Shown here: piece after piece, positions 1-64,000 of the stretch
How positions within the stretch are numbered: position 1 is the stretch's first letter
How the letters are laid out: the number at the start of each line of letters is the position of its first letter
Source of the DNA: a virus
Reading direction: 5' to 3' (one strand)
Length of the DNA stretch: 64,000 bases
IMG/VR virus record: IMGVR_UViG_3300032235_000911
Span: 31,645-95,644 of that record
Notes under the pieces: generated by a model
What the model was told of the DNA's origin: nothing
Databases searched by the model: none
The model's input: only the letters and a program-made list of their open reading frames with translations
Made by a program: the position numbers and the translations under genes

Positions 1-55
1 TTGATTTTGCTGCGTTATTTGTAAAATCGTTACTGCCTAGCTGTATTGTGGCCAT
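1..55 (-). CDS. 5' end of a virion-region gene (partial)
   Basis: An ATG at 55 opens a leftward frame that runs off the window edge after 18 codons (MATIQLGSNDFTNNAAKS). It lies just downstream of a terminator and continues the leftward block of tail genes, so a structural protein is likely. Too little is visible to name it. Confidence 0.5.
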   Translation of the reverse strand, partial: MATIQLGSNDFTNNAAKS

Positions 56-61
56 GTTTAT

Positions 62-98
62 AAAAAATTATCCCGTTAACTTATATAGTTAGCGGGAT
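62..98 (-). terminator. Rho-independent terminator
   Basis: On the minus strand an 11-bp stem (arms 88-98 and 70-80, one mismatch, 7-nt loop) is followed by a run of six T. It lies 27 bp after the stop of the leftward gene ending at 125 and just before the next leftward start at 55, so it separates two transcription units in the virion block. Confidence 0.8.
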
Positions 99-124
99 AA
101 AATAATGTTATAGTGAAATAACTA

Positions 125-1072
125 TTAGAAGTCTAATCTGACACGCATGATTAGTTCCGTGCTTGGAGTCTTTTTGATGGGTTCTGACAATTTCGCAACT
201 GCTAATAGTTGATTTGAACTATCATATAACCCAACTGTTGTTATATATGCTGCTGATTCTTTCGTTGGATCGCTTTCTTTTACACGAATCATGCTATCTT
301 CAAGATAGGTTGGGTTTGCACTATAGTTGAATTCATTGTTGTATGCGCGACAGAAGTATATAGCAGAGTTCAATTCGGTTACCGCATTAAAACTAATAGC
401 GGTTACGCCATTATTGCTTGCGGCTTTAGCCGTTAATACATTTAATGTATTAGCAGATGGTGTGCCGGGATAGCCGACCAAGGTATTAGATGCCTTTAGT
501 ACAACAATGCCTGCTTCATAAAAAACTGCCCCAACGATAGTACTGCCTATTTTAAGCTTTAATAATCTTGCTTCTCCGGTTTGGACTTCGTATGAAGTAC
601 CATATTCCTCACACTCATTTGTCCCATTAATAGTTATCTCAAAACTGCCAGATGCAATTTTATCTTTAATAGAGTTTCTTGGAATTGATAAATATATATA
701 CCCACCGTCAGGCATATTTGTTCCACCAAATACGTCACTAAACTTTTTTAAATCCCCATTTGCTTTATAGCCTAACAGCAAATGCCTAAACTGAGTGTCG
801 ACTCTCTGTGCGATAGTTTGGGCAGCTGGTAGAGTTGTTATAGTGGCAATAGAACTATAGCCAGCAGTTATACCAAATGAAATACCTAAGTTTTCGACAT
901 CTGGATCTGCATTTACGCCATATACATAAAAACTGCTATTGCTCGCGTCAGACCCGCCATATCTGATTTGATAGCCATAATCAGCTGCGCGCGTTAAACT
1001 TTTAGCTTCTACAAGTTCCGTTGAGCTTGTCACTCTATCGTTATCTGTTAGTTGTTTAAATGATTGAGCCAT
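125..1072 (-). CDS. Putative virion protein, 315 aa
   Basis: Not recognised. It is a soluble beta-rich sequence without a signal peptide or membrane helix, and is the last gene before the terminator. The N-terminus is polar and the remainder is rich in Gly, Asn, Thr and Tyr, as in phage tail or fibre-associated proteins. AAGG precedes the ATG by 7 nt. Position next to a protein with an LTDYGR motif and beyond the baseplate genes suggests a tail or baseplate-periphery role; this is inference from context only. Confidence 0.6.
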   Translation of the reverse strand: MAQSFKQLTDNDRVTSSTELVEAKSLTRAADYGYQIRYGGSDASNSSFYVYGVNADPDVENLGISFGITAGYSSIATITTLPAAQTIAQRVDTQFRHLLLGYKANGDLKKFSDVFGGTNMPDGGYIYLSIPRNSIKDKIASGSFEITINGTNECEEYGTSYEVQTGEARLLKLKIGSTIVGAVFYEAGIVVLKASNTLVGYPGTPSANTLNVLTAKAASNNGVTAISFNAVTELNSAIYFCRAYNNEFNYSANPTYLEDSMIRVKESDPTKESAAYITTVGLYDSSNQLLAVAKLSEPIKKTPSTELIMRVRLDF

Positions 1073-1094
1073 TTTTTTACCTTATTTATTGTAG

Positions 1095-2045
1095 TTATGG
1101 TACATATTTGACGAACGCAACAGGAATATCAATAGAATAACCGGTTGTTGCACCAACTACCTTGACATGTGTTGGTATATAAACATAGCTTCTGGACGCC
1201 CAGCTTGTCACGCTTTTGCCATATTTATCAAAATGCGTAGAGTTGTTTACAAGATCCATTTTAGCCTTGATGCTAAACTCTAGTTTTGTACCCCTTGAGC
1301 CTTGGATAACCGAATCTGGGTTTTCGTTGAGGCTTGTGTCTGAGTTGTAGACCTTCATTTGTTTAACAAAATCTCCTGTGCCATCAAGAGTAAACTTATA
1401 CATTGCGATTTGGTCATCGTCAATAACTGGATCAACTGGCGCTGGTGTTCCATCTGGAAGCGTTAGTGCTCCAAAGCGGTTGTCGATAAACACATTATAT
1501 TCGCGTTCATAAAGATCTGGCATTGAAGCAAGCGAAACGGTTCGATCTGACTTTGAGCTATCTAGCCCTTGGTCTACGCGGACATAGTTTTGACCACTAG
1601 TTAAAATACCACTTGTTTTATTACCAAGAGAAACTGTAAGCGCTGCTGTTGTGTTTAGATCAGAACGATTGACGGGCACAGCGAAACCGGTAAAAGCACT
1701 ACCAAAGAATGCAGCAGTGTCATTTGGGCGATCCCCACCGGAAGCTGCGTTTAGCTTTAAAATAGGCAGGAAAAGCAAATTCTTTGAAGCTATTGTCAAA
1801 AGTTTGCTCTTTAGAGACGCAGCATTATTAGTAAAAGCCTCTAGGATAGGCGTAGCCATGATAAGTTCATCTTTGCGGGCACTTTCTACGCCCTCTTGAT
1901 ATAAACTATAGTCAATTTCGTCGTCACCAAGCGCAAACTTTACGATATTAAATGAACCATCGCCACGCGCAAGCAACAATCTACCGTAATCTGTAAGTAC
2001 TGCATCTAGTACGATGTCGCTGTTGTTATTTAAAAAAGTTGACAT
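1095..2045 (-). CDS. Phage virion structural protein with LTDYGR N-terminal motif
   Basis: A 316-aa protein whose first 45 residues contain LTDYGRLLLARGDGSF and ALGDDEIDYSLY. I recall this motif from structural proteins of T4-like and other myoviruses, and it recurs in weaker form at the N-terminus of the gene at 6545-7396. The remainder looks like a beta-rich virion protein. AGGA lies 8 nt before the ATG. Role within the virion is unknown; tail or baseplate is the likely place. Confidence 0.7.
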   Translation of the reverse strand: MSTFLNNNSDIVLDAVLTDYGRLLLARGDGSFNIVKFALGDDEIDYSLYQEGVESARKDELIMATPILEAFTNNAASLKSKLLTIASKNLLFLPILKLNAASGGDRPNDTAAFFGSAFTGFAVPVNRSDLNTTAALTVSLGNKTSGILTSGQNYVRVDQGLDSSKSDRTVSLASMPDLYEREYNVFIDNRFGALTLPDGTPAPVDPVIDDDQIAMYKFTLDGTGDFVKQMKVYNSDTSLNENPDSVIQGSRGTKLEFSIKAKMDLVNNSTHFDKYGKSVTSWASRSYVYIPTHVKVVGATTGYSIDIPVAFVKYVP

Positions 2046-2088
2046 ATTTTTATTCCTGTATAAGTTCTTCTATAAATAGAAGGGTATT

Positions 2089-4236
2089 TTATATTTTCTT
2101 GTTTAATTTTGCTTTTACCGTATAGCGCAGGATGCGGTTACTTTTTTTAGATCTAATCTGTAATACAAAGCCTCTATTCCATACCTTTTCGCTATCTGGA
2201 CCTAATTCTACGTCACTTATGCTTTCTGGTTGTTCTGTTCTAGGTATAAGCTGAATTTGGCTTGGTTTTATTAGTAAATATCTACGGAAGTTTTTATTTT
2301 TAATTTTTTCCATAGTTTTTTTGATATTTATTTCATTTTTTATTAGATATCTATATCCGTCATCGTCTCTAAGTTCTACTTCGTATATTTTTGATGGGTT
2401 TGAAGCAATATCGTGCGCGTTTAGGTATCTAAACATAAAATAGTATTTCTTATTAGGCACGATCATATCAAGTATGTCACGCTGATCGCTTGTTAATTCT
2501 AACGTTTTATATTTTTTTCCCTGAAAGGAGATGTAGCTTGTTGGACGATCTACTGTTTTATATATTTCTAACTTTACCATTCCATCTAATATTTTTGAAT
2601 GTATATTTTCCGGTATAATATTCTCTTGTGACTTACGGATTAATTCTAGCTGTTCAAGATCGCCTAACTCAACAGGTTCAAATACTTCATTTTCTTCTAG
2701 TGCAGATTGTTTGCGATGAATATAAAACTTGCCACTTTCATAAGCAAAGTCTATTTCTGGTTTTGTGGCTGGCGTATCGAGTACGGCACCATTAAAACGC
2801 GATACTGTAACCTCTAGTACTCTATAATCTATCGAGTTAGACACTGTAAACTTATAATATCCACTATCTATATCTCGCAACATCTCAAGGTCTTCATTTT
2901 CGTAATACGTATCATATGTATATTTATTGCCGTATACAAGAACATATGTTTTTAACGTATAAAAATATTCTGTACCGTATTTGATCTGTGAATCATAAAA
3001 ACTAATCAGGTTATCGCTGGTCACATCGAACCAAAATGTTTGTAATATTTTTGATTCGTGGTTAAAAAGTCTTTTTTCAATCTTATAGATTAAGACTTCA
3101 TTATTGGCTTTTTTATTAGTAAATTCTTGGTAGTTTCGTTTATTTTTAGAAATATCTTTTTTCAGTTTCTCAAGTATTCGTGAAAATTCCAACGCATCCG
3201 CGGGTGACGCATTATTATAAGTCTCCAGCGACAGCCAATCGCGTAACGAGTAGGAATTTATTTCATATTGACTAGCCCTGCTATCGGCAACAATATATTT
3301 TTTTATTTCCGCGTTTTCAGAGTTCTTTAAATGATCGGTTAGATTATTATATATTAGATTTTTATTTTTAAAGGTATGTACAATATTATCTTTTGAGTTT
3401 GCAAAATTTGAAAAAGTTAACTTCATATAGAATGGAAATGGTGATGCGTATTTTTCGAAAGACTTAATAATGTTTGTATATTCTATACGATTATTTATAT
3501 TTTGCGATGTTGCTTTTATCTCACTTAATACGATATTAGCATCTGTATTTTTTACCGCTTTAGCGTATGTTGTGTAGTATTTTTTAAATGCCTCAACGGT
3601 ATTTTCAAGCCTGCATAGCCCATCAACGACAGATTCTGGTATGAGACCACCAAGGCGAAGCGTTAAGTTCTCTAGCTCATCTCTTGCACTTAAGTCTTTA
3701 TTTTTTAAAATATTATATACTGTTGGCAGAACAGAGACGCTAAACATTGGATCAGCCAGCATCGCTTCGTATTCCGGCGCATGAAAGTTATATATAAATT
3801 CACGATTTATTACACTATTTGAATCTGGCTTGATAAGTGACTGTTCCGTTATTCTGTTTAATGTCTTTATATCGGTTGAGTGATCGTAGAAATTTTGATT
3901 TCTAACAGAATCAATCAAGTTTGTTGCATAATCTTTCCATGCAGATGAATCATACTCACGAGTCAACAAGCCATTCTGTAGGTAAGTTTCATTAAACCTA
4001 TCGCGATCAACGCGCAGCCTATATACATCACCATTTATATGGTCAATATTAAAAAGCGGTGTCATTTTTGGTCTATCTAGTCGGTTTCCATCAAATACAA
4101 AAAAATCACCAGAATAATATCTTATAAAATCAGACATTTGGGCAGTGTCTGATTTAAAATTTATATTTTCTAAATCTAGTTCTGCAACAAACGAATCTGC
4201 GTCGAGCATATTTATAGTATTTTTTAAGTTTTTCAT
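2089..4236 (-). CDS. Large virion protein, 715 aa, unrecognised
   Basis: Mostly charged alpha/beta sequence with no membrane helix. Two stretches resemble fibronectin-type beta sandwiches: around residues 420-455 (EYFYTLKTYVLVYGNKYTYD) and 595-640, ending YEVELRDDDGY. The ATG at 4236 shares its A with the stop of the upstream gene (TAATG), so translation is probably coupled. It belongs to the tail/baseplate operon by position. No family assignment is made. Confidence 0.65.
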   Translation of the reverse strand: MKNLKNTINMLDADSFVAELDLENINFKSDTAQMSDFIRYYSGDFFVFDGNRLDRPKMTPLFNIDHINGDVYRLRVDRDRFNETYLQNGLLTREYDSSAWKDYATNLIDSVRNQNFYDHSTDIKTLNRITEQSLIKPDSNSVINREFIYNFHAPEYEAMLADPMFSVSVLPTVYNILKNKDLSARDELENLTLRLGGLIPESVVDGLCRLENTVEAFKKYYTTYAKAVKNTDANIVLSEIKATSQNINNRIEYTNIIKSFEKYASPFPFYMKLTFSNFANSKDNIVHTFKNKNLIYNNLTDHLKNSENAEIKKYIVADSRASQYEINSYSLRDWLSLETYNNASPADALEFSRILEKLKKDISKNKRNYQEFTNKKANNEVLIYKIEKRLFNHESKILQTFWFDVTSDNLISFYDSQIKYGTEYFYTLKTYVLVYGNKYTYDTYYENEDLEMLRDIDSGYYKFTVSNSIDYRVLEVTVSRFNGAVLDTPATKPEIDFAYESGKFYIHRKQSALEENEVFEPVELGDLEQLELIRKSQENIIPENIHSKILDGMVKLEIYKTVDRPTSYISFQGKKYKTLELTSDQRDILDMIVPNKKYYFMFRYLNAHDIASNPSKIYEVELRDDDGYRYLIKNEINIKKTMEKIKNKNFRRYLLIKPSQIQLIPRTEQPESISDVELGPDSEKVWNRGFVLQIRSKKSNRILRYTVKAKLNKKI

Positions 4237-6545
4237 TAGATGTCATCTACCGTTATAGTATAATCTGCGTCTGAATCTATATTTTGTATAGCCCCTGGTA
4301 TTACATTATATAACATATCATCAACAACACCAAGTATCGACGTTTGTACATCCTTACGGCCAGCCTCCTCTTGATATTTTACTATGTAATACTGATTCAG
4401 ATGTCGTAGGCCGTCAAAAAGCTTACTAACATTTAATTTTTCCATTGAGTAAAGGGAATAATTACTGCCTTTATATTTTTCTTCTTCTGTGAAGATACTA
4501 TTATAGTAAAATATTGATCTTGATTTAAGTTTTGGATCGTCTTTTGTCAAGGAATCAATAAGAGCTTTTGGGTTCTGTTGTTTGGAGGTATCATATGCGG
4601 CGTTGTACTGGATTACGGTATCACTAGTAGGTTTCTCTGGTGCTATAAATACAACTTGGTCTGCGGCGAGATACAGCGCAGTTACACCAGACCCAGCTAT
4701 CATTGCTTCGGAAGCTGGTGTGGAGTCCCCATTTATATCAAAAAGTATATTTTTAAAATACTTATCGGCTGAGGTATTGTTTTTTTGTAATAGCGTATCG
4801 ACTGTTATGCCGTCATCAAGAAACTGAAATACCGATGATGCATATTTATCATAATATTTCATATACTCAAAGTCTTTTTTTACATTCTTACTGCTAATAA
4901 CTTCACTTTGATATTCTCTTGCTTTTATATATATTTCGTTCAGCGCATCGATCTGGTTTTTATCAAGCAAGTCATTTATTAAATAAGAATTGCTTGGTAA
5001 ATCTACTGTAAATATCGAAAAGGTACTAACGCGATTTCTTGTTGTAAGCGATGGATTAGCATAATATTTACTGCTTTCTAAGTATTTTCTAACTTCGCGC
5101 TCTTCTGGTTGCAGAACTCTTGCGCCACTATTGACGTAGTCTAGCCTTGCAGTTAAGTTGTCAGTAACGGCAACCTCATAGCCAGTAGCAAAATCGTATG
5201 TATAATCTATTGCATTTTTAAATATTTTTGTATATCTAGTGCTGCTATCTTCCTTACGCGAAGAGCCAACTGTTTTACTATACTTAACATTTTTCGAAAA
5301 CTGCGCGCACACTTGATATAAATCTGTGATATGCTTCAATAGTTGTTCTAAGATATTTGTATTTGTTGTAAGTGGATGGCAGCATGAAACATAATTTGCA
5401 AGAAGTTGCTCTACCGGTATGTCTGTAAAGACAAATGTTGCCTCTGCGACCTCAATTAAAATATCCGATAGGATTGCAAAAAATTCTATTTCGATCTCAC
5501 CGCCATTACGATTTATATATTTTTCTTTTTGGTCAAAATCATTCTGAAAGAAATACCTGCCCGCATCCTCAATTAGTTCATGAGTCTGATAATAATGTAA
5601 TTTATTGCGATATTTGGCTATCTTCTCCTCAGCCAACAGTAATCTTGGTAGGATATATTCATCAAAAAATACTTCTGACGCATCAAAGATATCTAGATCA
5701 AGTTTTATATCATAAATAAAGCTATTGTTATTTTCATTTATTTCCGTAAAAGAAACAAGAAACTCGCAGGAGTTATCATTTAATCTATATGAATTAAAGA
5801 TAGCAGGGGTTATTTTATAATCTTCTTTGCTATCTGATATTTTTTTATATAATCTACAACCGTCTATTTTTATATAAGAATTGCTTGAGATATAATCAAA
5901 AAAAGATTTATAGTTTTGTAAGATATTGTAATTTTTAGAATTATTTGTTAAATATTTTCCAAGATCGATCTTTATAGTGCAGTTTGCGCTCTTATCAACA
6001 GTATAGCCAACATATAAGTCCTCTGAATAGTTTTTATTTAGCGTTGGAGTGAAACTACTGCCGCGTTTAAATTGTGGATTTAGTAAGCCAAAATCTTTTA
6101 TTTTATTTAAATATTGTAGTCCCTGGAATTCGATTCGCTGTTCACTTAAAACCTCTTCTGCTACCTTTGATCCAACGATGTAATCATTTCCGCAGTAGGC
6201 TATTACGTTAGAAATTTTTTCTTCGCCTCTCTCAAATACAACATAATTTTCATACTTTAAAGATTTACCGTCAACAAAAGAATTTAAGCTTTTAACTTTT
6301 GTTTGTTCTTTTGATCCGCTGTATGTTAGTTGCACTGTAAAATTATTTATAACATCGCTATTGGCCGACCAACGTGGCTGACCTGTATTTACGTCAACCT
6401 CGTCAAGCAGATAGAAATAAACTTTTACTTCTTTTTTATTTTTTGATAACTCTATTGATGAAATATAGACATCTGGCGCGAGATAATTATATCTACGATC
6501 GCCATCTATTCCGCTTAAATCTTGAACATCTAACACATCCAACAT
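4236..6545 (-). CDS. Large virion protein, 769 aa, unrecognised
   Basis: No recognisable domain. The sequence is rich in Asn, Lys, Tyr and acidic residues, typical of the neighbouring tail genes. I place the start at the ATG at 6545, which overlaps the stop of the upstream gene (TGATG) and has AAGGA 10 nt upstream; a TTG six bases earlier is less likely. Length, composition and one-base overlaps with both neighbours suggest a baseplate-associated structural protein, but nothing in the sequence proves this. Confidence 0.6.
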   Translation of the reverse strand: MLDVLDVQDLSGIDGDRRYNYLAPDVYISSIELSKNKKEVKVYFYLLDEVDVNTGQPRWSANSDVINNFTVQLTYSGSKEQTKVKSLNSFVDGKSLKYENYVVFERGEEKISNVIAYCGNDYIVGSKVAEEVLSEQRIEFQGLQYLNKIKDFGLLNPQFKRGSSFTPTLNKNYSEDLYVGYTVDKSANCTIKIDLGKYLTNNSKNYNILQNYKSFFDYISSNSYIKIDGCRLYKKISDSKEDYKITPAIFNSYRLNDNSCEFLVSFTEINENNNSFIYDIKLDLDIFDASEVFFDEYILPRLLLAEEKIAKYRNKLHYYQTHELIEDAGRYFFQNDFDQKEKYINRNGGEIEIEFFAILSDILIEVAEATFVFTDIPVEQLLANYVSCCHPLTTNTNILEQLLKHITDLYQVCAQFSKNVKYSKTVGSSRKEDSSTRYTKIFKNAIDYTYDFATGYEVAVTDNLTARLDYVNSGARVLQPEEREVRKYLESSKYYANPSLTTRNRVSTFSIFTVDLPSNSYLINDLLDKNQIDALNEIYIKAREYQSEVISSKNVKKDFEYMKYYDKYASSVFQFLDDGITVDTLLQKNNTSADKYFKNILFDINGDSTPASEAMIAGSGVTALYLAADQVVFIAPEKPTSDTVIQYNAAYDTSKQQNPKALIDSLTKDDPKLKSRSIFYYNSIFTEEEKYKGSNYSLYSMEKLNVSKLFDGLRHLNQYYIVKYQEEAGRKDVQTSILGVVDDMLYNVIPGAIQNIDSDADYTITVDDI

Positions 6546-7396
6546 CAGCAATCATCCTTAACAGGCCCATCGAAATTTGTTGAGTAGGTGCCTTGCATAA
6601 CTGGCTTTTGCGTTTTCTGTAGGCTCTTTATTAACTCAATATCTATTTCATCATCGGCTTCTATTTCTAAAAAATATTGTACTTCGCCGCTTGTTTGTTT
6701 TGTATCTCTATAAACTGTTGGCATTTCGTTTTGACTATAAAGTATCCCATCTATTATGTTTGATTGTTTTTGATCAAATATCAATTGATTTAACATATGT
6801 TCACCGGCATTTATATCTTCGATGTACACCTCAAGCTCAAAATTTTCAGCGTCATCTTCGCAGTTCATCTCTTTTAGATCAATGAGGATATAATCTTCGT
6901 GTATTGTCAGCGTTTTATCGTTATCAAAGTCAAAAGTAGATACATCTTTACCGTCTAAAGTTAGTTTATCTGTGTCTACTAGCTGTGCCTCGACATTAAT
7001 ATCGGTTAAATCAAACTGCTTTAGCGCATAGCTGGACTGTACTGTAATGAACTTATGTTTTTCGTGACTATACTGTAAGGTCTGTTCTTGGTAGTTCGCA
7101 GTTCCATTTAAAATGTTTATATCCCAAGCTGGTGCATACTCTGCCGCCATGGACGACTTGCCCATCGGGAACATCAATGCTTTACTGTTTCGAGTTAGCG
7201 AGCCAAACGTTATTGTGTCAAACAGTCTAGCTTGTATGCTATTTTGGTCTTCGTCTGCTCCGTTTTCATAAATTATACCATCGTCAAAAAAGCTTACAAA
7301 ATGCGGTTGTAATTTGCCTTTACTTAGACATTTCTTGCCGTGATTTGTAAGTTCAAATGCGATAACATCCTGTTTTTTATCTAAAAAATTAGGCAT
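6545..7396 (-). CDS. Virion structural protein related to the 1095-2045 product at its N-terminus
   Basis: A 283-aa protein. The first 45 residues (FELTNHGKKCLSKGKLQPHF, then FFDDGIIY) align with the LTDYGRLLLARGDGSF...DDEIDY motif of the protein at 1095-2045, suggesting a shared N-terminal attachment domain. The rest is acidic and beta-rich. ATG and the preceding gene's stop form TAATG. A tail or baseplate structural role is inferred from context. Confidence 0.65.
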   Translation of the reverse strand: MPNFLDKKQDVIAFELTNHGKKCLSKGKLQPHFVSFFDDGIIYENGADEDQNSIQARLFDTITFGSLTRNSKALMFPMGKSSMAAEYAPAWDINILNGTANYQEQTLQYSHEKHKFITVQSSYALKQFDLTDINVEAQLVDTDKLTLDGKDVSTFDFDNDKTLTIHEDYILIDLKEMNCEDDAENFELEVYIEDINAGEHMLNQLIFDQKQSNIIDGILYSQNEMPTVYRDTKQTSGEVQYFLEIEADDEIDIELIKSLQKTQKPVMQGTYSTNFDGPVKDDC

Positions 7397-10300
7397 TAGC
7401 TTTTGTTACCTTTAAAAACATCTGGTATTTTTATTTCTCTATTTTTAATCTGCTCTATCTCATCGCTTAGTACTCTAAACTGTATATCTGTATTTACTAA
7501 TGTAGGCTCGGTTGATAGTGTATCTGATGTATAACCTTCGCCGGCCTGTATATTAAGTAGCTCAACAAGAGAAAAGTGGTCGTAAGGCCAGTTAAATGTG
7601 TTCCATGGTATATCTGTATATCTTGTATCTTCATTTTTCTTTATTATTGAATTATATTCACGATTTGCCTTTCTTTTTACCTTAAAAACAATACCGTCAA
7701 GACTATCGTTTGTTAAATATTGTCTTACTTCTTCGGATAGCACCTCAAGTGGACTAAATTTATGTCTTATTTCTAATGTTTGTTCTTCCGGTGTAAAGCC
7801 AATCTTTGGAAGAGTACCTTGCCAAATTTTTGCTAGGTCGTCTTTGTCTAGTTCGTGTGTAAATTCCGCAACATAAAACACAAAAGGCTCAAGATTATTG
7901 CTGTTGTCTAGCCAGTTTAGATATGGAGGTATATTATACTCAAGCATATTTTTTATTAATTTAACGATGCTGTTGTTATAATTTAGATTTTTATTCCTAA
8001 AAAAGATATATTCTATCTCTTTTATTGTTTTCGTACGGTAGTCGAATCCCAAAATGGTTTTAATTGTCTCGGGATCTATTTTTATTAGATATTTGTCTTT
8101 TAGATATCCGCTTTGAACTTTTTTGAAAAGTGAATTATTTTCTGCGTTAACGGAAGTTGAGTATGGCAGTAATAACATTCCTTCGCTGATTATCTTTTTA
8201 TCAGCAATAGTTCCAATTGATTTAGATTCTTTTTTAAAGCCGACAAGATCCATTAAGGAACCGGTTTCTTCTGCGTTTACTCCGTCTGTATCTTCTAGAG
8301 TTAACTGGACGCTGTTGTTATCGCTTGGTACTGCGCCTAATCGGTTCCATATCCCGTTAATTTGAGAGCTAGTAACCTGAAGTGTTATTGGAATAGCGTT
8401 TGAGGCATAAAAATTATTAGGCAGAACGTTGTTATATTCATTTACGTATTCTGCAAGAACAGCACCATCTAAAACTATTTCTTTTGCTATGCTTGGTTCC
8501 TTTTTTTCATTTATGTAGTTAATAAGAGGCGATTCAAATTTTGTTTGAATTACCCATTTTCTGTTAGGCGTTGAAGTGGTAGTTTGTGAAATTTCTTGTC
8601 CTGTTATCGCATCAGTTGTAACTAAGGGCGATTCAACTAAGTCAAGAAGCCTACAACAACTATCTAAGTTCATAGCATGATAATATGTTATATTGAGTGG
8701 ATTCTCAGTGGAGTGATCCGAACCCCACTGAATTCTATTTATTGATATTCTGTTGATTTGATCTGCGGTAAATTTTTCCCCATTCCCGGTGTATTCAAAT
8801 TTTATATACGTATCCTTTCCGCCATCTCTAAGATATGGAGGTGCATATGGTAGATATATTTCATCGCTAACTGTCCCAGTATGATCCTTGCCAGAATAGT
8901 ATGCCTGGCATGGTGGACCAAAAAGCGACGTAACAGGTACATCGTTAGAAGCACTGTTGAACATACTAAAATTTTGTGATTTGCTTATCCTTAAATTCAT
9001 AACATATTTTTTACCATTTTCTGATAGCTTGAAGTTTTTTTCTCCAAGAGATTCAAAATATGTTAGTTCGTTATTTTTTAAGAAGAAGTTGGGAACTTCT
9101 GAAATAAAATTATTTATAGCATATCGGTATAAAGTATTTTGACCATTTTCAATGCTATCTATATCAATAGAAGGATATAGAAGCTCTGGCTTGATCTCTT
9201 CAAGTTCCGAAATCGTATTAGAAAAAAATGATATGTATCTTGTTGGATCTAGATAGTATAAATTTCTTCCTAGAAGAGACTTTAGTGACGACTTTGGATC
9301 TAAGATTGCTTCGAATGGCAGTATATTTGTTATTTTTTTAACTGCGATAGAGCTATCTATTTTAAATTCTACAGTGCAATCAACACTATTGCAATTCGGA
9401 TTATTAAGTGGATATGGCGTATTTACACTACTGTCTGTATAAATTCTTTTTAACACAGAACTATAGATCTCTTCACTTCCAAGTAAAGTGTTGGACGCTA
9501 GCACAGGGTAACTAACTGCCAAACCAGATTTAATTGAGTTAAATAATATTCCTGGAGCAAAAAATGGTTGTATCAAAGTTTGCGCACCATGCTTTGAAGA
9601 GCCGTTCGTAACCTTTAGATTGTTGAAATCATATTCTTCCTGAAAATATCTCGCAATTTGTTTCGTGCGTTCCGCTGGGTAGAATCCCGCATATGGTAAC
9701 ATTTTTTTGATACCACTAAGTCTTATTACAAATTCATTTGTTTTTTTATCAATAAATTTATTGATATTTATTTTAAATTTATAGATTTCGCTGTCGCTTA
9801 GTTGTACGTTGTCGTTGTATCCGCGCAAATTCAGACTAAGATCCAGGCTTTCACTCGAACCTGTTATGTCTCCTAAGATATTTGACATTACATATTCTGG
9901 TATTATTGAATAATTTTTAGAAATATGTTTTAAGTTTTCATAAAAACTTGCATACGAGTTATATGAGGCAGTTATCCTGCTGTCAACTGCGCCTTGGTAT
10001 GAATCATTTAGCAAAATTCTTGCTGTCACTGGATTCATATATGGCGCGCTGGCATAGCTAAGACCTGATATTTCTCCTAGATCGGTTATCGTTATAAAGT
10101 TATTAAAGATAAACTGTGGTTTTGGTTGTATTCTTTGTACAAATAGATTATTGTTTATAGGATTTTTTGTGTTTATTTTTCCTCTTGTAAATGGAAACAA
10201 CTCCTGATGTCCAAAAGGTCCTATATCACCATATGTTGAATCATCTAGAAAGTCAATTTCTAGTTTATCAAAACTATTTTTAAAAATATTTGTATTGTTG

Positions 10301-13300
10301 TTTGCATCAAGTGCATAAATTGAAGTAAAGTATCTTAATTTTATCTTGGTTTCTAGTGGTATAAAGTATTGCGCTATGCTTCTATGTGGATTTTGTGGAT
10401 TGTCTATGTCGTAAATATATGTTTTTGTTCCAATATGAGTTCCTTTTGATGGTACATCACTAGGTATCGTACTTGTGCTTACAATACTACTGCGCAAAAT
10501 ATATTCTTCCGGCGCAGAAATATTATTTGGATAATTTAAACAGTTTATCGCCCCAGCTGGCATAGTAGGAACTCTATCTAGTCTTTTCCTCTTCTCCAGG
10601 TCAGAGTTCCAGAAACTACGTATTAGCCCTGAGTTTCTATTATAGCTGTTGTCGCCCCAGACATATAAAAAGGCCATCCCAAAAGGTATTGTTATTAAAT
10701 CAATCCCCTGCTCATAATTTGATTTATTTCTTATATCATATAAGCCATGATATTCTTTGCGCGGATAAACAGTATCAAGCCGCGTAGAACTATTAACAAG
10801 AAGAGAAGAAGTTAATACATTTTCAATTTTTTTAATAAATGTATCATTTACATCTATTTTATTTGCACCAAAAAGCTTACTTTCAAGATCGTCATTTGCA
10901 AATCTTTTAAATTTTGAAGAATATGAAGACAGAACACTTAGATCCTCCAATGCATTTGCAACGCGAATATTATGCTCAGCTGGCGGGATCCATTCAACTG
11001 GCGGTTCCCGGTAGGATTGATTGCTTGAATATATATTGTTTCCCGAGCGTTGCTTGACAATATTTAAGCTTGGTATAATATTATAGTTATTATATCCATA
11101 TGCAGAAAAGTTGTTGTTTGAGTATGGAATTGCGCGCTGTATGAAATTATTATCTGCCTGTTCTATTCCTTGTGTTTCGCTTATTGTTTGTGTGCCAAGC
11201 GGCTCTGACTCTGCTATGTTTAAATCTTTTCGCATATCAAGCGATTTATTTAAAAGCGAACTATAAATAGAATATTCTTCTGTGTCAGAGAGGTCAGTTA
11301 AGCCGTCAGCGGAAGAGAATTTATTACGAAATACTGTTTTATTTTCTTTATCCCCACGATTATTTAAGGTTTTACCAGCTGTATTTAATACTTCGTAATT
11401 CTTCTGAAAGTTTTTGTTTAGGATATTTTTAATTGTTGTGTTTGTTTTTCTACCGTCCTCTTCGTGTTCGCCTATGCGAGCTTCCCCGAGAGCATCAATA
11501 CCTGCGCTGGCTGAGATAAGTGAATCCGTTACGGCAGTAGAGACTAGATTGACATCAAAATTCTTCTTTGTGTCAATCATAAGCGGAAGCGCATATTGAT
11601 ACTTGTTGCGCTCAAGCATATGGTTTTCAATACTGATTTTAAGACCGGAGTGCGTATTTGCATTCTCTGGTTTTATTTGATCAATAAGATATCCAAGCGA
11701 TGAATCGAGCCACTTATAAAACTCTAAATATCGTTCAATATCTGGTGTATTTACGACCTTTGAGAAGAAGTAGTTTTTTATTTTTTTAAGATTTACATAT
11801 TCATTTGCATATGCATTTGAATGTTCGGAAAATGCAAAAATATAATCTCCAATATTTGAAAACATATTAATCATTTCTTCTGAAATGATCTGATACATAC
11901 TGTTTTCTATAAACAGTGCTACTTTTTCTGGTTTTTTATTTAACGAGCGGGCAAAGTGATCATCTTCGTCAAGAGTTTGAATTGTTTCAAGCGATTCAAT
12001 CGTATCAAAGTTTAACTTTTTGTATGTTTTTACGTATTCCTTTTTGACAAAAGATAAATCGCCTTCCGTGAAACCATAGCCGATGCCGCTATTGTTATTA
12101 AAAATGTCGTACACTATTATCTGGCCATAACCATCTGGTGCGGTATTTTTTTCAAAATCCCAATAAAAAACACCCTTATCTGGTATTGTTTGTGGGTCTG
12201 GTATACCGTAGTTTGTTATATCTTTTGCGTGTTCAAGTAGTGTTTCATCAGCGAGAACGAAGTTCCACAGTGCAACATCTGTTGCTCTAATATCCGTCGA
12301 AACAGCGTTTGAGGATCCGATGGTTACATCCGTAATGTCATCTGTGAGGTTTAGAAATGCGTTAAAAGATTCGTAGTACTCACCAGTTGTATATTTTGTT
12401 GCAGTTAGATAATATTTTGTATCATCACTACGCAATGATATATTCCATGGTAATTGGTTATCTAATACCTTGAAACTATCTGTTTCGATAGATTCGGAAG
12501 ATGAAGATAGCTCAAAAGCCATTCCACCATCTGCTACGGATTTTAAAAATACACTAACAGCATTCGTAGAAAGCAGCGAAATCTTGGATTCTGTACTTAC
12601 TGGCAGGAATGCTTGCAACTCAAGAGTACCAGTTACTAGTCCAAGGCCGTTTATTGTTATATATTGATCATTTTTTAGAGAAACTGTTTTCTTGCGGATA
12701 ATTTTTTCTGCCGTTTTTGTTTCTACAGCGTTAAACACGCTTTTATCGGCATATAGATTTATTTTTACAAGATTTTCATCTACGCCATAGCTGTGAAGCA
12801 AGCTCTTGATAGACTTTTCAGTACCTTTACTTTTTAATATATATGCAAGATTGTTATATATATTTTGGTATATTTTGTTTTTAACTTTATAGATCTTGTC
12901 TTCAAAGATATATGTATCATTTCTGGAAGAGAGGTTCTCTATTCCATCTACTCCGCTGAAAAGATCAGTTACATCAAATCCTGTACTTGATATGATTTTA
13001 TCATAAAATGGATAGATACTATCAAGATCTGCTGTGTGTTTCTGATGTTTTAAGCTTGATATTTCTTTTATTTTATTATAAAGATCGTCAAAATACACTG
13101 ACATTAACTGAACTAGTTTTTTAAAGTTTTGTGTTCCAAGATCACCTTCTTCATCATATATCCACGATGGGAATTTTTTCCATAATGCATGTTTATTATT
13201 TTCATCATACTCGGTAGCTGCCTCTATTTTTTGCTCAAAATAAGTTTGTAAAGCAGGCGAAAATAAATTAAAATTTAAGTTTTTATCTAACCAAATAGTA

Positions 13301-13494
13301 TCAGACTTTTCTTTTGTTTTAACAAGCCCGCTTTCATCGATTGCGGAAGTGTCTAAACGAGAATCTGCACTATAATAGTTAAATACACCATCAAGACCAC
13401 GCCCAGAGTAATCAACTACGTATTGAGAATTGCTTGTTGTCCAGCCTTCGTTATATTTAAAATAAAATAATAAACTAGTTTTTTCACTTGACAT
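7396..13494 (-). CDS. Giant virion protein (2032 aa) with LamG/concanavalin-like segments
   Basis: The largest gene in the window. Residues 7-40 (LLFYFKYNEGWTTSN, VVDYSGRGLDG) and roughly 400-450 (VALWNFVLADETLLEHA, GVFYWDFEKNTAPDGYG) look like concanavalin A/LamG-type beta-sandwich motifs. The remainder is unrecognised. There is no coiled-coil or hydrophobic pattern expected of a tape measure, so a large baseplate or tail-tip protein is more likely. It is coupled by TAATG to the LamG-domain gene upstream. Carbohydrate binding is possible but unproven. Confidence 0.65.
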   Translation of the reverse strand: MSSEKTSLLFYFKYNEGWTTSNSQYVVDYSGRGLDGVFNYYSADSRLDTSAIDESGLVKTKEKSDTIWLDKNLNFNLFSPALQTYFEQKIEAATEYDENNKHALWKKFPSWIYDEEGDLGTQNFKKLVQLMSVYFDDLYNKIKEISSLKHQKHTADLDSIYPFYDKIISSTGFDVTDLFSGVDGIENLSSRNDTYIFEDKIYKVKNKIYQNIYNNLAYILKSKGTEKSIKSLLHSYGVDENLVKINLYADKSVFNAVETKTAEKIIRKKTVSLKNDQYITINGLGLVTGTLELQAFLPVSTESKISLLSTNAVSVFLKSVADGGMAFELSSSSESIETDSFKVLDNQLPWNISLRSDDTKYYLTATKYTTGEYYESFNAFLNLTDDITDVTIGSSNAVSTDIRATDVALWNFVLADETLLEHAKDITNYGIPDPQTIPDKGVFYWDFEKNTAPDGYGQIIVYDIFNNNSGIGYGFTEGDLSFVKKEYVKTYKKLNFDTIESLETIQTLDEDDHFARSLNKKPEKVALFIENSMYQIISEEMINMFSNIGDYIFAFSEHSNAYANEYVNLKKIKNYFFSKVVNTPDIERYLEFYKWLDSSLGYLIDQIKPENANTHSGLKISIENHMLERNKYQYALPLMIDTKKNFDVNLVSTAVTDSLISASAGIDALGEARIGEHEEDGRKTNTTIKNILNKNFQKNYEVLNTAGKTLNNRGDKENKTVFRNKFSSADGLTDLSDTEEYSIYSSLLNKSLDMRKDLNIAESEPLGTQTISETQGIEQADNNFIQRAIPYSNNNFSAYGYNNYNIIPSLNIVKQRSGNNIYSSNQSYREPPVEWIPPAEHNIRVANALEDLSVLSSYSSKFKRFANDDLESKLFGANKIDVNDTFIKKIENVLTSSLLVNSSTRLDTVYPRKEYHGLYDIRNKSNYEQGIDLITIPFGMAFLYVWGDNSYNRNSGLIRSFWNSDLEKRKRLDRVPTMPAGAINCLNYPNNISAPEEYILRSSIVSTSTIPSDVPSKGTHIGTKTYIYDIDNPQNPHRSIAQYFIPLETKIKLRYFTSIYALDANNNTNIFKNSFDKLEIDFLDDSTYGDIGPFGHQELFPFTRGKINTKNPINNNLFVQRIQPKPQFIFNNFITITDLGEISGLSYASAPYMNPVTARILLNDSYQGAVDSRITASYNSYASFYENLKHISKNYSIIPEYVMSNILGDITGSSESLDLSLNLRGYNDNVQLSDSEIYKFKININKFIDKKTNEFVIRLSGIKKMLPYAGFYPAERTKQIARYFQEEYDFNNLKVTNGSSKHGAQTLIQPFFAPGILFNSIKSGLAVSYPVLASNTLLGSEEIYSSVLKRIYTDSSVNTPYPLNNPNCNSVDCTVEFKIDSSIAVKKITNILPFEAILDPKSSLKSLLGRNLYYLDPTRYISFFSNTISELEEIKPELLYPSIDIDSIENGQNTLYRYAINNFISEVPNFFLKNNELTYFESLGEKNFKLSENGKKYVMNLRISKSQNFSMFNSASNDVPVTSLFGPPCQAYYSGKDHTGTVSDEIYLPYAPPYLRDGGKDTYIKFEYTGNGEKFTADQINRISINRIQWGSDHSTENPLNITYYHAMNLDSCCRLLDLVESPLVTTDAITGQEISQTTTSTPNRKWVIQTKFESPLINYINEKKEPSIAKEIVLDGAVLAEYVNEYNNVLPNNFYASNAIPITLQVTSSQINGIWNRLGAVPSDNNSVQLTLEDTDGVNAEETGSLMDLVGFKKESKSIGTIADKKIISEGMLLLPYSTSVNAENNSLFKKVQSGYLKDKYLIKIDPETIKTILGFDYRTKTIKEIEYIFFRNKNLNYNNSIVKLIKNMLEYNIPPYLNWLDNSNNLEPFVFYVAEFTHELDKDDLAKIWQGTLPKIGFTPEEQTLEIRHKFSPLEVLSEEVRQYLTNDSLDGIVFKVKRKANREYNSIIKKNEDTRYTDIPWNTFNWPYDHFSLVELLNIQAGEGYTSDTLSTEPTLVNTDIQFRVLSDEIEQIKNREIKIPDVFKGNKS

Positions 13495-14468
13495 TATATT
13501 ATACCTTGGTTTGTGTCATTTCCGTCTACTTGTGTAAACCAAAATCTTCCTATTTTTTCTATACTTCTAAAGCCATTCCATAATCGTGTTTCGTCTAAAT
13601 AAATTAAATTATTACCACCAAGGGTAAAAATAGGAGTATTCCCGAAGCTAGATGGTAGTTCTATGTTTTTATTTAATTTTAAAATACTCAATCCGAATGG
13701 AAAAATAACAGATTTCTTTTTATATAAATTAATCTCTAAATTGCTTAGCTGAACTTTTAATTCGCCATCTATAAAGAAATTTATTTTGTCTGTTGATATA
13801 TTAAATGCATAGTGGTGCCATTTGTCTAGTTCTATTGGGCAGTCAAGCTCGTAATCATTTGGAGTTGCATCAAGTACGTGCATCTTATTGTTTTCAAAAT
13901 ATATCTTCAATAAATCAATTACAAATGGATCATTATTATTGTCTTCTGTTATTGCTTTTATTGTTAAAATATCCGTTAGGTTTAGGTCATCTGCTTTTGC
14001 CCAAGTCTCAAACGTGATACCTTCTTCGAAATCTATAAAAGTATTATAGAGATTCATATCTCCGAGAAGATATGATTTTTTTGCTTCAGCGTTAAGATCT
14101 TTGATGGTTGAATAAACTTGAATATTTTGATCGGCTGCAATCTTTACCGATCCCACCGATCGCGGTATCTCATTTTGGAATAAATAAAACTCAAAATCAG
14201 TTAAAGAATTAATCCATTTTAACTTATCGGTTGAACTTCCATCATATGGAAAATATTGTACAATTTTTTGCACAGCGTCAGCATAATATTGAACTGCACT
14301 ACCAAATTTTGCAAAAGACGAAATCTTTGAGAAATCTACGCCAGAAAGAAACTTTCTTTGTTGTTCTGCCAGTTGGGGTATTTCTGTATCGTTGTTTAGA
14401 AAACCTTTTTCGTTAGCAAGTTGGTCAGGTACAAGCGCGCCGCCATTAAAAATATCTCGCGTATTCAT
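13494..14468 (-). CDS. LamG (concanavalin A-like) domain virion protein
   Basis: A 324-aa protein whose C-terminal two thirds form a laminin-G-type jellyroll. The diagnostic strings are FETWAKADD, KWHHYAFNISTDKINFFIDG and IYLDETRLWNGFRS, the usual order for LamG_3 domains. Such domains in phage tails usually bind glycans or act as structural modules. Overlapping start and stop codons join it to the giant gene downstream and to the gene upstream, within the baseplate operon. Confidence 0.75.
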   Translation of the reverse strand: MNTRDIFNGGALVPDQLANEKGFLNNDTEIPQLAEQQRKFLSGVDFSKISSFAKFGSAVQYYADAVQKIVQYFPYDGSSTDKLKWINSLTDFEFYLFQNEIPRSVGSVKIAADQNIQVYSTIKDLNAEAKKSYLLGDMNLYNTFIDFEEGITFETWAKADDLNLTDILTIKAITEDNNNDPFVIDLLKIYFENNKMHVLDATPNDYELDCPIELDKWHHYAFNISTDKINFFIDGELKVQLSNLEINLYKKKSVIFPFGLSILKLNKNIELPSSFGNTPIFTLGGNNLIYLDETRLWNGFRSIEKIGRFWFTQVDGNDTNQGII

Positions 14469-15877
14469 TATTCCATCCTAAATCTAAATACTTCTGGGTA
14501 TTCCGTCTTTTTTACGCCATCGATAATCATAAATTTAATTCCGTATGAATATCCGGTCTCAAGCATTGACATATCTAGCATGAAATAATTGCCACTTGCG
14601 TCATAAGAGCATAGTGTCGACGGTTGTGGATAAACTCCATAATCTATTATAGTATAATTATCATTTATTCTAAAGAGTTTATAATAGAGATTTTTGTGTA
14701 TTGTGCCCTCTATCTCTTTACTTGCAACCGTATATATATTTGGTGACCAATTTTTTTCTCTGCTGTAGATTTTAAATTTAATAAGTTCGTCTTGGGTATA
14801 TGAACTTTTTAGGTTTGTTATATTAAGCACGTAAGTTGGGCTATCGATCTCGTCAAAAGTTCTAACTTTTGCGTCTATTTCGCCCTTATAAAACACAGTG
14901 GAACCGCTGACCCAGTAATCATTTATAGTTGAATCTTGCGATCCTGTTAGAATTACAGAGCAACGATATACCCCTGTTGATATTTTTTGTGAAACTGCTG
15001 ATCCTATATTTGTGTTTGTTTCATTTTTAAAAACAACGTTTGGTACAACACCAGAAGGCAAATCTTTCAGTGTGCCATTTATTTTATTATAAAAATATAA
15101 ATCTTGTGTATTATCTTCAGTTTCTGCGTTTGGAGAATAGAAGTAAAAATCTGGTCTATCGTCCGTAAATTCCGTACCCCAGCGGGCTTCTATACATGGA
15201 CGCTTAAAGAAATATTCTGAGCTTCTTGACGAAAACCTTTTTGTATAAAAGCTTTTATTATATTCCGGCTGCTCAAACGCACCAGACAATGCTATAATAA
15301 AGCCATAATTAGGAATAGTGGATGCTAGTTGCTCCTCTACGCTGTCGGTTACATCAACTTCTAAATCCTCTAGACCTGTTTCAAAATAAAAACTTTTTGC
15401 TTTATCTGGGTAATAATCGCCGCCCGCGGTTGACCAGCCACGCGATGAACTAGCATAAGTCCAGTTTGCGCCTTCTCCGTTTGTACCATTGTATCCAAGG
15501 TCCGCATAGCCTTCGAGGTCGAATCCATAGCCTTCCTGCCAATCAGAGCCAGAAATTGGAGCAACGATAACAGAAAATTTCTCAGGAACCTCAAACGCAT
15601 GTTTAATATTACTTAACTTTAAATAAAATGATACACTGCCTGAGTTTGGTAGCTTGCCTTCTTCTCGTAAATTATTTATTTTTTCTAATGGAAACTTTAT
15701 AAGTAAACGACTTAATTGTGGTTCTTCGGCCCCTTCTTGTGTTTTGTAATATACAGAAAAAACTTCTAACGCATCAGAGTTGCCTGTGTTTGAGTATATC
15801 GCTCTTGTTAGCGAATCTGCGCGAAATGCGTTTACTATTGTTGTGTCTGCCGACGCAGACAGTCTGAGTATTGACAT
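14468..15877 (-). CDS. Virion protein with DNRLRE-like N-terminus, 469 aa
   Basis: Residues 1-70 (SADTTIVNAF, LEVFSVYYKT, LSRLLIKFPLEKI) follow the pattern of DNRLRE-type beta domains: an early DTTI segment and later SR-LLIKF. The C-terminal half carries Ig-like beta segments. It lies directly downstream of the gp6-like wedge gene with a TAATG overlap, so a baseplate-attached protein is likely. The exact role is unknown. Confidence 0.6.
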   Translation of the reverse strand: MSILRLSASADTTIVNAFRADSLTRAIYSNTGNSDALEVFSVYYKTQEGAEEPQLSRLLIKFPLEKINNLREEGKLPNSGSVSFYLKLSNIKHAFEVPEKFSVIVAPISGSDWQEGYGFDLEGYADLGYNGTNGEGANWTYASSSRGWSTAGGDYYPDKAKSFYFETGLEDLEVDVTDSVEEQLASTIPNYGFIIALSGAFEQPEYNKSFYTKRFSSRSSEYFFKRPCIEARWGTEFTDDRPDFYFYSPNAETEDNTQDLYFYNKINGTLKDLPSGVVPNVVFKNETNTNIGSAVSQKISTGVYRCSVILTGSQDSTINDYWVSGSTVFYKGEIDAKVRTFDEIDSPTYVLNITNLKSSYTQDELIKFKIYSREKNWSPNIYTVASKEIEGTIHKNLYYKLFRINDNYTIIDYGVYPQPSTLCSYDASGNYFMLDMSMLETGYSYGIKFMIIDGVKKTEYPEVFRFRME

Positions 15878-17682
15878 TATATCGTTTTTCCTATTATATC
15901 TTGACCTATTCTAGCATTTTTTATTTCCCATATAGCATTTTTTGGCATTATTATGTAATTTCCGTCTGCGCTCCTGTTTCTTTCAATATCTAGAGATACA
16001 GAAGAATAGCCAAGAGAAGTTAGATTATTTACTTTTATTCTATCTTTTATATCAAGTACCCCATTTATTTTTCTAATCTCTCTATAGACATCCAAGATGT
16101 TAAATGGTTCTCCTATTTGTGCAGGAATTCGATATCTAAACTCAAGTTGTCTTGACACGGCATCTAGAACATTTGCTTTATCAAAATTTGGATCAACCAT
16201 TATAGTAAAACTTAAACCAAGGTTAACAACCTTGGCATCTAAAATATCAACGGTGTCTGTCAACATTTTATAGCCGGATAGCCAAAATTTTAAATTTTCC
16301 TTTATACGCGTATTTGATTGTATCATATGACCGGCGGTATCTTTGCAGGCAATATATAAATTTATATTATTCTTTGGGCTATTTGCATCTCTAACGGCTT
16401 TTGCTCTACCTATTGTCCCATATTTTGATGGTAGCATATATGCTAATGTTTCATAGTCTTTTGCTGTAACAGCACGATTTTGAGTTTGAAATATAGAACC
16501 TGCCAGATCTTTTATTTCTTCTATGTCTATATCAAGACTATCTCCAATAATAGGTTCCTCGTTTATAATCTGTATGCTGTTTATTATTGTATTTATTGTA
16601 TCGTTTGTAACGCTAGTGTTATTAAAAACATAATTTAAGCTTTTAACAACAACAACTTCACCTACTTCTGCATTGTTATTATAGCTTTTATTTTTTCTAT
16701 ATGTTATAGTTAGCTTTGTATTGTCTGGCCCTATACCGAATCTGTCTCCGTTTATGAGCCGATTTGGCTCAAAGACCTCTTCTGTTGTATAGTCCGTATT
16801 GTATCTTTCAAGAACGAATTTGCTTGGTTCTGTTACGACATCAACCGTTAAGTCATCATCTTGTTTGTATTGTTTTCCACCAAACATAATATATGGCAAT
16901 GTACCATCGAAGCCAAAAACAAATCTTCTCTGTGCGCTTACTGTTCTCAATAGAGATTTAAGTTCTGATGTTGGCTCCGTTAGCGGTATTGATTGATATA
17001 CAACGTTTTGTGAGAGGTTTGGGACTTCATAATATTCATTCCCGTCACTATCCAGAACAGAAGCTATCTCGACAATTGATAGATCTGGTAAATAAACTTT
17101 ATTAAACGGAATGAAGCTGCCTATTTGTTTTTCAAACGTAGAGATCTCACCGGAAATAACCGGGACGCTTAATTTTACTGCATAATACGTAGGGTTTTTT
17201 ACTTCATTTGTTCGTGCGATAACATATTGTTTACCGGTTTGATTTTCATCAATGATGATATCTTCTGTTGTCAAAAAAGTCTTTGTACCGTCCGCAGAAC
17301 TAAAGCTGGTGCCTCGCTTTATCACTGGTGCTTGGCTAAAATCTGGCTTTCCATCGCTACCGGCAGGCATTAGCATATAAATTGAAACGATCCCAGTTGT
17401 AGATGTTGTATTTGATCTCTTATATCCCAATTCAGTCGCAAGAGCTAATATGTTTTTTCTCTCCATAGCAGTTGCTAAAAAAGATTCATTGGACTGGTAA
17501 TCGATAAAATATGACAGTGAGTCGCCAACGTAGGCCATCGAATCGATTATAAAAGACGTTATACTGGCCTCTGACGCATCGGATAGCGTGTCTGGATAGA
17601 ATCTTGCTGCGTAATCTTTTAATTCTTTTTTAATAGTACTAAAATCTTTCGCAAGGTAGTTTATTTTAAAGTTTTTATTCAT
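15877..17682 (-). CDS. Baseplate wedge protein, T4 gp6/baseplate-J-like
   Basis: A 601-aa protein with the layout of phage J/gp6 wedge proteins. The N-terminal part has LAKDFSTIKKELKDYA and SFIIDSMAYVGDSLSYFIDY, which places subunits in the wedge. The central beta region is followed by NRAVTAKDYETLAYMLPSKY, the characteristic J-family segment, and a C-terminal QLEFRYRIPAQIGEPFNILD segment. I choose the ATG at 17682 because it has GGAAG just upstream; a TTG at 17694 gives four extra residues. It lies next to the gp25 homologue, as in T4-type baseplates. Confidence 0.85.
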   Translation of the reverse strand: MNKNFKINYLAKDFSTIKKELKDYAARFYPDTLSDASEASITSFIIDSMAYVGDSLSYFIDYQSNESFLATAMERKNILALATELGYKRSNTTSTTGIVSIYMLMPAGSDGKPDFSQAPVIKRGTSFSSADGTKTFLTTEDIIIDENQTGKQYVIARTNEVKNPTYYAVKLSVPVISGEISTFEKQIGSFIPFNKVYLPDLSIVEIASVLDSDGNEYYEVPNLSQNVVYQSIPLTEPTSELKSLLRTVSAQRRFVFGFDGTLPYIMFGGKQYKQDDDLTVDVVTEPSKFVLERYNTDYTTEEVFEPNRLINGDRFGIGPDNTKLTITYRKNKSYNNNAEVGEVVVVKSLNYVFNNTSVTNDTINTIINSIQIINEEPIIGDSLDIDIEEIKDLAGSIFQTQNRAVTAKDYETLAYMLPSKYGTIGRAKAVRDANSPKNNINLYIACKDTAGHMIQSNTRIKENLKFWLSGYKMLTDTVDILDAKVVNLGLSFTIMVDPNFDKANVLDAVSRQLEFRYRIPAQIGEPFNILDVYREIRKINGVLDIKDRIKVNNLTSLGYSSVSLDIERNRSADGNYIIMPKNAIWEIKNARIGQDIIGKTI

Positions 17683-17683
17683 T

Positions 17684-18061
17684 TTAGCTTCCAAGACTCA
17701 TATTAAATGTATCAGTATAATAATTTTTGTATCTAAAATCTATACTTATCGACAGGGAGTTTTGCTCAGGGATAATATTAACATTTGTTACTTCTACTTC
17801 TGGTATAAACATCGAGATTTGGTTTGCTATCGTTCTATAAATATCTATCTTATAGTTATTTCCTGTCATATTTTGATTTTCAAACAGTAATCTTCTTATT
17901 CCAACCCCAAAATTTGGATTCATAAGCTTTTCGCCTGGGTTTGTCAGTAACAACGTTTTTATTTTTTGCTTAATGTTATCTATAAAAACAGTTAAATAGA
18001 CAAATTTATTGTCTCCATCTAGTTGAAAGGGTATCTTTGGAGCGTATTTTTTCTCTGCCAT
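17684..18061 (-). CDS. Baseplate wedge protein, gp25/GpW family
   Basis: A 125-aa protein of normal gp25 length. The motif IKTLLLTNPGEKLMNPNFGV followed by IRRLLFEN is the family hallmark (LLt.pGE...P.fG.gl...lFe). T4 gp25 joins the wedge to the tail sheath and is conserved in contractile injection systems, so this gene shows the phage has a contractile tail. Its stop is one base before the gp6-like start. Confidence 0.9.
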   Translation of the reverse strand: MAEKKYAPKIPFQLDGDNKFVYLTVFIDNIKQKIKTLLLTNPGEKLMNPNFGVGIRRLLFENQNMTGNNYKIDIYRTIANQISMFIPEVEVTNVNIIPEQNSLSISIDFRYKNYYTDTFNMSLGS

Positions 18062-18088
18062 GTCAATAATAAATAGCGCCTATGATAA

Positions 18089-21000
18089 TTATTTACTTTC
18101 TTCTGGCTCAAACTTATCTATATCTTTTACTGCCTCTTTTTGAAGATCTGGTGTGCAAACTGGTGAAGTCTGTGCCTTGGCTTCTGCTTCTTGAGCAGGT
18201 AAACAAGGATCACCGCCAGGCTCTAGAGCCTTCAGTTTTCTTATTTCTTCCAGTGAATCTGCGTAATATTTGTATTCCTGTATAGAATCTAACGCTAGAT
18301 AAGTCCAGCCAACAGGTGTAGGTGTCAAAGCACCAAATGAACCACCAGTTATTCCAAGCGAAGTAACAAGGTCTGGCAAGACTGATTTGCCATCATCTAG
18401 GCGCTTATAGAATAATAGATCTGCGTATGTATTTGAGTTCTTTATTATGTCTTTTCTGTCTTGTGGATCTATAATTGACCATCCAAGTACGCCGCCTAGT
18501 GTTACAAGCTCGTTTATTTTTCTAGTTAATCCAATATTAATATCATTATTTTGCGCTTGGTTTAGCGTCATCATTCTTGCCGTATCTACCATTGCATTTA
18601 TAAAAAACTTTATGTACTTTGTATATTGAGGATTTAATCCGATCATAGCATAAGGCACAGGAGATAGTGCAACTTTGCTTAAAAATTGCTCAATTTGGTT
18701 CTGGTCTGGTGGTATTGTATTATATCCTACTTCGCTACTCCCGGTTGATGCGACTGTGTAGCGCCCTAGTATTTCTAGTAGACGAGATTTGGCACCGGAA
18801 TATATATGCTCTGTTTGAACATCGATATTAGTTGACATAAGAAAGTATATAAGAAGATGCGATCTTTCGTCCTCTATTATTTTTCTTGTCTCAGTTAGAG
18901 GATATGTGTAGGGAATTTCCTTACCGTCGCCATATCTAACATGAACCTTTAGGCTATCAGCTTGCGTATCGACTATAAATGATTGCTTACGTGTAGGGCG
19001 CGACTTTTTTGTCTTGGAACTAAAAATACGATTTAGTGTTTCTGCGACAAACTTCACACCAGTATACGTTGTTGTAAGATCTGCCGTAAAATCGATTGCC
19101 TTTTGTAAATCAGACTTTGTCTCTGCTTCGAATGCCTCTGGCTGTGCAATCATTTTATCCCAAAAGCTTGTATCCGTGAAACTAATTGTATCATTTGCTA
19201 ATGAGAAATCTACAAATCGTTTTATTTCTCTACGAATGTAATATTGTAGCGCCTCTTCGTTTTTGTTCGTCTTTGGGAATACAAGATCTTTAAATATTGC
19301 AGTTTGATATTCTACATAGATTTTTCCACCTACCTCCAGTAATTTATTAAAAAGAGGATTTGTGTTATCATTTTGATCAACATTTTCGTTTGAGCTATAT
19401 TTTCGTGTATCTAATTTTAAAAACTCAACAAATATATCAATAAAAATATTATTTTTATGTACTTCCTTTATCTCATCTCGCGTATAAGAAGCCCAGAATG
19501 GTATTGTTTTTACCATGTAATCTGTGACGAAAGATCTTACTATTAAATTAAATAAGATTCTTTCCATTGATTTTGTTGGATCTGCGCCTTTTTCACAAAT
19601 ATCTATTTTAAAATTATTTAATTCTCTAATCTTAAAATAATCATAGTTTAGGTAGTTTGGATTAATATTGCAATTTTTATATTTTGGATTTACCAGTAGA
19701 TGGTACTTCTTTAATCTTGAATATAGGCGCAGATACGAGTTGGTTGATATATCAACATTTTTTGTAACAGAATAGTCCGAGTCTTGCATTTTTTCTATTG
19801 CAGTTTCTTCTCCATCTATCCAATCGATAAATTTATCTATAAGGCCGTCTTCTGTCTTATAATAAATAAAATCTTTTGTTAAATCATAATCGGTTTTAAA
19901 ATATTCTGAGCCTGCAAAATTATTTAATACTATCTCTTGAAGTATTGCATATTCACTTGGCGGTAGTGTATTTGAAACTTTTTGTGTTTTTATATTAAAA
20001 AGTCTATTAACTGCAACAACATTATCTTTATTTGAAGTTGTTATGTTTAACGTTCTAGATATATCACTAGATATTTTTGTATCCAATGAAAATATACCTG
20101 ATTGTCTAAACTTTCTTACGTTTGAGACAATTTTTTCGTAATTTTTTATTTTGCTTATTAGCGGTTTAAACTTTTCAAGATAAATCTGCTGTAACAAATT
20201 TTTAGTATCAAGGTCTAGTTTCGCAAACTTGCTTTCCAGAACAGGTACAACCGTTGAAGAGTAAAGTAAATCATACGCGCTGGTTTGCGAATATATAGCA
20301 GCTCCTAATACCTCAGATTTTTTTTGGCTTATATCTTTTGCTAATTTAAAACCTTTTAAGATTACGAATCTGGCGTTTTCTTTATCCACGTATATAAATT
20401 TAACTTCTACTTCGTTACTGTTTATTATATTTGAGTTAATTGTTATTGCAATAAAATAATCTAGCGTTTTAAGGTGTGCGCCAAGTCTAGAGCCATTTGA
20501 CCATAGATCATGTAAACTACTACTACTCCCATTATCATCAAACGCTCGATTTGCCTCTATGCTCTCTAGCCAGATTCTTGTTTTATCTTTATTTTCGTCT
20601 AAAAATGCTTTAAATTCGCTATTATAGACAAACTCGCTTGCAGTACAAACAATATTAGCTTCCTGCAATTGATCATTTGCTCCCAAGAAAGAATTCGACA
20701 ACTCTTTTGAGGTTGTATCGTTTTGTGAATATGGATAATAAATAAGACGATGTTTGTCTATTTCGTTTCCTGGTCTTATAGTTACCGGATAGTCTACATT
20801 CAAGCCAAGATCTTCGTTGTACAATGTATATTCAACTGATCCTATCGTTTCTCCGGAGCTTTTTTGCCTTATAAGAGTTTTGTTTTTTGCAAATGATTCG
20901 ATTAAGTTATCAGACTCGTCGTTAAAGGTCGTTAAGATGTCACTAAAAGTTGCATCTAAAGAATTGGCGTAATTTTGAACAAGATAATCTGTTGCCTCGT

Positions 21001-23671
21001 TGTTTCCATCCGAGTCTCCACAGAATGGTGATACATCTATTGGTCCATAACCATTTTGTAATTTCTCAAAAAGTGTTTTTGCCTTAGAGACTTTTTTCTT
21101 TAATTGACTGTCTAGCGTTCCAAGATTTCTTGGGACTTTACCTTCGTGTAACTCTTTTCTCGCTAATAGCTCTTCGTTTGAACAAATATTTGTTGGCGTG
21201 ATTGGATTATTTACAATCGTAGTTATTTTTACTAAAATATCTGGATCTACTGTTGCTCCTATTTGTTTAAAAAATAATACTAATTTGTCTGGGTCGGATA
21301 ACAGAAAACTCAGATCATTCTCGCCAGAATAATATTTTGATTTTATTATATTTTTAACAAGTGTTAGTGCAAAACTTGATGGTTCACCTTTTAATAGATC
21401 AACTACTTCTGCGGGAGTTAATATGCAATTTATATCATTAAATAGTAAACCTAATAGATCAACTGTATATTCCTTATCGAAACCATATTCTTTTGGATTA
21501 TAAAAAAATCCTAATGCTTCCGATCTGTTTGCTTTTAATACCTGTTTGTCTGAGTTACTGTTAGCCGTCCCGCCGCCAAGGGCAGTTGGCTTAGATTCAA
21601 AAGGATTAGCGTAGTTATTTTCTGGGTTAAACAATCCATCTTCACATGACTGCGTTAGTGCATCTCGCACTGTATCAAAAACAAGAGTCAATAGACCTTG
21701 GTATAAAGATTTTGATAATTGTTTGCTAAAATTTTCATACGGGCTTTGTGTTTTTTTATTTAAAATAGCATCAAGTTGACCGCCTGGCTTAAATGTAGAT
21801 TTAATCTTACCGGCAAAATTTAAAGTTTTACTGATTGCAGAAAGTCCGCGTGCTAGATATGTAAGCCCTGGGTCATTTATGCAAAATAAGTTATAGTCAA
21901 GCTTTAAGCCGTTGTTTAAAGCGCGCAGGTATGCAGCGCCTTTTAGGTTTTTTATTTGCTGGTAATAATTAACATAGTTTATTATATCTGGGCCAATATT
22001 TTGTATGAGTTGCTTTACATCTGGGTCATCAAGCGATGTACCTTTGATTAAACAAAATATTCTATTTATTATAAGTTTATTTAAGTTTAATCTATTGCAG
22101 ATATAAATAACAGTATTTATATTAAAAGATTTTGCAGATTCTCCTAGTTGTTCGGCGACTCCGACAAGCGCATCAGTTGTAACTTGGGCCACGCCAGTAA
22201 CGGGCGTTAGCGCCTTTTTTGCTGGCTCAAGAATGTATTTAACGCCCCAACTATTATCCGGTGGTTCCCCTTCTAAACAATCTTCCATACTCTCTAATCG
22301 ATCTAATAAATACTTTTCGTTATCTTTCTTTTTTTCTTCTCCTTCGGAAGATATAAATATGTCATATATTGATCCACCAACATCCATAGTATCATTGATA
22401 GCTCTTTGTATGCTTGATGGCTTAAGACAATTTTCTTTTGATTCATTAAAAGCTAATCTAAATTCTGCAACTTTTTGTGGTGGTAGTTTTTTTCCATTAA
22501 CATAAACAGGTTCATCGACAAGTGAAATCTCTGGGTATTTTGCATATGTTTTTAAATATGTGATTATGTCTAATGCTTTATGGTCCGCTACCATTTGATC
22601 GTAGTTTAAGAAATAATTAAATATTCTTTTTGAATTAAATTCTGCTCTTAATCTTAATTGTGCTATTTGGTAGTTTTCTAGTTTTTCCGATGTACCATCT
22701 TTGTAAATCGTAACGGAGTTTATAGTTAAGTTGTCATCTAGACCGATAACGTACTCAATCGCAGATTCATCTATAAAAGAATATCCAAATATTGTAAACA
22801 TCTCGTTTGCCACGGTTAAAAACCGTCGCATTGTAGCGATTTCAAAATCAATAACAAATCCTTGTATAAATTTATTTGGGTATGTAACTTGCGTTATGTC
22901 GTCAGCACGTGAAGTAAAGAGTGATAGAATCTTATTTATTTCAGATCTTATCGTTTTGTTATTCAATGTTACTTCTTTTGTTACCGCGCCTATTTTAACA
23001 GGCTGCGTTGGTGCTTCAATAGAATCAAAATACCTTAATGGCATAGAGACAGTGAACGTTAAAGGCTCGCATTTTCTTTGTAAAGTAACATCTAGATCGT
23101 TATTTATAAACGCTGGTGTATTGTACGTTGATAGCAACAAGTCTATTGCCGCGTTATCAGATTCTCTTCCCATGCTTGCAAGCAAGATCTGTAGGCCTTC
23201 GTAGTATACTTCTTTCAATAAAGTGTTAAAAAGATATGTATCTAATGCCTTTTCATAATCGGTCTGTATTCTTACGGATAATAGACCGTTTTTTTTATCA
23301 ATATATGGAGTAAATACCTCTTTTAACCTTGGGTCTACTTCCTGCGCAGATGGATCTGGCATGTGGTCTTTTGTGTAGCTAATATTAAAATACGACTTAC
23401 CGTTTATTGAAATTAAGAAATCATTTTTTATGTATATACTTTTGTTATAATATGCATATTTTTCCGACCTTGGATCGATAACTTTTATCTCTGTCCACCC
23501 GCCCTGATAACCAAGATTCTCTTGTATCGACGCAACTTCATAGCCTTCTAGATCGCTATAGTCTTTTCTTTTTTCAAAGGAAATATCTTTTGGATAATCC
23601 TTTGAGACAATAACGTCAACGCCGGTTATTTGATGAGTTGCTTTTTTAAAATCTGGGTATAGAAAATCCAT
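18089..23671 (-). CDS. Giant baseplate-region protein, 1860 aa, unrecognised
   Basis: No known domain was identified. The protein is mostly soluble and charged, with two weakly hydrophobic stretches: residues 505-525 (TPVTGVAQVTTDALVGVAEQ) and near the C-terminus. It lies immediately upstream of gp25/gp6 and downstream of the spike-like and lysozyme genes, so it is probably a baseplate hub or wedge component. Size alone could suggest a tape measure, but there are no long heptad or hydrophobic repeats. Start ATG overlaps the preceding stop. Confidence 0.6.
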   Translation of the reverse strand: MDFLYPDFKKATHQITGVDVIVSKDYPKDISFEKRKDYSDLEGYEVASIQENLGYQGGWTEIKVIDPRSEKYAYYNKSIYIKNDFLISINGKSYFNISYTKDHMPDPSAQEVDPRLKEVFTPYIDKKNGLLSVRIQTDYEKALDTYLFNTLLKEVYYEGLQILLASMGRESDNAAIDLLLSTYNTPAFINNDLDVTLQRKCEPLTFTVSMPLRYFDSIEAPTQPVKIGAVTKEVTLNNKTIRSEINKILSLFTSRADDITQVTYPNKFIQGFVIDFEIATMRRFLTVANEMFTIFGYSFIDESAIEYVIGLDDNLTINSVTIYKDGTSEKLENYQIAQLRLRAEFNSKRIFNYFLNYDQMVADHKALDIITYLKTYAKYPEISLVDEPVYVNGKKLPPQKVAEFRLAFNESKENCLKPSSIQRAINDTMDVGGSIYDIFISSEGEEKKKDNEKYLLDRLESMEDCLEGEPPDNSWGVKYILEPAKKALTPVTGVAQVTTDALVGVAEQLGESAKSFNINTVIYICNRLNLNKLIINRIFCLIKGTSLDDPDVKQLIQNIGPDIINYVNYYQQIKNLKGAAYLRALNNGLKLDYNLFCINDPGLTYLARGLSAISKTLNFAGKIKSTFKPGGQLDAILNKKTQSPYENFSKQLSKSLYQGLLTLVFDTVRDALTQSCEDGLFNPENNYANPFESKPTALGGGTANSNSDKQVLKANRSEALGFFYNPKEYGFDKEYTVDLLGLLFNDINCILTPAEVVDLLKGEPSSFALTLVKNIIKSKYYSGENDLSFLLSDPDKLVLFFKQIGATVDPDILVKITTIVNNPITPTNICSNEELLARKELHEGKVPRNLGTLDSQLKKKVSKAKTLFEKLQNGYGPIDVSPFCGDSDGNNEATDYLVQNYANSLDATFSDILTTFNDESDNLIESFAKNKTLIRQKSSGETIGSVEYTLYNEDLGLNVDYPVTIRPGNEIDKHRLIYYPYSQNDTTSKELSNSFLGANDQLQEANIVCTASEFVYNSEFKAFLDENKDKTRIWLESIEANRAFDDNGSSSSLHDLWSNGSRLGAHLKTLDYFIAITINSNIINSNEVEVKFIYVDKENARFVILKGFKLAKDISQKKSEVLGAAIYSQTSAYDLLYSSTVVPVLESKFAKLDLDTKNLLQQIYLEKFKPLISKIKNYEKIVSNVRKFRQSGIFSLDTKISSDISRTLNITTSNKDNVVAVNRLFNIKTQKVSNTLPPSEYAILQEIVLNNFAGSEYFKTDYDLTKDFIYYKTEDGLIDKFIDWIDGEETAIEKMQDSDYSVTKNVDISTNSYLRLYSRLKKYHLLVNPKYKNCNINPNYLNYDYFKIRELNNFKIDICEKGADPTKSMERILFNLIVRSFVTDYMVKTIPFWASYTRDEIKEVHKNNIFIDIFVEFLKLDTRKYSSNENVDQNDNTNPLFNKLLEVGGKIYVEYQTAIFKDLVFPKTNKNEEALQYYIRREIKRFVDFSLANDTISFTDTSFWDKMIAQPEAFEAETKSDLQKAIDFTADLTTTYTGVKFVAETLNRIFSSKTKKSRPTRKQSFIVDTQADSLKVHVRYGDGKEIPYTYPLTETRKIIEDERSHLLIYFLMSTNIDVQTEHIYSGAKSRLLEILGRYTVASTGSSEVGYNTIPPDQNQIEQFLSKVALSPVPYAMIGLNPQYTKYIKFFINAMVDTARMMTLNQAQNNDINIGLTRKINELVTLGGVLGWSIIDPQDRKDIIKNSNTYADLLFYKRLDDGKSVLPDLVTSLGITGGSFGALTPTPVGWTYLALDSIQEYKYYADSLEEIRKLKALEPGGDPCLPAQEAEAKAQTSPVCTPDLQKEAVKDIDKFEPEESK

Positions 23672-24657
23672 TAGTTTACCTTGTTGTATATACTGTTTAC
23701 ATATTTTGGGCTAGAGGCGTCAAAATATTCTTTTATTAGAAGCTGGAACTTCATATTATTATTTATAATATCTGGTATTATCTTACTAAATAGCTCTGTT
23801 GATATTAATGGGCTATTTTCCTCCATTGGTTTATCACTAATGGCCTTACCAGTGTTTAGAGCGTGTTTATGACTCGCAAACGTATTATTTAATTTTGTTT
23901 GTAGATCTATGAAATTAGACATGGATGACTGGACTTCTTGTATCGTCGATATGATATTTTTTAATAATTCCAATAAATTATTGCCTTTAACCATCGGCTG
24001 AAGTTCGTTTGAAGGATCAGGATTATCATAACCAGCAATTATATCTATTCCGTTTAACATTGGATCTTCGCCAGAAGATAGTTGTGCAAGATGCTGTGTT
24101 ACAATTTTAACATTTTCTCTGCCTATAAGACGAATACAATCTGCCTTTGCAGCAAAGGCAGATCGGTTATCTGTATTCTCTAGCTCGTATCCCTCAAAGC
24201 CTTCAAGTTTAACTTTTACTTTTGGTAAGTTAAAGTAACTATCTATGTTTCCTCTTTGCGTTAAGTATATTCTTGCGGAATCTATTTCAAAATTCTTAGA
24301 AGAGAAATAAGCTTGACCATTGACCTTATCTATTGGGCGTAAACCCATGTGACCTGCAACAATATCTATTGCGCTAGCACCTGTTTGCCCTACTCCGCCT
24401 TTGCCGCTACCGACACCAGCAAAACGATCATTACCAAGAATTATCATGGAATTATTTTTTCCACGAATAACCTTTTCAGCTGATGTTTGTTCATAGTTGG
24501 TTGTTATCTCATCCCGCGCTGTGTTATTTACACCAGATTGTAAGGTAAAAGCTTGCGTGGCATCGATAGCAATTTTTCTAATAATATCGACTACTTCTGG
24601 GCTCAGGAAGGCGTTTCTTTCTTCCAGCTGCGAGTTTAATTTTTTTTCTTCTGCCAT
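23671..24657 (-). CDS. Putative baseplate/spike-associated structural protein, 328 aa
   Basis: Contains NSMIILGNDRFAGVGSGKGG followed by GASAIDIVAGHMG near residues 65-105. I recall a similar I(V)LGRDRP...GxGG...aIDIVvGR signature from structural proteins of T4-like marine phages, but the precise role is not known to me. The ATG at 24657 is chosen because AAGAGG lies 8 nt upstream and it overlaps the previous stop as TAATG; an ATG at 24681 would add eight residues inside the upstream gene. It sits between the lysozyme and the 1860-aa gene. Confidence 0.65.
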   Translation of the reverse strand: MAEEKKLNSQLEERNAFLSPEVVDIIRKIAIDATQAFTLQSGVNNTARDEITTNYEQTSAEKVIRGKNNSMIILGNDRFAGVGSGKGGVGQTGASAIDIVAGHMGLRPIDKVNGQAYFSSKNFEIDSARIYLTQRGNIDSYFNLPKVKVKLEGFEGYELENTDNRSAFAAKADCIRLIGRENVKIVTQHLAQLSSGEDPMLNGIDIIAGYDNPDPSNELQPMVKGNNLLELLKNIISTIQEVQSSMSNFIDLQTKLNNTFASHKHALNTGKAISDKPMEENSPLISTELFSKIIPDIINNNMKFQLLIKEYFDASSPKYVNSIYNKVN

Positions 24658-26237
24658 TAAATAAACCTCTTCCCGTCCCAAAATTTATCGGGTTCATTCC
24701 AGACTGAACTTTTATCTCTATCGTAAACAGTCAATAATAACTCTTTATACGAATAACCTTTAACTATTTTTATAGGTTTTGTGAAGATATGCCAATTTGC
24801 AAGCAGCGGATCGCTATTTTTAAAGAAAAATAGTCGAGGATCTGACGCCACAAAACCAAAGTCTTTAAGTATTTGAGTTATATCTATCACGTGACGATCT
24901 ATTTTAATAATCTCTGGCTTGTCTAGCTTATATGTATTTTTTATTGAGTAAATATCAATTACCTGTTTAGTTGGTTTATACTTTATCTCGTTTAAATCTA
25001 TTACTTTCTTACAATTTCCATATATCTTCAAGCCATATCCACCGGGTACGCGCCTCGTGTAATCTGGTCCGATAAAATAATCGTCTGTTTCGATGTTCGA
25101 ATCTACCGTTAGCGCCGCATACGGATTTAAATTTATCTGCAAGCCAACGCGCCCAAGACTTGAGATTTTTTTATTATCTAATCTAGTATCTATAAAATCA
25201 CACAATAGAGGTATACCGTAGGTATTTAATATTTCTTTTATTTGTATAATATCTTTGGCTATATCTTCTCTGGCTTTTATATATTGTGCATTAAACTTTC
25301 TTGTGCTTTTTATACCCTTTGGATAATCAATCGGCACATCTAATATTTTCATCTTTGGAAATGTTGATGGAGGACTTTGCGTTACTTTGACCTTTTGAAG
25401 TGGCTGTGCAGTAGGAAGATCAAGAACGGCAGGACGGTCAGATACTACCGCTAATCTAGGATCGCAGTCTGGATCTGTTGCTTCTATAGAAGGTGCAGAA
25501 TCAAAGTCTACCGTGCCATTATTATTTGTTATGTACCGCCAGTCAGCATATGCATGATTTCCATATAAAGTTCTCTTCGGTATCTCCTCTTGAGACTGGG
25601 TCGGTCGCTCAAATTTTTGAACAAATATCGTTGCTGCTTTTTTTATGCTTGTCAGACTTTTCATCGGCACCAGCGTGTTTGTCTTATAATCAGTTTTTAA
25701 TTCATGAATTAAAAAAGCAAGTTGCCCTTTTATTGTTCTATAATCTTCCCCGTTATCGCTGCACCATTTTTTAAGATTAGTAAACCTACCTCCTCTTGTT
25801 TTAAATTGATCAATATGCGTACCTTCTTGCCACGGTTGATTATTTTTTAGTACTGGTGGTTTATCATTAAACAATATATGGATCAACCAAGCCCGTCTTT
25901 CTTCCGCGCTTGTCTGCTCTCCTTTCTGGATCTTTCTTTTATAAGTATCAGAGAGGGCTTTATTTGCTGGATCGTAATTTGTTTTTTCGATTGGATCAAT
26001 CCACTGTGCTAAACCATAAGCACCTGTGCCGTTAGCTTTGTCGATATAAGAATAATGTGCAGACTCAAGGCGCAGATTGCCAACAATGCCAGCCGCTGCC
26101 TGCGGGGTACAGCCAAGCTGTTTAATAAATAAATCTATCATGTATACTTCTAAAGCTCTATTGTCTACCGATAGACTATCTCCGCTTCTCTTTTTATCTT
26201 TAAGTTTTGTCTTTATTTCATCTGTGTTCATGCTCAT
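24657..26237 (-). CDS. Baseplate lysozyme-domain protein (phage tail lysozyme family)
   Basis: Residues about 25-215 match the phage tail lysozyme fold: AAAGIVGNLRLESAHY with E58 as the likely catalytic acid, then GAYGLAQW at 73-80, as in other muramidase-like tail lysins. It would cut cell-wall peptidoglycan during tail contraction. The C-terminal half (300-526) is unrecognised and probably attaches the enzyme to the tail hub. It is flanked by an SGNH-esterase protein upstream and a spike-like protein downstream, a plausible cell-envelope penetration set. Confidence 0.8.
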   Translation of the reverse strand: MSMNTDEIKTKLKDKKRSGDSLSVDNRALEVYMIDLFIKQLGCTPQAAAGIVGNLRLESAHYSYIDKANGTGAYGLAQWIDPIEKTNYDPANKALSDTYKRKIQKGEQTSAEERRAWLIHILFNDKPPVLKNNQPWQEGTHIDQFKTRGGRFTNLKKWCSDNGEDYRTIKGQLAFLIHELKTDYKTNTLVPMKSLTSIKKAATIFVQKFERPTQSQEEIPKRTLYGNHAYADWRYITNNNGTVDFDSAPSIEATDPDCDPRLAVVSDRPAVLDLPTAQPLQKVKVTQSPPSTFPKMKILDVPIDYPKGIKSTRKFNAQYIKAREDIAKDIIQIKEILNTYGIPLLCDFIDTRLDNKKISSLGRVGLQINLNPYAALTVDSNIETDDYFIGPDYTRRVPGGYGLKIYGNCKKVIDLNEIKYKPTKQVIDIYSIKNTYKLDKPEIIKIDRHVIDITQILKDFGFVASDPRLFFFKNSDPLLANWHIFTKPIKIVKGYSYKELLLTVYDRDKSSVWNEPDKFWDGKRFI

Positions 26238-27727
26238 ACACCCATTGTATTTATGGTATTAAAGACTAGCATTGCCCATTCATCCGCCAGTTTACCGTAT
26301 CTATGCAAACCATCTATGCCTCTTGAGCGCTTATCCTGTGTCTGTAAATTTTGGCTACTAAATGCTACTATTTTTTTTATATCTGCTTTATCTTTAGCGA
26401 TCTCTACAAGATTATCTGTTTGAGCGGCTGATATTTTTCGTAAAAAATCATCATAAGCTGCGTATCTTGTATCTATCGCACTTTTTTCTTTATTTGCATC
26501 GTGGCCAACCCATGCTTTTCCTAACTTTGGAGGTGAAACTAGAAAAAAATTTACGCTATTTGTTTTTGCAACTATCTTTTTTAGATTATCTATATGCTTC
26601 TGAACGCTTAAACCAATGTCGTTTGAACCATGGCCTATTATAGCCAAATCAAATGGACCATGATATAACAGTTCGGCACTCAGATCAAATCCCTTTGGTC
26701 CAAGTTTATTATTTTTAATCGCACCATTCCAGACAGTATTTTTTGCATATGCATTTGTTCCAAGCCCGCCAACTGATAAATTTAGTACGGCAGCACCTTG
26801 TGCATTAAACAAACTGATAAGTTTTTGACCGAATTGACCTACCATATGTGAATCACCTAGTAAGAGTATTTTTTTACCAGCATACTTTCCACTACTTGTA
26901 TCTTTTGGACTCCTCAATACAGCAGGTGGTTCTCCATGAAAATTACCTTGCCTTGTCGTCTTCGAATCTCCCGCGCCACCTGATGGTGCATCCGATCCGC
27001 CGCCAGAGATGTCGGCTCCACCGGTTACGCTTTTCTTGACGCAGTCTGGTTTTTTTACATTTTCTGAAGGTGCTCCTTGTGGTTGCGCTGTTGGGATTTC
27101 TGTCGGTGTAGCTTGTTTTTGTAGACTCACGCCGCTGTTTTTATCTCCCTCATCTCCCTTGGATCCCACACCAGTCGGTAGCACCACTCTTTTGTTGCTA
27201 AATAAACCTATATATTTATTATCAAATGGATTAGCGAGTTCGGTTGTAAAATAATTTGGTGGAACTTTAACTCTTATAATATTTCCTGGCGCTGGGTGTT
27301 CTGACTCCATCAAGGTTCTAGATTGCGGATAAAATATTTTATGATTAAGATATGCTCTCTTCGAAGTTACATCTTGACCTAATAAATCTTCATAGTGTTG
27401 AACGTTGGAAATATCTTTTGTTGGGACTTCCGCTATAACATACGGTACGCCATTTGGCGTTTTCTTAACTTGCAACGCTATGCCAAGATATTCATCTTTC
27501 TCGAGTGTTGCAGAAGAGTGCTTATTTTGCATATCTTGCGATATAAGCGAACGATATGAAGTATTTACTGCGCTGCCTGCCGTTGCTTTTGTTATATCAA
27601 ATATCTTTGCATTTACTCTAGATAATATTGCAGATACTTGGAGATAGGTTTTACCTGAGCCGTTAAAAAGCTGCTCAATGAGGTCATCGCCAAGTAAATT
27701 TTTAGATAGCTGTTCGTTTGCTGCCAT
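26234..27727 (-). CDS. Virion protein with C-terminal SGNH/GDSL hydrolase domain
   Basis: Two-part 497-aa protein. Residues 1-200 form an unrecognised, probably structural module. A Gly/Pro/Ser-rich linker (about 200-280) leads to an SGNH hydrolase: block I LLLGDSHM with S293, block II near NLSVGGLG, block III GHGSND with N369, block V DGLH with D472 and H475. All four catalytic blocks are present, so an active esterase or deacetylase is likely. Being in the baseplate operon beside the lysozyme, it may deacetylate peptidoglycan, capsule or LPS. Substrate is inference. Confidence 0.8.
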   Translation of the reverse strand: MAANEQLSKNLLGDDLIEQLFNGSGKTYLQVSAILSRVNAKIFDITKATAGSAVNTSYRSLISQDMQNKHSSATLEKDEYLGIALQVKKTPNGVPYVIAEVPTKDISNVQHYEDLLGQDVTSKRAYLNHKIFYPQSRTLMESEHPAPGNIIRVKVPPNYFTTELANPFDNKYIGLFSNKRVVLPTGVGSKGDEGDKNSGVSLQKQATPTEIPTAQPQGAPSENVKKPDCVKKSVTGGADISGGGSDAPSGGAGDSKTTRQGNFHGEPPAVLRSPKDTSSGKYAGKKILLLGDSHMVGQFGQKLISLFNAQGAAVLNLSVGGLGTNAYAKNTVWNGAIKNNKLGPKGFDLSAELLYHGPFDLAIIGHGSNDIGLSVQKHIDNLKKIVAKTNSVNFFLVSPPKLGKAWVGHDANKEKSAIDTRYAAYDDFLRKISAAQTDNLVEIAKDKADIKKIVAFSSQNLQTQDKRSRGIDGLHRYGKLADEWAMLVFNTINTMGV

Positions 27728-27728
27728 A

Positions 27729-28028
27729 TTATTTCTCTTTTATCATATCAAAGAGATTTGATTTTTCCATCTCTGACATTCCACGATCAGTGCTGCCTTC
27801 ATTTTTTTGAATGATGCCGGCTATCTTAACAAGCTGCTCGTTGCTACGCTGGAGTGTTTCAAGATACTGTGATGCGATATGTCCGCTTGCAGCGTGAGCG
27901 GCATCGCCTGTTTTTTTCATATAAACAACAAGATCGGCCAACAGCATTTCTGCAGTTGACCGATCATCTTCTATGTTCTTGATGCTTGATTCTATTATAT
28001 CATTCAGGCTGCGCTTGGTCTTGGACAT
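27729..28028 (-). CDS. Small conserved phage protein (possible small terminase-like)
   Basis: 99 aa, helical. The core NIEDDRSTAEMLLADLVVYM followed by ASQYLETLQRSNEQLVKIAG looks familiar from small proteins next to terminase genes in T4-like phages, but no terminase gene is visible here to confirm this. The second ATG (28028) is used because AGG lies 9 nt upstream, while the first ATG at 28037 touches the SD. It overlaps the C-terminal end of the sigma-factor gene by 29 nt. Confidence 0.65.
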   Translation of the reverse strand: MSKTKRSLNDIIESSIKNIEDDRSTAEMLLADLVVYMKKTGDAAHAASGHIASQYLETLQRSNEQLVKIAGIIQKNEGSTDRGMSEMEKSNLFDMIKEK

Positions 28029-29076
28029 TTTCTTCATCCTTTAAGTGGGTCACGGACCCACGATTCCATTTATTGATGAAGTAATTATACCTTGTTTTAA
28101 ATTTTTTCAGTCCAGATACGATTTGCTTAGTTGTTAATCCAGTTAATTCCCGCAAATATAAATAAACAGCCTTTTTATTAAAGATTTGTATGTCATCTTG
28201 GTTTTTTAATATTATTTTAATAGCCTCATAGACCTTGCGTTCGTTACCTTTTAGAGAAAGTTGGTCCCATTCATCCATTTCTTGCCATAAAGCTTTCCAA
28301 AATTCTTCTTTTTCACGTTCTTCATCGTAGCCGTTTGTTGTAAATAGATGCTCTTCTTCAAATTCCTGGGTAATGTCGTCAAGGCTTACCTCTCGTCCGC
28401 TGCTGTGTTTCTTAACCTTGTGAATGAACCAGTTTTTTGTGATAACAGAGAAATAGGAGAATGCCTTGCTGCCCTTACTTGTATCAAACTTATCAAGAAT
28501 CGTTGTAAGCCAGGTCTTGCATTCGTCTTTTAAATCTTCTATGTTGGGTAGACTTGTGAACTTATAGGTGTAAACAATCTTATCAACCATTTCATTGAAT
28601 GCTGGCTGGATAAGTGTTATATAAAGTATGCTTTTTTCATTACGATCCGTGCTGCTTGCATACTTTACGATTGCTTCTTCGTGCAGTTTGGTGAAATATT
28701 GATTCTTTTTTACCTCTTCTTTAGCCGGTAGGGACGACTCTACGATAACGACCGGCTTCTTGGGAGACTTTTTGACCTTCGGGGAGGCGAATGACGCCTT
28801 TGGTGGACGCCCCCTGCGCTTCATCAACGTAACCTTCGGTTTCGCCGTCTTCTTCACTATCTTCTTCGCTGTCCGCGTAGCCTTCAAACTGGGCTTTGAT
28901 TTTACTTTGGACTTGGGCTTTGCCTTGGTAGATACTGTTCGCTTCAAGGCCCGTTTCGTCTTGGGTTTGGCCTTGACTGCCTTCTTCTTGGATGGTGACG
29001 CCTTTCGCAAACTCTTGCGCGGCTTCGATAACGAAATTTGTTTCTTGGATCGCCCTTTTGATGCTTTCTTCGCCAT
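28000..29076 (-). CDS. T4 gp55-like late sigma factor with H1/AT-hook-like N-terminal tail
   Basis: Residues about 125-345 resemble phage late sigma factors: IEDLKDECKTWLTTILDKFD and GSKAFSYFSVITKNWFIHKV form a sigma region-2-like core. A predicted helix-turn-helix-like end follows. T4 gp55 directs RNA polymerase to late promoters. Unusually, the first ~110 residues are a Lys/Pro/Ala tail with SPKK-type repeats (104-107), SPSKKK (27-32) and a classic AT-hook core RRGRPPK (87-93). GGAAG lies 6 nt before the ATG, supporting this long form. T4 gp55 is about half this length. An out-of-frame gene overlaps the tail by 356 nt. Confidence 0.75.
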   Translation of the reverse strand: MAKKASKGRSKKQISLSKPRKSLRKASPSKKKAVKAKPKTKRALKRTVSTKAKPKSKVKSKPSLKATRTAKKIVKKTAKPKVTLMKRRGRPPKASFASPKVKKSPKKPVVIVESSLPAKEEVKKNQYFTKLHEEAIVKYASSTDRNEKSILYITLIQPAFNEMVDKIVYTYKFTSLPNIEDLKDECKTWLTTILDKFDTSKGSKAFSYFSVITKNWFIHKVKKHSSGREVSLDDITQEFEEEHLFTTNGYDEEREKEEFWKALWQEMDEWDQLSLKGNERKVYEAIKIILKNQDDIQIFNKKAVYLYLRELTGLTTKQIVSGLKKFKTRYNYFINKWNRGSVTHLKDEENVQDQAQPE

Positions 29077-29248
29077 GAAATTCTTCCAATGTATATAAAT
29101 TTTTGAGTGATTCGCTATACTCTTCTAACATTATAGCGAATTCCTTACGAACTTCAGCATCATACCAGAAACGCAGAAGTAGTTTACGAATATACCATAT
29201 AAATAGGATATTTACAGAGAAAGATAAGACTAACAGTAAATAAATCAT
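28721..29248 (-). CDS. Membrane-anchored acidic protein overlapping the sigma-factor gene
   Basis: Residues 1-22 form an N-terminal membrane helix (MIYLLLVLSFSVNILFIWYI), then a helical cytoplasmic segment with NLYTLEEFHGEESIKRA. Small proteins of this form (one helix, then an LYELE.F.G segment) occur in T4-like phages at about 80 aa. AAAGGA precedes the ATG by 9 nt. The frame stays open for 175 codons; the last ~115 are acidic and lie out of frame within the Lys-rich tail of the sigma factor. The first 57 codons lie outside that overlap and are well supported; the rest is a true dual-coding candidate. Confidence 0.65.
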   Translation of the reverse strand: MIYLLLVLSFSVNILFIWYIRKLLLRFWYDAEVRKEFAIMLEEYSESLKNLYTLEEFHGEESIKRAIQETNFVIEAAQEFAKGVTIQEEGSQGQTQDETGLEANSIYQGKAQVQSKIKAQFEGYADSEEDSEEDGETEGYVDEAQGASTKGVIRLPEGQKVSQEAGRYRRVVPTG

Positions 29249-29496
29249 GGGGTATAGTCCTTTCGACTACTTTGCTTGTCCGCTTCCAATACTTCGCGGC
29301 TTTCTTCTATGAACTTTTCTACCCTTTGACCAGCAGAAGTTTCTTTTTTAGTATCTTCTCGCCAGTTGAGAGTAGGAATAACCTTTGAAACTTCAATGGA
29401 TTGGCAGCGTGGGCATGGACCGCCCGCTTCCTCTGCGCCATGAAAGGTCTTGTACGAGCCTTTGCATGGCTTACAGTAATACTCATAGAAAGGCAC
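29245..29496 (-). CDS. FmdB-like zinc-ribbon protein
   Basis: 83 aa. The N-terminus MPFYEYYCKPCKGSY, followed about 20 residues later by CPRCQS and KVIPTLNW, is the FmdB-family zinc ribbon (two CxxC pairs). These small proteins are common in bacteria and T4-like phages and probably bind nucleic acid or protein partners, but their function is unknown. The stop overlaps the start of the membrane-protein gene (ATGA), and it begins 3 nt after the stop of the small gene upstream. Confidence 0.75.
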   Translation of the reverse strand: MPFYEYYCKPCKGSYKTFHGAEEAGGPCPRCQSIEVSKVIPTLNWREDTKKETSAGQRVEKFIEESREVLEADKQSSRKDYTP

Positions 29497-29499
29497 CGG

Positions 29500-29682
29500 T
29501 TACTCCGTTACAAACTTTGGTGGCTGCATTGCGATACTGGTTGGTGGATTTGCGACATAGAGATCGTCGCCTTCAACCTTGAAGTCAAATCCCTTGAGGG
29601 TTGGTACAATATCGCTCTGTTCCATAAGTGACTTCTGGAGTGCGATCATAATCGCACTAAGTGCCTGATTGCTCAATGTCAT
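29500..29682 (-). CDS. Small conserved T4-like phage protein, 60 aa
   Basis: Sequence begins [20 protein letters not shown] and ends with a [13 protein letters not shown] segment, a pattern I recall from short conserved proteins of T4-like phages. Function unknown. Its first 26 nt lie inside the 3' end of the HNH gene, and a truncated second copy of its first 11 codons is found upstream at 30290-30325. This suggests the HNH gene was inserted at its start and rebuilt the 5' end. Confidence 0.7.
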
Positions 29683-30232
29683 TTGTTTTATCCTTTTTGT
29701 ATAGTTGTAAAATTTCTTCTGCCCATTCTATTAAATCTTCTACTCTTTGGCCTTTTGGTTGCTTTGTAGACCATAATTCTAAATTTTCTATTCTGTTATC
29801 ACTTCTAACACCGTTGATATGATGTACATTTTCATGTGGTAAAAGATATCTTCCAATCTTTTTTTCCATAACGAGCCTGTGTTCAGCAACATAACCTTTT
29901 TTTTGCTTATATGGATGGTCGTCGACACCGATTAAAATATACCCAGCATGAGTCATGTATGCATGCTTTGGGTTCCTCCTCCTCTTACGACAATTTAAAC
30001 GTCCAGAGCAGGAGTAGCATCTTGTCGACGCTCTTGCTATCTTTTTTCCACACCCTCCTGCGCAGTCTTTATCTTTTATTCTTGCCGTTTTAACTTTTTG
30101 TTCTGCTGGTTTACTTTTTCTTTTACCAGAGCAGTATACACATATTTTTGATTTTCTTACTATTTTTCTTCCACATCCATCTTCGCAATCTTTATCTTTT
30201 TTATTCGCGAATCTTGGCAACTTTCGTTTCAT
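29657..30232 (-). CDS. HNH homing endonuclease with two zinc-finger-like repeats
   Basis: 191 aa from the ATG at 30232, which has AAAGGAG 8 nt upstream. Residues ~8-75 hold two copies of a KDKDC..GCG.KI....K.C..CSG repeat, each able to bind zinc. The C-terminal half has the HNH fold: [40 protein letters not shown]. It is a free-standing homing endonuclease. The last codons (..NDIEQSGT) overlap the first codons of the small gene at 29682, the expected footprint of an invasion that preserves the target gene. Confidence 0.8.
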
Positions 30233-30289
30233 TTTGTTATCTCCTTTAATTAAATAGAAAGAGCATAACAAAAAGACTCATTATTTTCA

Positions 30290-30325
30290 CTAAATTGCTG
30301 ATAGTGCTTGGTCTGATAGTGTCAT
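30290..30325 (-). pseudogene. Truncated duplicate of the start of the 29500-29682 gene
   Basis: An ATG at 30325 with GGAG 7 nt upstream reads MTLSDQALSAI and then a TAG. The intact gene at 29682 reads [12 protein letters not shown]..., so ten of the first eleven residues match although several third codon positions differ. It is the orphaned original 5' end, cut off by the HNH insertion at 29657-30232. The SD overlaps the last codons of the methyltransferase gene. Confidence 0.7.
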
Positions 30326-30326
30326 T

Positions 30327-30881
30327 TTATTCTCCTTTTTTACATACTATTTTTAGTATTGCATTTTTTGCTGGGTATGGGTTTCTGTCATCATTGATTC
30401 TTGAAATATCACAAAAGCCATTTTTCTCTAAAAGATCTTTTAAGCTACTAAAGTTAAATCCATTTACGTGTCCCATACCTTTAACTTTGTACTCACTTTG
30501 GTTATGAAAACCGCCAAAAACATAAGACATTGCATTTTTCCAAGGATCATCTGTAGGGTTTAACCAGCCTACATTTGCATGTTGCAACCAATCTCCTTTA
30601 ATAATTCTCTCTGCAACCCATTGAATATCGGGTACTGTAATTTCTAATACTGCATTTTTTTTTAAAATGCGCTTGACCTCAGTTAAAACACGATCGAGGT
30701 CAAATATATAAATATGTTCTAAGACATCCCCCATATAAGCTTTACTAAAGGTTTCACTAACAAAAGGGTAAGGAGTTTCTAATAAATCGTGAACGCAATT
30801 CACTCCTTCCCAAGAATTAATATCCATTCTGATATCAGCATCAGATTTTGGAGAAGGCCCAGAGCCTATATCAATTATCAT
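30327..30881 (-). CDS. Class I SAM-dependent methyltransferase
   Basis: 184 aa, beginning IIDIGSGPSPKSDADIRMDI, which is motif I (DxGxGxS) of class I methyltransferases. It is followed by YMGDVLEHI and LEITVPDIQW, the acidic and post-I motifs of the Methyltransf_11 group. The substrate is unknown. Next to glycosyltransferases, O-methylation of a sugar or a polysaccharide chain end is a reasonable guess. SD AAAGGA precedes the start. Confidence 0.75.
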   Translation of the reverse strand: MIIDIGSGPSPKSDADIRMDINSWEGVNCVHDLLETPYPFVSETFSKAYMGDVLEHIYIFDLDRVLTEVKRILKKNAVLEITVPDIQWVAERIIKGDWLQHANVGWLNPTDDPWKNAMSYVFGGFHNQSEYKVKGMGHVNGFNFSSLKDLLEKNGFCDISRINDDRNPYPAKNAILKIVCKKGE

Positions 30882-30934
30882 TTATTTTCATCCTTTAATT
30901 GCTGAATTGTCATAAAATCATTTTTGCTTAACAT
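30878..30934 (-). CDS. 18-residue ORF between methyltransferase and glycosyltransferase
   Basis: GGAG precedes an ATG at 30934 that overlaps the end of the glycosyltransferase gene. The frame (MLSKNDFMTIQQLKDENK) ends with a TGA overlapping the methyltransferase start. It may be a coupling leader or the remnant of a longer gene. No function is claimed. Confidence 0.3.
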   Translation of the reverse strand: MLSKNDFMTIQQLKDENK

Positions 30935-31881
30935 ATTAACTCCAATATTTTTTCAACAGCAAAGCTTGTAGTATAATAATTTAACACAAACTGTTTGGCC
31001 TTTTCAACTTTATCTTCGTCTCTGTCAAAGTGATATATTAGTTTCATTAATTCTTGTCTTGTTGTATAAGTTTGCCCATAATTTTTCATTTCTTTTGCGC
31101 CAGCAATCTCTCTAGAAATCCAGGGAGTCTTATTTAAGACTGCTTCTAATAGAACAAGACCAAAGCCTTCATGAGTAGAATTCATTATATATAAATCAGC
31201 TTCAAAAATAGCATTTAATACCTCTTGACGATCTTCTAATAAAATTGAACGAATTTTATTTGTATTTTTTGGCATCAAATCAGAATTTTGATATCCCGTT
31301 AAAACAAGCGTTGTATCCTTAATAGGTACTCGTAAATATAGTTCACATAATTCTTCCATACCTTTATGTGGCCAAAAACCACCAGAGCTAAGAAACATTT
31401 TAGGAGTATTAATACCGTATTTTTTTTTAAATCCAGATACTCCTACCGATATTTTTGGATTTATAGATATTGGTATATGTTTAGCTTTATTATATACATT
31501 ATATTTTTCAACATGTTTCCAGTCTGCTTCAGTACAACATCCAATATATTTAACATCATGTAGAGCTTTAATGCAGACATCTGAATCAGAAGGTAGAATT
31601 ATTAAATATAATATTGGACTTTTTATATTTTTAGCATTTGACAGAACAAAATTTTGAATAGCTACATCGCCACCATGAACTACGATTAAATCAAAAGATT
31701 CTTTTAAAATTGACACATCTGAGGTAACTTTTACACTATTTAAGTTACCATTATGTAAGCCAGTAAAAACAGTTACATCGTTGCCTTGCGCTACTGTTTC
31801 TTCTGCTAAATCTCTAATATGATTTTCGCTACCGCCAGGATAAGGTGCATATCGATGCACAACATATAATATTTTCTTCAT
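30928..31881 (-). CDS. Glycosyltransferase, GT4-type (GT-B fold)
   Basis: 317 aa. The N-terminus ILYVVHRYAPYPGGSENHIR holds the acceptor-side glycine loop of GT4 enzymes. In the C-terminal domain LSSGGFWPHKGMEELCELY is followed by STHEGFGLVLLEAVLNKTPW, the E-x7-E nucleotide-sugar binding motif. It transfers a sugar from an activated donor, probably in the cytoplasm. It is one of four transferase-like genes in a row with Gmd, so surface-glycan or virion-glycan modification is suggested. Confidence 0.85.
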   Translation of the reverse strand: MKKILYVVHRYAPYPGGSENHIRDLAEETVAQGNDVTVFTGLHNGNLNSVKVTSDVSILKESFDLIVVHGGDVAIQNFVLSNAKNIKSPILYLIILPSDSDVCIKALHDVKYIGCCTEADWKHVEKYNVYNKAKHIPISINPKISVGVSGFKKKYGINTPKMFLSSGGFWPHKGMEELCELYLRVPIKDTTLVLTGYQNSDLMPKNTNKIRSILLEDRQEVLNAIFEADLYIMNSTHEGFGLVLLEAVLNKTPWISREIAGAKEMKNYGQTYTTRQELMKLIYHFDRDEDKVEKAKQFVLNYYTTSFAVEKILELIC

Positions 31882-31882
31882 A

Positions 31883-32692
31883 TTATTTTTCTAAATTATT
31901 TTTTAAAATAGGAACTCTATTATACTGATGAACTATGAAAAATTCATCAGTATTTTGATTTAAAACTCTATCTGATATTATTTTTGGTTGTGGCTCTAAA
32001 ATATATTTAGAAAAATTAAATGGCGAAACTTCCATTTTTGTTGGATCTAATGTTGTACCGCACTGGCAGCACCAACCTGATGCGAAATCAGCAAAAAAAA
32101 CCTCTTCTTTATAAGCAGTTTGTATCAAGAAGTTAAATGCAGCCTGATCCGGTGCAAAATATTTGTGTTCAACGCACATAGAAAAAATGTTCATGCATAA
32201 ATCTTGTATGCGATTTTTTTCTCCGGCAAACGAACCAGCATTATAGCTTGGTTTATCTTTTATAAAGTCAAAAAAATAACCAAAAGATTGTTTAAAATCA
32301 TTTTCTGCCCATTTTTCATCTTTATATTTTATACATTCACTACCTGCTACTATTTTTTTATCTTTTAAATTTTGTTCTAGCCAAAAAATAGGGTTTTTTT
32401 GAAAAACTATATCACCAAGATCAAGCAAGCAAACAAATTTATATTTAACTTTTTGTAATAAATTTGCATAAGACTTAAAACGCTCAACGACTATTCTTTT
32501 ATAGTTATTATTTTCTTCATGGATAAATTTAATATTATATTTTTTTAACTGATCTACTGTCTCTTGGTCAAATTTTGTATAAGTTATAACAAGGACATCG
32601 TCAATTGTGTTGACGAGTCGTAGAGAGATAATCCAATTTTTAATATTTTTCCATTGATAACCATAACATGATGTTAAAAATAAATTTTTCAT
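31883..32692 (-). CDS. Putative glycosyltransferase (GT-A-like), 269 aa
   Basis: The middle region YKFVCLLDLGDIVFQKNPIF resembles the metal-binding DxD segment of GT-A glycosyltransferases with a following Q-NP pattern. SYNAGSFAG and FAPDQAAFNFL further on match the usual acceptor/donor loop (..NAG.f.G...DQ..fN). The end FIVHQYNRVP also fits. Donor and acceptor are unknown. It lies between two glycosyltransferase genes with 1-nt gaps. Confidence 0.65.
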   Translation of the reverse strand: MKNLFLTSCYGYQWKNIKNWIISLRLVNTIDDVLVITYTKFDQETVDQLKKYNIKFIHEENNNYKRIVVERFKSYANLLQKVKYKFVCLLDLGDIVFQKNPIFWLEQNLKDKKIVAGSECIKYKDEKWAENDFKQSFGYFFDFIKDKPSYNAGSFAGEKNRIQDLCMNIFSMCVEHKYFAPDQAAFNFLIQTAYKEEVFFADFASGWCCQCGTTLDPTKMEVSPFNFSKYILEPQPKIISDRVLNQNTDEFFIVHQYNRVPILKNNLEK

Positions 32693-32693
32693 T

Positions 32694-34631
32694 TTAAGGC
32701 TCTTTATCTAAATAAGAAAAATCTTTTATTTCAAATGTATTTTCAATCTCTCGTCTGAGACAAACTTTTCTACCGTCTGCTAGATTTTTTTCATAATATC
32801 TGCCGTCCAGATGCCAAACTGTGTTGTCTTCATCAAAAGATAATTTATATCCTTCTTTAATGAGTCTTTGTGAATACTCTACATCTTCGTTTATTTTTCC
32901 ATTATTTTCTGCATAATATTCGATTGACGCATCCCATTTATGTTTCTTAAAGACATCTGCGCGGAGTATCCAAAAGCAACCTGTTTGATATAGCTTTTTA
33001 TCTTCAGTGGGATGGGCGTAATCTACCATCGTATGAGGTTGGAACGTGGCGCGATCCCAATATCTATCTCCGTTTGGCAATAATATTCTATTACCTAAAA
33101 TATCCCAATCATTTTTCTTTGAAAAATTTAAAAATTTCTCTATCCAGTCATCTTCAAAAACAATATCGTCGTCTAAAAACACAATTGCATCGTACTTTGC
33201 GTTGCTTGCGCATATATTTCTTAGCTTCGCAAGAGACCCATTATCTGCTTCAATATTTGCATTTATTAAATTTACGCCACTAATATTATAGAATTGCTCT
33301 ATGCGACCAGCGATGCTAATTTCATAATTAGAAAAGTTGGAATTTTTACAAGTATTTTTAATACTATTAATAGATTTTATTGTTTTTTCTCGTTTCTTAC
33401 CATTTGTTGGAATGCAGAAACTTATTCCTTCAACATTCTTTAATGTGGCCTTGCTTGGCTTATAAAAAATATCAAGAGAGTAAAAAAAATCTTCTTGTAT
33501 TTTTTGCTTTGCAAATTTTTCCTTATTATGTGCAGCTAGTTTTTTTGCCCAGCTGTTAAATCTACCGCCGTCCTTATAGACTTCGCGCATACGGCTGCGT
33601 AAACTGCCTACAGTTGGATAGGCCCAAGCTGCTTGAGTTTCCATAACGCCAGGCCAGACATGCGAAGGATCGATCTGCTTAAGCTCAAAGTCTACCTTAG
33701 CAAATAACTTCTTATCATCTTCTCCGGTGAGGAAATCAAGATGGCCACTCCAATCAGTTGCAACTACAGGAAGACCAGCATTGACGGCTTCAAAGATAGG
33801 AAAACCAAAACCTTCGCCGTGTGTAGCGGTAACAAATGCCTTTATCTTGTTGTGGCGATAAAGACCCGCCATAGCCTCGTCAGTCATACGACCATGTACG
33901 AGGTGAACGCGGCACTTGCGTGCGCCCAGAGAGGCTAATAGGGCCGTTAAACGCGATTCTGTAGCGATCTTGTCCATGATGCTGTCGTTGGCTGTATTGG
34001 CCTTGATGACAAGACCTACATCTTCATCGCGGAACTCATCTACGAACGCTTTTATGAGGGCTTCCATGTTCTTGCGTGGTCCCCATTGGTTTACAGTAAG
34101 GAAATTATAGGCACTTGGTAGGTCCAGGGTGCTTTCTTGGGCCTGCGCTTCCTCGACGGGGAAGTGTACAACCTCAACTGGGGTTGTAACTTTAAATTGT
34201 TGGCCCTTATCGTTACCAAAAACAGTATTCATAAAGCCAGATTTACTAAATTCACTAATCGTGATAACTTTGTCCATTAAATTTGATGGCTCTAACCAAG
34301 CAGGACTGATTACATGCGTCTCAATACCGGCAGTATAGCCAATATTTATTGGTGCCATCCGCTTCCATTCATTTGGAATCGTAATCTGTAAGGCGATATC
34401 AAACTGCCCACCGGTCTGAACATGTTGCTGTGTCTTTATTTTGAGTGCATTTATCCATTTATACTGGTCATTTTCTTCAAATAGCCAACCGGTTTGACCC
34501 CAGGTTGTTAGATTTACATAGATATCATACTTCTCTGGGTGTTCCGCGAGTGCGTCAAGAGCAAATCGGCACATTTTACCATAGCCGGAAGCCGAAAGTA
34601 GTGGTCCGCTTACTAATATTTTCTTTTGCAT
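32694..34631 (-). CDS. Bifunctional glycosyltransferase: GT4 domain plus GT2 domain
   Basis: 645 aa with two domains. Residues ~1-370 are a GT4 enzyme: GPLLSASGYGKMCRFALDAL at the start, NQWGPRKNMEALIKAFVDEF, then HGEGFGFPIFEAVNAGLPVV (E-x7-E). Residues ~385-645 are a GT2/GT-A enzyme: GISFCIPTNGKKREKTIKSI, NICASNAKYDAIVFLDDDIV (metal-binding DDD), DWIEKFLNF. The fusion implies two successive sugar additions on one chain. Cytoplasmic, part of the sugar island. Confidence 0.85.
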   Translation of the reverse strand: MQKKILVSGPLLSASGYGKMCRFALDALAEHPEKYDIYVNLTTWGQTGWLFEENDQYKWINALKIKTQQHVQTGGQFDIALQITIPNEWKRMAPINIGYTAGIETHVISPAWLEPSNLMDKVITISEFSKSGFMNTVFGNDKGQQFKVTTPVEVVHFPVEEAQAQESTLDLPSAYNFLTVNQWGPRKNMEALIKAFVDEFRDEDVGLVIKANTANDSIMDKIATESRLTALLASLGARKCRVHLVHGRMTDEAMAGLYRHNKIKAFVTATHGEGFGFPIFEAVNAGLPVVATDWSGHLDFLTGEDDKKLFAKVDFELKQIDPSHVWPGVMETQAAWAYPTVGSLRSRMREVYKDGGRFNSWAKKLAAHNKEKFAKQKIQEDFFYSLDIFYKPSKATLKNVEGISFCIPTNGKKREKTIKSINSIKNTCKNSNFSNYEISIAGRIEQFYNISGVNLINANIEADNGSLAKLRNICASNAKYDAIVFLDDDIVFEDDWIEKFLNFSKKNDWDILGNRILLPNGDRYWDRATFQPHTMVDYAHPTEDKKLYQTGCFWILRADVFKKHKWDASIEYYAENNGKINEDVEYSQRLIKEGYKLSFDEDNTVWHLDGRYYEKNLADGRKVCLRREIENTFEIKDFSYLDKEP

Positions 34632-34632
34632 A

Positions 34633-35874
34633 TTAAATTTCCTTCACTGTTACACCGTTGTAACCCTTACGAGTATCCCAAGAGCCGTGTTTTTCGACAA
34701 AACGGTCAAGGATACCCCCCCAGGCTTCGGCATATTTGGTTAATGAGTACTTCTCGAGTATATGACCACGGCCAATCTTGCCCATAGCCTTGCGCTCTTC
34801 AGTGGTCTTGTTGTGCATTTGGACAAGAGCAGCGATAAATTCGTCCTTATTGACACGATCTTCGTAGATGTATGGTACTTCTTGACTACCAATGACTGCT
34901 TTTGACGCAGGCCAAACAGGAATACCGCAATAGAAGCCGTCCTTGTCCTTGACTTGCTCTTGTAAGCCACCCGTCATATTGACAATAATGGGAGTTTCGC
35001 ACGCAAGACTTTCTAATGTACCCATACCAACGCCTTCGGCATCGCTAATATTTAGGATACAATCTGCAGCGTTGTAGAAAAGTGCAAGTTGATGTTGTGA
35101 AACACGCCCATTTGAGATAGCAAACTGTTCCTTGGTTAATCCAAGACGTGTTGCAATCGCTTCTAAATCTTGACCATGAACATCTTTTGGATCAGTGTGC
35201 ATAACAAGTTGTGCTTTATCGTGTCCAACCTTGTCAAGAAACTCTTTAAACCACCAAACAATAGATCCGCTCATCTTACGACGGGCATTACGGTTGTTCC
35301 AGAAGAACAGTGTCTTGCCTGGGGTCTTTAAATGCTTCCATTCTGCTTCTGGTAGTGGCTTATAGATATCTGTATCGACTGCAAGTGGAACATAAGTTTC
35401 TTCAATCTCGGGTGCGGCTTCGCGAACGATGTCACTTGATACCTTGCTCATGGTTACAACCATATCATTTGATAGATAATATGGGCGATTAAAGAGCGGA
35501 GTTGGGAAGTTATCCCAAACGTGATAATAAAGAAATGGCACATGTGGCCGAATTTCTTGTTCGATCTGCCATAACCATGTCCAAAAACGTGGATCGGTCA
35601 TAAACCAAACAACATCTGGCTTCTCTGCATGTACGATGTCGCGAATTTGTTGTTGTGTTCCGTATCCATCAACGGGAATAACAGTTAAATCTTCACCCCA
35701 TTCCTGTGTTCGGATAGGACGATAGTCACTGTGCTTGACTGCTCCGCCAAGTTGGATAAATTTGTACTTACCAGTCTTCAACATACTCTCGATAAAGTAC
35801 TTGATGCTTGTTCCGACGCCGCTTGGGCTGAACATATGGTCACCAAGTACTAAAATTTTCTTCTTATCTGGCAT
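34633..35874 (-). CDS. Glycosyltransferase, GT4-type
   Basis: 413 aa from the ATG at 35874 (CAGGAG 6-7 nt upstream); an upstream in-frame start at 35901 lies inside gmd. The sequence ILVLGDHMFSPSGVGTSIKY gives the N-terminal glycine loop; FFWNNRNARRKMSGSIVWWF and ISDAEGVGMGTLESLACETP cover the donor site. It overlaps gmd by 11 nt, so a GDP-sugar donor made by Gmd is a natural but unproven substrate. Confidence 0.85.
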   Translation of the reverse strand: MPDKKKILVLGDHMFSPSGVGTSIKYFIESMLKTGKYKFIQLGGAVKHSDYRPIRTQEWGEDLTVIPVDGYGTQQQIRDIVHAEKPDVVWFMTDPRFWTWLWQIEQEIRPHVPFLYYHVWDNFPTPLFNRPYYLSNDMVVTMSKVSSDIVREAAPEIEETYVPLAVDTDIYKPLPEAEWKHLKTPGKTLFFWNNRNARRKMSGSIVWWFKEFLDKVGHDKAQLVMHTDPKDVHGQDLEAIATRLGLTKEQFAISNGRVSQHQLALFYNAADCILNISDAEGVGMGTLESLACETPIIVNMTGGLQEQVKDKDGFYCGIPVWPASKAVIGSQEVPYIYEDRVNKDEFIAALVQMHNKTTEERKAMGKIGRGHILEKYSLTKYAEAWGGILDRFVEKHGSWDTRKGYNGVTVKEI

Positions 35875-36844
35875 TATTTTGCTCCTGTTCAAGATCGGCA
35901 TTATACATAATGGTTGCCAGATCTTTAGCCTTTATTTTTGCTTCCCAGCCAAGAACCCGCTTTGCCTTGCTTGGATCACCAAGTAACAGCGGAACTTCGC
36001 TTGGGCGCATGTTACTTGCGCTTACAGAAACATAATCCATTAGATTATAGCCTGCTGCTTCGCTAACATAGTCGATAAACTGGCGAATCGTGTGAGTTTC
36101 GCCCGTCGCAAGGACATAATCATCCGCTATATCGTGGCGTAGCATGGCTTTCATGCCTTCAACATACTCTTTTGCATAACCCCAATCGCGACGGGCATCA
36201 AGATTGCCAAGCGAAAGTCCCGTTTGTAGGCCAAGCTTGATACGTGCAGCAGCCTTTGTGATCTTACGGGTTACAAACTGCTCGCCACGGCGTTCACTTT
36301 CGTGATTAAAAAGAATACCACTGCAGGCATATAGTCCATAAGCCTTGCGATAGTTGACGACAAGGTTATGTGCATATACTTTTGCTACTGCGTATGGGCT
36401 GTTTGGACTCAAAATAGTCGTTTCGCTCTGCGGAGCATTCATATTATCGCCAAACATCTCGCTTGTACTGGCCTGATAGAAGCGCGTTTGCGGAGAAAGG
36501 TTGCGGATTGCCTCAAGACAGTTTAACACACCGCTTGCATTTATCTGTGTAGTGCTTTCTGGGCTTGTAAAACTTGCTCCAACATGGCTTTGTGCTGCAA
36601 GATTATAAAATTCATCTGGCTTATAATCTTGCACTAACCTCCAAATCGAAGAAGCATCCGTTAAATCACCATTTTCAAGGGTTAGGTGCTGATCTTTCAG
36701 TAAATGTTGAATGTTTTCAAGCTTTTTATCTTCCATTGACGATCTTCGGATAAGGCCAACTACATTATGACCTTCTTTTAGAAGTGATTCGGCAAGATAA
36801 CTACCGTCCTGTCCGTTGATTCCAGTAACTATGCATGTACTCAT
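35864..36844 (-). CDS. gmd: GDP-mannose 4,6-dehydratase
   Basis: 326 aa, the family length. It has the NAD(P) loop TGINGQDGSYLAESLLKEGH, the strand YNLAAQSHVGASF, and the short-chain dehydrogenase catalytic pair in SPYAVAKVYAH (YxxxK). NHESERRGEQFVTRKITKA is diagnostic for Gmd. It converts GDP-mannose to GDP-4-keto-6-deoxymannose, the precursor of GDP-fucose, rhamnose-D or perosamine. Start is the ATG at 36844 with AGAGG upstream and a stop/start overlap; a TTG at 36850 is less likely. No reductase or aminotransferase partner is seen in the window. Confidence 0.92.
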   Translation of the reverse strand: MSTCIVTGINGQDGSYLAESLLKEGHNVVGLIRRSSMEDKKLENIQHLLKDQHLTLENGDLTDASSIWRLVQDYKPDEFYNLAAQSHVGASFTSPESTTQINASGVLNCLEAIRNLSPQTRFYQASTSEMFGDNMNAPQSETTILSPNSPYAVAKVYAHNLVVNYRKAYGLYACSGILFNHESERRGEQFVTRKITKAAARIKLGLQTGLSLGNLDARRDWGYAKEYVEGMKAMLRHDIADDYVLATGETHTIRQFIDYVSEAAGYNLMDYVSVSASNMRPSEVPLLLGDPSKAKRVLGWEAKIKAKDLATIMYNADLEQEQNNAR

Positions 36845-37602
36845 GGGCAATCCTCTGTTCCGCTAAACTCACAGTTCTTGCAGTTTAGTCTATTCTTAGG
36901 AAAAATTCCTTTGTTGATATTATGCACAGCGTTATTTAGAATTTTAAGTGCATTTTCAACTTTTTTTGGACCACTTGTGATGCGGAAGATCTCAACATTA
37001 TCCTTTTTAGCAGTGCGCTTGAGGAGCGCAAAGTGAGTTTCGATAGTCTTGAGATCAATGTTCTTGATTGAGCCAAAGAAATGCTTGTAGAGTGTAAGTT
37101 GATAGTTGGTCATTGGATCGCTTTTCTTCTGCATATCCCAACCCCAACTACAAGTCTTCCAGTCAATAACATGATACTTGCCGTCGTCAGTCTGTAGGAT
37201 AAGATCGACATAACCCTTGAACTGGAATTCTGTATCGGGAATCTGCTGTAGCAGTTCTTCTTCTGCAGAAACTACACGAAAACTGCCAAAGTATTGCTTC
37301 AATGCAGGTAATACAAGTGGCGCAAGCGAGATGCCTTGCGCATTCATTTGTTCAATTAGTTCAGTTTTTAGTTGACCATTCTCGGAAAGGATCTTGATTT
37401 CAGAATCAAACTTGTCCTTGAATGTTTCGACCTCATCGATTGATGGGTCAAGGGTTTTACGCTCGCAGGCTTCGTGGATTGCAGTACCAAAAGCAGTAAA
37501 CTCATTGCCGGTAAACTTACGCTTATCGTCAATATAGTTTAGTTTATACTTGTGTGGGCATTCCTGAAAGATCTTGAGCGCAGAGAAAGAAATATGGCGC
37601 AT
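36841..37602 (-). CDS. PD-(D/E)XK nuclease, Cas4/RecB-like
   Basis: 253 aa. Active-site residues: H43 in FGTAIHEACE, D133 in FKGYVDLIL, D147 and K149 in HVIDWKTC. One Cys near the N-terminus (C15) and three at the C-terminus (NCKNCEF...DCP) match the 4Fe-4S arrangement of Cas4/AddB-type nucleases. It probably processes DNA ends in replication or recombination. It is not next to any CRISPR array. SD AAAGGAG precedes the ATG. Confidence 0.8.
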   Translation of the reverse strand: MRHISFSALKIFQECPHKYKLNYIDDKRKFTGNEFTAFGTAIHEACERKTLDPSIDEVETFKDKFDSEIKILSENGQLKTELIEQMNAQGISLAPLVLPALKQYFGSFRVVSAEEELLQQIPDTEFQFKGYVDLILQTDDGKYHVIDWKTCSWGWDMQKKSDPMTNYQLTLYKHFFGSIKNIDLKTIETHFALLKRTAKKDNVEIFRITSGPKKVENALKILNNAVHNINKGIFPKNRLNCKNCEFSGTEDCP

Positions 37603-37662
37603 GTAGTACTCCTTTTATTAGTGCATTGTAGCACGGAGTCTACCTGTTAGATAGGTCTTTCT

Positions 37663-38337
37663 TTACAGATCTCTTGTTTTTATTACCTCTGCTATCTTGC
37701 GATAGAGGGCTGGTGAAATATCACGAATGTATTGCGGACCTTCGATGAAATAATGTTCAAATCCATTAGCAAAATATTCTCGCAGTGATGTGCAACCATA
37801 TGGAGAAATAAACAAGTTACTCGTCATTACGCCAAGGTTATCATACCCTATATCAGCATTCAAGAAGTTATCAAATCGCTGATCGAACTGTGGGTTCAAG
37901 AACATTTTTTTATCAACTGGGTAGTCGTCTTTGAGCATCTGGTAAAGACTCTTGCGCTTACCAAGGAACTCAATCTGGACGCTATTATCGCCATAAATAA
38001 ACTGCCCAGCAACCTCTTCGGCTGCATGGGCAAGTTCGTGAACAAGTGTGTTAAAAAGTGCGCTATTGTCTTCGTGATTTGGTCCTACAAGTATCGAACC
38101 GCTGATATAAAGTGAGTCCACTTGGCGATCATTTAATGGCTTGAAGTTGCCGATATATATTGCGTCAACTTCTCCGAAAAGTCGTCCTGGTAAACGCTTT
38201 TCTATGCTCTTTAAGACCGTTCCAACATCAGCAGAGCCACTTAAATCACCCTCTATTTTGACTGTAATATGGCCAAAAAGTTGGTGGTCTTTTAGTTTCT
38301 CTGCTCGCCTCTTGGACTCAACGATATATGTTATCAT
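37663..38337 (-). CDS. HExxH zinc metalloprotease-like protein
   Basis: 224 aa from the ATG at 38337; a GTG at 38355 gives six more residues. NTLVHELAHAAEEVAG is a zincin active site (HExxH with a downstream E). The downstream part includes REYFANGFEHYFIEGP, reminiscent of the third zinc ligand segment in anthrax-lethal-factor-like and other phage zincins. Target unknown. The HNH gene ends 1 nt before the start, so the start region may have been altered by that insertion. Confidence 0.7.
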   Translation of the reverse strand: MITYIVESKRRAEKLKDHQLFGHITVKIEGDLSGSADVGTVLKSIEKRLPGRLFGEVDAIYIGNFKPLNDRQVDSLYISGSILVGPNHEDNSALFNTLVHELAHAAEEVAGQFIYGDNSVQIEFLGKRKSLYQMLKDDYPVDKKMFLNPQFDQRFDNFLNADIGYDNLGVMTSNLFISPYGCTSLREYFANGFEHYFIEGPQYIRDISPALYRKIAEVIKTRDL

Positions 38338-38338
38338 G

Positions 38339-38971
38339 TTAGGAATCTTCTTCACTATCTAAAACTTCTTGGTAATCCCAAAAAATCTGTTCTAGTCTTG
38401 TAGACATTTCATACTTTCCATTTATAAAATCTACAAGACCAACTTTATATAAGTCAATGGTAATTTGTTCTGCGCTTTCGTGCGCTGCATTGTGTAATTG
38501 TACGGCAGTTTTTTCATTATTTCCAGTAAATAAATATAAATTTCTTATATCATTGTTTTGTTTATTTTTATCTATGTGATGTACGATTTCATCTTTTTCA
38601 AGAAATCTACCGATCTCTTTTTCCATAACTAAAATATGTTCAAAAATATAATTTCCGCCTTTTCTATCTTTTTTTCTTGGATGATCTTCATCGACAATTA
38701 TCTGTCGATAGCCTCTACCTTGATTGTATCTAACACCACCATTATTAATTTTTCTTAGAGATGTTCTTATATTTTTTTTATGTTCTTCTGAATATTTCTT
38801 ACCAGTTTGCTTCATTTTAGTTGAGCAAGATTTACAACGGTGTTTATTACTAATTGCCTCTTTTCTTACCGCACTTGAATAAGGTATCTCCCTCTCTCGT
38901 TTACAAAATTCGCACTCAACTAAAACTATCTTTTCAAACCATGTGCCTTCTTTTACTATGCTTTTAATCAT
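38339..38971 (-). CDS. HNH homing endonuclease
   Basis: 210 aa. N-terminal zinc-binding part: CEFCKRE...CKSC. HNH core: FEHILVMEKEIGRFLEKDEI and VHHIDKNKQNNDIRNLYLF, the same subfamily as the HNH at 29657-30232. The ATG at 38971 has GGGAG 8 nt upstream. A TATAAT lies at 38990-38995 and could be its own -10 element. It sits between PhoH and the HExxH gene with no other purpose evident, as expected of a mobile free-standing endonuclease. Confidence 0.8.
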   Translation of the reverse strand: MIKSIVKEGTWFEKIVLVECEFCKREREIPYSSAVRKEAISNKHRCKSCSTKMKQTGKKYSEEHKKNIRTSLRKINNGGVRYNQGRGYRQIIVDEDHPRKKDRKGGNYIFEHILVMEKEIGRFLEKDEIVHHIDKNKQNNDIRNLYLFTGNNEKTAVQLHNAAHESAEQITIDLYKVGLVDFINGKYEMSTRLEQIFWDYQEVLDSEEDS

Positions 38972-39021
38972 TTTTATTTCTCCCACTTCATTATATAGTG
39001 TTGAAAAAATAAAAAAGCAAC

Positions 39022-40353
39022 CTAAAGAATACTTGCGGCCAAACTTGCAACGGAACTCCGCTCGCCCTTCTGCAAAGTTATATGACCGGCTAATTCAAAG
39101 TCTTTGAACTTCTCAACGGCATAAGTTAAACCGTTTGTAGTGGCATCAACATAGGCATTATCGATCTGTTCAATATCGCCAGTTAGGATGATTTTTGTAT
39201 CTTCACCGACGCGAGTTACGATAGTTTTTAGTTCGTGCATTGAAAGATTTTGTGCTTCGTCGATAATGATAAATGCGTTGCTGATCGAGCGTCCGCGAAT
39301 GAAAGTAAGCGCTTCCATTTCGATTGTTCCCTTCTCAACAAGCATTTTTAGATGCTCTTTGTCGTCGCCCATTAGGAACTCAAGATTGTCTTGAACTGGA
39401 GCGAGCCAAGGTGTCATTTTCTCTTCAAGAGTGCCTGGTAGGAAGCCGATATCGCGGCCCATAGGCTGCACAGGACGCGATACAATGAGTTTCTTGTAGG
39501 TTGTGTCCGCAAGGATCTGTTGAAGCGCTGCAGCGATGGCTATGAGCGTTTTACCGCCGCCTGCACGACCAAGAATCGATACAATCTTGATATCTGGGTC
39601 CATGAGCATATCGAGTGCGAAGTGTTGTTCTTTGTTTTTTGCACGGATATCCCAGACACCGTCTGAGAACTCTTGAACCTTGCGTAGTGCATGGTTATAG
39701 TTCTTAAACTTAGCAAGCGCAGTCTTTTTTTCGTTAGCATTTGAAACAAGCATTACGAATTGATTTGGATATAATCTCTTATCTTTTTCGGCAATATAAA
39801 GTTTTTCACCTTGATAAAAACGGTCAATAATCGCATCGTCTACGAGGTGAGTTGTAAAGCCGGTATAGACTTCTTCAAGTTTTTCTACGACCTGGTTTGG
39901 GACATAATCTTCAGTTAGAAGACCAAGAGCATCGCACTTTACGCGAACATTAATATCTTGTGAAACAAGAATAACTTGTGGTTTTTCTTTTAGTGTTTCG
40001 TCGCTTTCTGTGATTGTTTTAACAGTAAAAGCAGTACAAATGATTTGATTATCTGGATCAGACCAGGTCAAGTTATCTGGCAATAACTCTTGTTCTGCCG
40101 AAAGAACTGTTAGTGTTCCAAGGGCTTTTCCAAGCTTGATTCCGGTGGCCAAACTACCCTTCTCGCGTAGTTCGTCAAGGATACGGATTGTTTGACGAGC
40201 GTGGGCACCAACGCCATCTTGACGCTTTTTGTGCTTGTCTACTTCCTCAAGAACCTTGAGTGGAAGTACTACGTCGTTCTTTTTATAACTGTATAGTGCA
40301 TTTGGATCGCTTAGTAGAACGTTCGTATCAAGAACGTAGATTTTTTTTGACAT
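39022..40353 (-). CDS. phoH: PIN-PhoH family ATPase/RNase
   Basis: 443 aa, a PhoH2-type fusion. Residues 1-140 form a PIN ribonuclease domain (IYVLDTNVLLSDP, SWSDPDNQII-like region, SQDINVRVKC). Residues ~235-443 are a PhoH ATPase with Walker A GRAGGGKT at 262-269 and Walker B AFIIIDEAQN at 360-369. PhoH proteins are very common in T4-like phages; the family is linked to RNA unwinding and cleavage, but its phage role is not settled. It overlaps purB by 26 nt and has its own SD (AGGGA). Confidence 0.9.
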   Translation of the reverse strand: MSKKIYVLDTNVLLSDPNALYSYKKNDVVLPLKVLEEVDKHKKRQDGVGAHARQTIRILDELREKGSLATGIKLGKALGTLTVLSAEQELLPDNLTWSDPDNQIICTAFTVKTITESDETLKEKPQVILVSQDINVRVKCDALGLLTEDYVPNQVVEKLEEVYTGFTTHLVDDAIIDRFYQGEKLYIAEKDKRLYPNQFVMLVSNANEKKTALAKFKNYNHALRKVQEFSDGVWDIRAKNKEQHFALDMLMDPDIKIVSILGRAGGGKTLIAIAAALQQILADTTYKKLIVSRPVQPMGRDIGFLPGTLEEKMTPWLAPVQDNLEFLMGDDKEHLKMLVEKGTIEMEALTFIRGRSISNAFIIIDEAQNLSMHELKTIVTRVGEDTKIILTGDIEQIDNAYVDATTNGLTYAVEKFKDFELAGHITLQKGERSSVASLAASIL

Positions 40354-41659
40354 TATTTGGTTTCCCTGTGTAATCGCTAACCCTTAAACTCAATATTTTT
40401 TCTTTTATTGTATCACTAATATGGAGATTTTCTAAAGTATTTTTTAATTTTTCTGCTGTTAGGGTTGCTCCTCTAGTTACTTCCTTAACTAGGTCGTAGG
40501 CGTTTTTTACATTCTCTTTTCTTAAGAGAGTCTGGATGCCTTCCGCGACCAGTTCGGGATATTTTTCCAGATCCTTTTGAATATTTTCCTCATTTATTTG
40601 TAGTTTTTTGAGTCCATCAACTATGTTTTTGGCTGCTAAAACAACATGTCCAAAAGGTACTCCAAGATTTCTTACGACGGTTGAATCGCTTAAATCTCGT
40701 TGTAGTCTTGAGACTTGTAACTTGCTGCTCATGAAGTTAAAAATAGCGTTTGCATACTCTAAATTACCTTCTGCGTTTTCAAATTCAATAGGGTTTATCT
40801 TCTGTGGCATAGTAGAAGAACCTACTTCTTCTGGTCTTACAGATTTTTTAAAATAACCATATGAAGTGTATAACCAAATGTCTCTTGAAAAGTTAATAAG
40901 AATATTATTAATCCTTACAACTGTCGCAAAATACTCAGCAAGCCAGTCATTATTGTCGACTTGAGTTGTGATTTCTGAGCGAAAAAGACCATAACTATTA
41001 CAAAAACTTTCAGCAAATTTGTTCCAATCGTGGTCAGGGTAAGCGAGATTGTGAGCATTCATGTTACCTACTGCTCCACCAAACTTAGCCTTGAAGGCGT
41101 GTACAAAAAGTTTCTCAAACTGTTCTTGTAAACGGTAAATAAATACCTCAATTTCCTTTCTTAGAACCGTTGGAACGGCGGCTTGACCATGAGTTCTTGC
41201 GGGGATTATAACATCACAACGCTCTGAGAACTTGATCATTTCCTTCTTTAGGACATGAAATTCTTTCACGAGATAGCCATTATCAAACTCGCGAATAGTG
41301 CGCGAAGTAGCGATACTATTGATGTCCTGGCTTGTCAGGCCAAAGTGAATATATTCTTTATATTGGGGAATACCCTGCATATCAAAACTTTCACGAATAT
41401 ACAGCTCAATAGCCTTTATGTCGTGACGAGTCTTCTTCTCTAAGCCTTGGATATAAGGTGGGACTATTGTGCTTTTGATTTGTTTTACAAGCCTAATTTC
41501 TTCTTTTGTAAGACCAAGTTTTAGTTCTTCTGCAAGTGCAAGGAAGTAATCAATTTCAATTTCTGTTTTTAGTTTTAACTGCGATTCCTCACTAAAATAC
41601 TTTGTAAGTTCCCGTGTTTTTTCACGGTAACGACCGTCAAGTGGGCTGATAGTTTCCAT
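40328..41659 (-). CDS. purB: Adenylosuccinate lyase
   Basis: 443 aa, typical length. The fumarase/aspartase-superfamily signature GSSTMPQKINPIEFENAEGN lies at 280-299, with HFGLTSQDI at 106-114 and the catalytic-histidine segment RTHGQAAVPT at 155-164. The enzyme splits adenylosuccinate to AMP and SAICAR to AICAR, releasing fumarate. No other purine gene is in the window. A phage copy would raise adenine nucleotide supply. Its start overlaps the SpoU stop (TAATG). Confidence 0.9.
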   Translation of the reverse strand: METISPLDGRYREKTRELTKYFSEESQLKLKTEIEIDYFLALAEELKLGLTKEEIRLVKQIKSTIVPPYIQGLEKKTRHDIKAIELYIRESFDMQGIPQYKEYIHFGLTSQDINSIATSRTIREFDNGYLVKEFHVLKKEMIKFSERCDVIIPARTHGQAAVPTVLRKEIEVFIYRLQEQFEKLFVHAFKAKFGGAVGNMNAHNLAYPDHDWNKFAESFCNSYGLFRSEITTQVDNNDWLAEYFATVVRINNILINFSRDIWLYTSYGYFKKSVRPEEVGSSTMPQKINPIEFENAEGNLEYANAIFNFMSSKLQVSRLQRDLSDSTVVRNLGVPFGHVVLAAKNIVDGLKKLQINEENIQKDLEKYPELVAEGIQTLLRKENVKNAYDLVKEVTRGATLTAEKLKNTLENLHISDTIKEKILSLRVSDYTGKPNNVKKNLRS

Positions 41660-42216
41660 TACGCTGCCGCCTTTTTATTGTGCTTTGTAACAAAATCATT
41701 CATTGCAATAGAGCCGGCTACAGCAGCATTAAGACTACGGACAGATCCAAACTGAGGAATAAATACGAAATGATCGCATAAAGCAAGCGTTTCGGGTGTA
41801 ATCCCCACCCCTTCTTCACCAAGAATAAGAAGAGGATTCCGAGGCCATTCGAAATCATGAAGAGCAACAGAGGCAGGCACAGTATTTTCAAGAGCAACAA
41901 AGGTGTAGGTATCCTTTAGCTTTAGTAGCTCGTCACGATTCTTTAATCTTTTTACATCAGTGTAGTGATGTGTTCCTACTGTCCCTCGTCGATCCCATTG
42001 TTTGCTTCCAAGAAAAAATACCTCCCGCCCGTTAAACGCATTTGTGCTGCGGATGACAGACGAGAGGTTAAAATCACCTTGAAAATTTTCCATGAGTACG
42101 GCATATGGAAAGGCCTTTGATTGCAAATCTTGTCGAATTAATTCAGTTGTCCACTTAATTAGTCGGTCATTTTTATATGAATCAATGATGTTTCGGTTAT
42201 CAACTGTATTTTCCAT
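41659..42216 (-). CDS. SpoU/TrmH-type RNA 2'-O-methyltransferase
   Basis: 185 aa, SPOUT fold with the three motifs: NFNLSSVIRSTNAF-like motif 1 (FNLSSVIRSTNAF), motif 2 NPLLILGEEGVGITPETL, and motif 3 FGSVRSLNAAVAGSIAMNDF, which form the knot and SAM pocket. It probably methylates tRNA or rRNA. A phage with its own tRNAs could use it to modify them. It sits in an operon with purB and phoH. Confidence 0.85.
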   Translation of the reverse strand: MENTVDNRNIIDSYKNDRLIKWTTELIRQDLQSKAFPYAVLMENFQGDFNLSSVIRSTNAFNGREVFFLGSKQWDRRGTVGTHHYTDVKRLKNRDELLKLKDTYTFVALENTVPASVALHDFEWPRNPLLILGEEGVGITPETLALCDHFVFIPQFGSVRSLNAAVAGSIAMNDFVTKHNKKAAA

Positions 42217-42227
42217 ATGCCCTCCTT

Positions 42228-42443
42228 TTAGGACTCAAAACATTCGTCGATTACAGCAAGCGTATCGTATTTTGGATCCCACTTTTTATCCTGCCATGTA
42301 TTCATCATCTTGCGCCAAGTGTGAATTGGAATATGAATTTCATCGTTTCCGTGGCGTAGAAGAATAAAACTTTGACCAGCAATCATCTCCTCGTAACCAG
42401 AAGTCTTTGCCGCTTCGTCGTAGAACCAATTTAGTTTTGACAT
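42228..42443 (-). CDS. Small conserved hypothetical protein, 71 aa
   Basis: An acidic-aromatic protein (NWFYDEAAKTSG, FILLRHGNDEIHIPIHTWRK) with no known domain. GGAGG lies 4-8 nt before the ATG. It is the first gene after a strong terminator that contains a promoter, so it heads the unit that runs through SpoU, purB and phoH. Confidence 0.65.
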   Translation of the reverse strand: MSKLNWFYDEAAKTSGYEEMIAGQSFILLRHGNDEIHIPIHTWRKMMNTWQDKKWDPKYDTLAVIDECFES

Positions 42444-42458
42444 TTGCCCTCCAAGGCA

Positions 42459-42497
42459 ATAAAAAACCCTACAAGAGGCAATGTACCACTTGTAGGG
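42459..42497 (-). terminator. Rho-independent terminator
   Basis: Leftward transcripts form a perfect 9-bp stem CCCTACAAG/CTTGTAGGG with a 13-nt loop, followed by TTTTTTATT. It stops transcription after the restriction-nuclease gene ending at 42515. Confidence 0.9.
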
Positions 42498-42508
42498 AGT
42501 TAGGTCAA
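42480..42508 (-). promoter_or_regulatory. Sigma70-like promoter embedded in the terminator
   Basis: Minus-strand TTGACC, 17-nt spacer, TACATT. The predicted start (~42473) falls inside the second arm of the hairpin, so transcripts from upstream can terminate while transcripts from this promoter lack the first arm and cannot form the stem. Confidence 0.6.
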
Positions 42509-42514
42509 GGTGTT

Positions 42515-43072
42515 TTAAATAACTGTATCTGTTTCGCTTGTGTAGTAATCTTTAATCTCTTGTAGCTTGTTGCATAGTAAGCCAAACAAACCTTCTTCTG
42601 TTTCATTTATAAACAGAGTGTAACCTACCCTTCTTGCTGTCTCTACAAATACTCCACTTTGTCCTGATATTGTCTTTACTCCGTTAACTTCCCCATCGTA
42701 CTCAAAGGCTGGGCCTTCTAGATTAATAAGAATATTGCTCCGCGGGAAATTTAGTATAATCGCATAATCTCCATACTTATGGGCGCGCTCGACAGCGTTT
42801 TCATGTCCAGTTTGGAACTTATTTTCAGAACATCCAACAATTTTTCCATTATAACAAAGCCAACCACCATCTGGTTCAATTTGAGTTGGCTTTCCTGCCT
42901 TCGTCCTTGACGTTGTTGCCGTGCCGTACAAATCTTCTGTTGTAATGTACGGCTTTAGCGTAAACTCTGGGAATTCTGACACTGCTTTTTTTAAAGCACG
43001 AATAAAGATTTTTTCTGATTCCTCAGAATTATCGGTGATTGCTGCACGGCCTTTATTTTTTTGCATTGTCAT
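42515..43072 (-). CDS. EcoRI-like type II restriction endonuclease
   Basis: 185 aa. Residues 64-102 carry EPDGGWL, then GCSENKFQ, then ENAVERAHKYGDY. This parallels the catalytic segment of EcoRI (PDGG ... AEAKHQ ... NAIERSHKN); the PD-(D/E)XK triad would be D68, E83, K85. EcoRI is longer (277 aa), so this is a compact relative. The start lies 1 nt after the stop of a D12-class adenine methylase with GGGAG in that gene's last codons, the layout of a restriction-modification pair. Specificity cannot be read. Confidence 0.75.
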   Translation of the reverse strand: MTMQKNKGRAAITDNSEESEKIFIRALKKAVSEFPEFTLKPYITTEDLYGTATTSRTKAGKPTQIEPDGGWLCYNGKIVGCSENKFQTGHENAVERAHKYGDYAIILNFPRSNILINLEGPAFEYDGEVNGVKTISGQSGVFVETARRVGYTLFINETEEGLFGLLCNKLQEIKDYYTSETDTVI

Positions 43073-43073
43073 G

Positions 43074-43940
43074 TTATCTCCCTATGATAAGAAACTCTTT
43101 TGCCTTCTTGGCTTCAAAGCCAGTGGCTGTTTTTTTTCTTCTGCCAGCAGTATACGTCACATCATAGGTCTTGACAAGCATGTTATATTGCTTCTCGATA
43201 AGATAGTTTTCAAAAAACTGATCTCCCAAATCGCGATTCGTGATCCACGATTCTGCACCAGCAGATCTGCATGCTTCAGCAAAATCTACAACTTCCTTTT
43301 GCATATCATCATCAAAGTTTGTGGCATATTTTGTAAATCCGCCACGATATGGTGGATCCATGAAAACCCAGCTATTTGGTGTTACATGTGATAATACCTG
43401 TTTATAGTCACCGCAAAGTATTGTTGTATTTTGTAGAAGGTCGTGCCATTTTTTTACATTGTCTTTGTTATAAACTTCAGTAGTTTCATCCAGTAAGCCC
43501 GCTGGTGTTCCAAATCGATTGTTTGTATTTTTATTGATTTGCCAGATGCCATTGAAGCCCGTCTTCATCAAAAAATAAAGCACTGCACTTTCTTCTGTTT
43601 TTGTCCAATTTTTATAATCAAATGCATATTCTTTTCTTAGGTCAAAGTAAAACTTTTTTCTGTCTGCTTTTGATAGCGGCAGATACTGGTCTGATAACGT
43701 GTCTAGCTTATCTGTGAATGTCTGTAGATCGCTCTTTACGGATCGATATATGTCAATAATGTATTCATTTACATCATTAATGACAAATTTAGCTTTTGGA
43801 TTTATCTGTGCTGCTTTTAGGAAAACTGCTCCCCCGCCAAAAAACGGCTCAATGTATGTGTCAAAAGAGGCAGGTAACTCATCCTTGTAGTGCTTTAGCA
43901 TTTTATTTTTACCGCCAGCCCACATAAATAATGGTTTCAT
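43074..43940 (-). CDS. DNA N6-adenine methyltransferase, D12 (Dam) class
   Basis: 288 aa. It has the D12-class SAM motif at the N-terminus (PLFMWAGGKNKMLKHY, FxGGK type), the segment YIEPFFGGGAVFL, the KTGFNGIWQIN..NRFGTPAG target-recognition region and the catalytic VFMDPPYRGG (DPPY). It methylates adenine N6 at an unknown site. It precedes the EcoRI-like nuclease gene, so self-protection of phage DNA is the probable job. SD AAAGGAG, own promoter upstream. Confidence 0.9.
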   Translation of the reverse strand: MKPLFMWAGGKNKMLKHYKDELPASFDTYIEPFFGGGAVFLKAAQINPKAKFVINDVNEYIIDIYRSVKSDLQTFTDKLDTLSDQYLPLSKADRKKFYFDLRKEYAFDYKNWTKTEESAVLYFLMKTGFNGIWQINKNTNNRFGTPAGLLDETTEVYNKDNVKKWHDLLQNTTILCGDYKQVLSHVTPNSWVFMDPPYRGGFTKYATNFDDDMQKEVVDFAEACRSAGAESWITNRDLGDQFFENYLIEKQYNMLVKTYDVTYTAGRRKKTATGFEAKKAKEFLIIGR

Positions 43941-43970
43941 AAAAGCTCCTTTTATCTAGAAACGTAACAC

Positions 43971-43999
43971 ATCCTACGCCTGTTTATATTTCTTGTCAA
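43971..43999 (-). promoter_or_regulatory. Sigma70-like promoter for the methylase/nuclease pair
   Basis: Minus-strand consensus -35 TTGACA, 17-nt spacer, -10 TAGGAT. It begins right at the end of the ClpP gene and leads to the methylase start at 43940. Confidence 0.75.
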
Positions 44000-44602
44000 C
44001 TAGGCTAAAATTTCGTCAACCATTCCGTACTTTAGGCAAGTCTTTGCGTCAAACCACAGATCCCGCTTGAGCATTTCTTTGATTGTTTTCTCTGGGATTT
44101 TTGTGTGTTCCCGATAGATTCCGTAAATTGTTTCCATAAACAATGTGCTGTTCTTGAAGTCATCTACCATATCTTCGTACTTGCCCCAAACACCACCACT
44201 TAGTTGGTGAATTAGCATGTATCCATGCTTATTAATGTAACGCTTGCCGGTTGCAACAACGCTCATTAGCGTAGCAGCAGAAGCCGCAGATCCGTCTACA
44301 ATCGTATTTACAGGCACTTTGCAACTCCGAATGTAGTCAACGGCGGCAAAGCCGTCAAGAAGGCTTCCGCCTGGACTGTTGATGTGTAGTTTGATTGGTG
44401 GCGGTGGAATTTCATGGGTAGCACCCAGCGTGATTTGTTTGACTGCAATGTCCCGCAGCATTTTATTTAGTGATAATACGCTGTCTTTTGTTACTTCTGA
44501 GTAGAAAAGAATACGGCTTCCGCTGCTTTCAACACAGCAGCCGTCTTCGTCTTCTTCAACTTTCAGTGGCTTATTGCCCGGATTTTTTCCTAATGTAAAC
44601 AT
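44000..44602 (-). CDS. clpP: ClpP-like serine protease
   Basis: 200 aa from the ATG at 44602 (AAAGGAG 6 nt upstream). The ClpP fold is clear: IKLHINSPGGSLLDGFAAVD (substrate groove), VDGSAASAATLMSV with S108, YMLIHQLSGG with H132, and RDLWFDAKTCLKYGMVDEI with D181 as third triad residue. No ClpX/ClpA is seen, so it may pair with the host unfoldase. It lies outside the virion block, so a head-maturation role is less likely than intracellular proteolysis. Confidence 0.88.
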   Translation of the reverse strand: MFTLGKNPGNKPLKVEEDEDGCCVESSGSRILFYSEVTKDSVLSLNKMLRDIAVKQITLGATHEIPPPPIKLHINSPGGSLLDGFAAVDYIRSCKVPVNTIVDGSAASAATLMSVVATGKRYINKHGYMLIHQLSGGVWGKYEDMVDDFKNSTLFMETIYGIYREHTKIPEKTIKEMLKRDLWFDAKTCLKYGMVDEILA

Positions 44603-44621
44603 TTTGTTCTCCTTTACAAGA

Positions 44622-44650
44622 ATGATAGCACAAGTCCAAATAGATTTCAA
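44622..44650 (-). promoter_or_regulatory. Sigma70-like promoter for clpP
   Basis: Minus-strand TTGAAA, 17-nt spacer, TATCAT, starting directly after the T-run of the upstream terminator and 20 nt before the clpP start. Confidence 0.75.
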
Positions 44651-44680
44651 TAAAAAACCCTGCCTTTTTAGGGGCAGGGT
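44651..44680 (-). terminator. Rho-independent terminator
   Basis: Minus-strand stem ACCCTGCC/GGCAGGGT with an 8-nt loop followed by TTTTTATT. It ends the transcript of the 44705-44947 gene just before the clpP promoter. Confidence 0.9.
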
Positions 44681-44704
44681 CAGGAGGAGGGAGAATGAAA
44701 AAAG

Positions 44705-44947
44705 TTAGTTCTTTACTACTTCTTGCTCGGTCGAACCTTGTGAGAGTCCAAGGCGCTCGGCTAGTTGCGCATTTACTGCTACTAGCTTTGGAATATCACG
44801 GAGGAGGTTTGCAATATCCATAAGTGCTGCTACTGCATTGCTTACAACTTGATTGACTTGTGCTACTTGTTGTTCTGCGGGAGTGAGAGGACGAGCATCG
44901 GCGGGAGTCTTGGCTTCGCCGTTTAGTACGCTTAGTGTTTCAGACAT
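44705..44947 (-). CDS. Small hypothetical protein, 80 aa
   Basis: A helical protein with an Ala/Gln/Val-rich middle (QQVAQVNQVVSNAVAALMDI) and LAERLGLSQGS near the end. There is no known domain. AAAGGGA lies 7 nt before the ATG. It has its own terminator, and an AATAAATA late-promoter-like box lies 50 nt upstream. Confidence 0.6.
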   Translation of the reverse strand: MSETLSVLNGEAKTPADARPLTPAEQQVAQVNQVVSNAVAALMDIANLLRDIPKLVAVNAQLAERLGLSQGSTEQEVVKN

Positions 44948-44997
44948 TTTATTTCCCTTTCGTTAAGTTTTTAGAGTGCAAATCTCTTGCGCTCCAC

Positions 44998-45005
44998 TAT
45001 TTATT
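44998..45005 (-). promoter_or_regulatory. Possible T4-type late promoter box
   Basis: Minus strand AATAAATA matches the NATAAATA core of late promoters used by gp55-class sigma factors. It is 51 nt upstream of the 44947 start. AT-rich sequence makes chance matches easy. Confidence 0.35.
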
Positions 45006-45041
45006 TAAAATACCTATATTTTATTGCTATACTAGCAAAGT

Positions 45042-45119
45042 TGGTGGAGCGCCCGAGTACCGCCCTCGGCTGATTTCTGCTTGCAAAGCAGACGAACACA
45101 CTATGCATTCCCGCGCCCC
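45042..45119 (-). tRNA. Non-canonical tRNA-Ala (anticodon TGC), CCA encoded
   Basis: A full cloverleaf can be drawn on the minus strand. The acceptor stem GGGGCGC/GCGCTCC includes G3-U70, the alanine identity pair, then A73 and an encoded CCA. The anticodon arm is TCTGC-TTTGCAA-GCAGA (TGC) and the T-stem is CCGAG/CTCGG. The D-arm is weak (GAAT/GTTC, 9-nt loop without GG) and the T-loop is GGCGGTA instead of TTCRANN. It may be a divergent functional tRNA or a decaying one; standard tRNA models may miss it. Confidence 0.6.
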
Positions 45120-45136
45120 TCGCGGAGGAGATAACG

Positions 45137-45673
45137 ATGAAGACTATAACACAGAACTGTCAAAATTGTAACACTTTTTTTCAAGCACAACTTCGTGAAG
45201 TAAATAGAGGCAATGCTAAATATTGCTCAAAAAAATGTAGTGCCACTGGCGTAAAAAAGAAACTTTTACAAAAAGGAGTTGCCAGCAGAGAACATAACGT
45301 AGAATGTGCTTACTGCAAGAAAACATTCTACAAAAATGAATCAAAAATAAAAAATTCAAAAACAAATACACATTTTTGCTGTAGAGAACATAAAGATATC
45401 GGTCAAAGAATTGAGACTGGCATAAAACAAATCCAACCCAGCCACTACGGCGAAACATATACAGACTATCGCGCTCTTATTTTTCGCCATAAAGAGCATA
45501 AATGCGAACGCTGCAACTACGATAAACACCCAGAAGTTTTAGAAGTCCACCACAAAGACAGAAACCGTGAAAATAATACTGTTGAAAACTTAGAAGTTAT
45601 TTGCCCCAATTGCCATATGACTGAGCATTTCTTAAGTAAAGACGGCAAGTGGAAACTAAAACTAATAAAATAA
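45137..45673 (+). CDS. HNH homing endonuclease in the tRNA cluster
   Basis: 178 aa, the only rightward gene among leftward ones between 1 and 51.6 kb. Two Cys pairs near the N-terminus (CQNCNTFF...CSKKC) and a second set (CAYCKKTF) precede an HNH core: YRALIFRHKEHKCERCNYDK, VLEVHHKDRNRENNTVENLE, ICPNCHMTEHF. SD GGAGGAG lies 6 nt before the ATG. It is packed between tRNA-Ala (18 nt) and tRNA-Ser (2 nt), as expected for an element inserted into a tRNA array. Confidence 0.85.
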   Translation: MKTITQNCQNCNTFFQAQLREVNRGNAKYCSKKCSATGVKKKLLQKGVASREHNVECAYCKKTFYKNESKIKNSKTNTHFCCREHKDIGQRIETGIKQIQPSHYGETYTDYRALIFRHKEHKCERCNYDKHPEVLEVHHKDRNRENNTVENLEVICPNCHMTEHFLSKDGKWKLKLIK

Positions 45674-45675
45674 AG

Positions 45676-45760
45676 TGGAAAAAGAAAGATTCGAACTTTC
45701 GGAACCTTGCGGTTCGGCTATTTAGTAGATAGCTGCCTTCGACCACTCGGCCATTTTTCC
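45676..45760 (-). tRNA. Class II tRNA, probable tRNA-Ser with anticodon ACT
   Basis: Acceptor GGAAAAA/TTTTTCC, D-arm with GAGTGGTCGAA loop, anticodon arm GCTAT-CTACTAA-ATAGC (ACT), a long variable arm GAACC-GCAA-GGTTC, T-arm GAAAG-TTCGAAT-CTTTC. CCA is not encoded. The anticodon loop matches bacterial tRNA-Ser(GCT) except that position 34 is A, and the discriminator is A rather than the usual serine G. Fold confidence is high; amino-acid identity is less sure. Confidence 0.85.
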
Positions 45761-45761
45761 A

Positions 45762-45920
45762 TTATTCATAAATTGCTTGTGACGGTTTCTCTGGGCGTTG
45801 GGGACAGAAGTTGCATCGTATATCATCACACTTCTCTTCGGTCCAGACATCACATATTTGGCAAAACATTGCATCGTAATACTGATTACGATTTAGATTT
45901 TCTTTATGTTCTTCGTGCAT
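45762..45920 (-). CDS. Cys-rich small protein, 52 aa
   Basis: Starts at the ATG at 45920, with AGAGG 5 nt upstream, and ends 1 nt before tRNA-Ser. The sequence MFCQICDVWTEEKCDDIRCN with a further C-P gives five cysteines, consistent with a zinc knuckle. It sits between two tRNA genes. Longer in-frame versions would run through tRNA-Pro and are rejected. Confidence 0.55.
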   Translation of the reverse strand: MHEEHKENLNRNQYYDAMFCQICDVWTEEKCDDIRCNFCPQRPEKPSQAIYE

Positions 45921-45939
45921 AAAGGCCTCTATAAAATGG

Positions 45940-46013
45940 TCGGAGTAGAAGGATTTGAACCTACGACCCTCTGGTCCCAAACCAGATGCTCTACCAGACT
46001 GAGCCATACTCCG
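45940..46013 (-). tRNA. tRNA-Pro (anticodon TGG)
   Basis: Acceptor CGGAGTA/TACTCCG, discriminator A, anticodon arm TCTGG-TTTGGGA-CCAGA, T-loop TTCAAAT. The first base is C, as in proline tRNAs. CCA is not encoded. Confidence 0.93.
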
Positions 46014-46016
46014 AGA

Positions 46017-46091
46017 TGGAGCGAGTGGACGGATTTGAACCGACGACATCTAGTTTGGAAGACTAGAGTTCTACCCCTGAACTACACTCGC
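46017..46091 (-). tRNA. tRNA-Gly (anticodon TCC), CCA encoded
   Basis: Acceptor GCGAGTG/CACTCGC, discriminator T, encoded CCA, anticodon arm CTAGT-CTTCCAA-ACTAG, T-loop TTCAAAT. Confidence 0.93.
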
Positions 46092-46117
46092 GCTAAAACT
46101 AAACTTTTAAAGAACAT

Positions 46118-46193
46118 TGGAGCCTCCTACCCGACTTGAACGGGTCACATCCTGATTACAAAACAGGTGCTCTGCCAGATGAGCTAAGGAGGC
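46118..46193 (-). tRNA. tRNA-Thr (anticodon TGT), CCA encoded
   Basis: Acceptor GCCTCCT/AGGAGGC, discriminator T, encoded CCA, anticodon loop TTTGTAA (TGT) with one T-T mismatch closing the loop, T-loop TTCAAGT. The 3' end of the upstream protein gene overlaps its first 10 nt. Confidence 0.92.
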
Positions 46194-46618
46194 ACTAAAC
46201 TTTTTCCTTTGCCACTACGCAACTCTTTGCGACGAATTGCTACATGATCCATTATATATCTATAAATATAGAACTTTTTAGTTACCTTTGAAAAGTCGTC
46301 AAGGTTCATCCCCAATAATGCTGCCCCTTCACTTGGCGTTTGGGTTATTGAGATTGCAGCCTTGACGACCGCATCACGAACTATTTTACCAATTTGGCCC
46401 CATGATAATAATCCAAACAATGGGGCACGCAAAGAACGAGTTGTTAGTTCTAATTTTATAGCAATAAGATCTTCAAGTGGCATATTAGCTATAAATATTT
46501 CTGTTATTTCGTCTATCTTACCACCGGCTCTGTATTCTTTCAAGAAACTTCGGTAGCGTTTTGTTTTTTCTATTAAATATTTATCTTCTTCTGCTGGTTG
46601 TCTACTTTTGTGTTCCAT
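46184..46618 (-). CDS. Hypothetical protein, 144 aa
   Basis: Helical and basic. The segment LLGMNLDDFSKVTKKFYIYR near the C-terminus could be a helix-turn-helix, which would fit DNA binding. No family is recognised. The stop codon lies inside the acceptor stem of tRNA-Thr, and the start overlaps the 46602-46883 gene by 17 nt, so it is translated within that unit; the tRNAs are probably processed from the same transcript. Confidence 0.6.
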   Translation of the reverse strand: MEHKSRQPAEEDKYLIEKTKRYRSFLKEYRAGGKIDEITEIFIANMPLEDLIAIKLELTTRSLRAPLFGLLSWGQIGKIVRDAVVKAAISITQTPSEGAALLGMNLDDFSKVTKKFYIYRYIMDHVAIRRKELRSGKGKSLVPP

Positions 46619-46883
46619 CTTTTACTGTTCCAAGTATACCGTATCCAGCAATATCCCGCCAAGGACTTTCTCCAAAAGCGTCTTTTTTGTTTGCAATGCG
46701 GAAAAGTTTATCAATAACACGAATAACTGCCAAGGCATCGCTATATTGATGTGGCAGTATTCCGTTTGGATACAGTGCTTCTAGTATTTTGTGACTTTCC
46801 GCAAAAGAACTACCATAAGCAGCGTTCTTTTCGGCTACAAGTTGACCAATCTCTTCTGCTGTTTGCTCATAAACTGTTTTCAT
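46602..46883 (-). CDS. Hypothetical protein, possibly nucleotide-modification-associated (DUF1599-like)
   Basis: 93 aa with AEKNAAYGSSFAES, VIRVIDKLFRIANKKD and SPWRDIAGYGIL. This spacing (KN..YG, K..RI, D..gY..L) resembles the small Nmad1/DUF1599 helical family found in phages. The match is by eye and weak. No SD is present; a TATACT box ends 6 nt before the ATG, so the mRNA may be leaderless. Confidence 0.5.
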   Translation of the reverse strand: MKTVYEQTAEEIGQLVAEKNAAYGSSFAESHKILEALYPNGILPHQYSDALAVIRVIDKLFRIANKKDAFGESPWRDIAGYGILGTVKDGTQK

Positions 46884-46889
46884 AAGGGC

Positions 46890-46895
46890 AGTATA
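46890..46895 (-). promoter_or_regulatory. -10-like box directly before a start codon (leaderless candidate)
   Basis: Minus-strand TATACT, then 6 nt, then the ATG at 46883; no SD. The -35 region (TTTAAT, 17 nt upstream) is weak. Confidence 0.4.
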
Positions 46896-46913
46896 CAGCA
46901 GAAGAGAAAGGGA

Positions 46914-47162
46914 TTAAACTGATTTCTTTTTCTTACCTGTTGGTGCTGGTATTTCCACAACTTCTTCAGCAACAATAAGTTCGGGCTGAAGATCTGCTAC
47001 CACTTCTGGTACAGTCTCTACCGCTGCCTCAACTACTGGTTCTGGAACTACAACTGGCTCTACCTTTTTTACTTCTTCTTTCTTCTCTTCTTGAACTACA
47101 GATTTAGCTTTTTCTACTGCTAAACTGATTCTATAAAGTTGTTTACGTTTTGAAGGGTTCAT
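46914..47162 (-). CDS. Low-complexity acidic/valine-proline protein, 82 aa
   Basis: It begins MNPSKRKQLYRISLAVEKAK and continues as a Glu/Val/Pro-rich unstructured chain ending in KKKKSV. The basic N-terminus is a pattern I recall from small T4-like phage proteins; function unknown. AAAGGA precedes the start by 9 nt. It follows the 347-aa gene with a 15-nt gap. Confidence 0.55.
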   Translation of the reverse strand: MNPSKRKQLYRISLAVEKAKSVVQEEKKEEVKKVEPVVVPEPVVEAAVETVPEVVADLQPELIVAEEVVEIPAPTGKKKKSV

Positions 47163-47177
47163 ATTTCTGTTTCCTTT

Positions 47178-48221
47178 TTAGATTGCCTTACTGATATTTG
47201 CTTCACCACCTGATGTTGCCGGTGGTGTACCTGGCGCGGTAGCTTTTGTTGCCTTATCGTTCAGTTCAGTTTCAAACGCTTGACCAGTTAGTTTGATTGA
47301 TTGAACAAGATTTTGAATAAATGGAACGCGATCTTCGGGGTCAAGTTTATTTACGAATGGTGCGATCATACCAGCAAAGGTTGGACCGTCTTCGTCATAG
47401 GCTGCAATCGCCCCAGCGCGACCTTTACCACTATCTGCAACGCCTTGCAAGCTTGTACTTGCCTGTTGCGAAAGAGCATTGATCATTTGTTTATTTTGCT
47501 CTTCTGGATCAACTGGCTCGGCTGGTGCGCCGTCTGCCATTTCACCGTCCTGTTCCTCTAACGCGGCTGCATCGCTTGGCAGAACAGGTTGTGAGCCTAC
47601 TGGAGGCGCTGCGTTTACTGGCTCTTGCTCGGTTGGTTGAACAACCTGCTCTCCAGAAAGTTGGCGCTCAAGACCACCAAGAACACTCTCCATATATTTA
47701 CCAAGAACTGCAACATACTTATTACGATTTTCTGGCTTGTCGGGCATGGACATAAATGTTTTCTTGTAGCCAGTAAAGATTTTATCCATTGCATCGCGGG
47801 TAAAGTTATCAACGGTTGTTGGTAACATTGGCTTTTCAGCTTTTTCTGCTAAAAGTGAACGGATAACCTTGCGTAACTTTTGTTCCTGTAGGTATTCGCG
47901 ACCTTTGTTTTCATAAAACTCAAGTTTAGAAAGAAAAATAACCTTACGGATTGCTTCACGGAGCATGCGCTCGCCTTCGGAAACATGCGCTAACTTATAT
48001 TTGGCACGCTTCTTGCCGCCGTCCTTTGGTTTTATTGCGGCACCGACACCTTGTACTGCCATTGATGCATTCATTTCATTGATTCCTTCGTTTTCTTCTT
48101 TATGTTTAAAATATTGAACTTCCCGCTCGTGTTTTTCCGCTGCTGCTTTTGTATCAAAAGTGCCTAAATTTTTTCCCTTACCGGAATAAAGACGAAACTT
48201 ATTTCCAAGTGGACGGATCAT
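47178..48221 (-). CDS. Hypothetical protein with KFRLYSGKGKNLGTF N-terminus, 347 aa
   Basis: The N-terminus KFRLYSGKGKNLGTF followed by AAEKHEREVQYFKH is a motif I associate with scaffold- or capsid-associated proteins of T4-like phages. Residues 75-125 are basic and helical. The C-terminal half is Pro/Ala/Gln-rich and likely disordered, with a conserved-looking FAGMIAPFVNKLDPEDRVPF segment. It is linked by TAATG-type overlap to the HExxH gene. A prohead-related role is only a suggestion. Confidence 0.5.
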   Translation of the reverse strand: MIRPLGNKFRLYSGKGKNLGTFDTKAAAEKHEREVQYFKHKEENEGINEMNASMAVQGVGAAIKPKDGGKKRAKYKLAHVSEGERMLREAIRKVIFLSKLEFYENKGREYLQEQKLRKVIRSLLAEKAEKPMLPTTVDNFTRDAMDKIFTGYKKTFMSMPDKPENRNKYVAVLGKYMESVLGGLERQLSGEQVVQPTEQEPVNAAPPVGSQPVLPSDAAALEEQDGEMADGAPAEPVDPEEQNKQMINALSQQASTSLQGVADSGKGRAGAIAAYDEDGPTFAGMIAPFVNKLDPEDRVPFIQNLVQSIKLTGQAFETELNDKATKATAPGTPPATSGGEANISKAI

Positions 48222-48781
48222 TACTTCTTGATCCCAAATTTTTTAAGAAGATCTTGATAAATAAGTTCTTCGCGGTCGTTATAAACAGCAGGACGCTCGC
48301 TTGGTACATAAGCATGTGCCTCTTTTAGAGCCGGATTGACAACAACTTCTTCTTTTGTTTGTTCTTTTTTGTCGCTCATTTTTTTATATCCTTTTTTGTA
48401 GGCTTCCCATTCACGAAATGCAATATTTCCACGCTCAAAAGCATCGGCTTCGATACCCTTGAGGAACTCATCGTCCATTATATAGTTTGGATCTTCGGCA
48501 GCCGAGGTATCATGGCCTTCAAAACCGCCTTCGTGCCACTGAACATGGTGTAGTAGTTCGTGGGCAAGCGAGCGTAGGATGTCTTTTGGGTGGCGATTGG
48601 TTACATAAATAACCAGCTCTTGGCTATTGTGGTCATAGTGACCAGTAAAACCAAGAATATTATTGCCATTTTTTTTACTTTTTGCAAAAGTTATATGTGG
48701 TTGGCTATCGTAGCCAAACTTTTTTTGCATAAAGTGGCAGAGATCATCGACCAGTTCGTAAAATTCGTTGTTTAGTGCCAT
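48221..48781 (-). CDS. HExxH putative zinc metalloprotease, 186 aa
   Basis: RSLAHELLHHVQWHEGGFEG contains HELLH with a nearby E/D-rich stretch and DAFERGNIAFREWEAYKK, the arrangement of small phage zincins. The last 50 residues are probably flexible (NPALKEAHAYVPSERPAVYN). The SD-like AGG lies in the second arm of a strong hairpin directly upstream, with the T-run ending at the ATG, so translation may be controlled by that structure. Confidence 0.7.
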   Translation of the reverse strand: MALNNEFYELVDDLCHFMQKKFGYDSQPHITFAKSKKNGNNILGFTGHYDHNSQELVIYVTNRHPKDILRSLAHELLHHVQWHEGGFEGHDTSAAEDPNYIMDDEFLKGIEADAFERGNIAFREWEAYKKGYKKMSDKKEQTKEEVVVNPALKEAHAYVPSERPAVYNDREELIYQDLLKKFGIKK

Positions 48782-48822
48782 AAAAAAACTACCTACGCTA
48801 AGAGTTATCTTAACATAAGTAG
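48782..48822 (-). terminator. Long-stem rho-independent terminator overlapping a ribosome binding region
   Basis: Minus-strand 15-bp stem (arms 808-822 and 789-803 of 48 kb, three G-T pairs, loop TAAC) followed by seven T and then ATG of the metalloprotease gene. The only SD-like bases are in the second arm. Confidence 0.8.
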
Positions 48823-48831
48823 TCTATATGT

Positions 48832-48963
48832 TTAATAAATATCAATAATTACGACAGTTTCTTGTTCCTGCTGCTGTGCTTCCTGTTTTTGAAGCCACCT
48901 TTCGTACTCTAACCGGTAGTCTGGTAGTTCTAACTGTAGTTGTTGCGGAGATTCCTGCTGCAT
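48832..48963 (-). CDS. Glutamine-rich small protein, 43 aa
   Basis: ATG at 48963 with GGAGG 7 nt upstream. The sequence starts MQQESPQQLQLELPDYRLEY, continues with a QKQEAQQQEQE run, and ends VVIIDIY. No known family. The SD lies in the second arm of a possible ATTGCCT/AGGCAAT stem, so it may be sequestered. It stands between the terminator and the 60-aa gene. Confidence 0.6.
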   Translation of the reverse strand: MQQESPQQLQLELPDYRLEYERWLQKQEAQQQEQETVVIIDIY

Positions 48964-48989
48964 GGCATTGCCTCCTATATAGTAATTAG

Positions 48990-49172
48990 TTAGGCAATAG
49001 GTATCCAGGCGTAAAATTTATCCTCACCCATCTTAGTAATGAATTGGGCAACAAAATTTTCTTCGCATTCCATAAAAAGACGGGCAATAACTTCGTGCTT
49101 TGCTGCTTCGCTACCCATTTTTAATACCTTGACAGTATAAAAAGCACTGCTTAGTTCCTTTGCTTCTATCAT
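48990..49172 (-). CDS. Small hypothetical protein, 60 aa
   Basis: Mixed alpha/beta sequence (AFYTVKVLKMGSEAAKHEVI...FVAQFITKM) without a known domain. GGAG lies 8 nt before the ATG within the exonuclease gene's end, and the two genes overlap as ATGA, so expression is coupled to the exonuclease. Confidence 0.6.
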   Translation of the reverse strand: MIEAKELSSAFYTVKVLKMGSEAAKHEVIARLFMECEENFVAQFITKMGEDKFYAWIPIA

Positions 49173-49756
49173 TTTTTATCTCCATATGGATCAAACGGGT
49201 GGTTGAAATCAAAAGCAACAGCGTCAGCCTCACCGGCAAGATTTTCAAACGCAGCAATGGTACGCAGGACATCAACGAGTGCTGTGTGACTACGCCCAAG
49301 GCCCTCGATTTTATAATATTCGCAAAGGGCATCAAGTGAACTACGGTTTAGTTTGCCGTCTGACACAAGTTGATCGCCCATGTGCTTTGTATCAAAATAC
49401 TTTTTCCATTTTGGACGACCAAAATAAACATCGTCAAAACTTTTATTGATAAAACGGTAATCAAAAACAGCATTTTGTCCAACAATATAATCACAGTTTT
49501 CAAGCATGGGCAGCACAATGTGCGCTACTTGATCAAAAGTAGGCGCATGTTGCCACTCTAAATGGTCGTAGCCGTTGATTTTTAGGGCTACGGGCGAAGC
49601 CCGTTCGATGTATTTGGGTTTTATTTTGCTATTATACTGCTCAATGATAGTGCCTTTGTAGGGTTTAAAGTCTACGCGTACGCAAGCAATGTCAATAATC
49701 TCATGATCAAGCAGATCAAGACCAGTTGTTTCCGTATCAAAAAAAGTTAGTATCAA
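49169..49756 (-). CDS. DnaQ-like 3'-5' exonuclease
   Basis: DEDDh-family motifs: FFDTETTGLDL (Exo I), NAVFDYRFINKSF (Exo II), and LGRSHTALVDVLRT (Exo III with H and D). It resembles proofreading or RNase T-like exonucleases. I favour the TTG at 49756 because GGAG lies 7 nt upstream and it overlaps the preceding stop; an ATG at 49783 would add nine residues without an SD. Probably acts in replication or DNA turnover. Confidence 0.85.
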   Translation of the reverse strand: MILTFFDTETTGLDLLDHEIIDIACVRVDFKPYKGTIIEQYNSKIKPKYIERASPVALKINGYDHLEWQHAPTFDQVAHIVLPMLENCDYIVGQNAVFDYRFINKSFDDVYFGRPKWKKYFDTKHMGDQLVSDGKLNRSSLDALCEYYKIEGLGRSHTALVDVLRTIAAFENLAGEADAVAFDFNHPFDPYGDKK

Positions 49757-50274
49757 AGTGTTGCTCCAAGCCAAAAACGCCATGACTCGGGCATCTTGGA
49801 ATCAAAGTTAAAAAAGTATTCTACGTCATGAATATACGGAAGTATAGCAGGTTTTACAACCGGCTTAAGTAGTTTCATGCCGCAAGTGGCAAGAGATTTG
49901 TCGCCTTTGCGTTGATTGCAGGCAACACAGCATGTAACAACATTGGTCCAACTTGTTTTGCCGCCACGAGTCTTTGGAAGAACGTGGTCAAGTGTAAAAA
50001 CATTGATAGAAACATGGTTGGCGCAGTATTGGCAACGGCCCTCGTCGCGAATCCAAACATTTTTACGGGAGAAGCGCACGCTTTTGACACGGTTGCGCCG
50101 GGAAGCGTTGAAAACAACAACAGAAGGGATGCGCATAGAGGTAGAAGGGCTGCGGATTTCTTCTGTATACTCAGAAAGAATTTTTACCTTGCCAGAATAG
50201 ACAAGCGTAACGGCTTTTTCCCAAGGGATAAGCCCAAGAGGTTCATAGGTGTGACTTAGTGTTAGTACTTTCAT
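49753..50274 (-). CDS. HNH endonuclease, bacterial RRM-less McrA-like type
   Basis: 173 aa. N-terminal LTLSHTYEPLGLIPWEKAVT, then GRCQYCANH, FTLDHVLPKTRGGKTSWTNV and CCVACNQRKGDKSL: an HNH core with two CxxC pairs. This chromosomal-type HNH family differs from the zinc-finger homing endonucleases elsewhere in the window. It shares a transcript with the exonuclease from a clear promoter upstream, so it may be a domesticated DNA-processing enzyme rather than a mobile element. Confidence 0.82.
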   Translation of the reverse strand: MKVLTLSHTYEPLGLIPWEKAVTLVYSGKVKILSEYTEEIRSPSTSMRIPSVVVFNASRRNRVKSVRFSRKNVWIRDEGRCQYCANHVSINVFTLDHVLPKTRGGKTSWTNVVTCCVACNQRKGDKSLATCGMKLLKPVVKPAILPYIHDVEYFFNFDSKMPESWRFWLGATL

Positions 50275-50297
50275 GGTTGTTCCTCACAGTTATGGCC

Positions 50298-50326
50298 ACT
50301 ATAGCCCATTGTGGGGACAGTGGCAA
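50298..50326 (-). promoter_or_regulatory. Sigma70-like promoter for the HNH/exonuclease unit
   Basis: Minus-strand TTGCCA, 17-nt spacer, TATAGT; start codon at 50274. Confidence 0.75.
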
Positions 50327-50329
50327 GCG

Positions 50330-50551
50330 TTACTTTATTACACCCTTGGCATCGGGATCAAAATCTTTATTGATATGCCCGCAGTTGGTGCATGCAAAAG
50401 TAGCAACAGGAACAACTATTTCTTTGCCGCTTGGCGAAAGCAGGGCGCTTATTTTTTTAATAAGTGCAACTTCACGGAAAGTACGACCGGCGCAACTTTC
50501 GCAGACAACAGAAACAGCATTTTGGAGATCAATATTATTAGAAGAGTTCAT
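50330..50551 (-). CDS. Zinc-ribbon protein, 73 aa
   Basis: Two Cys pairs, VVCESCAGRTF and FACTNCGHIN, flank a beta region (ISALLSPSGKEIVVPVATF). Similar short zinc ribbons occur in T4-like phages. The ATG at 50551 is used (AAAGGA 6 nt upstream) rather than that at 50566. Function unknown. Confidence 0.65.
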   Translation of the reverse strand: MNSSNNIDLQNAVSVVCESCAGRTFREVALIKKISALLSPSGKEIVVPVATFACTNCGHINKDFDPDAKGVIK

Positions 50552-50580
50552 GCGATGTCCTTTCATAGCAATATAAATAG

Positions 50581-50609
50581 ATTATACTGCAAATAAAAGG
50601 CTTATTTAA
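50581..50609 (-). promoter_or_regulatory. Probable promoter of the zinc-ribbon gene
   Basis: Minus-strand TTAAAT, 17-nt spacer, consensus TATAAT, 30 nt before the start codon. Confidence 0.5.
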
Positions 50610-50934
50610 TACTCATAAGTATCATGCCAAGAAATACAGCGGCAAGACCAACAAGTCGGTGGGTGCTTAGTTGCTCACCAAGTACAAAAAGAGCAGTTAT
50701 ATACCAACTGGCATGGAAGAAAAAAGTTTGAAATACGCTTGTATAGGTAAGAGAGAAGATATTAGAACGGAGTAGATAGGCGTATGTACTGGCTGTAACA
50801 ATGCTAAATAGGTAACTGGTCCACCAAGGGGACACACCGTCACGAATCCAGCGAGCATTGTGGGCGGCAATATAGCCTGCCGCCATTAAAAGTAGTGCTA
50901 TACCTACCGCTTTGAGCAAATTAGTATGGGTCAT
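50602..50934 (-). CDS. Small four-helix membrane protein, DMT/SMR-like
   Basis: 110 aa with four hydrophobic helices, around residues 8-24, 40-55, 68-85 and 90-108. The last, LVGLAAVFLGMILMSI after LGEQLSTHR, is the EamA/SMR-type end helix. It looks like a half-size drug/metabolite transporter in the inner membrane. No SD; TATACT lies 6 nt before the ATG, so it may be leaderless. A phage copy could move small solutes or alter the membrane; no substrate can be named. Confidence 0.6.
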   Translation of the reverse strand: MTHTNLLKAVGIALLLMAAGYIAAHNARWIRDGVSPWWTSYLFSIVTASTYAYLLRSNIFSLTYTSVFQTFFFHASWYITALFVLGEQLSTHRLVGLAAVFLGMILMSIK

Positions 50935-50940
50935 ATGGGG

Positions 50941-50969
50941 AGTATAGCACCAACGGTAAAATATTTATA
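50941..50969 (-). promoter_or_regulatory. Promoter region: TATAAATA late-type box and TATACT near the start
   Basis: Minus strand carries TATAAATA at 50962-50969, the T4 late promoter core, and TATACT at 50941-50946 ending 6 nt before the ATG at 50934. Either could drive the membrane-protein gene. Confidence 0.45.
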
Positions 50970-50970
50970 C

Positions 50971-51222
50971 CTATCGCATTGGGCTATCGGGTTGTCCGGT
51001 GCGGGGTTTTGGCTTTTGGCCATCAAGAAGTGCCTGTAGTTTATCGGCAAACTCAGCAATCTCGACTTCATGGCCAGGAAAAGCATCAGTAATTTGACGA
51101 AGAGCCATTATGGCACTGTTGGCTTTAGAAACTTGCTCTGTATCATTGCCTGTTTGGAACTCTTGACCACGATCAAGTTCTTCTAAAATAAGTTTTTTAA
51201 GACTATCCCTGTTTAGTTTCAT
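50971..51222 (-). CDS. Small helical protein with LKKLILEEL N-terminus, 83 aa
   Basis: It starts MKLNRDSLKKLILEELDRGQ, a pattern common to short T4-like phage proteins and to N-termini of phage scaffold or capsid-associated proteins. Helical and acidic, with no known domain. AGGAG lies 9 nt before the ATG. Confidence 0.55.
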   Translation of the reverse strand: MKLNRDSLKKLILEELDRGQEFQTGNDTEQVSKANSAIMALRQITDAFPGHEVEIAEFADKLQALLDGQKPKPRTGQPDSPMR

Positions 51223-51259
51223 ACTATATAACTCCTATGCTGTATATAAGTAGTGTCTA

Positions 51260-51487
51260 CTATAAACCGCGTGCGAGATAATCAAGAAAAAAGTTGTAGT
51301 CTTCGTCAGAGGACCAGTCCAAACCATCAAGTTCTCCAAGAAAACTTTGTACACGGCCTTCATACATACCGATACCTTCAGCGATACGCCGACCAAGTTG
51401 CCTACGAACAGCCCCTCGATATAGTTGGCGACGATCAAACTGATCAACAATATCCATCACAACTGCAAGTTTACCCTCATCCAGCAT
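51260..51487 (-). CDS. Small hypothetical protein, 75 aa
   Basis: First leftward gene after the strand switch. ATG at 51487 with GGAGG 6 nt upstream; longer in-frame starts would use non-coding sequence. The protein is basic in the middle (QFDRRQLYRGAVRRQLGRRI) and acidic at the C-terminus (LDGLDWSSDEDYNFFLDYLA). No domain recognised. A near-consensus promoter lies just upstream. Confidence 0.6.
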   Translation of the reverse strand: MLDEGKLAVVMDIVDQFDRRQLYRGAVRRQLGRRIAEGIGMYEGRVQSFLGELDGLDWSSDEDYNFFLDYLARGL

Positions 51488-51509
51488 AGTTATCCTCCAA
51501 GATAGGTAG

Positions 51510-51538
51510 TCTATACCATAAATAAGTACCGGTTGCAA
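51510..51538 (-). promoter_or_regulatory. Sigma70-like promoter at the left side of the strand switch
   Basis: Minus-strand TTGCAA, 17-nt spacer, TATAGA; 23 nt from the -10 to the start codon at 51487. Confidence 0.75.
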
Positions 51539-51608
51539 CCATTTTTTCGGCACATTTCCTACGTCGTCCCAAAACTGCCGAAATCTTATATCCCTTTGGC
51601 ACATAGAG

Positions 51609-51641
51609 AGAGAAAAAGTCCTAAATTTTCTTAGAGAATTT
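51609..51641. repeat. 33-bp direct repeat, copy 1
   Basis: AGAGAAAAAGT...TTAGAGAATTT; 29 of 33 bases match copy 2, 51 bp to the right. AT-rich, in the non-coding strand-switch region (51488-51946), which holds no gene I can support. Confidence 0.7.
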
Positions 51642-51659
51642 GTTCGACGATCCGACAAA

Positions 51660-51692
51660 AGAGAAAAAGTTTCAAAATTTCTTAGAGAATTT
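51660..51692. repeat. 33-bp direct repeat, copy 2
   Basis: Second copy of the repeat at 51609. It is followed by mixed sequence and, at 51750-51785, a pyrimidine-rich run on the plus strand. A regulatory or origin role is possible but not shown. Confidence 0.7.
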
Positions 51693-51846
51693 ATGCTTCG
51701 GCTATGCTTATAACGCCGTAAAAGACTTTCTCGCAGTAAGTGATTTAGCCCTTATCCCTCCACCCCTGCCTCCCCCTCCCCCCCTGCGTCAAATAAAAAA
51801 CAAAGTCAAGCTCAAAAAGGGGGAACAAAAAATAAAGGCCGTGCAA

Positions 51847-51858
51847 GGGACCGGCCCC
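51847..51858. repeat. Boundary palindrome, copy 1 (GGGACCGGCCCC)
   Basis: One-mismatch copy of the GGGGCCGGCCCC element. It is followed by TGCTGACCACC, an A-rich tract, and a -35 box starting 24 bp after its end. Confidence 0.85.
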
Positions 51859-51881
51859 TGCTGACCACCAAAAATAAAACT

Positions 51882-51946
51882 TTGCATGGGGACGGGAAGT
51901 GTGGGATAAGACTCTCACGCCGCACGGTGCGGCAAGGAGACAGGCG
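51882..51946 (+). promoter_or_regulatory. Promoter, 5'-terminal hairpin and SD of the 51947 gene
   Basis: TTGCAT, 17-nt spacer, GATAAG (905-910). Stem GCCGC/GCGGC with loop ACGGT at 51919-51933 begins at about the transcript start. AAGGAGA follows, 13 nt from stem to ATG. Confidence 0.8.
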
Positions 51947-52183
51947 ATGAAGATTGATTCCCGCGAAGTGTATGGCGACGACGACGTGCGTGTTGACTGC
52001 GACTGCAACGCGGACAAGGCGTGCAACGAGTGCGTCGACGGTGGACTCTACGAAGGTGGGCAGTTGCCCCCGCCGCCTCCGTTCATCCTGCTTGACTCCC
52101 CCTTGACACCCGATGAGGCACGCGCTATGCACGCCCTCATGCACTGCGAAGACGAACAGCTCTGCACCTTCTGCAACCAGTAA
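51947..52183 (+). CDS. Cys-rich small protein, 78 aa
   Basis: Acidic protein with CDCNADKACNEC near the N-terminus and CTFCNQ at the end, plus a PPPPPF run in the middle; the cysteines suggest zinc binding. The SD is GGAG, 7 nt before the ATG; an upstream ATG at 51899 would read through the promoter and is rejected. First gene of the rightward cassette region. Function unknown. Confidence 0.65.
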   Translation: MKIDSREVYGDDDVRVDCDCNADKACNECVDGGLYEGGQLPPPPPFILLDSPLTPDEARAMHALMHCEDEQLCTFCNQ

Positions 52184-52201
52184 CAGGAAAGGATAAAACA
52201 A

Positions 52202-52390
52202 ATGGCGAACGAACCGAAGTGCGGTGGCAGTCATACAAAGTACGACGGGTCATGGTGGGACAGGGATAGCCGTGGAATAGAAACGGCTCGCGTATGCGAT
52301 GAATGTATTGACGCTAAGCGAGCAAAGTATCGTCCAGGAATCTTTTGTAACCCAGACTACTGGACAGACGAGCAGGTTGACGGCGACTAA
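52202..52390 (+). CDS. Small protein with CDEC motif, 62 aa
   Basis: GSWWDRDSRGIETARVCDEC followed by IDAKRAKYRPGIFCNPDYW. A truncated relative of its C-terminal half lies at 53183-53320. AAGGA precedes the ATG by 9 nt. A leftward HNH gene ends on its stop codon. Function unknown; the cysteines may bind zinc. Confidence 0.65.
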   Translation: MANEPKCGGSHTKYDGSWWDRDSRGIETARVCDECIDAKRAKYRPGIFCNPDYWTDEQVDGD

Positions 52391-53109
52391 CCAGAGTGTC
52401 TATTTCCTTTTTTAATATTATCTACAGCCGATAGCGGTTGAAGGTTATCCAACCCCCAGCAGAGGCGAAAGGCATCATCTGCTGGGGTTTCATATGCAAA
52501 CCAAGACTTTGGCTTTATATGGTCAACGTGCCAATATGTCCCATAGTTATCCCAAGTCATACCCTCCTTTAATAAAGGCTCAAGATGGGCAACCAGTTGT
52601 TCAAGACTATAGCCGACAAGTTCTTCCCAAGAGCGACCGCCTTTACTTTCCTTGAGAGATTTCCACAGCGCAGTCCCGATAGCATGATCTAGTTTGCTCT
52701 GAGGATTGTTCTTTCTTTTTTCCCTTGAATGTTTTTGTGCCTCTGCAAGCCGCCCAGACTCTTTGTATTTCTGGTTTGCCTTTGCTAACGCTCCACTCTC
52801 TTTATATTTTTTCAAGTATTCTTTTCGTTTTTCTTTGTATTCAGAGGTTTGCGCTCTAGCTTTCCTTTTTTCTTTATATCCCTCAGTTTGATAATATGTT
52901 TTACCATACTCCCTCTTTTGCTCTTTGTAATGTAGTGCCGCCTCTCTTATCTTTTTTTGTTCTTTATAGTGCAATGTCTGCCTTTGCGCTTTAAGCTTTT
53001 GTTTAATACATTCTTTGCATAATGTGCTCAGCCCGTCCGACTTATTCTGGTCTTTATAATATTCATTAGCGTTCTTGTCCGCCTTGCATTTATTGCATAT
53101 TTTGTTCAT
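52387..53109 (-). CDS. HNH homing endonuclease with repetitive basic linker
   Basis: 240 aa. N-terminal zinc ribbon (KICNKCKADKNANEYYKDQN...LCKECI), then a long Lys/Glu-rich linker with repeated YKEKRK/YKESG units (residues ~45-135), then an HNH-like core: HVDHIKPKSWFAYETPADDA and LCWGLDNLQPLSAVDNIKKG. It is leftward among rightward genes. It separates the intact 52202 gene from the 5'-truncated copy at 53183, so the insertion probably removed that copy's start. SD AAAGGGA. Confidence 0.8.
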   Translation of the reverse strand: MNKICNKCKADKNANEYYKDQNKSDGLSTLCKECIKQKLKAQRQTLHYKEQKKIREAALHYKEQKREYGKTYYQTEGYKEKRKARAQTSEYKEKRKEYLKKYKESGALAKANQKYKESGRLAEAQKHSREKRKNNPQSKLDHAIGTALWKSLKESKGGRSWEELVGYSLEQLVAHLEPLLKEGMTWDNYGTYWHVDHIKPKSWFAYETPADDAFRLCWGLDNLQPLSAVDNIKKGNRHSG

Positions 53110-53182
53110 ATTGTTCCCTTTGCGGAATGCCGCGTGTATCGTTCATTATAACTAGTTTCTTTATTTGTTTAAACCATATTTA

Positions 53183-53320
53183 TTTGACGCCCGTGGTATC
53201 CCGCTTGCCCGTGTGTGTATGGAATGCATCAACGTGAAGCTGGCAAAGTATCGGCCCGAAGTGTTGACCAACAGTAACTATGACTTGATGGATTGTCCCC
53301 TTGATGAGGATAGGTGGTAA
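53183..53320 (+). pseudogene. 5'-truncated copy of the 52202-52390 gene
   Basis: The frame reads FDARGIPLARVCMECINVKL followed by AKYRPEV, matching DSRGIETARVCDECIDAKR and AKYRPG of the 62-aa protein. No start codon or SD is present, and sequence upstream belongs to the HNH insertion. The frame ends with TAA 1 nt before the next ATG. Confidence 0.65.
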
Positions 53321-53321
53321 C

Positions 53322-53594
53322 ATGAGCAATGATATCATTGATGTCCCATTCGTCAACCTAACCGAGAAGCGCATCAAGTGGGCAGGGTTGCGGGTTACTC
53401 TACCGTTCGTCGCGTTCCTGTTTGGGTTCCTTATCATCCCCGTCGCTGCGACCTGTATGGGGGAAGCGCCGCAACTCATGACTGATATCTATGACCGTGG
53501 GGCTTTTATCTGTGGGGTATTCAGCGTGCTGGGTCTTGCCTTTGCTCTTGGTACATATATATTCGCCCTGTGGTATAGCAGCCGCTACGAATAA
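53322..53594 (+). CDS. Membrane protein with two to three helices, 90 aa
   Basis: Hydrophobic segments WAGLRVTLPFVAFLFGFLII (about 20-40) and GVFSVLGLAFALGTYIFALW (about 65-85) indicate two membrane helices joined by a periplasm-sized loop. The ATG at 53322 follows AGGTGG. It may have been translationally coupled to the now-truncated gene before it. No family recognised. Confidence 0.6.
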   Translation: MSNDIIDVPFVNLTEKRIKWAGLRVTLPFVAFLFGFLIIPVAATCMGEAPQLMTDIYDRGAFICGVFSVLGLAFALGTYIFALWYSSRYE

Positions 53595-53600
53595 TGATAG

Positions 53601-53640
53601 CCCCGCCCTGCCAATATGGGGGGCAAAGGGGGCCGGCCCC
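53601..53640. repeat. Boundary element, copy 2: hairpin plus GGGGCCGGCCCC
   Basis: CCCCGCCC...GGGGGGC hairpin after the stop at 53594, running into the 12-bp palindrome at 53629-53640. The -35 of the next unit starts 23 bp after the palindrome. Confidence 0.85.
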
Positions 53641-53662
53641 TGCTGACCACTGAAAAAAGAAG

Positions 53663-53729
53663 TTGCCCATCCTGCCCCACCCCTGTATAAAGACACCATC
53701 AGCGGCACGGAGCCGCAGGGAGAAGAAGG
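53663..53729 (+). promoter_or_regulatory. Promoter, 5'-terminal hairpin and SD of the 53730 gene
   Basis: TTGCCC, 17-nt spacer, TATAAA. Stem GCGGC/GCCGC with loop ACGGA at 53702-53716; 13 nt to the ATG, containing AGGGAG. Confidence 0.82.
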
Positions 53730-53816
53730 ATGCACAAGCCCAGCAAGTTGACCTTGACAGACATTCTCGGCTGCACTATGTTTATGGCGTTCTTCATCTC
53801 GCTGCTTTTCCTCTAG
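53730..53816 (+). CDS. 28-aa single-helix membrane microprotein
   Basis: Short polar start (MHKPSKLTLTDILG) followed by a membrane helix (CTMFMAFFISLLFL). It has a strong promoter and SD of its own and heads four tiny ORFs in a row. Function unknown. Confidence 0.6.
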   Translation: MHKPSKLTLTDILGCTMFMAFFISLLFL

Positions 53817-53824
53817 GAGTCACC

Positions 53825-53896
53825 ATGCGCCGGTCCACGTTCCTCTCCATTCTTTATGTCACCCTCGTTGTCGGCGGTGCCTACCTTTTCACCTAA
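53825..53896 (+). CDS. 23-aa hydrophobic microprotein
   Basis: AGGAG lies 5 nt before the ATG. After MRRSTF the chain is a single membrane helix ending GGAYLFT. It lies 8 nt after the previous stop. Confidence 0.5.
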   Translation: MRRSTFLSILYVTLVVGGAYLFT

Positions 53897-53914
53897 TACC
53901 CGAAAGGAACTCCC

Positions 53915-53989
53915 ATGTTTCCCTACGCAATGGCAGCAGTTTGGGTCGTTACCGCAATCTTCAGCCTTTCACAGAATGGAGCAGAGTAA
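53915..53989 (+). CDS. 24-aa hydrophobic microprotein
   Basis: AAAGGA lies 5-6 nt before the ATG; sequence MFPYAMAAVWVVTAIFSLSQ plus NGAE. Its stop overlaps the next ATG (TAATG). Confidence 0.5.
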   Translation: MFPYAMAAVWVVTAIFSLSQNGAE

Positions 53990-54102
53990 TGATTCGCTCA
54001 ATCAAGCGATTCTTTGGCATCCCGCCTAATGTGTACGACCTTCCCTATCAGCAGCGCGTCTATATTGTCGCGCTTTCAACCGCAGTTCAGCGCATTAAAT
54101 AG
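53989..54102 (+). CDS. 37-aa small protein
   Basis: GGAG lies 7 nt before the ATG inside the previous gene's end. It starts MIRSIKRFFGIPPNVYDLPY and is basic and amphipathic. Fourth gene of the microprotein operon. Confidence 0.5.
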   Translation: MIRSIKRFFGIPPNVYDLPYQQRVYIVALSTAVQRIK

Positions 54103-54138
54103 GTTCTTTATATTTATTGCCTTTTATTATATTTTCTT

Positions 54139-54206
54139 TTGCCTCTGCCGCCTAATACTGGCATAACCACCCTGCCTCAATCACGAGGCTACGAAAGGGT
54201 CCGCTA
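54139..54206 (+). promoter_or_regulatory. Promoter, 5' hairpin and SD of the 54207 gene
   Basis: TTGCCT, 17-nt spacer, CATAAC. Stem GCCTC/GAGGC with a 6-nt loop at 54174-54189; GAAAGGG before the ATG. No palindrome upstream. Confidence 0.75.
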
Positions 54207-54431
54207 ATGGGTAAAAAGAAGCAGGAGATTGCCCCTGTTCATCAACGAATCTTGAATCTTTACAAGGCTTTTACCCTTGTCAATGGTTATCAGCCCTCAT
54301 ATGTTCAAGTTGGGCAAGTTCTGAACATCAGCGGCGCGGCTGTTGGCAACCATATTCGGCAGATGGAACGGGCTGGTCTCGTTCGTCGTCCGCCGGAGAA
54401 GTGGGGCCGAGGTCTGACCCTCCTTCGTTAG
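54207..54431 (+). CDS. Winged-helix DNA-binding protein, LexA N-terminal-domain type
   Basis: 74 aa. HQRILNLYKAFTLVNGYQPS and VGQVLNISGAAVGNHIRQME then RAGLVRRPPEKWGRGLTLL follow the LexA/MarR-like winged helix order: helix 1, P-containing turn, recognition helix, wing. There is no peptidase domain. It may bind SOS-box-like sites or the phage's own operators. It is the sole gene of its unit. Confidence 0.7.
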   Translation: MGKKKQEIAPVHQRILNLYKAFTLVNGYQPSYVQVGQVLNISGAAVGNHIRQMERAGLVRRPPEKWGRGLTLLR

Positions 54432-54438
54432 AGTAAGT

Positions 54439-54477
54439 CCCCGCCCAGCCTTTTTGGTGGGCAAACGGGGCCGGCCC
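54439..54477. repeat. Boundary element, copy 3
   Basis: CCCCGCCCAGCC-TTTTT-GGTGGGC..CGGGG hairpin after the stop at 54431, merging with GGGGCCGGCCC at 54467-54477. The flanks TTTTTGGTGG and CCACCAAAAA are also inverted repeats around the palindrome. -35 starts 24 bp downstream. Confidence 0.88.
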
Positions 54478-54500
54478 TGCTCAACCACCAAAAATAAAAG

Positions 54501-54569
54501 TTGCACGCTGCCCGTCAATCGGGGTATAAAGTCTTTCATACGGTGGATGGACCGCCGAGGAGACTGCCG
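54501..54569 (+). promoter_or_regulatory. Promoter, 5'-terminal hairpin and SD of the 54570 gene
   Basis: TTGCAC, 18-nt spacer, TATAAA, with an AAAAATAAAAG tract before the -35. Stem CGGTGG/CCGCCG, loop ATGGA (54541-54557); 12 nt to the ATG with GGAG. Confidence 0.85.
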
Positions 54570-54773
54570 ATGAGCGACAAGAAGTTGATTCCTAACCATT
54601 CAATGATTGACTATCGGCGTGGCGAGTATGCCGATGCTGTCACGCGTCTCCTCACAAATCTCGAATACGATAACAATCGTAAGAACCTTCCTCCCTACCT
54701 TCTCGAGATTGTAGATGATGCACTCGCAAAGCGTAAAGCGTGGATGAACGAGCCGCTCTATCGTGAGGGGTAA
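54570..54773 (+). CDS. Small hypothetical protein, 67 aa
   Basis: Charged, probably helical: SMIDYRRGEYADAVTRLLTN and YLLEIVDDALAKRKAWMNEP. No domain recognised. GGAG lies 7 nt before the ATG. The next promoter begins 7 nt after its stop. Confidence 0.6.
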   Translation: MSDKKLIPNHSMIDYRRGEYADAVTRLLTNLEYDNNRKNLPPYLLEIVDDALAKRKAWMNEPLYREG

Positions 54774-54780
54774 ATAAAAG

Positions 54781-54844
54781 TTGCACGCTGGCAGGAAGTG
54801 TGAGATAACGCCTCTGCCCGATGGACGGGCAACGGAGACAGACG
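54781..54844 (+). promoter_or_regulatory. Promoter, 5'-terminal hairpin and SD of the 54845 gene
   Basis: TTGCAC, 17-nt spacer, GATAAC. Stem GCCCG/CGGGC with loop ATGGA (54816-54830); then AACGGAGAC, 14 nt to the ATG. No palindrome upstream, but the AAATAAAAG tract is kept. Confidence 0.82.
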
Positions 54845-55099
54845 ATGGAAACGCCCAGCCGCCCCAATGCTCACATTCTTGACCTTTCAAACACGCTTGC
54901 CAACTGCCGTCCCATTGTTTCGCGTGATTGGCGGATTGTCAACGGTAAGGTCCACCTCATTACGGTTGTTCGCGATGGTCGCCCAGGCGTAGGAGCCTAT
55001 GAGGCAATCATCGTGAATGAAACGCAGTCCTGCCAGACTTGGGGAAAGAACGCTCGCACCCTGCTCGCCGCTGCCAAGCGTCGCGCTGGCACCCTGTAA
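54845..55099 (+). CDS. Small hypothetical protein, 84 aa
   Basis: A beta-strand-rich middle (DWRIVNGKVHLITVVRDGRP, YEAIIVNETQSC) and a basic helical end (ARTLLAAAKRRAG). No known family. Single-gene unit. The upstream in-frame ATG at 54821 lies in the hairpin loop and is rejected. Confidence 0.6.
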   Translation: METPSRPNAHILDLSNTLANCRPIVSRDWRIVNGKVHLITVVRDGRPGVGAYEAIIVNETQSCQTWGKNARTLLAAAKRRAGTL

Positions 55100-55106
55100 A
55101 ATGTGC

Positions 55107-55172
55107 TTGCATCCCGTTAAGCAGTCTGCTAAATAGTCTCAACATGCTGCATGGAGCAGCAGGAGAACGTCA
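55107..55172 (+). promoter_or_regulatory. Promoter, 5'-terminal hairpin and SD of the 55173 gene
   Basis: TTGCAT, 17-nt spacer, TAAATA. Stem TGCTGC/GCAGCA with loop ATGGA (55145-55161); AGGAG, 11 nt from stem to ATG. Confidence 0.82.
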
Positions 55173-55481
55173 ATGACCGTCGAGAGCAACAAGTTTTTTG
55201 CCCCTGTCAACTGCGCGATTATCAAGGATGGGGACGGTACAAAGCGTCACGCTGAGTTCGTCTATGCAAAGGACATTCCGACTGAGTTCCTGCCCGATGG
55301 TCTGAACAGTCTTGAACTGGAGAACAAGCGGCACCCGTGGAATGTGAATGGTCTGGCGTGGGATATGAGCGTCAATGCTTGGCGCAATATGAAGAACGCC
55401 GAGAATGTCAAGTCCTCGCTTGAACTGTTCACCTATTACAACCTGCCTGACAAGATGTATTCCTGCTGGCGGGAGGGGTAA
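55173..55481 (+). CDS. Hypothetical protein, 102 aa
   Basis: Mixed alpha/beta: FFAPVNCAIIKDGDGTKRHA, FVYAKDIPTEFLPDGLNSLE, and an aromatic end (LAWDMSVNAWRNMK, MYSCWREG). No domain recognised. It is followed 3 nt later by a LexA-like gene in the same unit. Confidence 0.6.
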   Translation: MTVESNKFFAPVNCAIIKDGDGTKRHAEFVYAKDIPTEFLPDGLNSLELENKRHPWNVNGLAWDMSVNAWRNMKNAENVKSSLELFTYYNLPDKMYSCWREG

Positions 55482-55484
55482 CAT

Positions 55485-55694
55485 ATGAGCAAACTGACGG
55501 CAAGGCAGAACGAAACCCTCCAAGTTATCAAAGCACATATCAAAAAGAATGGTTATCCTCCGACCATTCGTGAGATTGGTGCGGCGATGGGTATTGTTTC
55601 GCCCAATGGGGTTGCTGAACACTTGGACCACTTGGAAGGCAAGGGCTACATATCCCGCAATCATAGAATATCACGAGCAATCGTCGTACTATGA
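55485..55694 (+). CDS. LexA-type DNA-binding domain protein without protease
   Basis: 69 aa that parallel the LexA N-terminal domain almost end to end: LTARQNETLQVIKAHIKKNG, YPPTIREIGAAMGI, SPNGVAEHLDHLEGKGYI, SRAIVVL. E. coli LexA reads LTARQQEVFDLIRDHI..GMPPTRAEIA..SPNAAEEHLKALARKG. The cleavable C-terminal domain is absent, so it would be a non-inducible repressor of SOS-type genes or of phage operators. SD GGAGGGG. Confidence 0.85.
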   Translation: MSKLTARQNETLQVIKAHIKKNGYPPTIREIGAAMGIVSPNGVAEHLDHLEGKGYISRNHRISRAIVVL

Positions 55695-55700
55695 TTGAAA

Positions 55701-55740
55701 CCCCGCCCCGCCTTTTTGGGGGGCAAAGGGGGCCGGCCCC
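55701..55740. repeat. Boundary element, copy 4
   Basis: CCCCGCCCCGCC-TTTTT-GGGGGGC hairpin 6 nt after the stop, then GGGGCCGGCCCC at 55729-55740. -35 starts 23 bp downstream. Confidence 0.88.
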
Positions 55741-55762
55741 TGCCAGCCACTGAATATTTTAT

Positions 55763-55828
55763 TTGTCACCGGCACGGACTCCCGCTATAACGGTTTCACG
55801 GTCGATGAACGACCGATGGAGACAGAAG
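55763..55828 (+). promoter_or_regulatory. Promoter, 5'-terminal hairpin and SD of the 55829 gene
   Basis: TTGTCA, 17-nt spacer, TATAAC. Stem CGGTCG/CGACCG with loop ATGAA (55799-55815), then ATGGAGAC; 13 nt to the ATG. Confidence 0.82.
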
Positions 55829-56146
55829 ATGCCGAAGTTGACCAGCAACCGCGCCGCCGCTGCACTCACCCACGGTCGCAAGTTCAGCAGCAAGAACACG
55901 AAGGTCGATTCATCCGGCCTTTACCTCTTCGGCAATCATATTGCCCGCGACGCTGGTGAGGGCCATGTTGCAATCACCAACCGTGGGCATTTCACCCTTA
56001 CCACGAAGGACCGGCTGAACGCCATTCCTAATGTTTCAATCTATCAGAAGAACTATCAATGGTTCTTGAATGATAAGGCGTGGGACGGTGAGTGGGTTAT
56101 TGTTGCGCCCGATGGTACGTGGGCACCCGAAGTCAAGATTTGGTAA
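55829..56146 (+). CDS. Hypothetical protein, 105 aa
   Basis: Basic N-terminus (RAAAALTHGRKFSSKNTKVD) and beta-rich rest (GHVAITNRGHFTLTTKDRLN, WFLNDKAWDGEWVIVAPDG). No family recognised. Single-gene unit ending at a convergent boundary. Confidence 0.6.
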   Translation: MPKLTSNRAAAALTHGRKFSSKNTKVDSSGLYLFGNHIARDAGEGHVAITNRGHFTLTTKDRLNAIPNVSIYQKNYQWFLNDKAWDGEWVIVAPDGTWAPEVKIW

Positions 56147-56155
56147 TAGAGTAAA

Positions 56156-56199
56156 CCCCGCCCCCACCGATATTTGGTGGGCAAGCGGGGCCGGCCCCT
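56156..56199. repeat. Boundary element, copy 5 (convergent site)
   Basis: CCCCGC-CCCACC-GATATTT-GGTGGG-caa-GCGGGG hairpin followed by the palindrome at 56188-56199. It lies between a rightward gene end (56146) and a leftward gene end (56232), with no promoter next to it; here only a transcript-end role is possible. Confidence 0.85.
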
Positions 56200-56231
56200 T
56201 CTGACCCCTACTTTTGGGGTCGGGCTACATT

Positions 56232-56300
56232 CTATCGCCAGTTTAGAATGATACCGGCACCGGCAACAAATGCAGCAAAGAATGACATAACAAGTGGCAT
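56232..56300 (-). CDS. 22-aa hydrophobic microprotein
   Basis: AGGAG lies 5 nt before the ATG at 56300. The chain MPLVMSFFAAFVAGAGIILN plus WR is a single membrane helix. Last gene of a leftward microprotein unit. Confidence 0.5.
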   Translation of the reverse strand: MPLVMSFFAAFVAGAGIILNWR

Positions 56301-56308
56301 CAAATCTC

Positions 56309-56389
56309 CTATCGACAGAGGAATCGTACAACCCCCACCGTCGTCACAAGCACAGTGGGGAGGAACGCACCAACAAGGAAATAAATCAT
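56309..56389 (-). CDS. 26-aa hydrophobic microprotein
   Basis: GGTGGAG lies about 10 nt before the ATG at 56389. The chain MIYFLVGAFLPTVLVTTVGV with VVRFLCR is a single membrane helix with a basic end. It is 8 nt upstream of the next microprotein start. Confidence 0.45.
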   Translation of the reverse strand: MIYFLVGAFLPTVLVTTVGVVRFLCR

Positions 56390-56472
56390 TAGTGCAGGAC
56401 TCCACCGTTATTGCGGTATTCTTCAAGGCTGATGATATCTGCTTCCGTTGCCGGTCGGGGAGGCGGTTCGGA

Positions 56473-56703
56473 CTACAAGCCAGCAGCAAGAAGCGTTTCA
56501 TGAACGAACTGGGTAAGAATACCCGTCAGCGTTGCAACATCATTCATACAGGCAGCGGCAAACCCGTCCTTCTGGACCTGCTCAATGTCGCCAGCGTTAA
56601 CAGCGGTGTAATCGTCCACAACCTCTGCAACCCGCTCCGAGAACTGGGTAAGGTGGCCAAGCAGCGTCATCTGGACTTCTTCCTTTGTCAACTTGTCACT
56701 CAT
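56473..56703 (-). CDS. Small acidic helical protein, 76 aa
   Basis: It starts MSDKLTKEEVQMTLLGHLTQ and is helical throughout (AEVVDDYTAVNAGDIEQVQK, LTGILTQFVHETLLAAGL). GGAG lies 6 nt before the ATG at 56703, 1 nt after the preceding stop. No family recognised. An upstream in-frame ATG at 56724 lies in the microprotein gene and has no SD. Confidence 0.6.
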   Translation of the reverse strand: MSDKLTKEEVQMTLLGHLTQFSERVAEVVDDYTAVNAGDIEQVQKDGFAAACMNDVATLTGILTQFVHETLLAAGL

Positions 56704-56704
56704 G

Positions 56705-56788
56705 TTACTCTCCGATGCTGGCAAGTGCCAGCGTTGAAATGAACCCTACCACAAGGAAGGTGAGACTGTCAAACACGAACTGCACCAC
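56705..56788 (-). CDS. 27-aa membrane microprotein, GTG start
   Basis: GGAGG lies 6 nt before a GTG at 56788. The chain reads VVQFVFDSLTFLVVGFISTL then ALASIGE: one membrane helix. It is the first gene of this leftward unit. Confidence 0.5.
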   Translation of the reverse strand: MVQFVFDSLTFLVVGFISTLALASIGE

Positions 56789-56810
56789 CTCTTGCCTCCT
56801 GAGTGAGCGT

Positions 56811-56839
56811 AACTTACAGCATCCCCATGCCCCTGCCAA
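56811..56839 (-). promoter_or_regulatory. Sigma70-like promoter of the leftward 56232-56788 unit
   Basis: Minus-strand TTGGCA, 17-nt spacer, TAAGTT; the palindrome at 56862 lies 22 bp upstream of the -35 in the same relative orientation as on the plus strand. Confidence 0.65.
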
Positions 56840-56861
56840 CTGTTTTTTTTGGTGGTTGACG

Positions 56862-56873
56862 GGGGCCGGCCCC
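56862..56873. repeat. Boundary palindrome, copy 6
   Basis: GGGGCCGGCCCC between the leftward gene ending at 56912 and the next leftward promoter. Flanked by CCACC and an A-tract on the promoter side. Confidence 0.88.
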
Positions 56874-56911
56874 TCTGCCCCCCTACTTCTGGGCGGGCGT
56901 CGGGACTAGGT

Positions 56912-57589
56912 CTATCCGAAGAACTTTTCCTGCGCCGTCGTCAGATTCCGGCCACCGTGATACACCAGCCCGATTGCGATATCGCCTTCAATGGCGGGGA
57001 TATCATTCACATTGCCGTCAATGTAGAACGCCGCCTGTCGGGCCTCATCATTCGAGAATATGCGCGAATGGGGCTTGCCAAGGTTCACAAGGTTGTCGTA
57101 CTTACCGCCCAATGACTGCGTGATTCGCAGGTTCGCAGGGGCAACCGATAGGTCAAGGTGGAGACTCTTAGTGTATGCGTAGAAGATAACATCGGGGTAT
57201 GCACGGGCAACCTTGCACCATGCGTCAAGGTAGCTCTGGGAATAGAAGTCACCGGCATCATGCAACCGGACGACATTGTACGGCTTACGCTTGCGGGGTG
57301 TCTTGACAACCAGCGCGGCAAGGTCCGCGATGATAAGGTCCGCGAAGTCCGACCGCTGCGAAAGCGTCAGGTTGTGGTGACGCGCCGCGACAACATTCTT
57401 GAAACGATAGGTTCCCTGCTTTGCATAGCAGACACCGCGACAAGCCAGCGCGGCGGGGCAAGTGTTCATCTTCTCGCCGTTCATGGTAAAGTCTACATCG
57501 GCAGGAAGCCCGAAGCCGACGACGCGATACTCGCCGCCCGAAGTCTTCAACAGCTTTGCGTTGCCTTCCGTCCAAACCGCGTTCGCCAT
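56912..57589 (-). CDS. GP88-like protein (mycobacteriophage gene 88 family)
   Basis: 225 aa. The block CPAALACRGVCYAKQGTYRF with VVAARHHNL, then VVRLHDAGDFYSQSYLDAWC and FYAYTKSLHLDL, is the pattern of the actinophage GP88/DUF family. Clustered cysteines (C..C..CYA) could bind a metal or Fe-S cluster. Biochemical function is unknown to me. It has its own promoter with a 5' hairpin, as do other cassettes. Confidence 0.7.
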   Translation of the reverse strand: MANAVWTEGNAKLLKTSGGEYRVVGFGLPADVDFTMNGEKMNTCPAALACRGVCYAKQGTYRFKNVVAARHHNLTLSQRSDFADLIIADLAALVVKTPRKRKPYNVVRLHDAGDFYSQSYLDAWCKVARAYPDVIFYAYTKSLHLDLSVAPANLRITQSLGGKYDNLVNLGKPHSRIFSNDEARQAAFYIDGNVNDIPAIEGDIAIGLVYHGGRNLTTAQEKFFG

Positions 57590-57655
57590 CGTCGTTCTCC
57601 ATCGGTGTCCGTCACCGTGAAAAGACTTATCTCACAAGTCGGGGTGGGGTGGCAA
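57590..57655 (-). promoter_or_regulatory. Promoter, 5'-terminal hairpin and SD of the GP88-like gene
   Basis: Minus-strand TTGCCA, 18-nt spacer, GATAAG. Stem CGGTG/CACCG with loop ACGGA (57603-57617), then ATGGAGA; 13 nt to the ATG. Confidence 0.82.
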
Positions 57656-57677
57656 ACTTTTTTTTTGGGGGTTGATA

Positions 57678-57689
57678 GGGGCCGGCCCC
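57678..57689. repeat. Boundary palindrome, copy 7
   Basis: GGGGCCGGCCCC, 22 bp upstream of the leftward -35 at 57655. A GTGGGCAAGC hairpin half precedes it on the minus strand. Confidence 0.88.
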
Positions 57690-57735
57690 GCTTGCCCACT
57701 TTTTTTCGTGAGCAGGGGGCCGTTCTATTTATAGA

Positions 57736-58149
57736 CTAATCAAACTGCCGCTCATATTCCTCAATTGCAGCATCCTTTATGCTCTCCCATTCCTCTGCTG
57801 TGAACATTGAGGTATTGATAACAGCAGCGGGCTGGAGGCTATCATCAAGGAGGTGAATTTGAATGATATCAACATCGTGGCCTGGACCGTCAATGTAATC
57901 GTTGACAGCGGCATAGACACGAAAGAGGTCAGCATCACGTTCCCAATCAACAACAACATTGTGACTATCGGAAACATGGGGAAGAACGGCAGCAGGCATT
58001 TTTTTTCCTCGTGCAGCATACTTGTTTGTATGCTTGCGGTTATCGCGAAAGGTACCAGCCTTTGTAACGCCATTGATAATGACAACCATAAAAGGGTCAC
58101 GGCTCTTGACGGAGCGAGGGTTGACCTTTATGGACTTCACGTTACGCAC
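57736..58149 (-). CDS. Hypothetical protein, 137 aa
   Basis: Basic N-terminal third (NVKSIKVNPRSVKSRDPFMV), acidic C-terminus (AEEWESIKDAAIEEYERQFD). GTG at 58149 is preferred because AAAGG lies 8 nt upstream; a GTG at 58158 is too close to it. Last gene of the leftward five-gene unit starting at 59142. No family recognised. Confidence 0.6.
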   Translation of the reverse strand: MRNVKSIKVNPRSVKSRDPFMVVIINGVTKAGTFRDNRKHTNKYAARGKKMPAAVLPHVSDSHNVVVDWERDADLFRVYAAVNDYIDGPGHDVDIIQIHLLDDSLQPAAVINTSMFTAEEWESIKDAAIEEYERQFD

Positions 58150-58177
58150 GGCTGGCACCTTTCACATTTAGATGATA

Positions 58178-58405
58178 CTACGGAACAACAATCTTGGCAA
58201 TACGGAAACGGTTATTCTTGTTTGTATTGCGGAACTCGCGGCTGATGTCTCGGGCGACCTTGCGGGTACGCAGGACCAGCGGACCCTTTTCGTCCACAAT
58301 GGTCTGCCAAGTCGGGGAGGCACTACCCCCCTGCCCCTTCTCCTTCCGGCTAACCTGCACGGCCCACATCGTATTGTGCTTCGTCGTCTTGAACTTGTAC
58401 GGCAT
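58178..58405 (-). CDS. Small basic protein, 75 aa
   Basis: Very basic (KFKTTKHNTMWAVQVSRKEK, RTRKVARDISREFRNTNKNN, RFRIAKIVVP) and probably nucleic-acid binding. GGAGG lies 6 nt before the ATG. Third from last gene boundary shows a short gap to the 58426 stop. Function unknown. Confidence 0.6.
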   Translation of the reverse strand: MPYKFKTTKHNTMWAVQVSRKEKGQGGSASPTWQTIVDEKGPLVLRTRKVARDISREFRNTNKNNRFRIAKIVVP

Positions 58406-58425
58406 CTCTCTATCCTCCTGCCCCT

Positions 58426-58680
58426 CTATCGGGTGGGCGTCCGATTGTGAACGTGTGTGAACTCACCCACGGTCCAACCGTGGGCTTCAAGTGTCTCTTT
58501 GTATGCCACAGCAACGCTCTGCGCGTCAAGGGCAATCATTTCGTCCGTCCAACTATCTTCATTGTCTGGCAACTTGCTGGGGCGTGTCACCATTTCAAGG
58601 TCAAGTGCATAGCACACTTCACCAAATGAACTAACGCCAGCCGTTCTCTTGGAACTCAGAATCTCCCTCGTCGTCGGCAT
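58426..58680 (-). CDS. Hypothetical protein, 84 aa
   Basis: ATG at 58680 with AGAGGA 7 nt upstream, inside the upstream gene (50-nt overlap). Sequence MPTTREILSSKRTAGVSSFG then a helical KETLEAHGWTVGEFTHVHN end. No domain recognised. Confidence 0.55.
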   Translation of the reverse strand: MPTTREILSSKRTAGVSSFGEVCYALDLEMVTRPSKLPDNEDSWTDEMIALDAQSVAVAYKETLEAHGWTVGEFTHVHNRTPTR

Positions 58681-58903
58681 CTTCGTTTTCCTCTGCGTCC
58701 TCAAGACGCTCTGCGGCTGCACGGGCAAGGTTCCTCATACCATACTGCTCGTTTGGAGTCCAGTCCTCAATGTCGGCATCGCTGCCGTCCTCTGCTTCGA
58801 TGCGCTCAATCTTTACTACACCGTTGGAATAGCGGGTGGCATGGACCGTAAACTCTCCGTCCTTGTCACGATAGGGAAAACTTACGGTTGTCGCAATACT
58901 CAT
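58631..58903 (-). CDS. Small acidic protein, 90 aa
   Basis: A beta-strand start (SIATTVSFPYRDKDGEFTVH, ATRYSNGVVKIERIEAED) and a strongly acidic end (AERLEDAEENEDADDEGDSE). An acidic tail could mimic DNA, but this is speculation. ATG at 58903 with GAGGA 9 nt upstream, 2 nt after the previous stop. Confidence 0.6.
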   Translation of the reverse strand: MSIATTVSFPYRDKDGEFTVHATRYSNGVVKIERIEAEDGSDADIEDWTPNEQYGMRNLARAAAERLEDAEENEDADDEGDSEFQENGWR

Positions 58904-58905
58904 TT

Positions 58906-59142
58906 TTATTCTTCCTCGGCCAGCATGGCCCACAGACTGTTCTTTGTAGCAGGTTCACGAACCTCTGTCAACTGCTTTCGGAGTGACAGAACCCGATGCT
59001 CCATGACTATATTGAGCGATTGCCAATGCACTTCGACCATATCAAAACCTTCCTCCTCGTACTGGCAAACAATAACTCCCTTCCCATGCTCGGGATGGAT
59101 GATGATGGTCCCGCTGCGGAGGCTTGGCTCGCTGTTCGTCAT
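58906..59142 (-). CDS. Small Tudor/DUF3553-like protein, probably leaderless mRNA
   Basis: 78 aa. SGTIIIHPEHGKGVIVCQYE then DMVEVHWQSL and VMEHRVLSLRKQL resemble the small beta barrel seen in UvrD/CarD-type Tudor modules (G.iv.HP.hG.G.v...). Such modules bind RNA polymerase or nucleic acid. There is no SD: GATAAA ends 7 nt before the ATG, so the transcript probably begins at the start codon. First gene of a five-gene leftward unit. Confidence 0.6.
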   Translation of the reverse strand: MTNSEPSLRSGTIIIHPEHGKGVIVCQYEEEGFDMVEVHWQSLNIVMEHRVLSLRKQLTEVREPATKNSLWAMLAEEE

Positions 59143-59149
59143 GAGTGGC

Positions 59150-59179
59150 TTTATCTCACAGGCAACCCCCCGCTGTCAC
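59150..59179 (-). promoter_or_regulatory. Leaderless promoter of the 59142 unit
   Basis: Minus-strand GTGACA, 18-nt spacer, GATAAA, then 7 nt and ATG. The palindrome at 59202 is 22 bp upstream. Confidence 0.6.
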
Positions 59180-59201
59180 CAAGTTTTTTTAGTGGGCGGT
59201 G

Positions 59202-59213
59202 GGGGCCGGCCCC
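59202..59213. repeat. Boundary palindrome, copy 8 (between divergent promoters)
   Basis: GGGGCCGGCCCC lying 22 bp from the leftward promoter at 59179 and 24 bp from a rightward -35 at 59238. Confidence 0.88.
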
Positions 59214-59237
59214 GCTTGCCCCCTGTTTTCTGCAGGC

Positions 59238-59265
59238 TTGACAAGGTGGCGCGGTGCGTTATGTT
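59238..59265 (+). promoter_or_regulatory. Orphan rightward promoter
   Basis: Consensus TTGACA, 16-nt spacer, TATGTT, 24 bp after palindrome 8. The predicted transcript starts near 59272, forms the hairpin at 59279 at once, and runs antisense to the 59316 gene. No start codon with an SD follows. Confidence 0.55.
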
Positions 59266-59278
59266 TTAGGGATAGAAC

Positions 59279-59298
59279 GCCCCCCCTTTCGGGGGGGC
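59279..59298. terminator. Perfect 8-bp GC hairpin (tetraloop)
   Basis: GCCCCCCC-TTTC-GGGGGGGC (GAAA tetraloop on the minus strand). It may end the leftward transcript of the 59316 gene, although no T-run follows, or form the 5' end of the rightward orphan transcript. Confidence 0.55.
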
Positions 59299-59315
59299 TG
59301 ACGCTTGCCCTACGA

Positions 59316-59660
59316 TTAGGGGTTAGCGGAAATCTGCTCCTCGCTCTCGGCCTCCTCCAGCGCAGCCAGTTTAGCCTGAAGCGCGGCAAACTGGTCGGCA
59401 ACATCGTTTTCGACCTCCGGCACCGGCTCCTCCGTAGAGGATTCACTCTCCGGCGAGAGTACGCTAACCGTATCGGTTGGGAAGTACCCACCATTACGTC
59501 CACGGCGGCAGTTGACGGAACCATCGGAGGTCAGCTCCTTGAGGACGGACAGGGCATCCTCACCGTGGGTGCTGATGATTGCACTCTTGGGGCAAGGACG
59601 CTTGTTCTCCTGCTGATACTCGGCAACGAACTGGAGAAGGTCAGACTTGGAAACGGCCAT
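59316..59660 (-). CDS. Putative winged-helix-like protein with coiled tail, 114 aa
   Basis: Residues 1-62 (KSDLLQFVAEYQQENKRPCP...ALSVLKELTSDGSVNCRRGR, NGGYFP) read like a small winged helix with a basic wing. Residues 65-114 are acidic with an AADQFAALQAKLAALEEAES-type coil, probably for self-association. It could regulate transcription. SD AGAGG, own promoter. Confidence 0.6.
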   Translation of the reverse strand: MAVSKSDLLQFVAEYQQENKRPCPKSAIISTHGEDALSVLKELTSDGSVNCRRGRNGGYFPTDTVSVLSPESESSTEEPVPEVENDVADQFAALQAKLAALEEAESEEQISANP

Positions 59661-59753
59661 CGGGAACCTCTACGCTGGACTGTGCCAGCTTGTTGGGGGC
59701 TGTATTGCCCTCTCAACTTGACGGACTCTAGCAGACTTACGGTTAGGCTGCAA
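59661..59753 (-). promoter_or_regulatory. Promoter, 5' hairpin and SD of the 59316 gene
   Basis: Minus-strand TTGCAG (748-753), 17-nt spacer, TAGAGT (725-730), then a 5'-UTR with stem GCTGG/CCAGC (59674-59689, loop CACAGT), 13 nt before the ATG. The promoter overlaps the end of the 59743 gene. Confidence 0.7.
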
Positions 59754-59886
59754 GTGGAAAAAGGAAATCTTCACCGCACTCTGGACATAAGCAGACCTCT
59801 TTGGTAAAGAACATATCGTTCTCGTCGAACACCTCTGTTTCGCCAATCTCTACCGCTTCGCAGTGGTCGCAATCAACGGCTTCCAT
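59743..59886 (-). CDS. Zinc-ribbon microprotein, 47 aa
   Basis: CDHCEAVEIGETEVFDENDM...EVCLCPECGEDFLFPLAA: two CxxC pairs 24 residues apart, a short zinc ribbon. GGAGG precedes the ATG at 59886. It has its own promoter and is not part of a longer frame. Confidence 0.65.
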   Translation of the reverse strand: MEAVDCDHCEAVEIGETEVFDENDMFFTKEVCLCPECGEDFLFPLAA

Positions 59887-59913
59887 CCCTACCTCCCTCC
59901 TGCTGATGGTTGA

Positions 59914-59942
59914 ATAATACCCCCACTCCCTCCTGCTGTCTA
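59914..59942 (-). promoter_or_regulatory. Sigma70-like promoter of the 59743 gene
   Basis: Minus-strand TAGACA, 17-nt spacer, TATTAT; 22 bp from palindrome 9. Confidence 0.65.
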
Positions 59943-59964
59943 CCCCTATTTTTGGTGGGCAGGG

Positions 59965-59976
59965 GGGGCCGGTCCC
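59965..59976. repeat. Boundary palindrome, copy 9 (GGGGCCGGTCCC), divergent
   Basis: One-mismatch copy lying between two divergent promoters, 22 bp from the leftward and 23 bp from the rightward -35. Confidence 0.85.
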
Positions 59977-59999
59977 TCTCTACCCCTATATCTTTTCTC

Positions 60000-60029
60000 T
60001 TGACCCTGCCCCCCGTTCTGCCCTACTAT
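60000..60029 (+). promoter_or_regulatory. Leaderless promoter of the GELW operon
   Basis: TTGACC, 18-nt spacer, TACTAT, then 6 nt (CTCTCC) and ATG at 60036; no SD is present. Confidence 0.65.
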
Positions 60030-60035
60030 CTCTCC

Positions 60036-60245
60036 ATGAGCCAACGAGTCCTGCCGGAAGTCGGTGAGTTATGGGTCTATTGCGACGAAGGTGAGCGGCC
60101 ATTTCTGTTTTTGCAACGGTTGCCAACACCCTCATGGGGCGACCATGAGGTTGGCGCACTCTATCGCGCACTAGATATAAAGTATGGTAGTATTAGAGAA
60201 ATAGAAGTAGGACAGTATCTCCAAAACTATCACAAGGTAGGATAA
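60036..60245 (+). CDS. GELW-family protein 1, 69 aa
   Basis: First of six paralogues in this operon. VLPEVGELWVYCDEGERPFL then FLQRLP, an alpha/beta middle, and an aromatic end. The shared pattern is PE.GE(L/I/V)W..., a hydrophobic strand (F/V)L(L/V)L, a second strand, and W/Y near the C-terminus: likely a small beta barrel of SH3/KOW type. Function unknown. Confidence 0.65.
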   Translation: MSQRVLPEVGELWVYCDEGERPFLFLQRLPTPSWGDHEVGALYRALDIKYGSIREIEVGQYLQNYHKVG

Positions 60246-60246
60246 C

Positions 60247-60483
60247 ATGGCAGACTTGACTGACAAGCAGAAGCAGGAAATGTGGAAGAAGTGTCCTTTC
60301 AAGTTGGGCGATACGGTACTTGGCAACGATGATAAGCCTTGGATTATTATGGATATTGTGGAGTGGCATAGTTTTTCTACTTGGACAATGAAAATCTATG
60401 ACCATCAAACTACAGAGCAGCGTGATGAACTGCTTGACATCTACAGTAACCAAGTGCTAGATGAGAACTTTTACGAGGGATAA
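60247..60483 (+). CDS. Small hypothetical protein in the GELW operon, 78 aa
   Basis: KCPFKLGDTVLGNDDKPWII then MDIVEWHSFSTWTMKIYDHQ suggests a small beta barrel (GD.V...W.I.dI), similar in style to the GELW proteins but without the GELW motif; it may be a distant relative. Starts 1 nt after the previous stop. Confidence 0.6.
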   Translation: MADLTDKQKQEMWKKCPFKLGDTVLGNDDKPWIIMDIVEWHSFSTWTMKIYDHQTTEQRDELLDIYSNQVLDENFYEG

Positions 60484-60484
60484 G

Positions 60485-60667
60485 ATGCCGCTGGAACCCG
60501 AAGCTGGCGAGTTATGGAAGTGGTTTGGAGGCCAGCATTTTCTACTGCTGCAAAAGAAATCCCAGTACGGTGACAAGTTTGTGGTATTAGAACTTGCAAC
60601 GGGTAGCATAAAGGATATGTACTTTCACAAAAGCGAGATAGGTAGTTCATGGATAAAGGTTGCATAA
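60485..60667 (+). CDS. GELW-family protein 2, 60 aa
   Basis: MPLEPEAGELWKWFGGQHFL then LLQKK, VVLELATGSIKDMYF, and SSWIKVA. The shortest and clearest member, showing the minimal unit. ATG at 60485 follows GAGGGA in the previous gene's end. Confidence 0.65.
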   Translation: MPLEPEAGELWKWFGGQHFLLLQKKSQYGDKFVVLELATGSIKDMYFHKSEIGSSWIKVA

Positions 60668-60843
60668 ACATGGAGGTTGGCGAGGTATGGAGATGGGTGG
60701 ATGAGAACCCCCTCCTTCTCCTGCTAAGGGAAGAAGAAATGGACGGCGGTATATTTTTTCTCTGTCTTGACTTGACGACAGAGGAGAAGTTCAGTATGGT
60801 TTTCCATCCAGCACTCATGGACCGCTGGACGAGGTTAGCATGA
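60649..60843 (+). CDS. GELW-family protein 3, 64 aa
   Basis: MEVGEVWRWVDENPLLLLLR, FFLCLDLTTEEKFSMVF, DRWTRLA. Two starts are possible: 60649 (TAGG 6 nt upstream, 19-nt overlap) or 60670 (AAAGG 10 nt upstream). The family motif starts right after the second. Confidence 0.6.
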   Translation: MDKGCINMEVGEVWRWVDENPLLLLLREEEMDGGIFFLCLDLTTEEKFSMVFHPALMDRWTRLA

Positions 60844-61172
60844 CCTGTGTAGAGTGTGGTGACGAGTACGGATGGGACAAGAACCGTGCCAAGTTGGGCG
60901 GCAAGCGTACCCACTGTGGCGACTGTGCCGACGAAACCAGCGTCCGTTATGTTGGCGTTTCGGCTGGCGAAGGTAAGATGAGTGCCGTTCAAGTGTTGAA
61001 GTTTGATAATCCTGCTGACCGTGAGGCGTATGTTGAGGCTTGGAAGGTCAATAGCGGACTCTACAAAGGCAAGAGTTGCCAGATTGGTCGTGGACTTACT
61101 AGCACCCCATCTGTCAAGTTCCAGACCGTTACAACCAACAACCCCAATGCTAACCATAAAGGTAAAGCATGA
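60840..61172 (+). CDS. Zinc-finger protein inside the GELW operon, 110 aa
   Basis: CVECGDEYGWDKNRAKLGGK then THCGDCADETS: a CxxC pair twice, likely one zinc site. The rest (VLKFDNPADREAYVEAWKVN...PSVKFQTVTTNNPN) is unrecognised. ATGA-type overlaps with both neighbours place it in the same operon, splitting the paralogue array three and three. Confidence 0.6.
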   Translation: MTCVECGDEYGWDKNRAKLGGKRTHCGDCADETSVRYVGVSAGEGKMSAVQVLKFDNPADREAYVEAWKVNSGLYKGKSCQIGRGLTSTPSVKFQTVTTNNPNANHKGKA

Positions 61173-61378
61173 ATATCCCAGACCGCTTACCAGAAGTGGG
61201 CGAAATATGGGGATGGGGAAACTCTAAAAAATATGTCAAGTTTCTTGTGCTTGGCATAGAACATGATAGTAACAAAGACCTATTGCCATACACAATGAGA
61301 GGAATAGTATTGGACTCAAAAGAAACAGTTGTATCTGATAGATACAGTTTTCATTCATACTGGTCGAGGATAGCGTGA
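61169..61378 (+). CDS. GELW-family protein 4, 69 aa
   Basis: DRLPEVGEIWGWGNSKKYVK, FLVLGIEHDSNKDLL, MRGIVLDSKETVVSDRYSFH, YWSRIA. It matches proteins 1 and 5 at the start and end. Stop overlaps the next start. Confidence 0.65.
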   Translation: MNIPDRLPEVGEIWGWGNSKKYVKFLVLGIEHDSNKDLLPYTMRGIVLDSKETVVSDRYSFHSYWSRIA

Positions 61379-61590
61379 CAATCATTCCCGAAATCGGTGA
61401 ACTGTGGGAGTACCGCAACGGGGGGCAACACCTTTGCGTGCTTGTGCTTGGCGTGAGTGCCGCCATAAAAACGGATGGAGTAGAGATTCGGTGCATAAAC
61501 ATAATAAATAGCGGCTTTTCAAGGGACAGCGAATATTGGTGTTTCTCAACGGAGGAACACCAGCGTTCAAACTGGAAGAAGGTGGCGTGA
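61375..61590 (+). CDS. GELW-family protein 5, 71 aa
   Basis: GTG start overlapping the previous TGA (GTGA). TIIPEIGELWEYRNGGQHLC, VLVLGVSAAIKTDGVEI, a beta middle, and HQRSNWKKVA. Confidence 0.65.
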   Translation: MTIIPEIGELWEYRNGGQHLCVLVLGVSAAIKTDGVEIRCINIINSGFSRDSEYWCFSTEEHQRSNWKKVA

Positions 61591-61820
61591 TGGCGAAGCG
61601 TAAAGCAGCAGAGATTGGCGAGTTGTGGATTCGCAGCATTGGCGGCGAACAGGAAGGCTTACTCATACTGGGGATTGAGAAGAATCACCGTGAGATTGGA
61701 TTGGATTATTATTCTTACACGGTACTTGAGCCAATGACAGGGCAGACCTTCACCTTTGATAAAATCTTTCCTATCCGTGAAAGTTACACGGCTGGTACGC
61801 GATGGAAACGGGCAGATTAG
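61590..61820 (+). CDS. GELW-family protein 6, 76 aa
   Basis: AAEIGELWIRSIGGEQEGLL, ILGIEKNHREIGLDYYSYTV, LEPMTGQTFTFDKIF, AGTRWKRAD. ATG overlaps the previous stop (TGATG) with AAGG upstream. Last gene of the operon, before boundary copy 10. Confidence 0.65.
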   Translation: MAKRKAAEIGELWIRSIGGEQEGLLILGIEKNHREIGLDYYSYTVLEPMTGQTFTFDKIFPIRESYTAGTRWKRAD

Positions 61821-61830
61821 GTGGTTTGGC

Positions 61831-61842
61831 GGGGCCGGCCCC
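61831..61842. repeat. Boundary palindrome, copy 10
   Basis: GGGGCCGGCCCC 11 bp after the operon's last stop; -35 of the next unit starts 24 bp downstream. Confidence 0.88.
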
Positions 61843-61865
61843 CCTTGACCCCTATTTTTTCCTGC

Positions 61866-61895
61866 TTGACCCCTGCTCCCCGTTTATGGCATAAG
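61866..61895 (+). promoter_or_regulatory. Sigma70-like promoter of the 61917 gene
   Basis: TTGACC, 18-nt spacer, CATAAG. SD CGGAGG lies 6 nt before the ATG. No clear 5' hairpin. Confidence 0.7.
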
Positions 61896-61916
61896 ACTGG
61901 ACATCGGAGGTGACGC

Positions 61917-62132
61917 ATGAGTGTTGAGGCTACGCTTGCACAGATGGCTGGCGAGGATAGCGCGGAAACAAAGGGATGGGACGATGGCATGGATTTTGCC
62001 AATACTCTCAAGATGGGAGTTCTTGAAGAACTGCGTGAGTTGCGCCGTCTGAACTACCCAGACGCCTACATCGACGCATGGAAAGCCTCTGCAAGTAGTA
62101 TTTTTTACACCTTGACTGACGAGAGCAAGTAG
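61917..62132 (+). CDS. Small helical protein, 71 aa
   Basis: TLAQMAGEDSAETKGWDDGM, then a leucine-rich helix (VLEELRELRRLNYPDAYIDA). No family recognised. Strong SD. The next promoter lies within its 3' end. Confidence 0.6.
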   Translation: MSVEATLAQMAGEDSAETKGWDDGMDFANTLKMGVLEELRELRRLNYPDAYIDAWKASASSIFYTLTDESK

Positions 62133-62169
62133 GATAAAGTTGCATTTCACCCTGCAACGGAGGTAAGTC
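62112..62169 (+). promoter_or_regulatory. Promoter, 5' hairpin and SD of the 62170 gene
   Basis: TTGACT, 15-nt spacer, GATAAA inside the end of the previous gene. Stem GTTGCA/TGCAAC follows (62139-62158), then CGGAGG before the ATG. The spacer is shorter than in other units. Confidence 0.6.
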
Positions 62170-62958
62170 ATGGCTCGCAAGAAGGCAGCGATTCAACCGT
62201 TTGATTTTTCGGATTTCTCCTGCGATACGGATAAGTTGACGCTGGACAAGTATAAAACCGATGCCGACATTCTTGCACGGTTGGAGTTTATCGACAAGAA
62301 CAAGGAACATGGTGAATATTACCTGAAGCGAAACATTCAGTTTATGAAGAACGGTGAGACCTTCCAGTCATTCAACAAGTGGACAAAGCGTAATATTCTG
62401 CAAGTCCTTTGGAGGTATGAGGACACGCTTCAGCAGCAGGAAACCGTCCGTTTCCGTGAGTGGTACGATAAGCGTGAGGACGCGCAGCAGGCATGGCGCG
62501 AGTGCTGGTCCTCCATGTACGGGCTGCACAGTTGGCAGGGTTATTTCAACAATGGCACCTATTCCGCACAGGAAACACGGGACGAATGGGCCAAGTTGGA
62601 AACCGCTGGTCCCTCTGACCCCTGTATGTGGGATGAATTTCTCTGTAACTACGCTGTAAAAAGTTATGTGGAACTGCACCGCAATCCTAAGTATGAGATT
62701 GGCGACCTTGTGCTGCTCCGTAAGGCATACATTGGAAGCTGGCGTTATGACCCCGATACGGAACTTGATATTGCGATTCCCCGTCTTGGCACCATCATGG
62801 GTTACAAGGACGAAACAGGCGGCAAGCGCAAGAGTTCGTCAAGTGCTGGTAGCCGCACCGTCTCAGTCCTGTGGCTTGGAAAGAATGATATCATTGATGT
62901 AATGGAGAAGACTATCAAGTTGGAATGTCGCAAGGGTCACAAGATGGGCAAGGTCTAA
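62170..62958 (+). CDS. Hypothetical protein, 262 aa
   Basis: The largest cassette gene. N-terminal two thirds are helical and aromatic (WRYEDTLQQQETVRFREWYD, QQAWRECWSSMYGLHSWQGY). The last 90 residues have a barrel-like segment (YEIGDLVLLRKAYIGSWRYD, LGTIMGYKDETGGKRKSSSS, TVSVLWLGKNDIIDV) reminiscent of Tudor/SH3-type modules. No family recognised. Confidence 0.65.
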   Translation: MARKKAAIQPFDFSDFSCDTDKLTLDKYKTDADILARLEFIDKNKEHGEYYLKRNIQFMKNGETFQSFNKWTKRNILQVLWRYEDTLQQQETVRFREWYDKREDAQQAWRECWSSMYGLHSWQGYFNNGTYSAQETRDEWAKLETAGPSDPCMWDEFLCNYAVKSYVELHRNPKYEIGDLVLLRKAYIGSWRYDPDTELDIAIPRLGTIMGYKDETGGKRKSSSSAGSRTVSVLWLGKNDIIDVMEKTIKLECRKGHKMGKV

Positions 62959-62995
62959 CCCCTACTCCCTCTCCTGCTGGAAACGGTGGGCAGAG

Positions 62996-63007
62996 GGGGC
63001 CGGCCCC
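62996..63007. repeat. Boundary palindrome, copy 11
   Basis: GGGGCCGGCCCC 38 bp after the 62958 stop, followed by CCACCGCACC and a T-rich tract; -35 starts 24 bp downstream. Confidence 0.88.
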
Positions 63008-63030
63008 CACCGCACCCTATTTTTTTATCC

Positions 63031-63059
63031 TTGACCCCCTGAACGGGCTGTTGTATGTT
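63031..63059 (+). promoter_or_regulatory. Sigma70-like promoter of the 63082 gene
   Basis: TTGACC, 17-nt spacer, TATGTT. AAGGAGG lies 6 nt before the ATG at 63082. Confidence 0.7.
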
Positions 63060-63081
63060 TCTTTTCAAGAAGGAGGCAGAC

Positions 63082-63450
63082 ATGGCTTTTCAGTGGCACG
63101 GTAGAGACAATGGCGAACTTGTGTGGGAGCAGCAGATTACCCGTTACTATTTCATTAGCGACGAGGAGATTATCACAAAGCACCGTCATGGTGAAAGCAG
63201 CCCCATCAAGGTGGGAACCCGTCTTAAACTCACAAAAAGCGAGGCACATAAGTTTTTCAAGCATGGCTATATTGAATACAAAACCGTAACTTGGAATGAA
63301 AAAAAGGATCTTTTTGACCGTATCGTCGTACCGTTGACAAAGGGTACAATCGGGAAGGATATCGAAACGAGGTATCTAAAGCAGAGTCCATGTACACAGG
63401 AAGAAGTGTCGCCCCGCAAGAAGAAGCTTGCAAACCCAACAGAACCCTGA
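63082..63450 (+). CDS. Hypothetical basic protein, 122 aa
   Basis: Beta-rich start (AFQWHGRDNGELVWEQQITR, YYFISDEEIITKHRHG), then KVGTRLKLTKSEAHKFFKHG and a basic end (SPRKKKLANPTEP). No family recognised. An upstream ATG at 63055 overlaps the -10 box and is rejected. Confidence 0.6.
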   Translation: MAFQWHGRDNGELVWEQQITRYYFISDEEIITKHRHGESSPIKVGTRLKLTKSEAHKFFKHGYIEYKTVTWNEKKDLFDRIVVPLTKGTIGKDIETRYLKQSPCTQEEVSPRKKKLANPTEP

Positions 63451-63454
63451 TAAA
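63428..63454 (+). promoter_or_regulatory. Probable promoter of the 63483 gene
   Basis: TTGCAA, 15-nt spacer, GATAAA overlapping the previous gene's 3' end, like the promoter at 62112; AAAGGAG before the ATG. Confidence 0.5.
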
Positions 63455-63482
63455 GTCCACCTTACTTTAAAAGGAGCCACCG

Positions 63483-63659
63483 ATGACCGACAAGTTGACG
63501 CTGGAGCTGGATTACGATAGTGCCAACCTGCTCCTGCACGTTATCCGAGAAGGGCTTGATAACGGCTGTCGTGGTCTTGAAGTAGACGACGAGGATAAAG
63601 TTATGGATGTGCGTGATGCGCTCCTTAACTGGTTGACAGACCAACAGAAGGCATGGTAG
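63483..63659 (+). CDS. Small acidic protein, 58 aa
   Basis: LTLELDYDSANLLLHVIREG, CRGLEVDDEDKVMDVRDALL, NWLTDQQKAW: an acidic helix-strand-helix. AAAGGAG lies about 8 nt before the ATG. No family recognised. Confidence 0.6.
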   Translation: MTDKLTLELDYDSANLLLHVIREGLDNGCRGLEVDDEDKVMDVRDALLNWLTDQQKAW

Positions 63660-63662
63660 GTT
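63633..63662 (+). promoter_or_regulatory. Probable promoter of the 63694 gene
   Basis: Consensus TTGACA, 18-nt spacer, TAGGTT at the end of the previous gene; AGGAGG before the next ATG. Confidence 0.5.
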
Positions 63663-63693
63663 CTACATTCACCCGCAACAGGAGGAGTAGACG

Positions 63694-63876
63694 ATGACAC
63701 GACAGTTTGTAAGGTGCTGCGACTACAATAAGGCTGACGACAATATCTATTTTGACGAGCATCCCGATAGCCTCTGTTTCCGCGATGCAAGGGGCGATGA
63801 CCCTTTTGAGTATTGCCCTTGGTGTGGTGTCCTGCTGGATTGGAACCTGCCGATGACAGAAGGAAAAAAGAAGTAG
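63694..63876 (+). CDS. Cys-rich small protein, 60 aa
   Basis: FVRCCDYNKADDNIYFDEHP and FEYCPWCGVLLDWNLP: a CPWCG knuckle plus an N-terminal CC pair, likely zinc binding. Similar in style to other zinc-ribbon microproteins of this region. SD AGGAGGAG. Confidence 0.6.
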   Translation: MTRQFVRCCDYNKADDNIYFDEHPDSLCFRDARGDDPFEYCPWCGVLLDWNLPMTEGKKK

Positions 63877-63931
63877 TTGACAAGGCTGGCAAGACAAGGT
63901 AAGATGGGTTCACAAGTTGGGGATGCACTTA

Positions 63932-63998
63932 GGCCCCCTCTGCTCATTGAAAAAAGAATAAAAAAGAAGTTGAAAGAAGTAGAGAGTTGTGGTATAGT
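63932..63998 (+). promoter_or_regulatory. Degenerate boundary element and near-consensus promoter at the window edge
   Basis: GGCCCC and TCTGCTCATTGAAAAAAG echo the right half of the boundary element. Then TTGAAA, 17-nt spacer, TATAGT (63993-63998). It probably drives a gene beyond the window. Confidence 0.75.
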
Positions 63999-64000
63999 AG

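What the first reader, a model, noticed from the sequence alone, without database searches (positions are those of the whole stretch)
42515..43940. Compact EcoRI-like endonuclease paired with a D12-class adenine methylase in a phage
Seen: PDGG, ENK and NAVERAHK in the EcoRI order and spacing (D68, E83, K85), 1 nt downstream of a methylase with FMWAGGKNK and DPPY, both from a TTGACA promoter. Established: EcoRI's catalytic segment has PDGG...EAK and NAIERSHKN. Inference: a phage-borne restriction-modification unit that protects phage DNA and cuts host or rival phage DNA. GAATTC does occur in this window (for example near 6127 and 16131), so if that is the site it must be methylated.
Basis: partly seen in the sequence, partly recalled or inferred. 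Interest (0 to 1): 0.78.

Follow-up and report, generated by a model that had tools for sequence, protein, structure and literature searches.

The report
Phage restriction-modification pair with swappable nuclease
An uncultured tailed phage carries two adjacent genes, a DNA-tagging enzyme and a small DNA-cutting enzyme related to EcoRI, and relatives in many aquatic phages show that the cutter is replaced again and again by other EcoRI- or MunI-like cutters while the tagging enzyme stays the same.

Summary
At 43940-42515 (minus strand) a D12/Dam-class adenine methyltransferase (288 aa) is followed after 1 nt by a 185-aa protein with the EcoRI residues D68, E83, K85 and NAxER, between a TTGACA promoter and a terminator-like hairpin. 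The nuclease belongs to an unannotated phage family (phrog_2400 and relatives). A family profile searched against all PDB chains finds EcoRI as its top five hits.

Taking 80 phage loci by the methyltransferase alone, the ORF directly upstream carries E.K...NA.ER in 42, against 0 of 1938 other ORFs. One relative is a nuclease-methyltransferase fusion, and the nuclease is under purifying selection.

The unexpected result is that methyltransferases up to 98% identical carry very different nucleases (EcoRI-like, window-like or MunI-like), with 98% identical flanking DNA around the exchange. EcoRI and MunI share only the AATT core, so I predict an AATT-core site, not GATC and not necessarily GAATTC.

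It is best read as a compact type II restriction-modification cassette used by a phage to mark its own DNA and cut unmarked DNA. Cleavage, methylation and site are untested, the window protein's own fold model is poor, and the host is unknown.

The parts
43074..43940 (-). D12/Dam-class N6-adenine DNA methyltransferase, 288 aa, first gene of the pair
   Evidence: PF02086 E 5.6e-36; TIGR00571 dam 168 bits, cut-off 115; DpnII methylase 2dpm E 1e-20; only D12 gene on the 95.6-kb record
43491..43568 (-). target-recognition segment of the methyltransferase, MKTGFNGIWQINKNTNNRFGTPAGLL
   Evidence: nearly identical in the nuclease-linked relatives whatever their nuclease type; differs from the GATC-Dam type FNGLxRYN...FNV
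42515..43072 (-). compact EcoRI-type nuclease, 185 aa, second gene of the pair
   Evidence: phrog_2400 E 0.0014; profile-profile with the cyanophage family 94.9% alone, 98.1% E 8e-14 with its close relatives; close relatives L079, L137, L138, L139
42776..42874 (-). catalytic and recognition block PDGG..ENK..NAVERAHK (residues 67-99)
   Evidence: D, E, K, N, A, E, R and K invariant in aligned relatives; 3 of 200,000 shuffles
43971..43999 (-). promoter-like TTGACA-17-TAGGAT upstream of the methyltransferase
   Evidence: consensus scan, 10 of 12 matches; pattern only
42461..42497 (-). terminator-like hairpin followed by UUUUUU directly after the nuclease
   Evidence: -19 kcal/mol, z -4.1, 0 of 200 shuffles as stable

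Best explanation
The two genes are a phage-borne type II restriction-modification operon. The methyltransferase puts N6-methyl groups on adenines in a short palindrome, most likely one with an AATT core, on the phage's own replicating DNA. The downstream nuclease, a cut-down EcoRI-type PD-(D/E)XK enzyme acting presumably as a homodimer, cuts unmethylated DNA at the same core, i.e. host DNA or the DNA of a co-infecting phage. Supported by comparative sequence evidence: homology, conserved catalytic residues, operon layout, conserved linkage, a natural fusion, purifying selection, and exchange of the nuclease with the methyltransferase kept. Inferred: the cutting and methylating activities, the AATT core, the dimer, and the use against host or rival DNA. 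In the relatives the nuclease gene comes first and often overlaps the methyltransferase by 1-4 nt. In this phage the order is reversed, methyltransferase first, which would favour modification before restriction.
For: PDB-wide profile search: top five hits all EcoRI, best E 5e-5. Cyanophage family versus EcoRI family 95.3%, E 2.4e-8; window group versus cyanophage family 98.1%, E 8e-14. MTase near the nuclease in 31 of 39 viral contigs found by the nuclease. Independently, adjacent ORF with E.K...NA.ER in 42 of 80 contigs found by the MTase, 0 of 1938 other ORFs. Natural fusion L029:1887-3299. In the annotated phage collection the best MTase matches are the S-BM1/S-RIM2 phages that carry the nuclease (46.7%); the next-ranked records sampled are at 34% or less. 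dN/dS 0.09-0.30. Nuclease exchange with conserved MTase and flanks: L117/L128 and L136/L139. MunI-like partner group finds MunI 1d02 at E 4e-10 and passes Pfam's MunI cut-off in two members. Bacterial precedent: an EcoRI-family enzyme with a D12 MTase on a Paracoccus plasmid, order MTase then REase.
Against: No activity data. The window nuclease alone has no Pfam, NCBIfam or PDB hit and its group profile finds no PDB chain. Its AlphaFold model is poor, pLDDT 49. The good model of a relative (pLDDT 86.6) gave no significant Foldseek match; weak hits include SgrAI, McrC, Mus81 and Hef, all PD-(D/E)XK, but not EcoRI. The residue before NAxER is E, where EcoRI has G. 28 of 80 MTase loci have no adjacent upstream ORF, so the MTase is often an orphan. 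AATT is rare in the record (0.70 of expected) but so are other palindromes, so no site is proved.
Confidence: 0.8

Rival explanations
1. Orphan protective methyltransferase plus a nuclease with another job. The methyltransferase shields the phage from host restriction, and the nuclease degrades host DNA or helps recombination, not as a cognate restriction enzyme.
For: Many phage D12 methyltransferases have no nuclease beside them and 28 of 80 close relatives have no adjacent upstream ORF. Eight of 39 nuclease contigs show no methyltransferase close by, although the one long record among the second nuclease subfamily has a 49%-identical methyltransferase elsewhere.
Against: Tight linkage across divergent phages, gene overlaps, a natural fusion, and exchange among EcoRI/MunI-type nucleases beside a nearly unchanged methyltransferase are what cognate specificity predicts.
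Confidence: 0.1
2. A selfish or homing module: the nuclease gene spreads between phages by cutting genomes that lack it, and the methyltransferase is only the landing site and antidote.
For: The nuclease slot is replaced precisely between 98%-identical flanks; in several cyanophages another gene of about 1 kb sits between nuclease and methyltransferase; HNH genes of homing type lie nearby at 38339-38986 and 45137-45673.
Against: The replacements seen are mostly EcoRI/MunI-type proteins, with a second methyltransferase in a few, not HNH or LAGLIDADG enzymes. The target of an EcoRI-type enzyme is short and frequent, not a single long homing site. This reading is not exclusive of restriction-modification.
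Confidence: 0.08
3. Decaying or chance resemblance: the nuclease is inactive or the motifs are coincidental.
For: The window nuclease is only 26% identical to the cyanophage proteins and has no database family hit above cut-off.
Against: All catalytic and NAxER residues are kept, relatives are under purifying selection, the motif is rare by chance and phrog_2400 is found blind.
Confidence: 0.03

Closest known systems
EcoRI restriction-modification system (PF02963 with PF13651)
   Same: PD...ExK catalytic residues, NAxER recognition motif in the same order, nuclease and adenine methyltransferase adjacent
   Different: 185 aa against 277; loop between ExK and NAxER missing; partner is D12/Dam class, not the EcoRI methylase family; carried by a phage; no Pfam EcoRI hit for the window protein
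phrog_2400, cyanophage protein (S-BM1, S-RIM2; annotated 'restriction endonuclease EcoRI' in S-CREM2 gp11, OR473000)
   Same: compact size, same motifs, near a related D12 methyltransferase in S-BM1/S-RIM2
   Different: 26% identity; gene order reversed; functional category in PHROGs 'unknown'; the S-CREM2 paper text does not mention EcoRI (PMC10665884)
MunI restriction endonuclease (CAATTG), PF11407
   Same: NAxER motif; MunI-like nucleases occupy the same slot beside the same methyltransferase in relatives
   Different: the window nuclease is closer to the EcoRI-like group; comparison with the MunI-like group is inconclusive (15%)
EcoRI-family and D12 methyltransferase pair on Paracoccus marcusii plasmid pCP157_17
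   Same: same pairing of families, same order (methyltransferase then nuclease), adjacent
   Different: bacterial plasmid, larger proteins (384 and 238 aa), no detectable direct similarity of the nucleases by BLASTP
Chlorovirus and marseillevirus restriction-modification systems (CviAI, mel_015/mel_016)
   Same: virus-borne adenine methyltransferase with adjacent nuclease; proposed use against host DNA or competing viruses (PMC7253447)
   Different: eukaryotic viruses; the marseillevirus system and CviAI target GATC; no exchange of the nuclease is described in the passages read; relatedness of the nucleases was not tested

Membership tests
EcoRI family of type II endonucleases | significant match to the curated EcoRI profile PF02963 | tested here: not met
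   no Pfam hit for the window protein; nearest phage relative L067 at E 0.0013, below cut-off
EcoRI family of type II endonucleases | homology to EcoRI by profile | tested here: met
   EcoRI is the top PDB hit of the 14-sequence profile that includes the window protein, E 5e-5; cyanophage group versus EcoRI group 95.3%; window protein alone only 12%
EcoRI family of type II endonucleases | catalytic D, E, K and NAxER residues in order | tested here: met
   D68, E83, K85, N92, A93, E95, R96; invariant across relatives
EcoRI family of type II endonucleases | PD-(D/E)XK fold of the EcoRI branch | tested here: inconclusive
   relative L008 model shows helix-strand order fitting the core but no significant Foldseek match; window model pLDDT 49
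EcoRI family of type II endonucleases | partner is an EcoRI-family methylase (PF13651) | tested here: not met
   partner is MethyltransfD12; note that plasmid EcoRI-family enzymes also occur with N6_N4_Mtase or D12 partners, so this feature is usual, not strict
EcoRI family of type II endonucleases | cleavage of GAATTC | not testable with these tools
   needs enzyme
Dam/D12 adenine methyltransferases | match above curated cut-off, DPPY and FxGGGA-type motifs | tested here: met
   PF02086 125 bits, TIGR00571 168 bits over 115
Dam/D12 adenine methyltransferases | GATC-type target-recognition segment | tested here: not met
   Q in place of the Dam-type Arg and a longer insert, shared by the nuclease-linked group; specificity itself not measured
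Type II restriction-modification systems | nuclease and methyltransferase genes linked | tested here: met
   1 nt apart here; linkage conserved in 31 of 39 and 42 of 80 contigs
Type II restriction-modification systems | methylation by the partner blocks cleavage | not testable with these tools
   needs experiment

The most novel reading that the evidence does not exclude
Aquatic tailed phages share a restriction-modification platform in which one methyltransferase of AATT-core specificity serves as a common antidote for a set of interchangeable compact nucleases (EcoRI-like, window-like, MunI-like). Phages swap the nuclease slot by recombination while the methyltransferase and its mark stay compatible, so that the cassette works as a phage-versus-phage weapon with a common password.
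Probability: 0.4. Interest if true: 0.85.

Novelty: new variant of a known kind. Interest (0 to 1): 0.7.

Why it matters
Complete restriction-modification pairs are classically bacterial weapons against phages; here a family of them is built into phages. The compact nucleases are a natural minimal EcoRI (about 170-190 aa) without the loop between ExK and NAxER, useful for asking which part of EcoRI reads AATT. Nuclease exchange beside a fixed methyltransferase is a clean natural experiment on how restriction specificity evolves, and gives a direct test of whether phages use self-marking to exclude competitors. It also gives a likely function to phrog_2400, listed as unknown.

Tried and rejected
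Single-sequence searches of the window nuclease in phages, viral contigs, Pfam, NCBIfam, PADLOC and PDB gave nothing useful; only phrog_2400 at E 0.0014 opened the way. A scan of bacterial and archaeal genomes with the profile found no relative. Structure prediction of the window protein failed; this was run before its close relatives L079, L137, L138 and L139 were found, and no further jobs were allowed. Foldseek on the good relative model was not significant. Site avoidance was examined to guess the recognition site: GAATTC 15 against 15.9, GATC 292 against 336, AATT 465 against 667; several unrelated palindromes are equally or more depleted, so this was not used as proof. The idea that the pair is a GATC system (Dam class) was rejected because the recognition segment differs from the P1 Dam-like type. 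The paper search found no description of phage EcoRI-like/D12 pairs, but the library misses most subscription journals and REBASE was not available.

Full report
WHAT IS THERE. The window is positions 31645-95644 of a 95,644-base linear virus record that encodes myovirus baseplate and tail proteins and no phage integrase of family PF00589. On the minus strand a 288-aa D12/Dam-class adenine methyltransferase (43940-43074) is followed after one base by a 185-aa protein (43072-42515). A TTGACA-17-TAGGAT promoter-like site ends about 30 bases upstream of the first gene. A stable hairpin with a U run lies directly after the second (z -4.1). The layout is a two-gene operon. The methyltransferase assignment is firm. 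The second protein matches nothing above cut-off in Pfam, NCBIfam or PADLOC and no PDB chain meaningfully; its only lead is phrog_2400, E 0.0014, 'unknown function'.

THE NUCLEASE FAMILY. phrog_2400 is a protein of Synechococcus phages S-BM1 and S-RIM2, where it lies directly upstream of a DNA adenine methylase or one gene away from it. In S-CREM2 the GenBank record already calls it 'restriction endonuclease EcoRI', although the paper text does not mention EcoRI. With these as queries, viral contigs gave 39 distinct contigs with relatives. A profile of 14 members including the window protein, searched against all PDB sequences, returns EcoRI for its five best hits, E 5e-5 to 6e-4, and nothing else below 0.1. 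Profile-profile comparison of the phage family with five plasmid EcoRI-family enzymes gives 95.3%, E 2.4e-8. The window protein alone joins the phage family at 94.9%, and with four closer relatives found later at 98.1%, E 8e-14. In a blind test over all six-frame ORFs of the record, the family profile picks the window nuclease at E 5e-7, next best 0.24. D, E, K and N-A-x-E-R are invariant. Relatives are 170-200 aa, so the small size is a family trait, not a truncation. dN/dS between relatives is 0.09-0.30.

FOLD. A model of the relative L008 is good (pLDDT 86.6) with the order helix, strand, two central strands (D67 just before the first, E82 and K84 in the second), helix, strand. Foldseek against the PDB is not significant. 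Among its first 17 weak hits are McrC, Mus81, SgrAI, Hef and FANCM, all PD-(D/E)XK proteins, but not EcoRI. The window protein itself gave pLDDT 49. The fold is therefore probable but not shown.

LINKAGE TO THE METHYLTRANSFERASE. Of the 39 contigs found by the nuclease, 31 carry a D12 methyltransferase similar to the window's within the fetched flank. A 190-kb record without a neighbour has a 49%-identical methyltransferase elsewhere. In the annotated phage collection the best matches of the window methyltransferase are the S-BM1/S-RIM2 phages with the nuclease (46.7%); the next-ranked records sampled are at 34% or less. L029 encodes nuclease and methyltransferase as one 470-aa fusion. The reverse test does not use the nuclease at all. 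The window methyltransferase was used to fetch 80 viral loci (46-60% identity), and each ORF was asked for the bare pattern E.K...NA.ER. It occurs in the ORF ending at the methyltransferase start in 42 loci, and in 0 of 1938 other ORFs of the same loci. In most of these the nuclease overlaps the methyltransferase by 1-4 nt or stops within a few bases of it. In the window the order is reversed.

EXCHANGE OF THE NUCLEASE. The nucleases fall into three kinds: EcoRI-like (phrog_2400 type), window-like (NACER/NAVER: L079, L137, L138, L139), and a large group with GGNAHER. The last, searched blind against the PDB, finds MunI, E 1.7e-4 with one sequence and 4e-10 with the profile; two of three members tested pass Pfam's MunI cut-off. 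On a tree of 79 methyltransferases the kinds are interspersed (26 label changes, minimum 6). The methyltransferases of L117 (MunI-like) and L128 (EcoRI-like) are 98% identical, and their DNA is 98% identical on both sides of a nuclease slot whose proteins share 25%. L136 (MunI-like) and L139 (window-like) have 96% identical methyltransferases. The nuclease is thus exchanged as a cassette beside a constant methyltransferase.

SPECIFICITY. EcoRI reads the AATT centre of GAATTC with Asn141, Ala142 and Arg145 of the NAIER segment (PMC4081073). MunI cuts CAATTG, which differs only in the outer pair (PMC5896346). A methyltransferase that has to protect against both kinds must see what they share, AATT or AATT with loosely read flanks. 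The methyltransferase recognition segment is nearly constant (MKTGFNGIWQxNKNTxxRFGTPxGLL) across the three nuclease kinds and differs from the P1 Dam-like segment FNGLTRYN...FNV. This is inference; it predicts N6-methyladenine at AATT-core sites, and not GATC. GAATTC is not avoided in the record (15 against 15.9), as expected of a phage that marks its own DNA, but that is weak evidence.

HOW IT MOST LIKELY WORKS. After entry the operon is read from its promoter. Methyltransferase is made first, phage DNA is marked, and the nuclease cuts unmarked DNA with the same core. Which unmarked DNA matters, host chromosome or rival phage, cannot be decided here. Precedents exist for both: chloroviruses (host DNA breakdown) and marseilleviruses (suggested exclusion of other viruses), PMC7253447. 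Repeated replacement of the nuclease, not loss alone, fits an arms race between phages better than plain recycling of host DNA; this last step is opinion.

NOVELTY. Phage or virus restriction-modification as such is known, and an EcoRI-family enzyme beside a D12 methyltransferase also occurs on a Paracoccus plasmid. New, as far as the held literature shows, are the recognition of phrog_2400 and its relatives as compact EcoRI-type nucleases cognate to a D12 methyltransferase, and the cassette exchange with MunI-like nucleases.

Noticed in passing
window 53000-62200: A roughly 9-kb stretch with GC 0.50-0.54 (rest of the window mostly 0.33-0.42) and few long ORFs, carrying at least eight dispersed 46-54 nt GC-rich palindromic repeats with the core GGGGCCGGCCCC; no Rfam match. 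Possibly foreign, chimeric or a non-coding repeat region.
   Followed up: partly
window 38339-38986 (-) and 45137-45673 (+): Two HNH endonuclease genes of homing type on either side of the restriction-modification operon.
   Followed up: no
window 39022-42216 (-) and 44000-44650 (-): Host-like genes around the pair: PhoH with a PIN domain, adenylosuccinate lyase (PurB), SpoU-type RNA methylase, ClpP protease.
   Followed up: no
L005:4492-5580, L020:2375-3412, L019:4216-5127: In several cyanophages an extra gene of about 1 kb sits between nuclease and methyltransferase: phrog_2558 (weakly ParB-like) in L005 and a similar protein in L020, or phrog_5778 in L019.
   Followed up: partly
L109, L120, L122, L130, L134, directly upstream of the methyltransferase: The nuclease slot is taken by a second D12 methyltransferase (PGGKTRAVKHILPLIP...) in some phages; L109 is otherwise about 93-96% identical to L107, which carries a MunI-like nuclease there.
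   Followed up: partly
L004 (S-CREM2), 1257-7733: S-CREM2 has its EcoRI-like gene near a gene annotated Cas9-like virion endonuclease, a pyrimidine dimer glycosylase and a SAM hydrolase: a cluster of DNA-attack and counter-defence genes.
   Followed up: no
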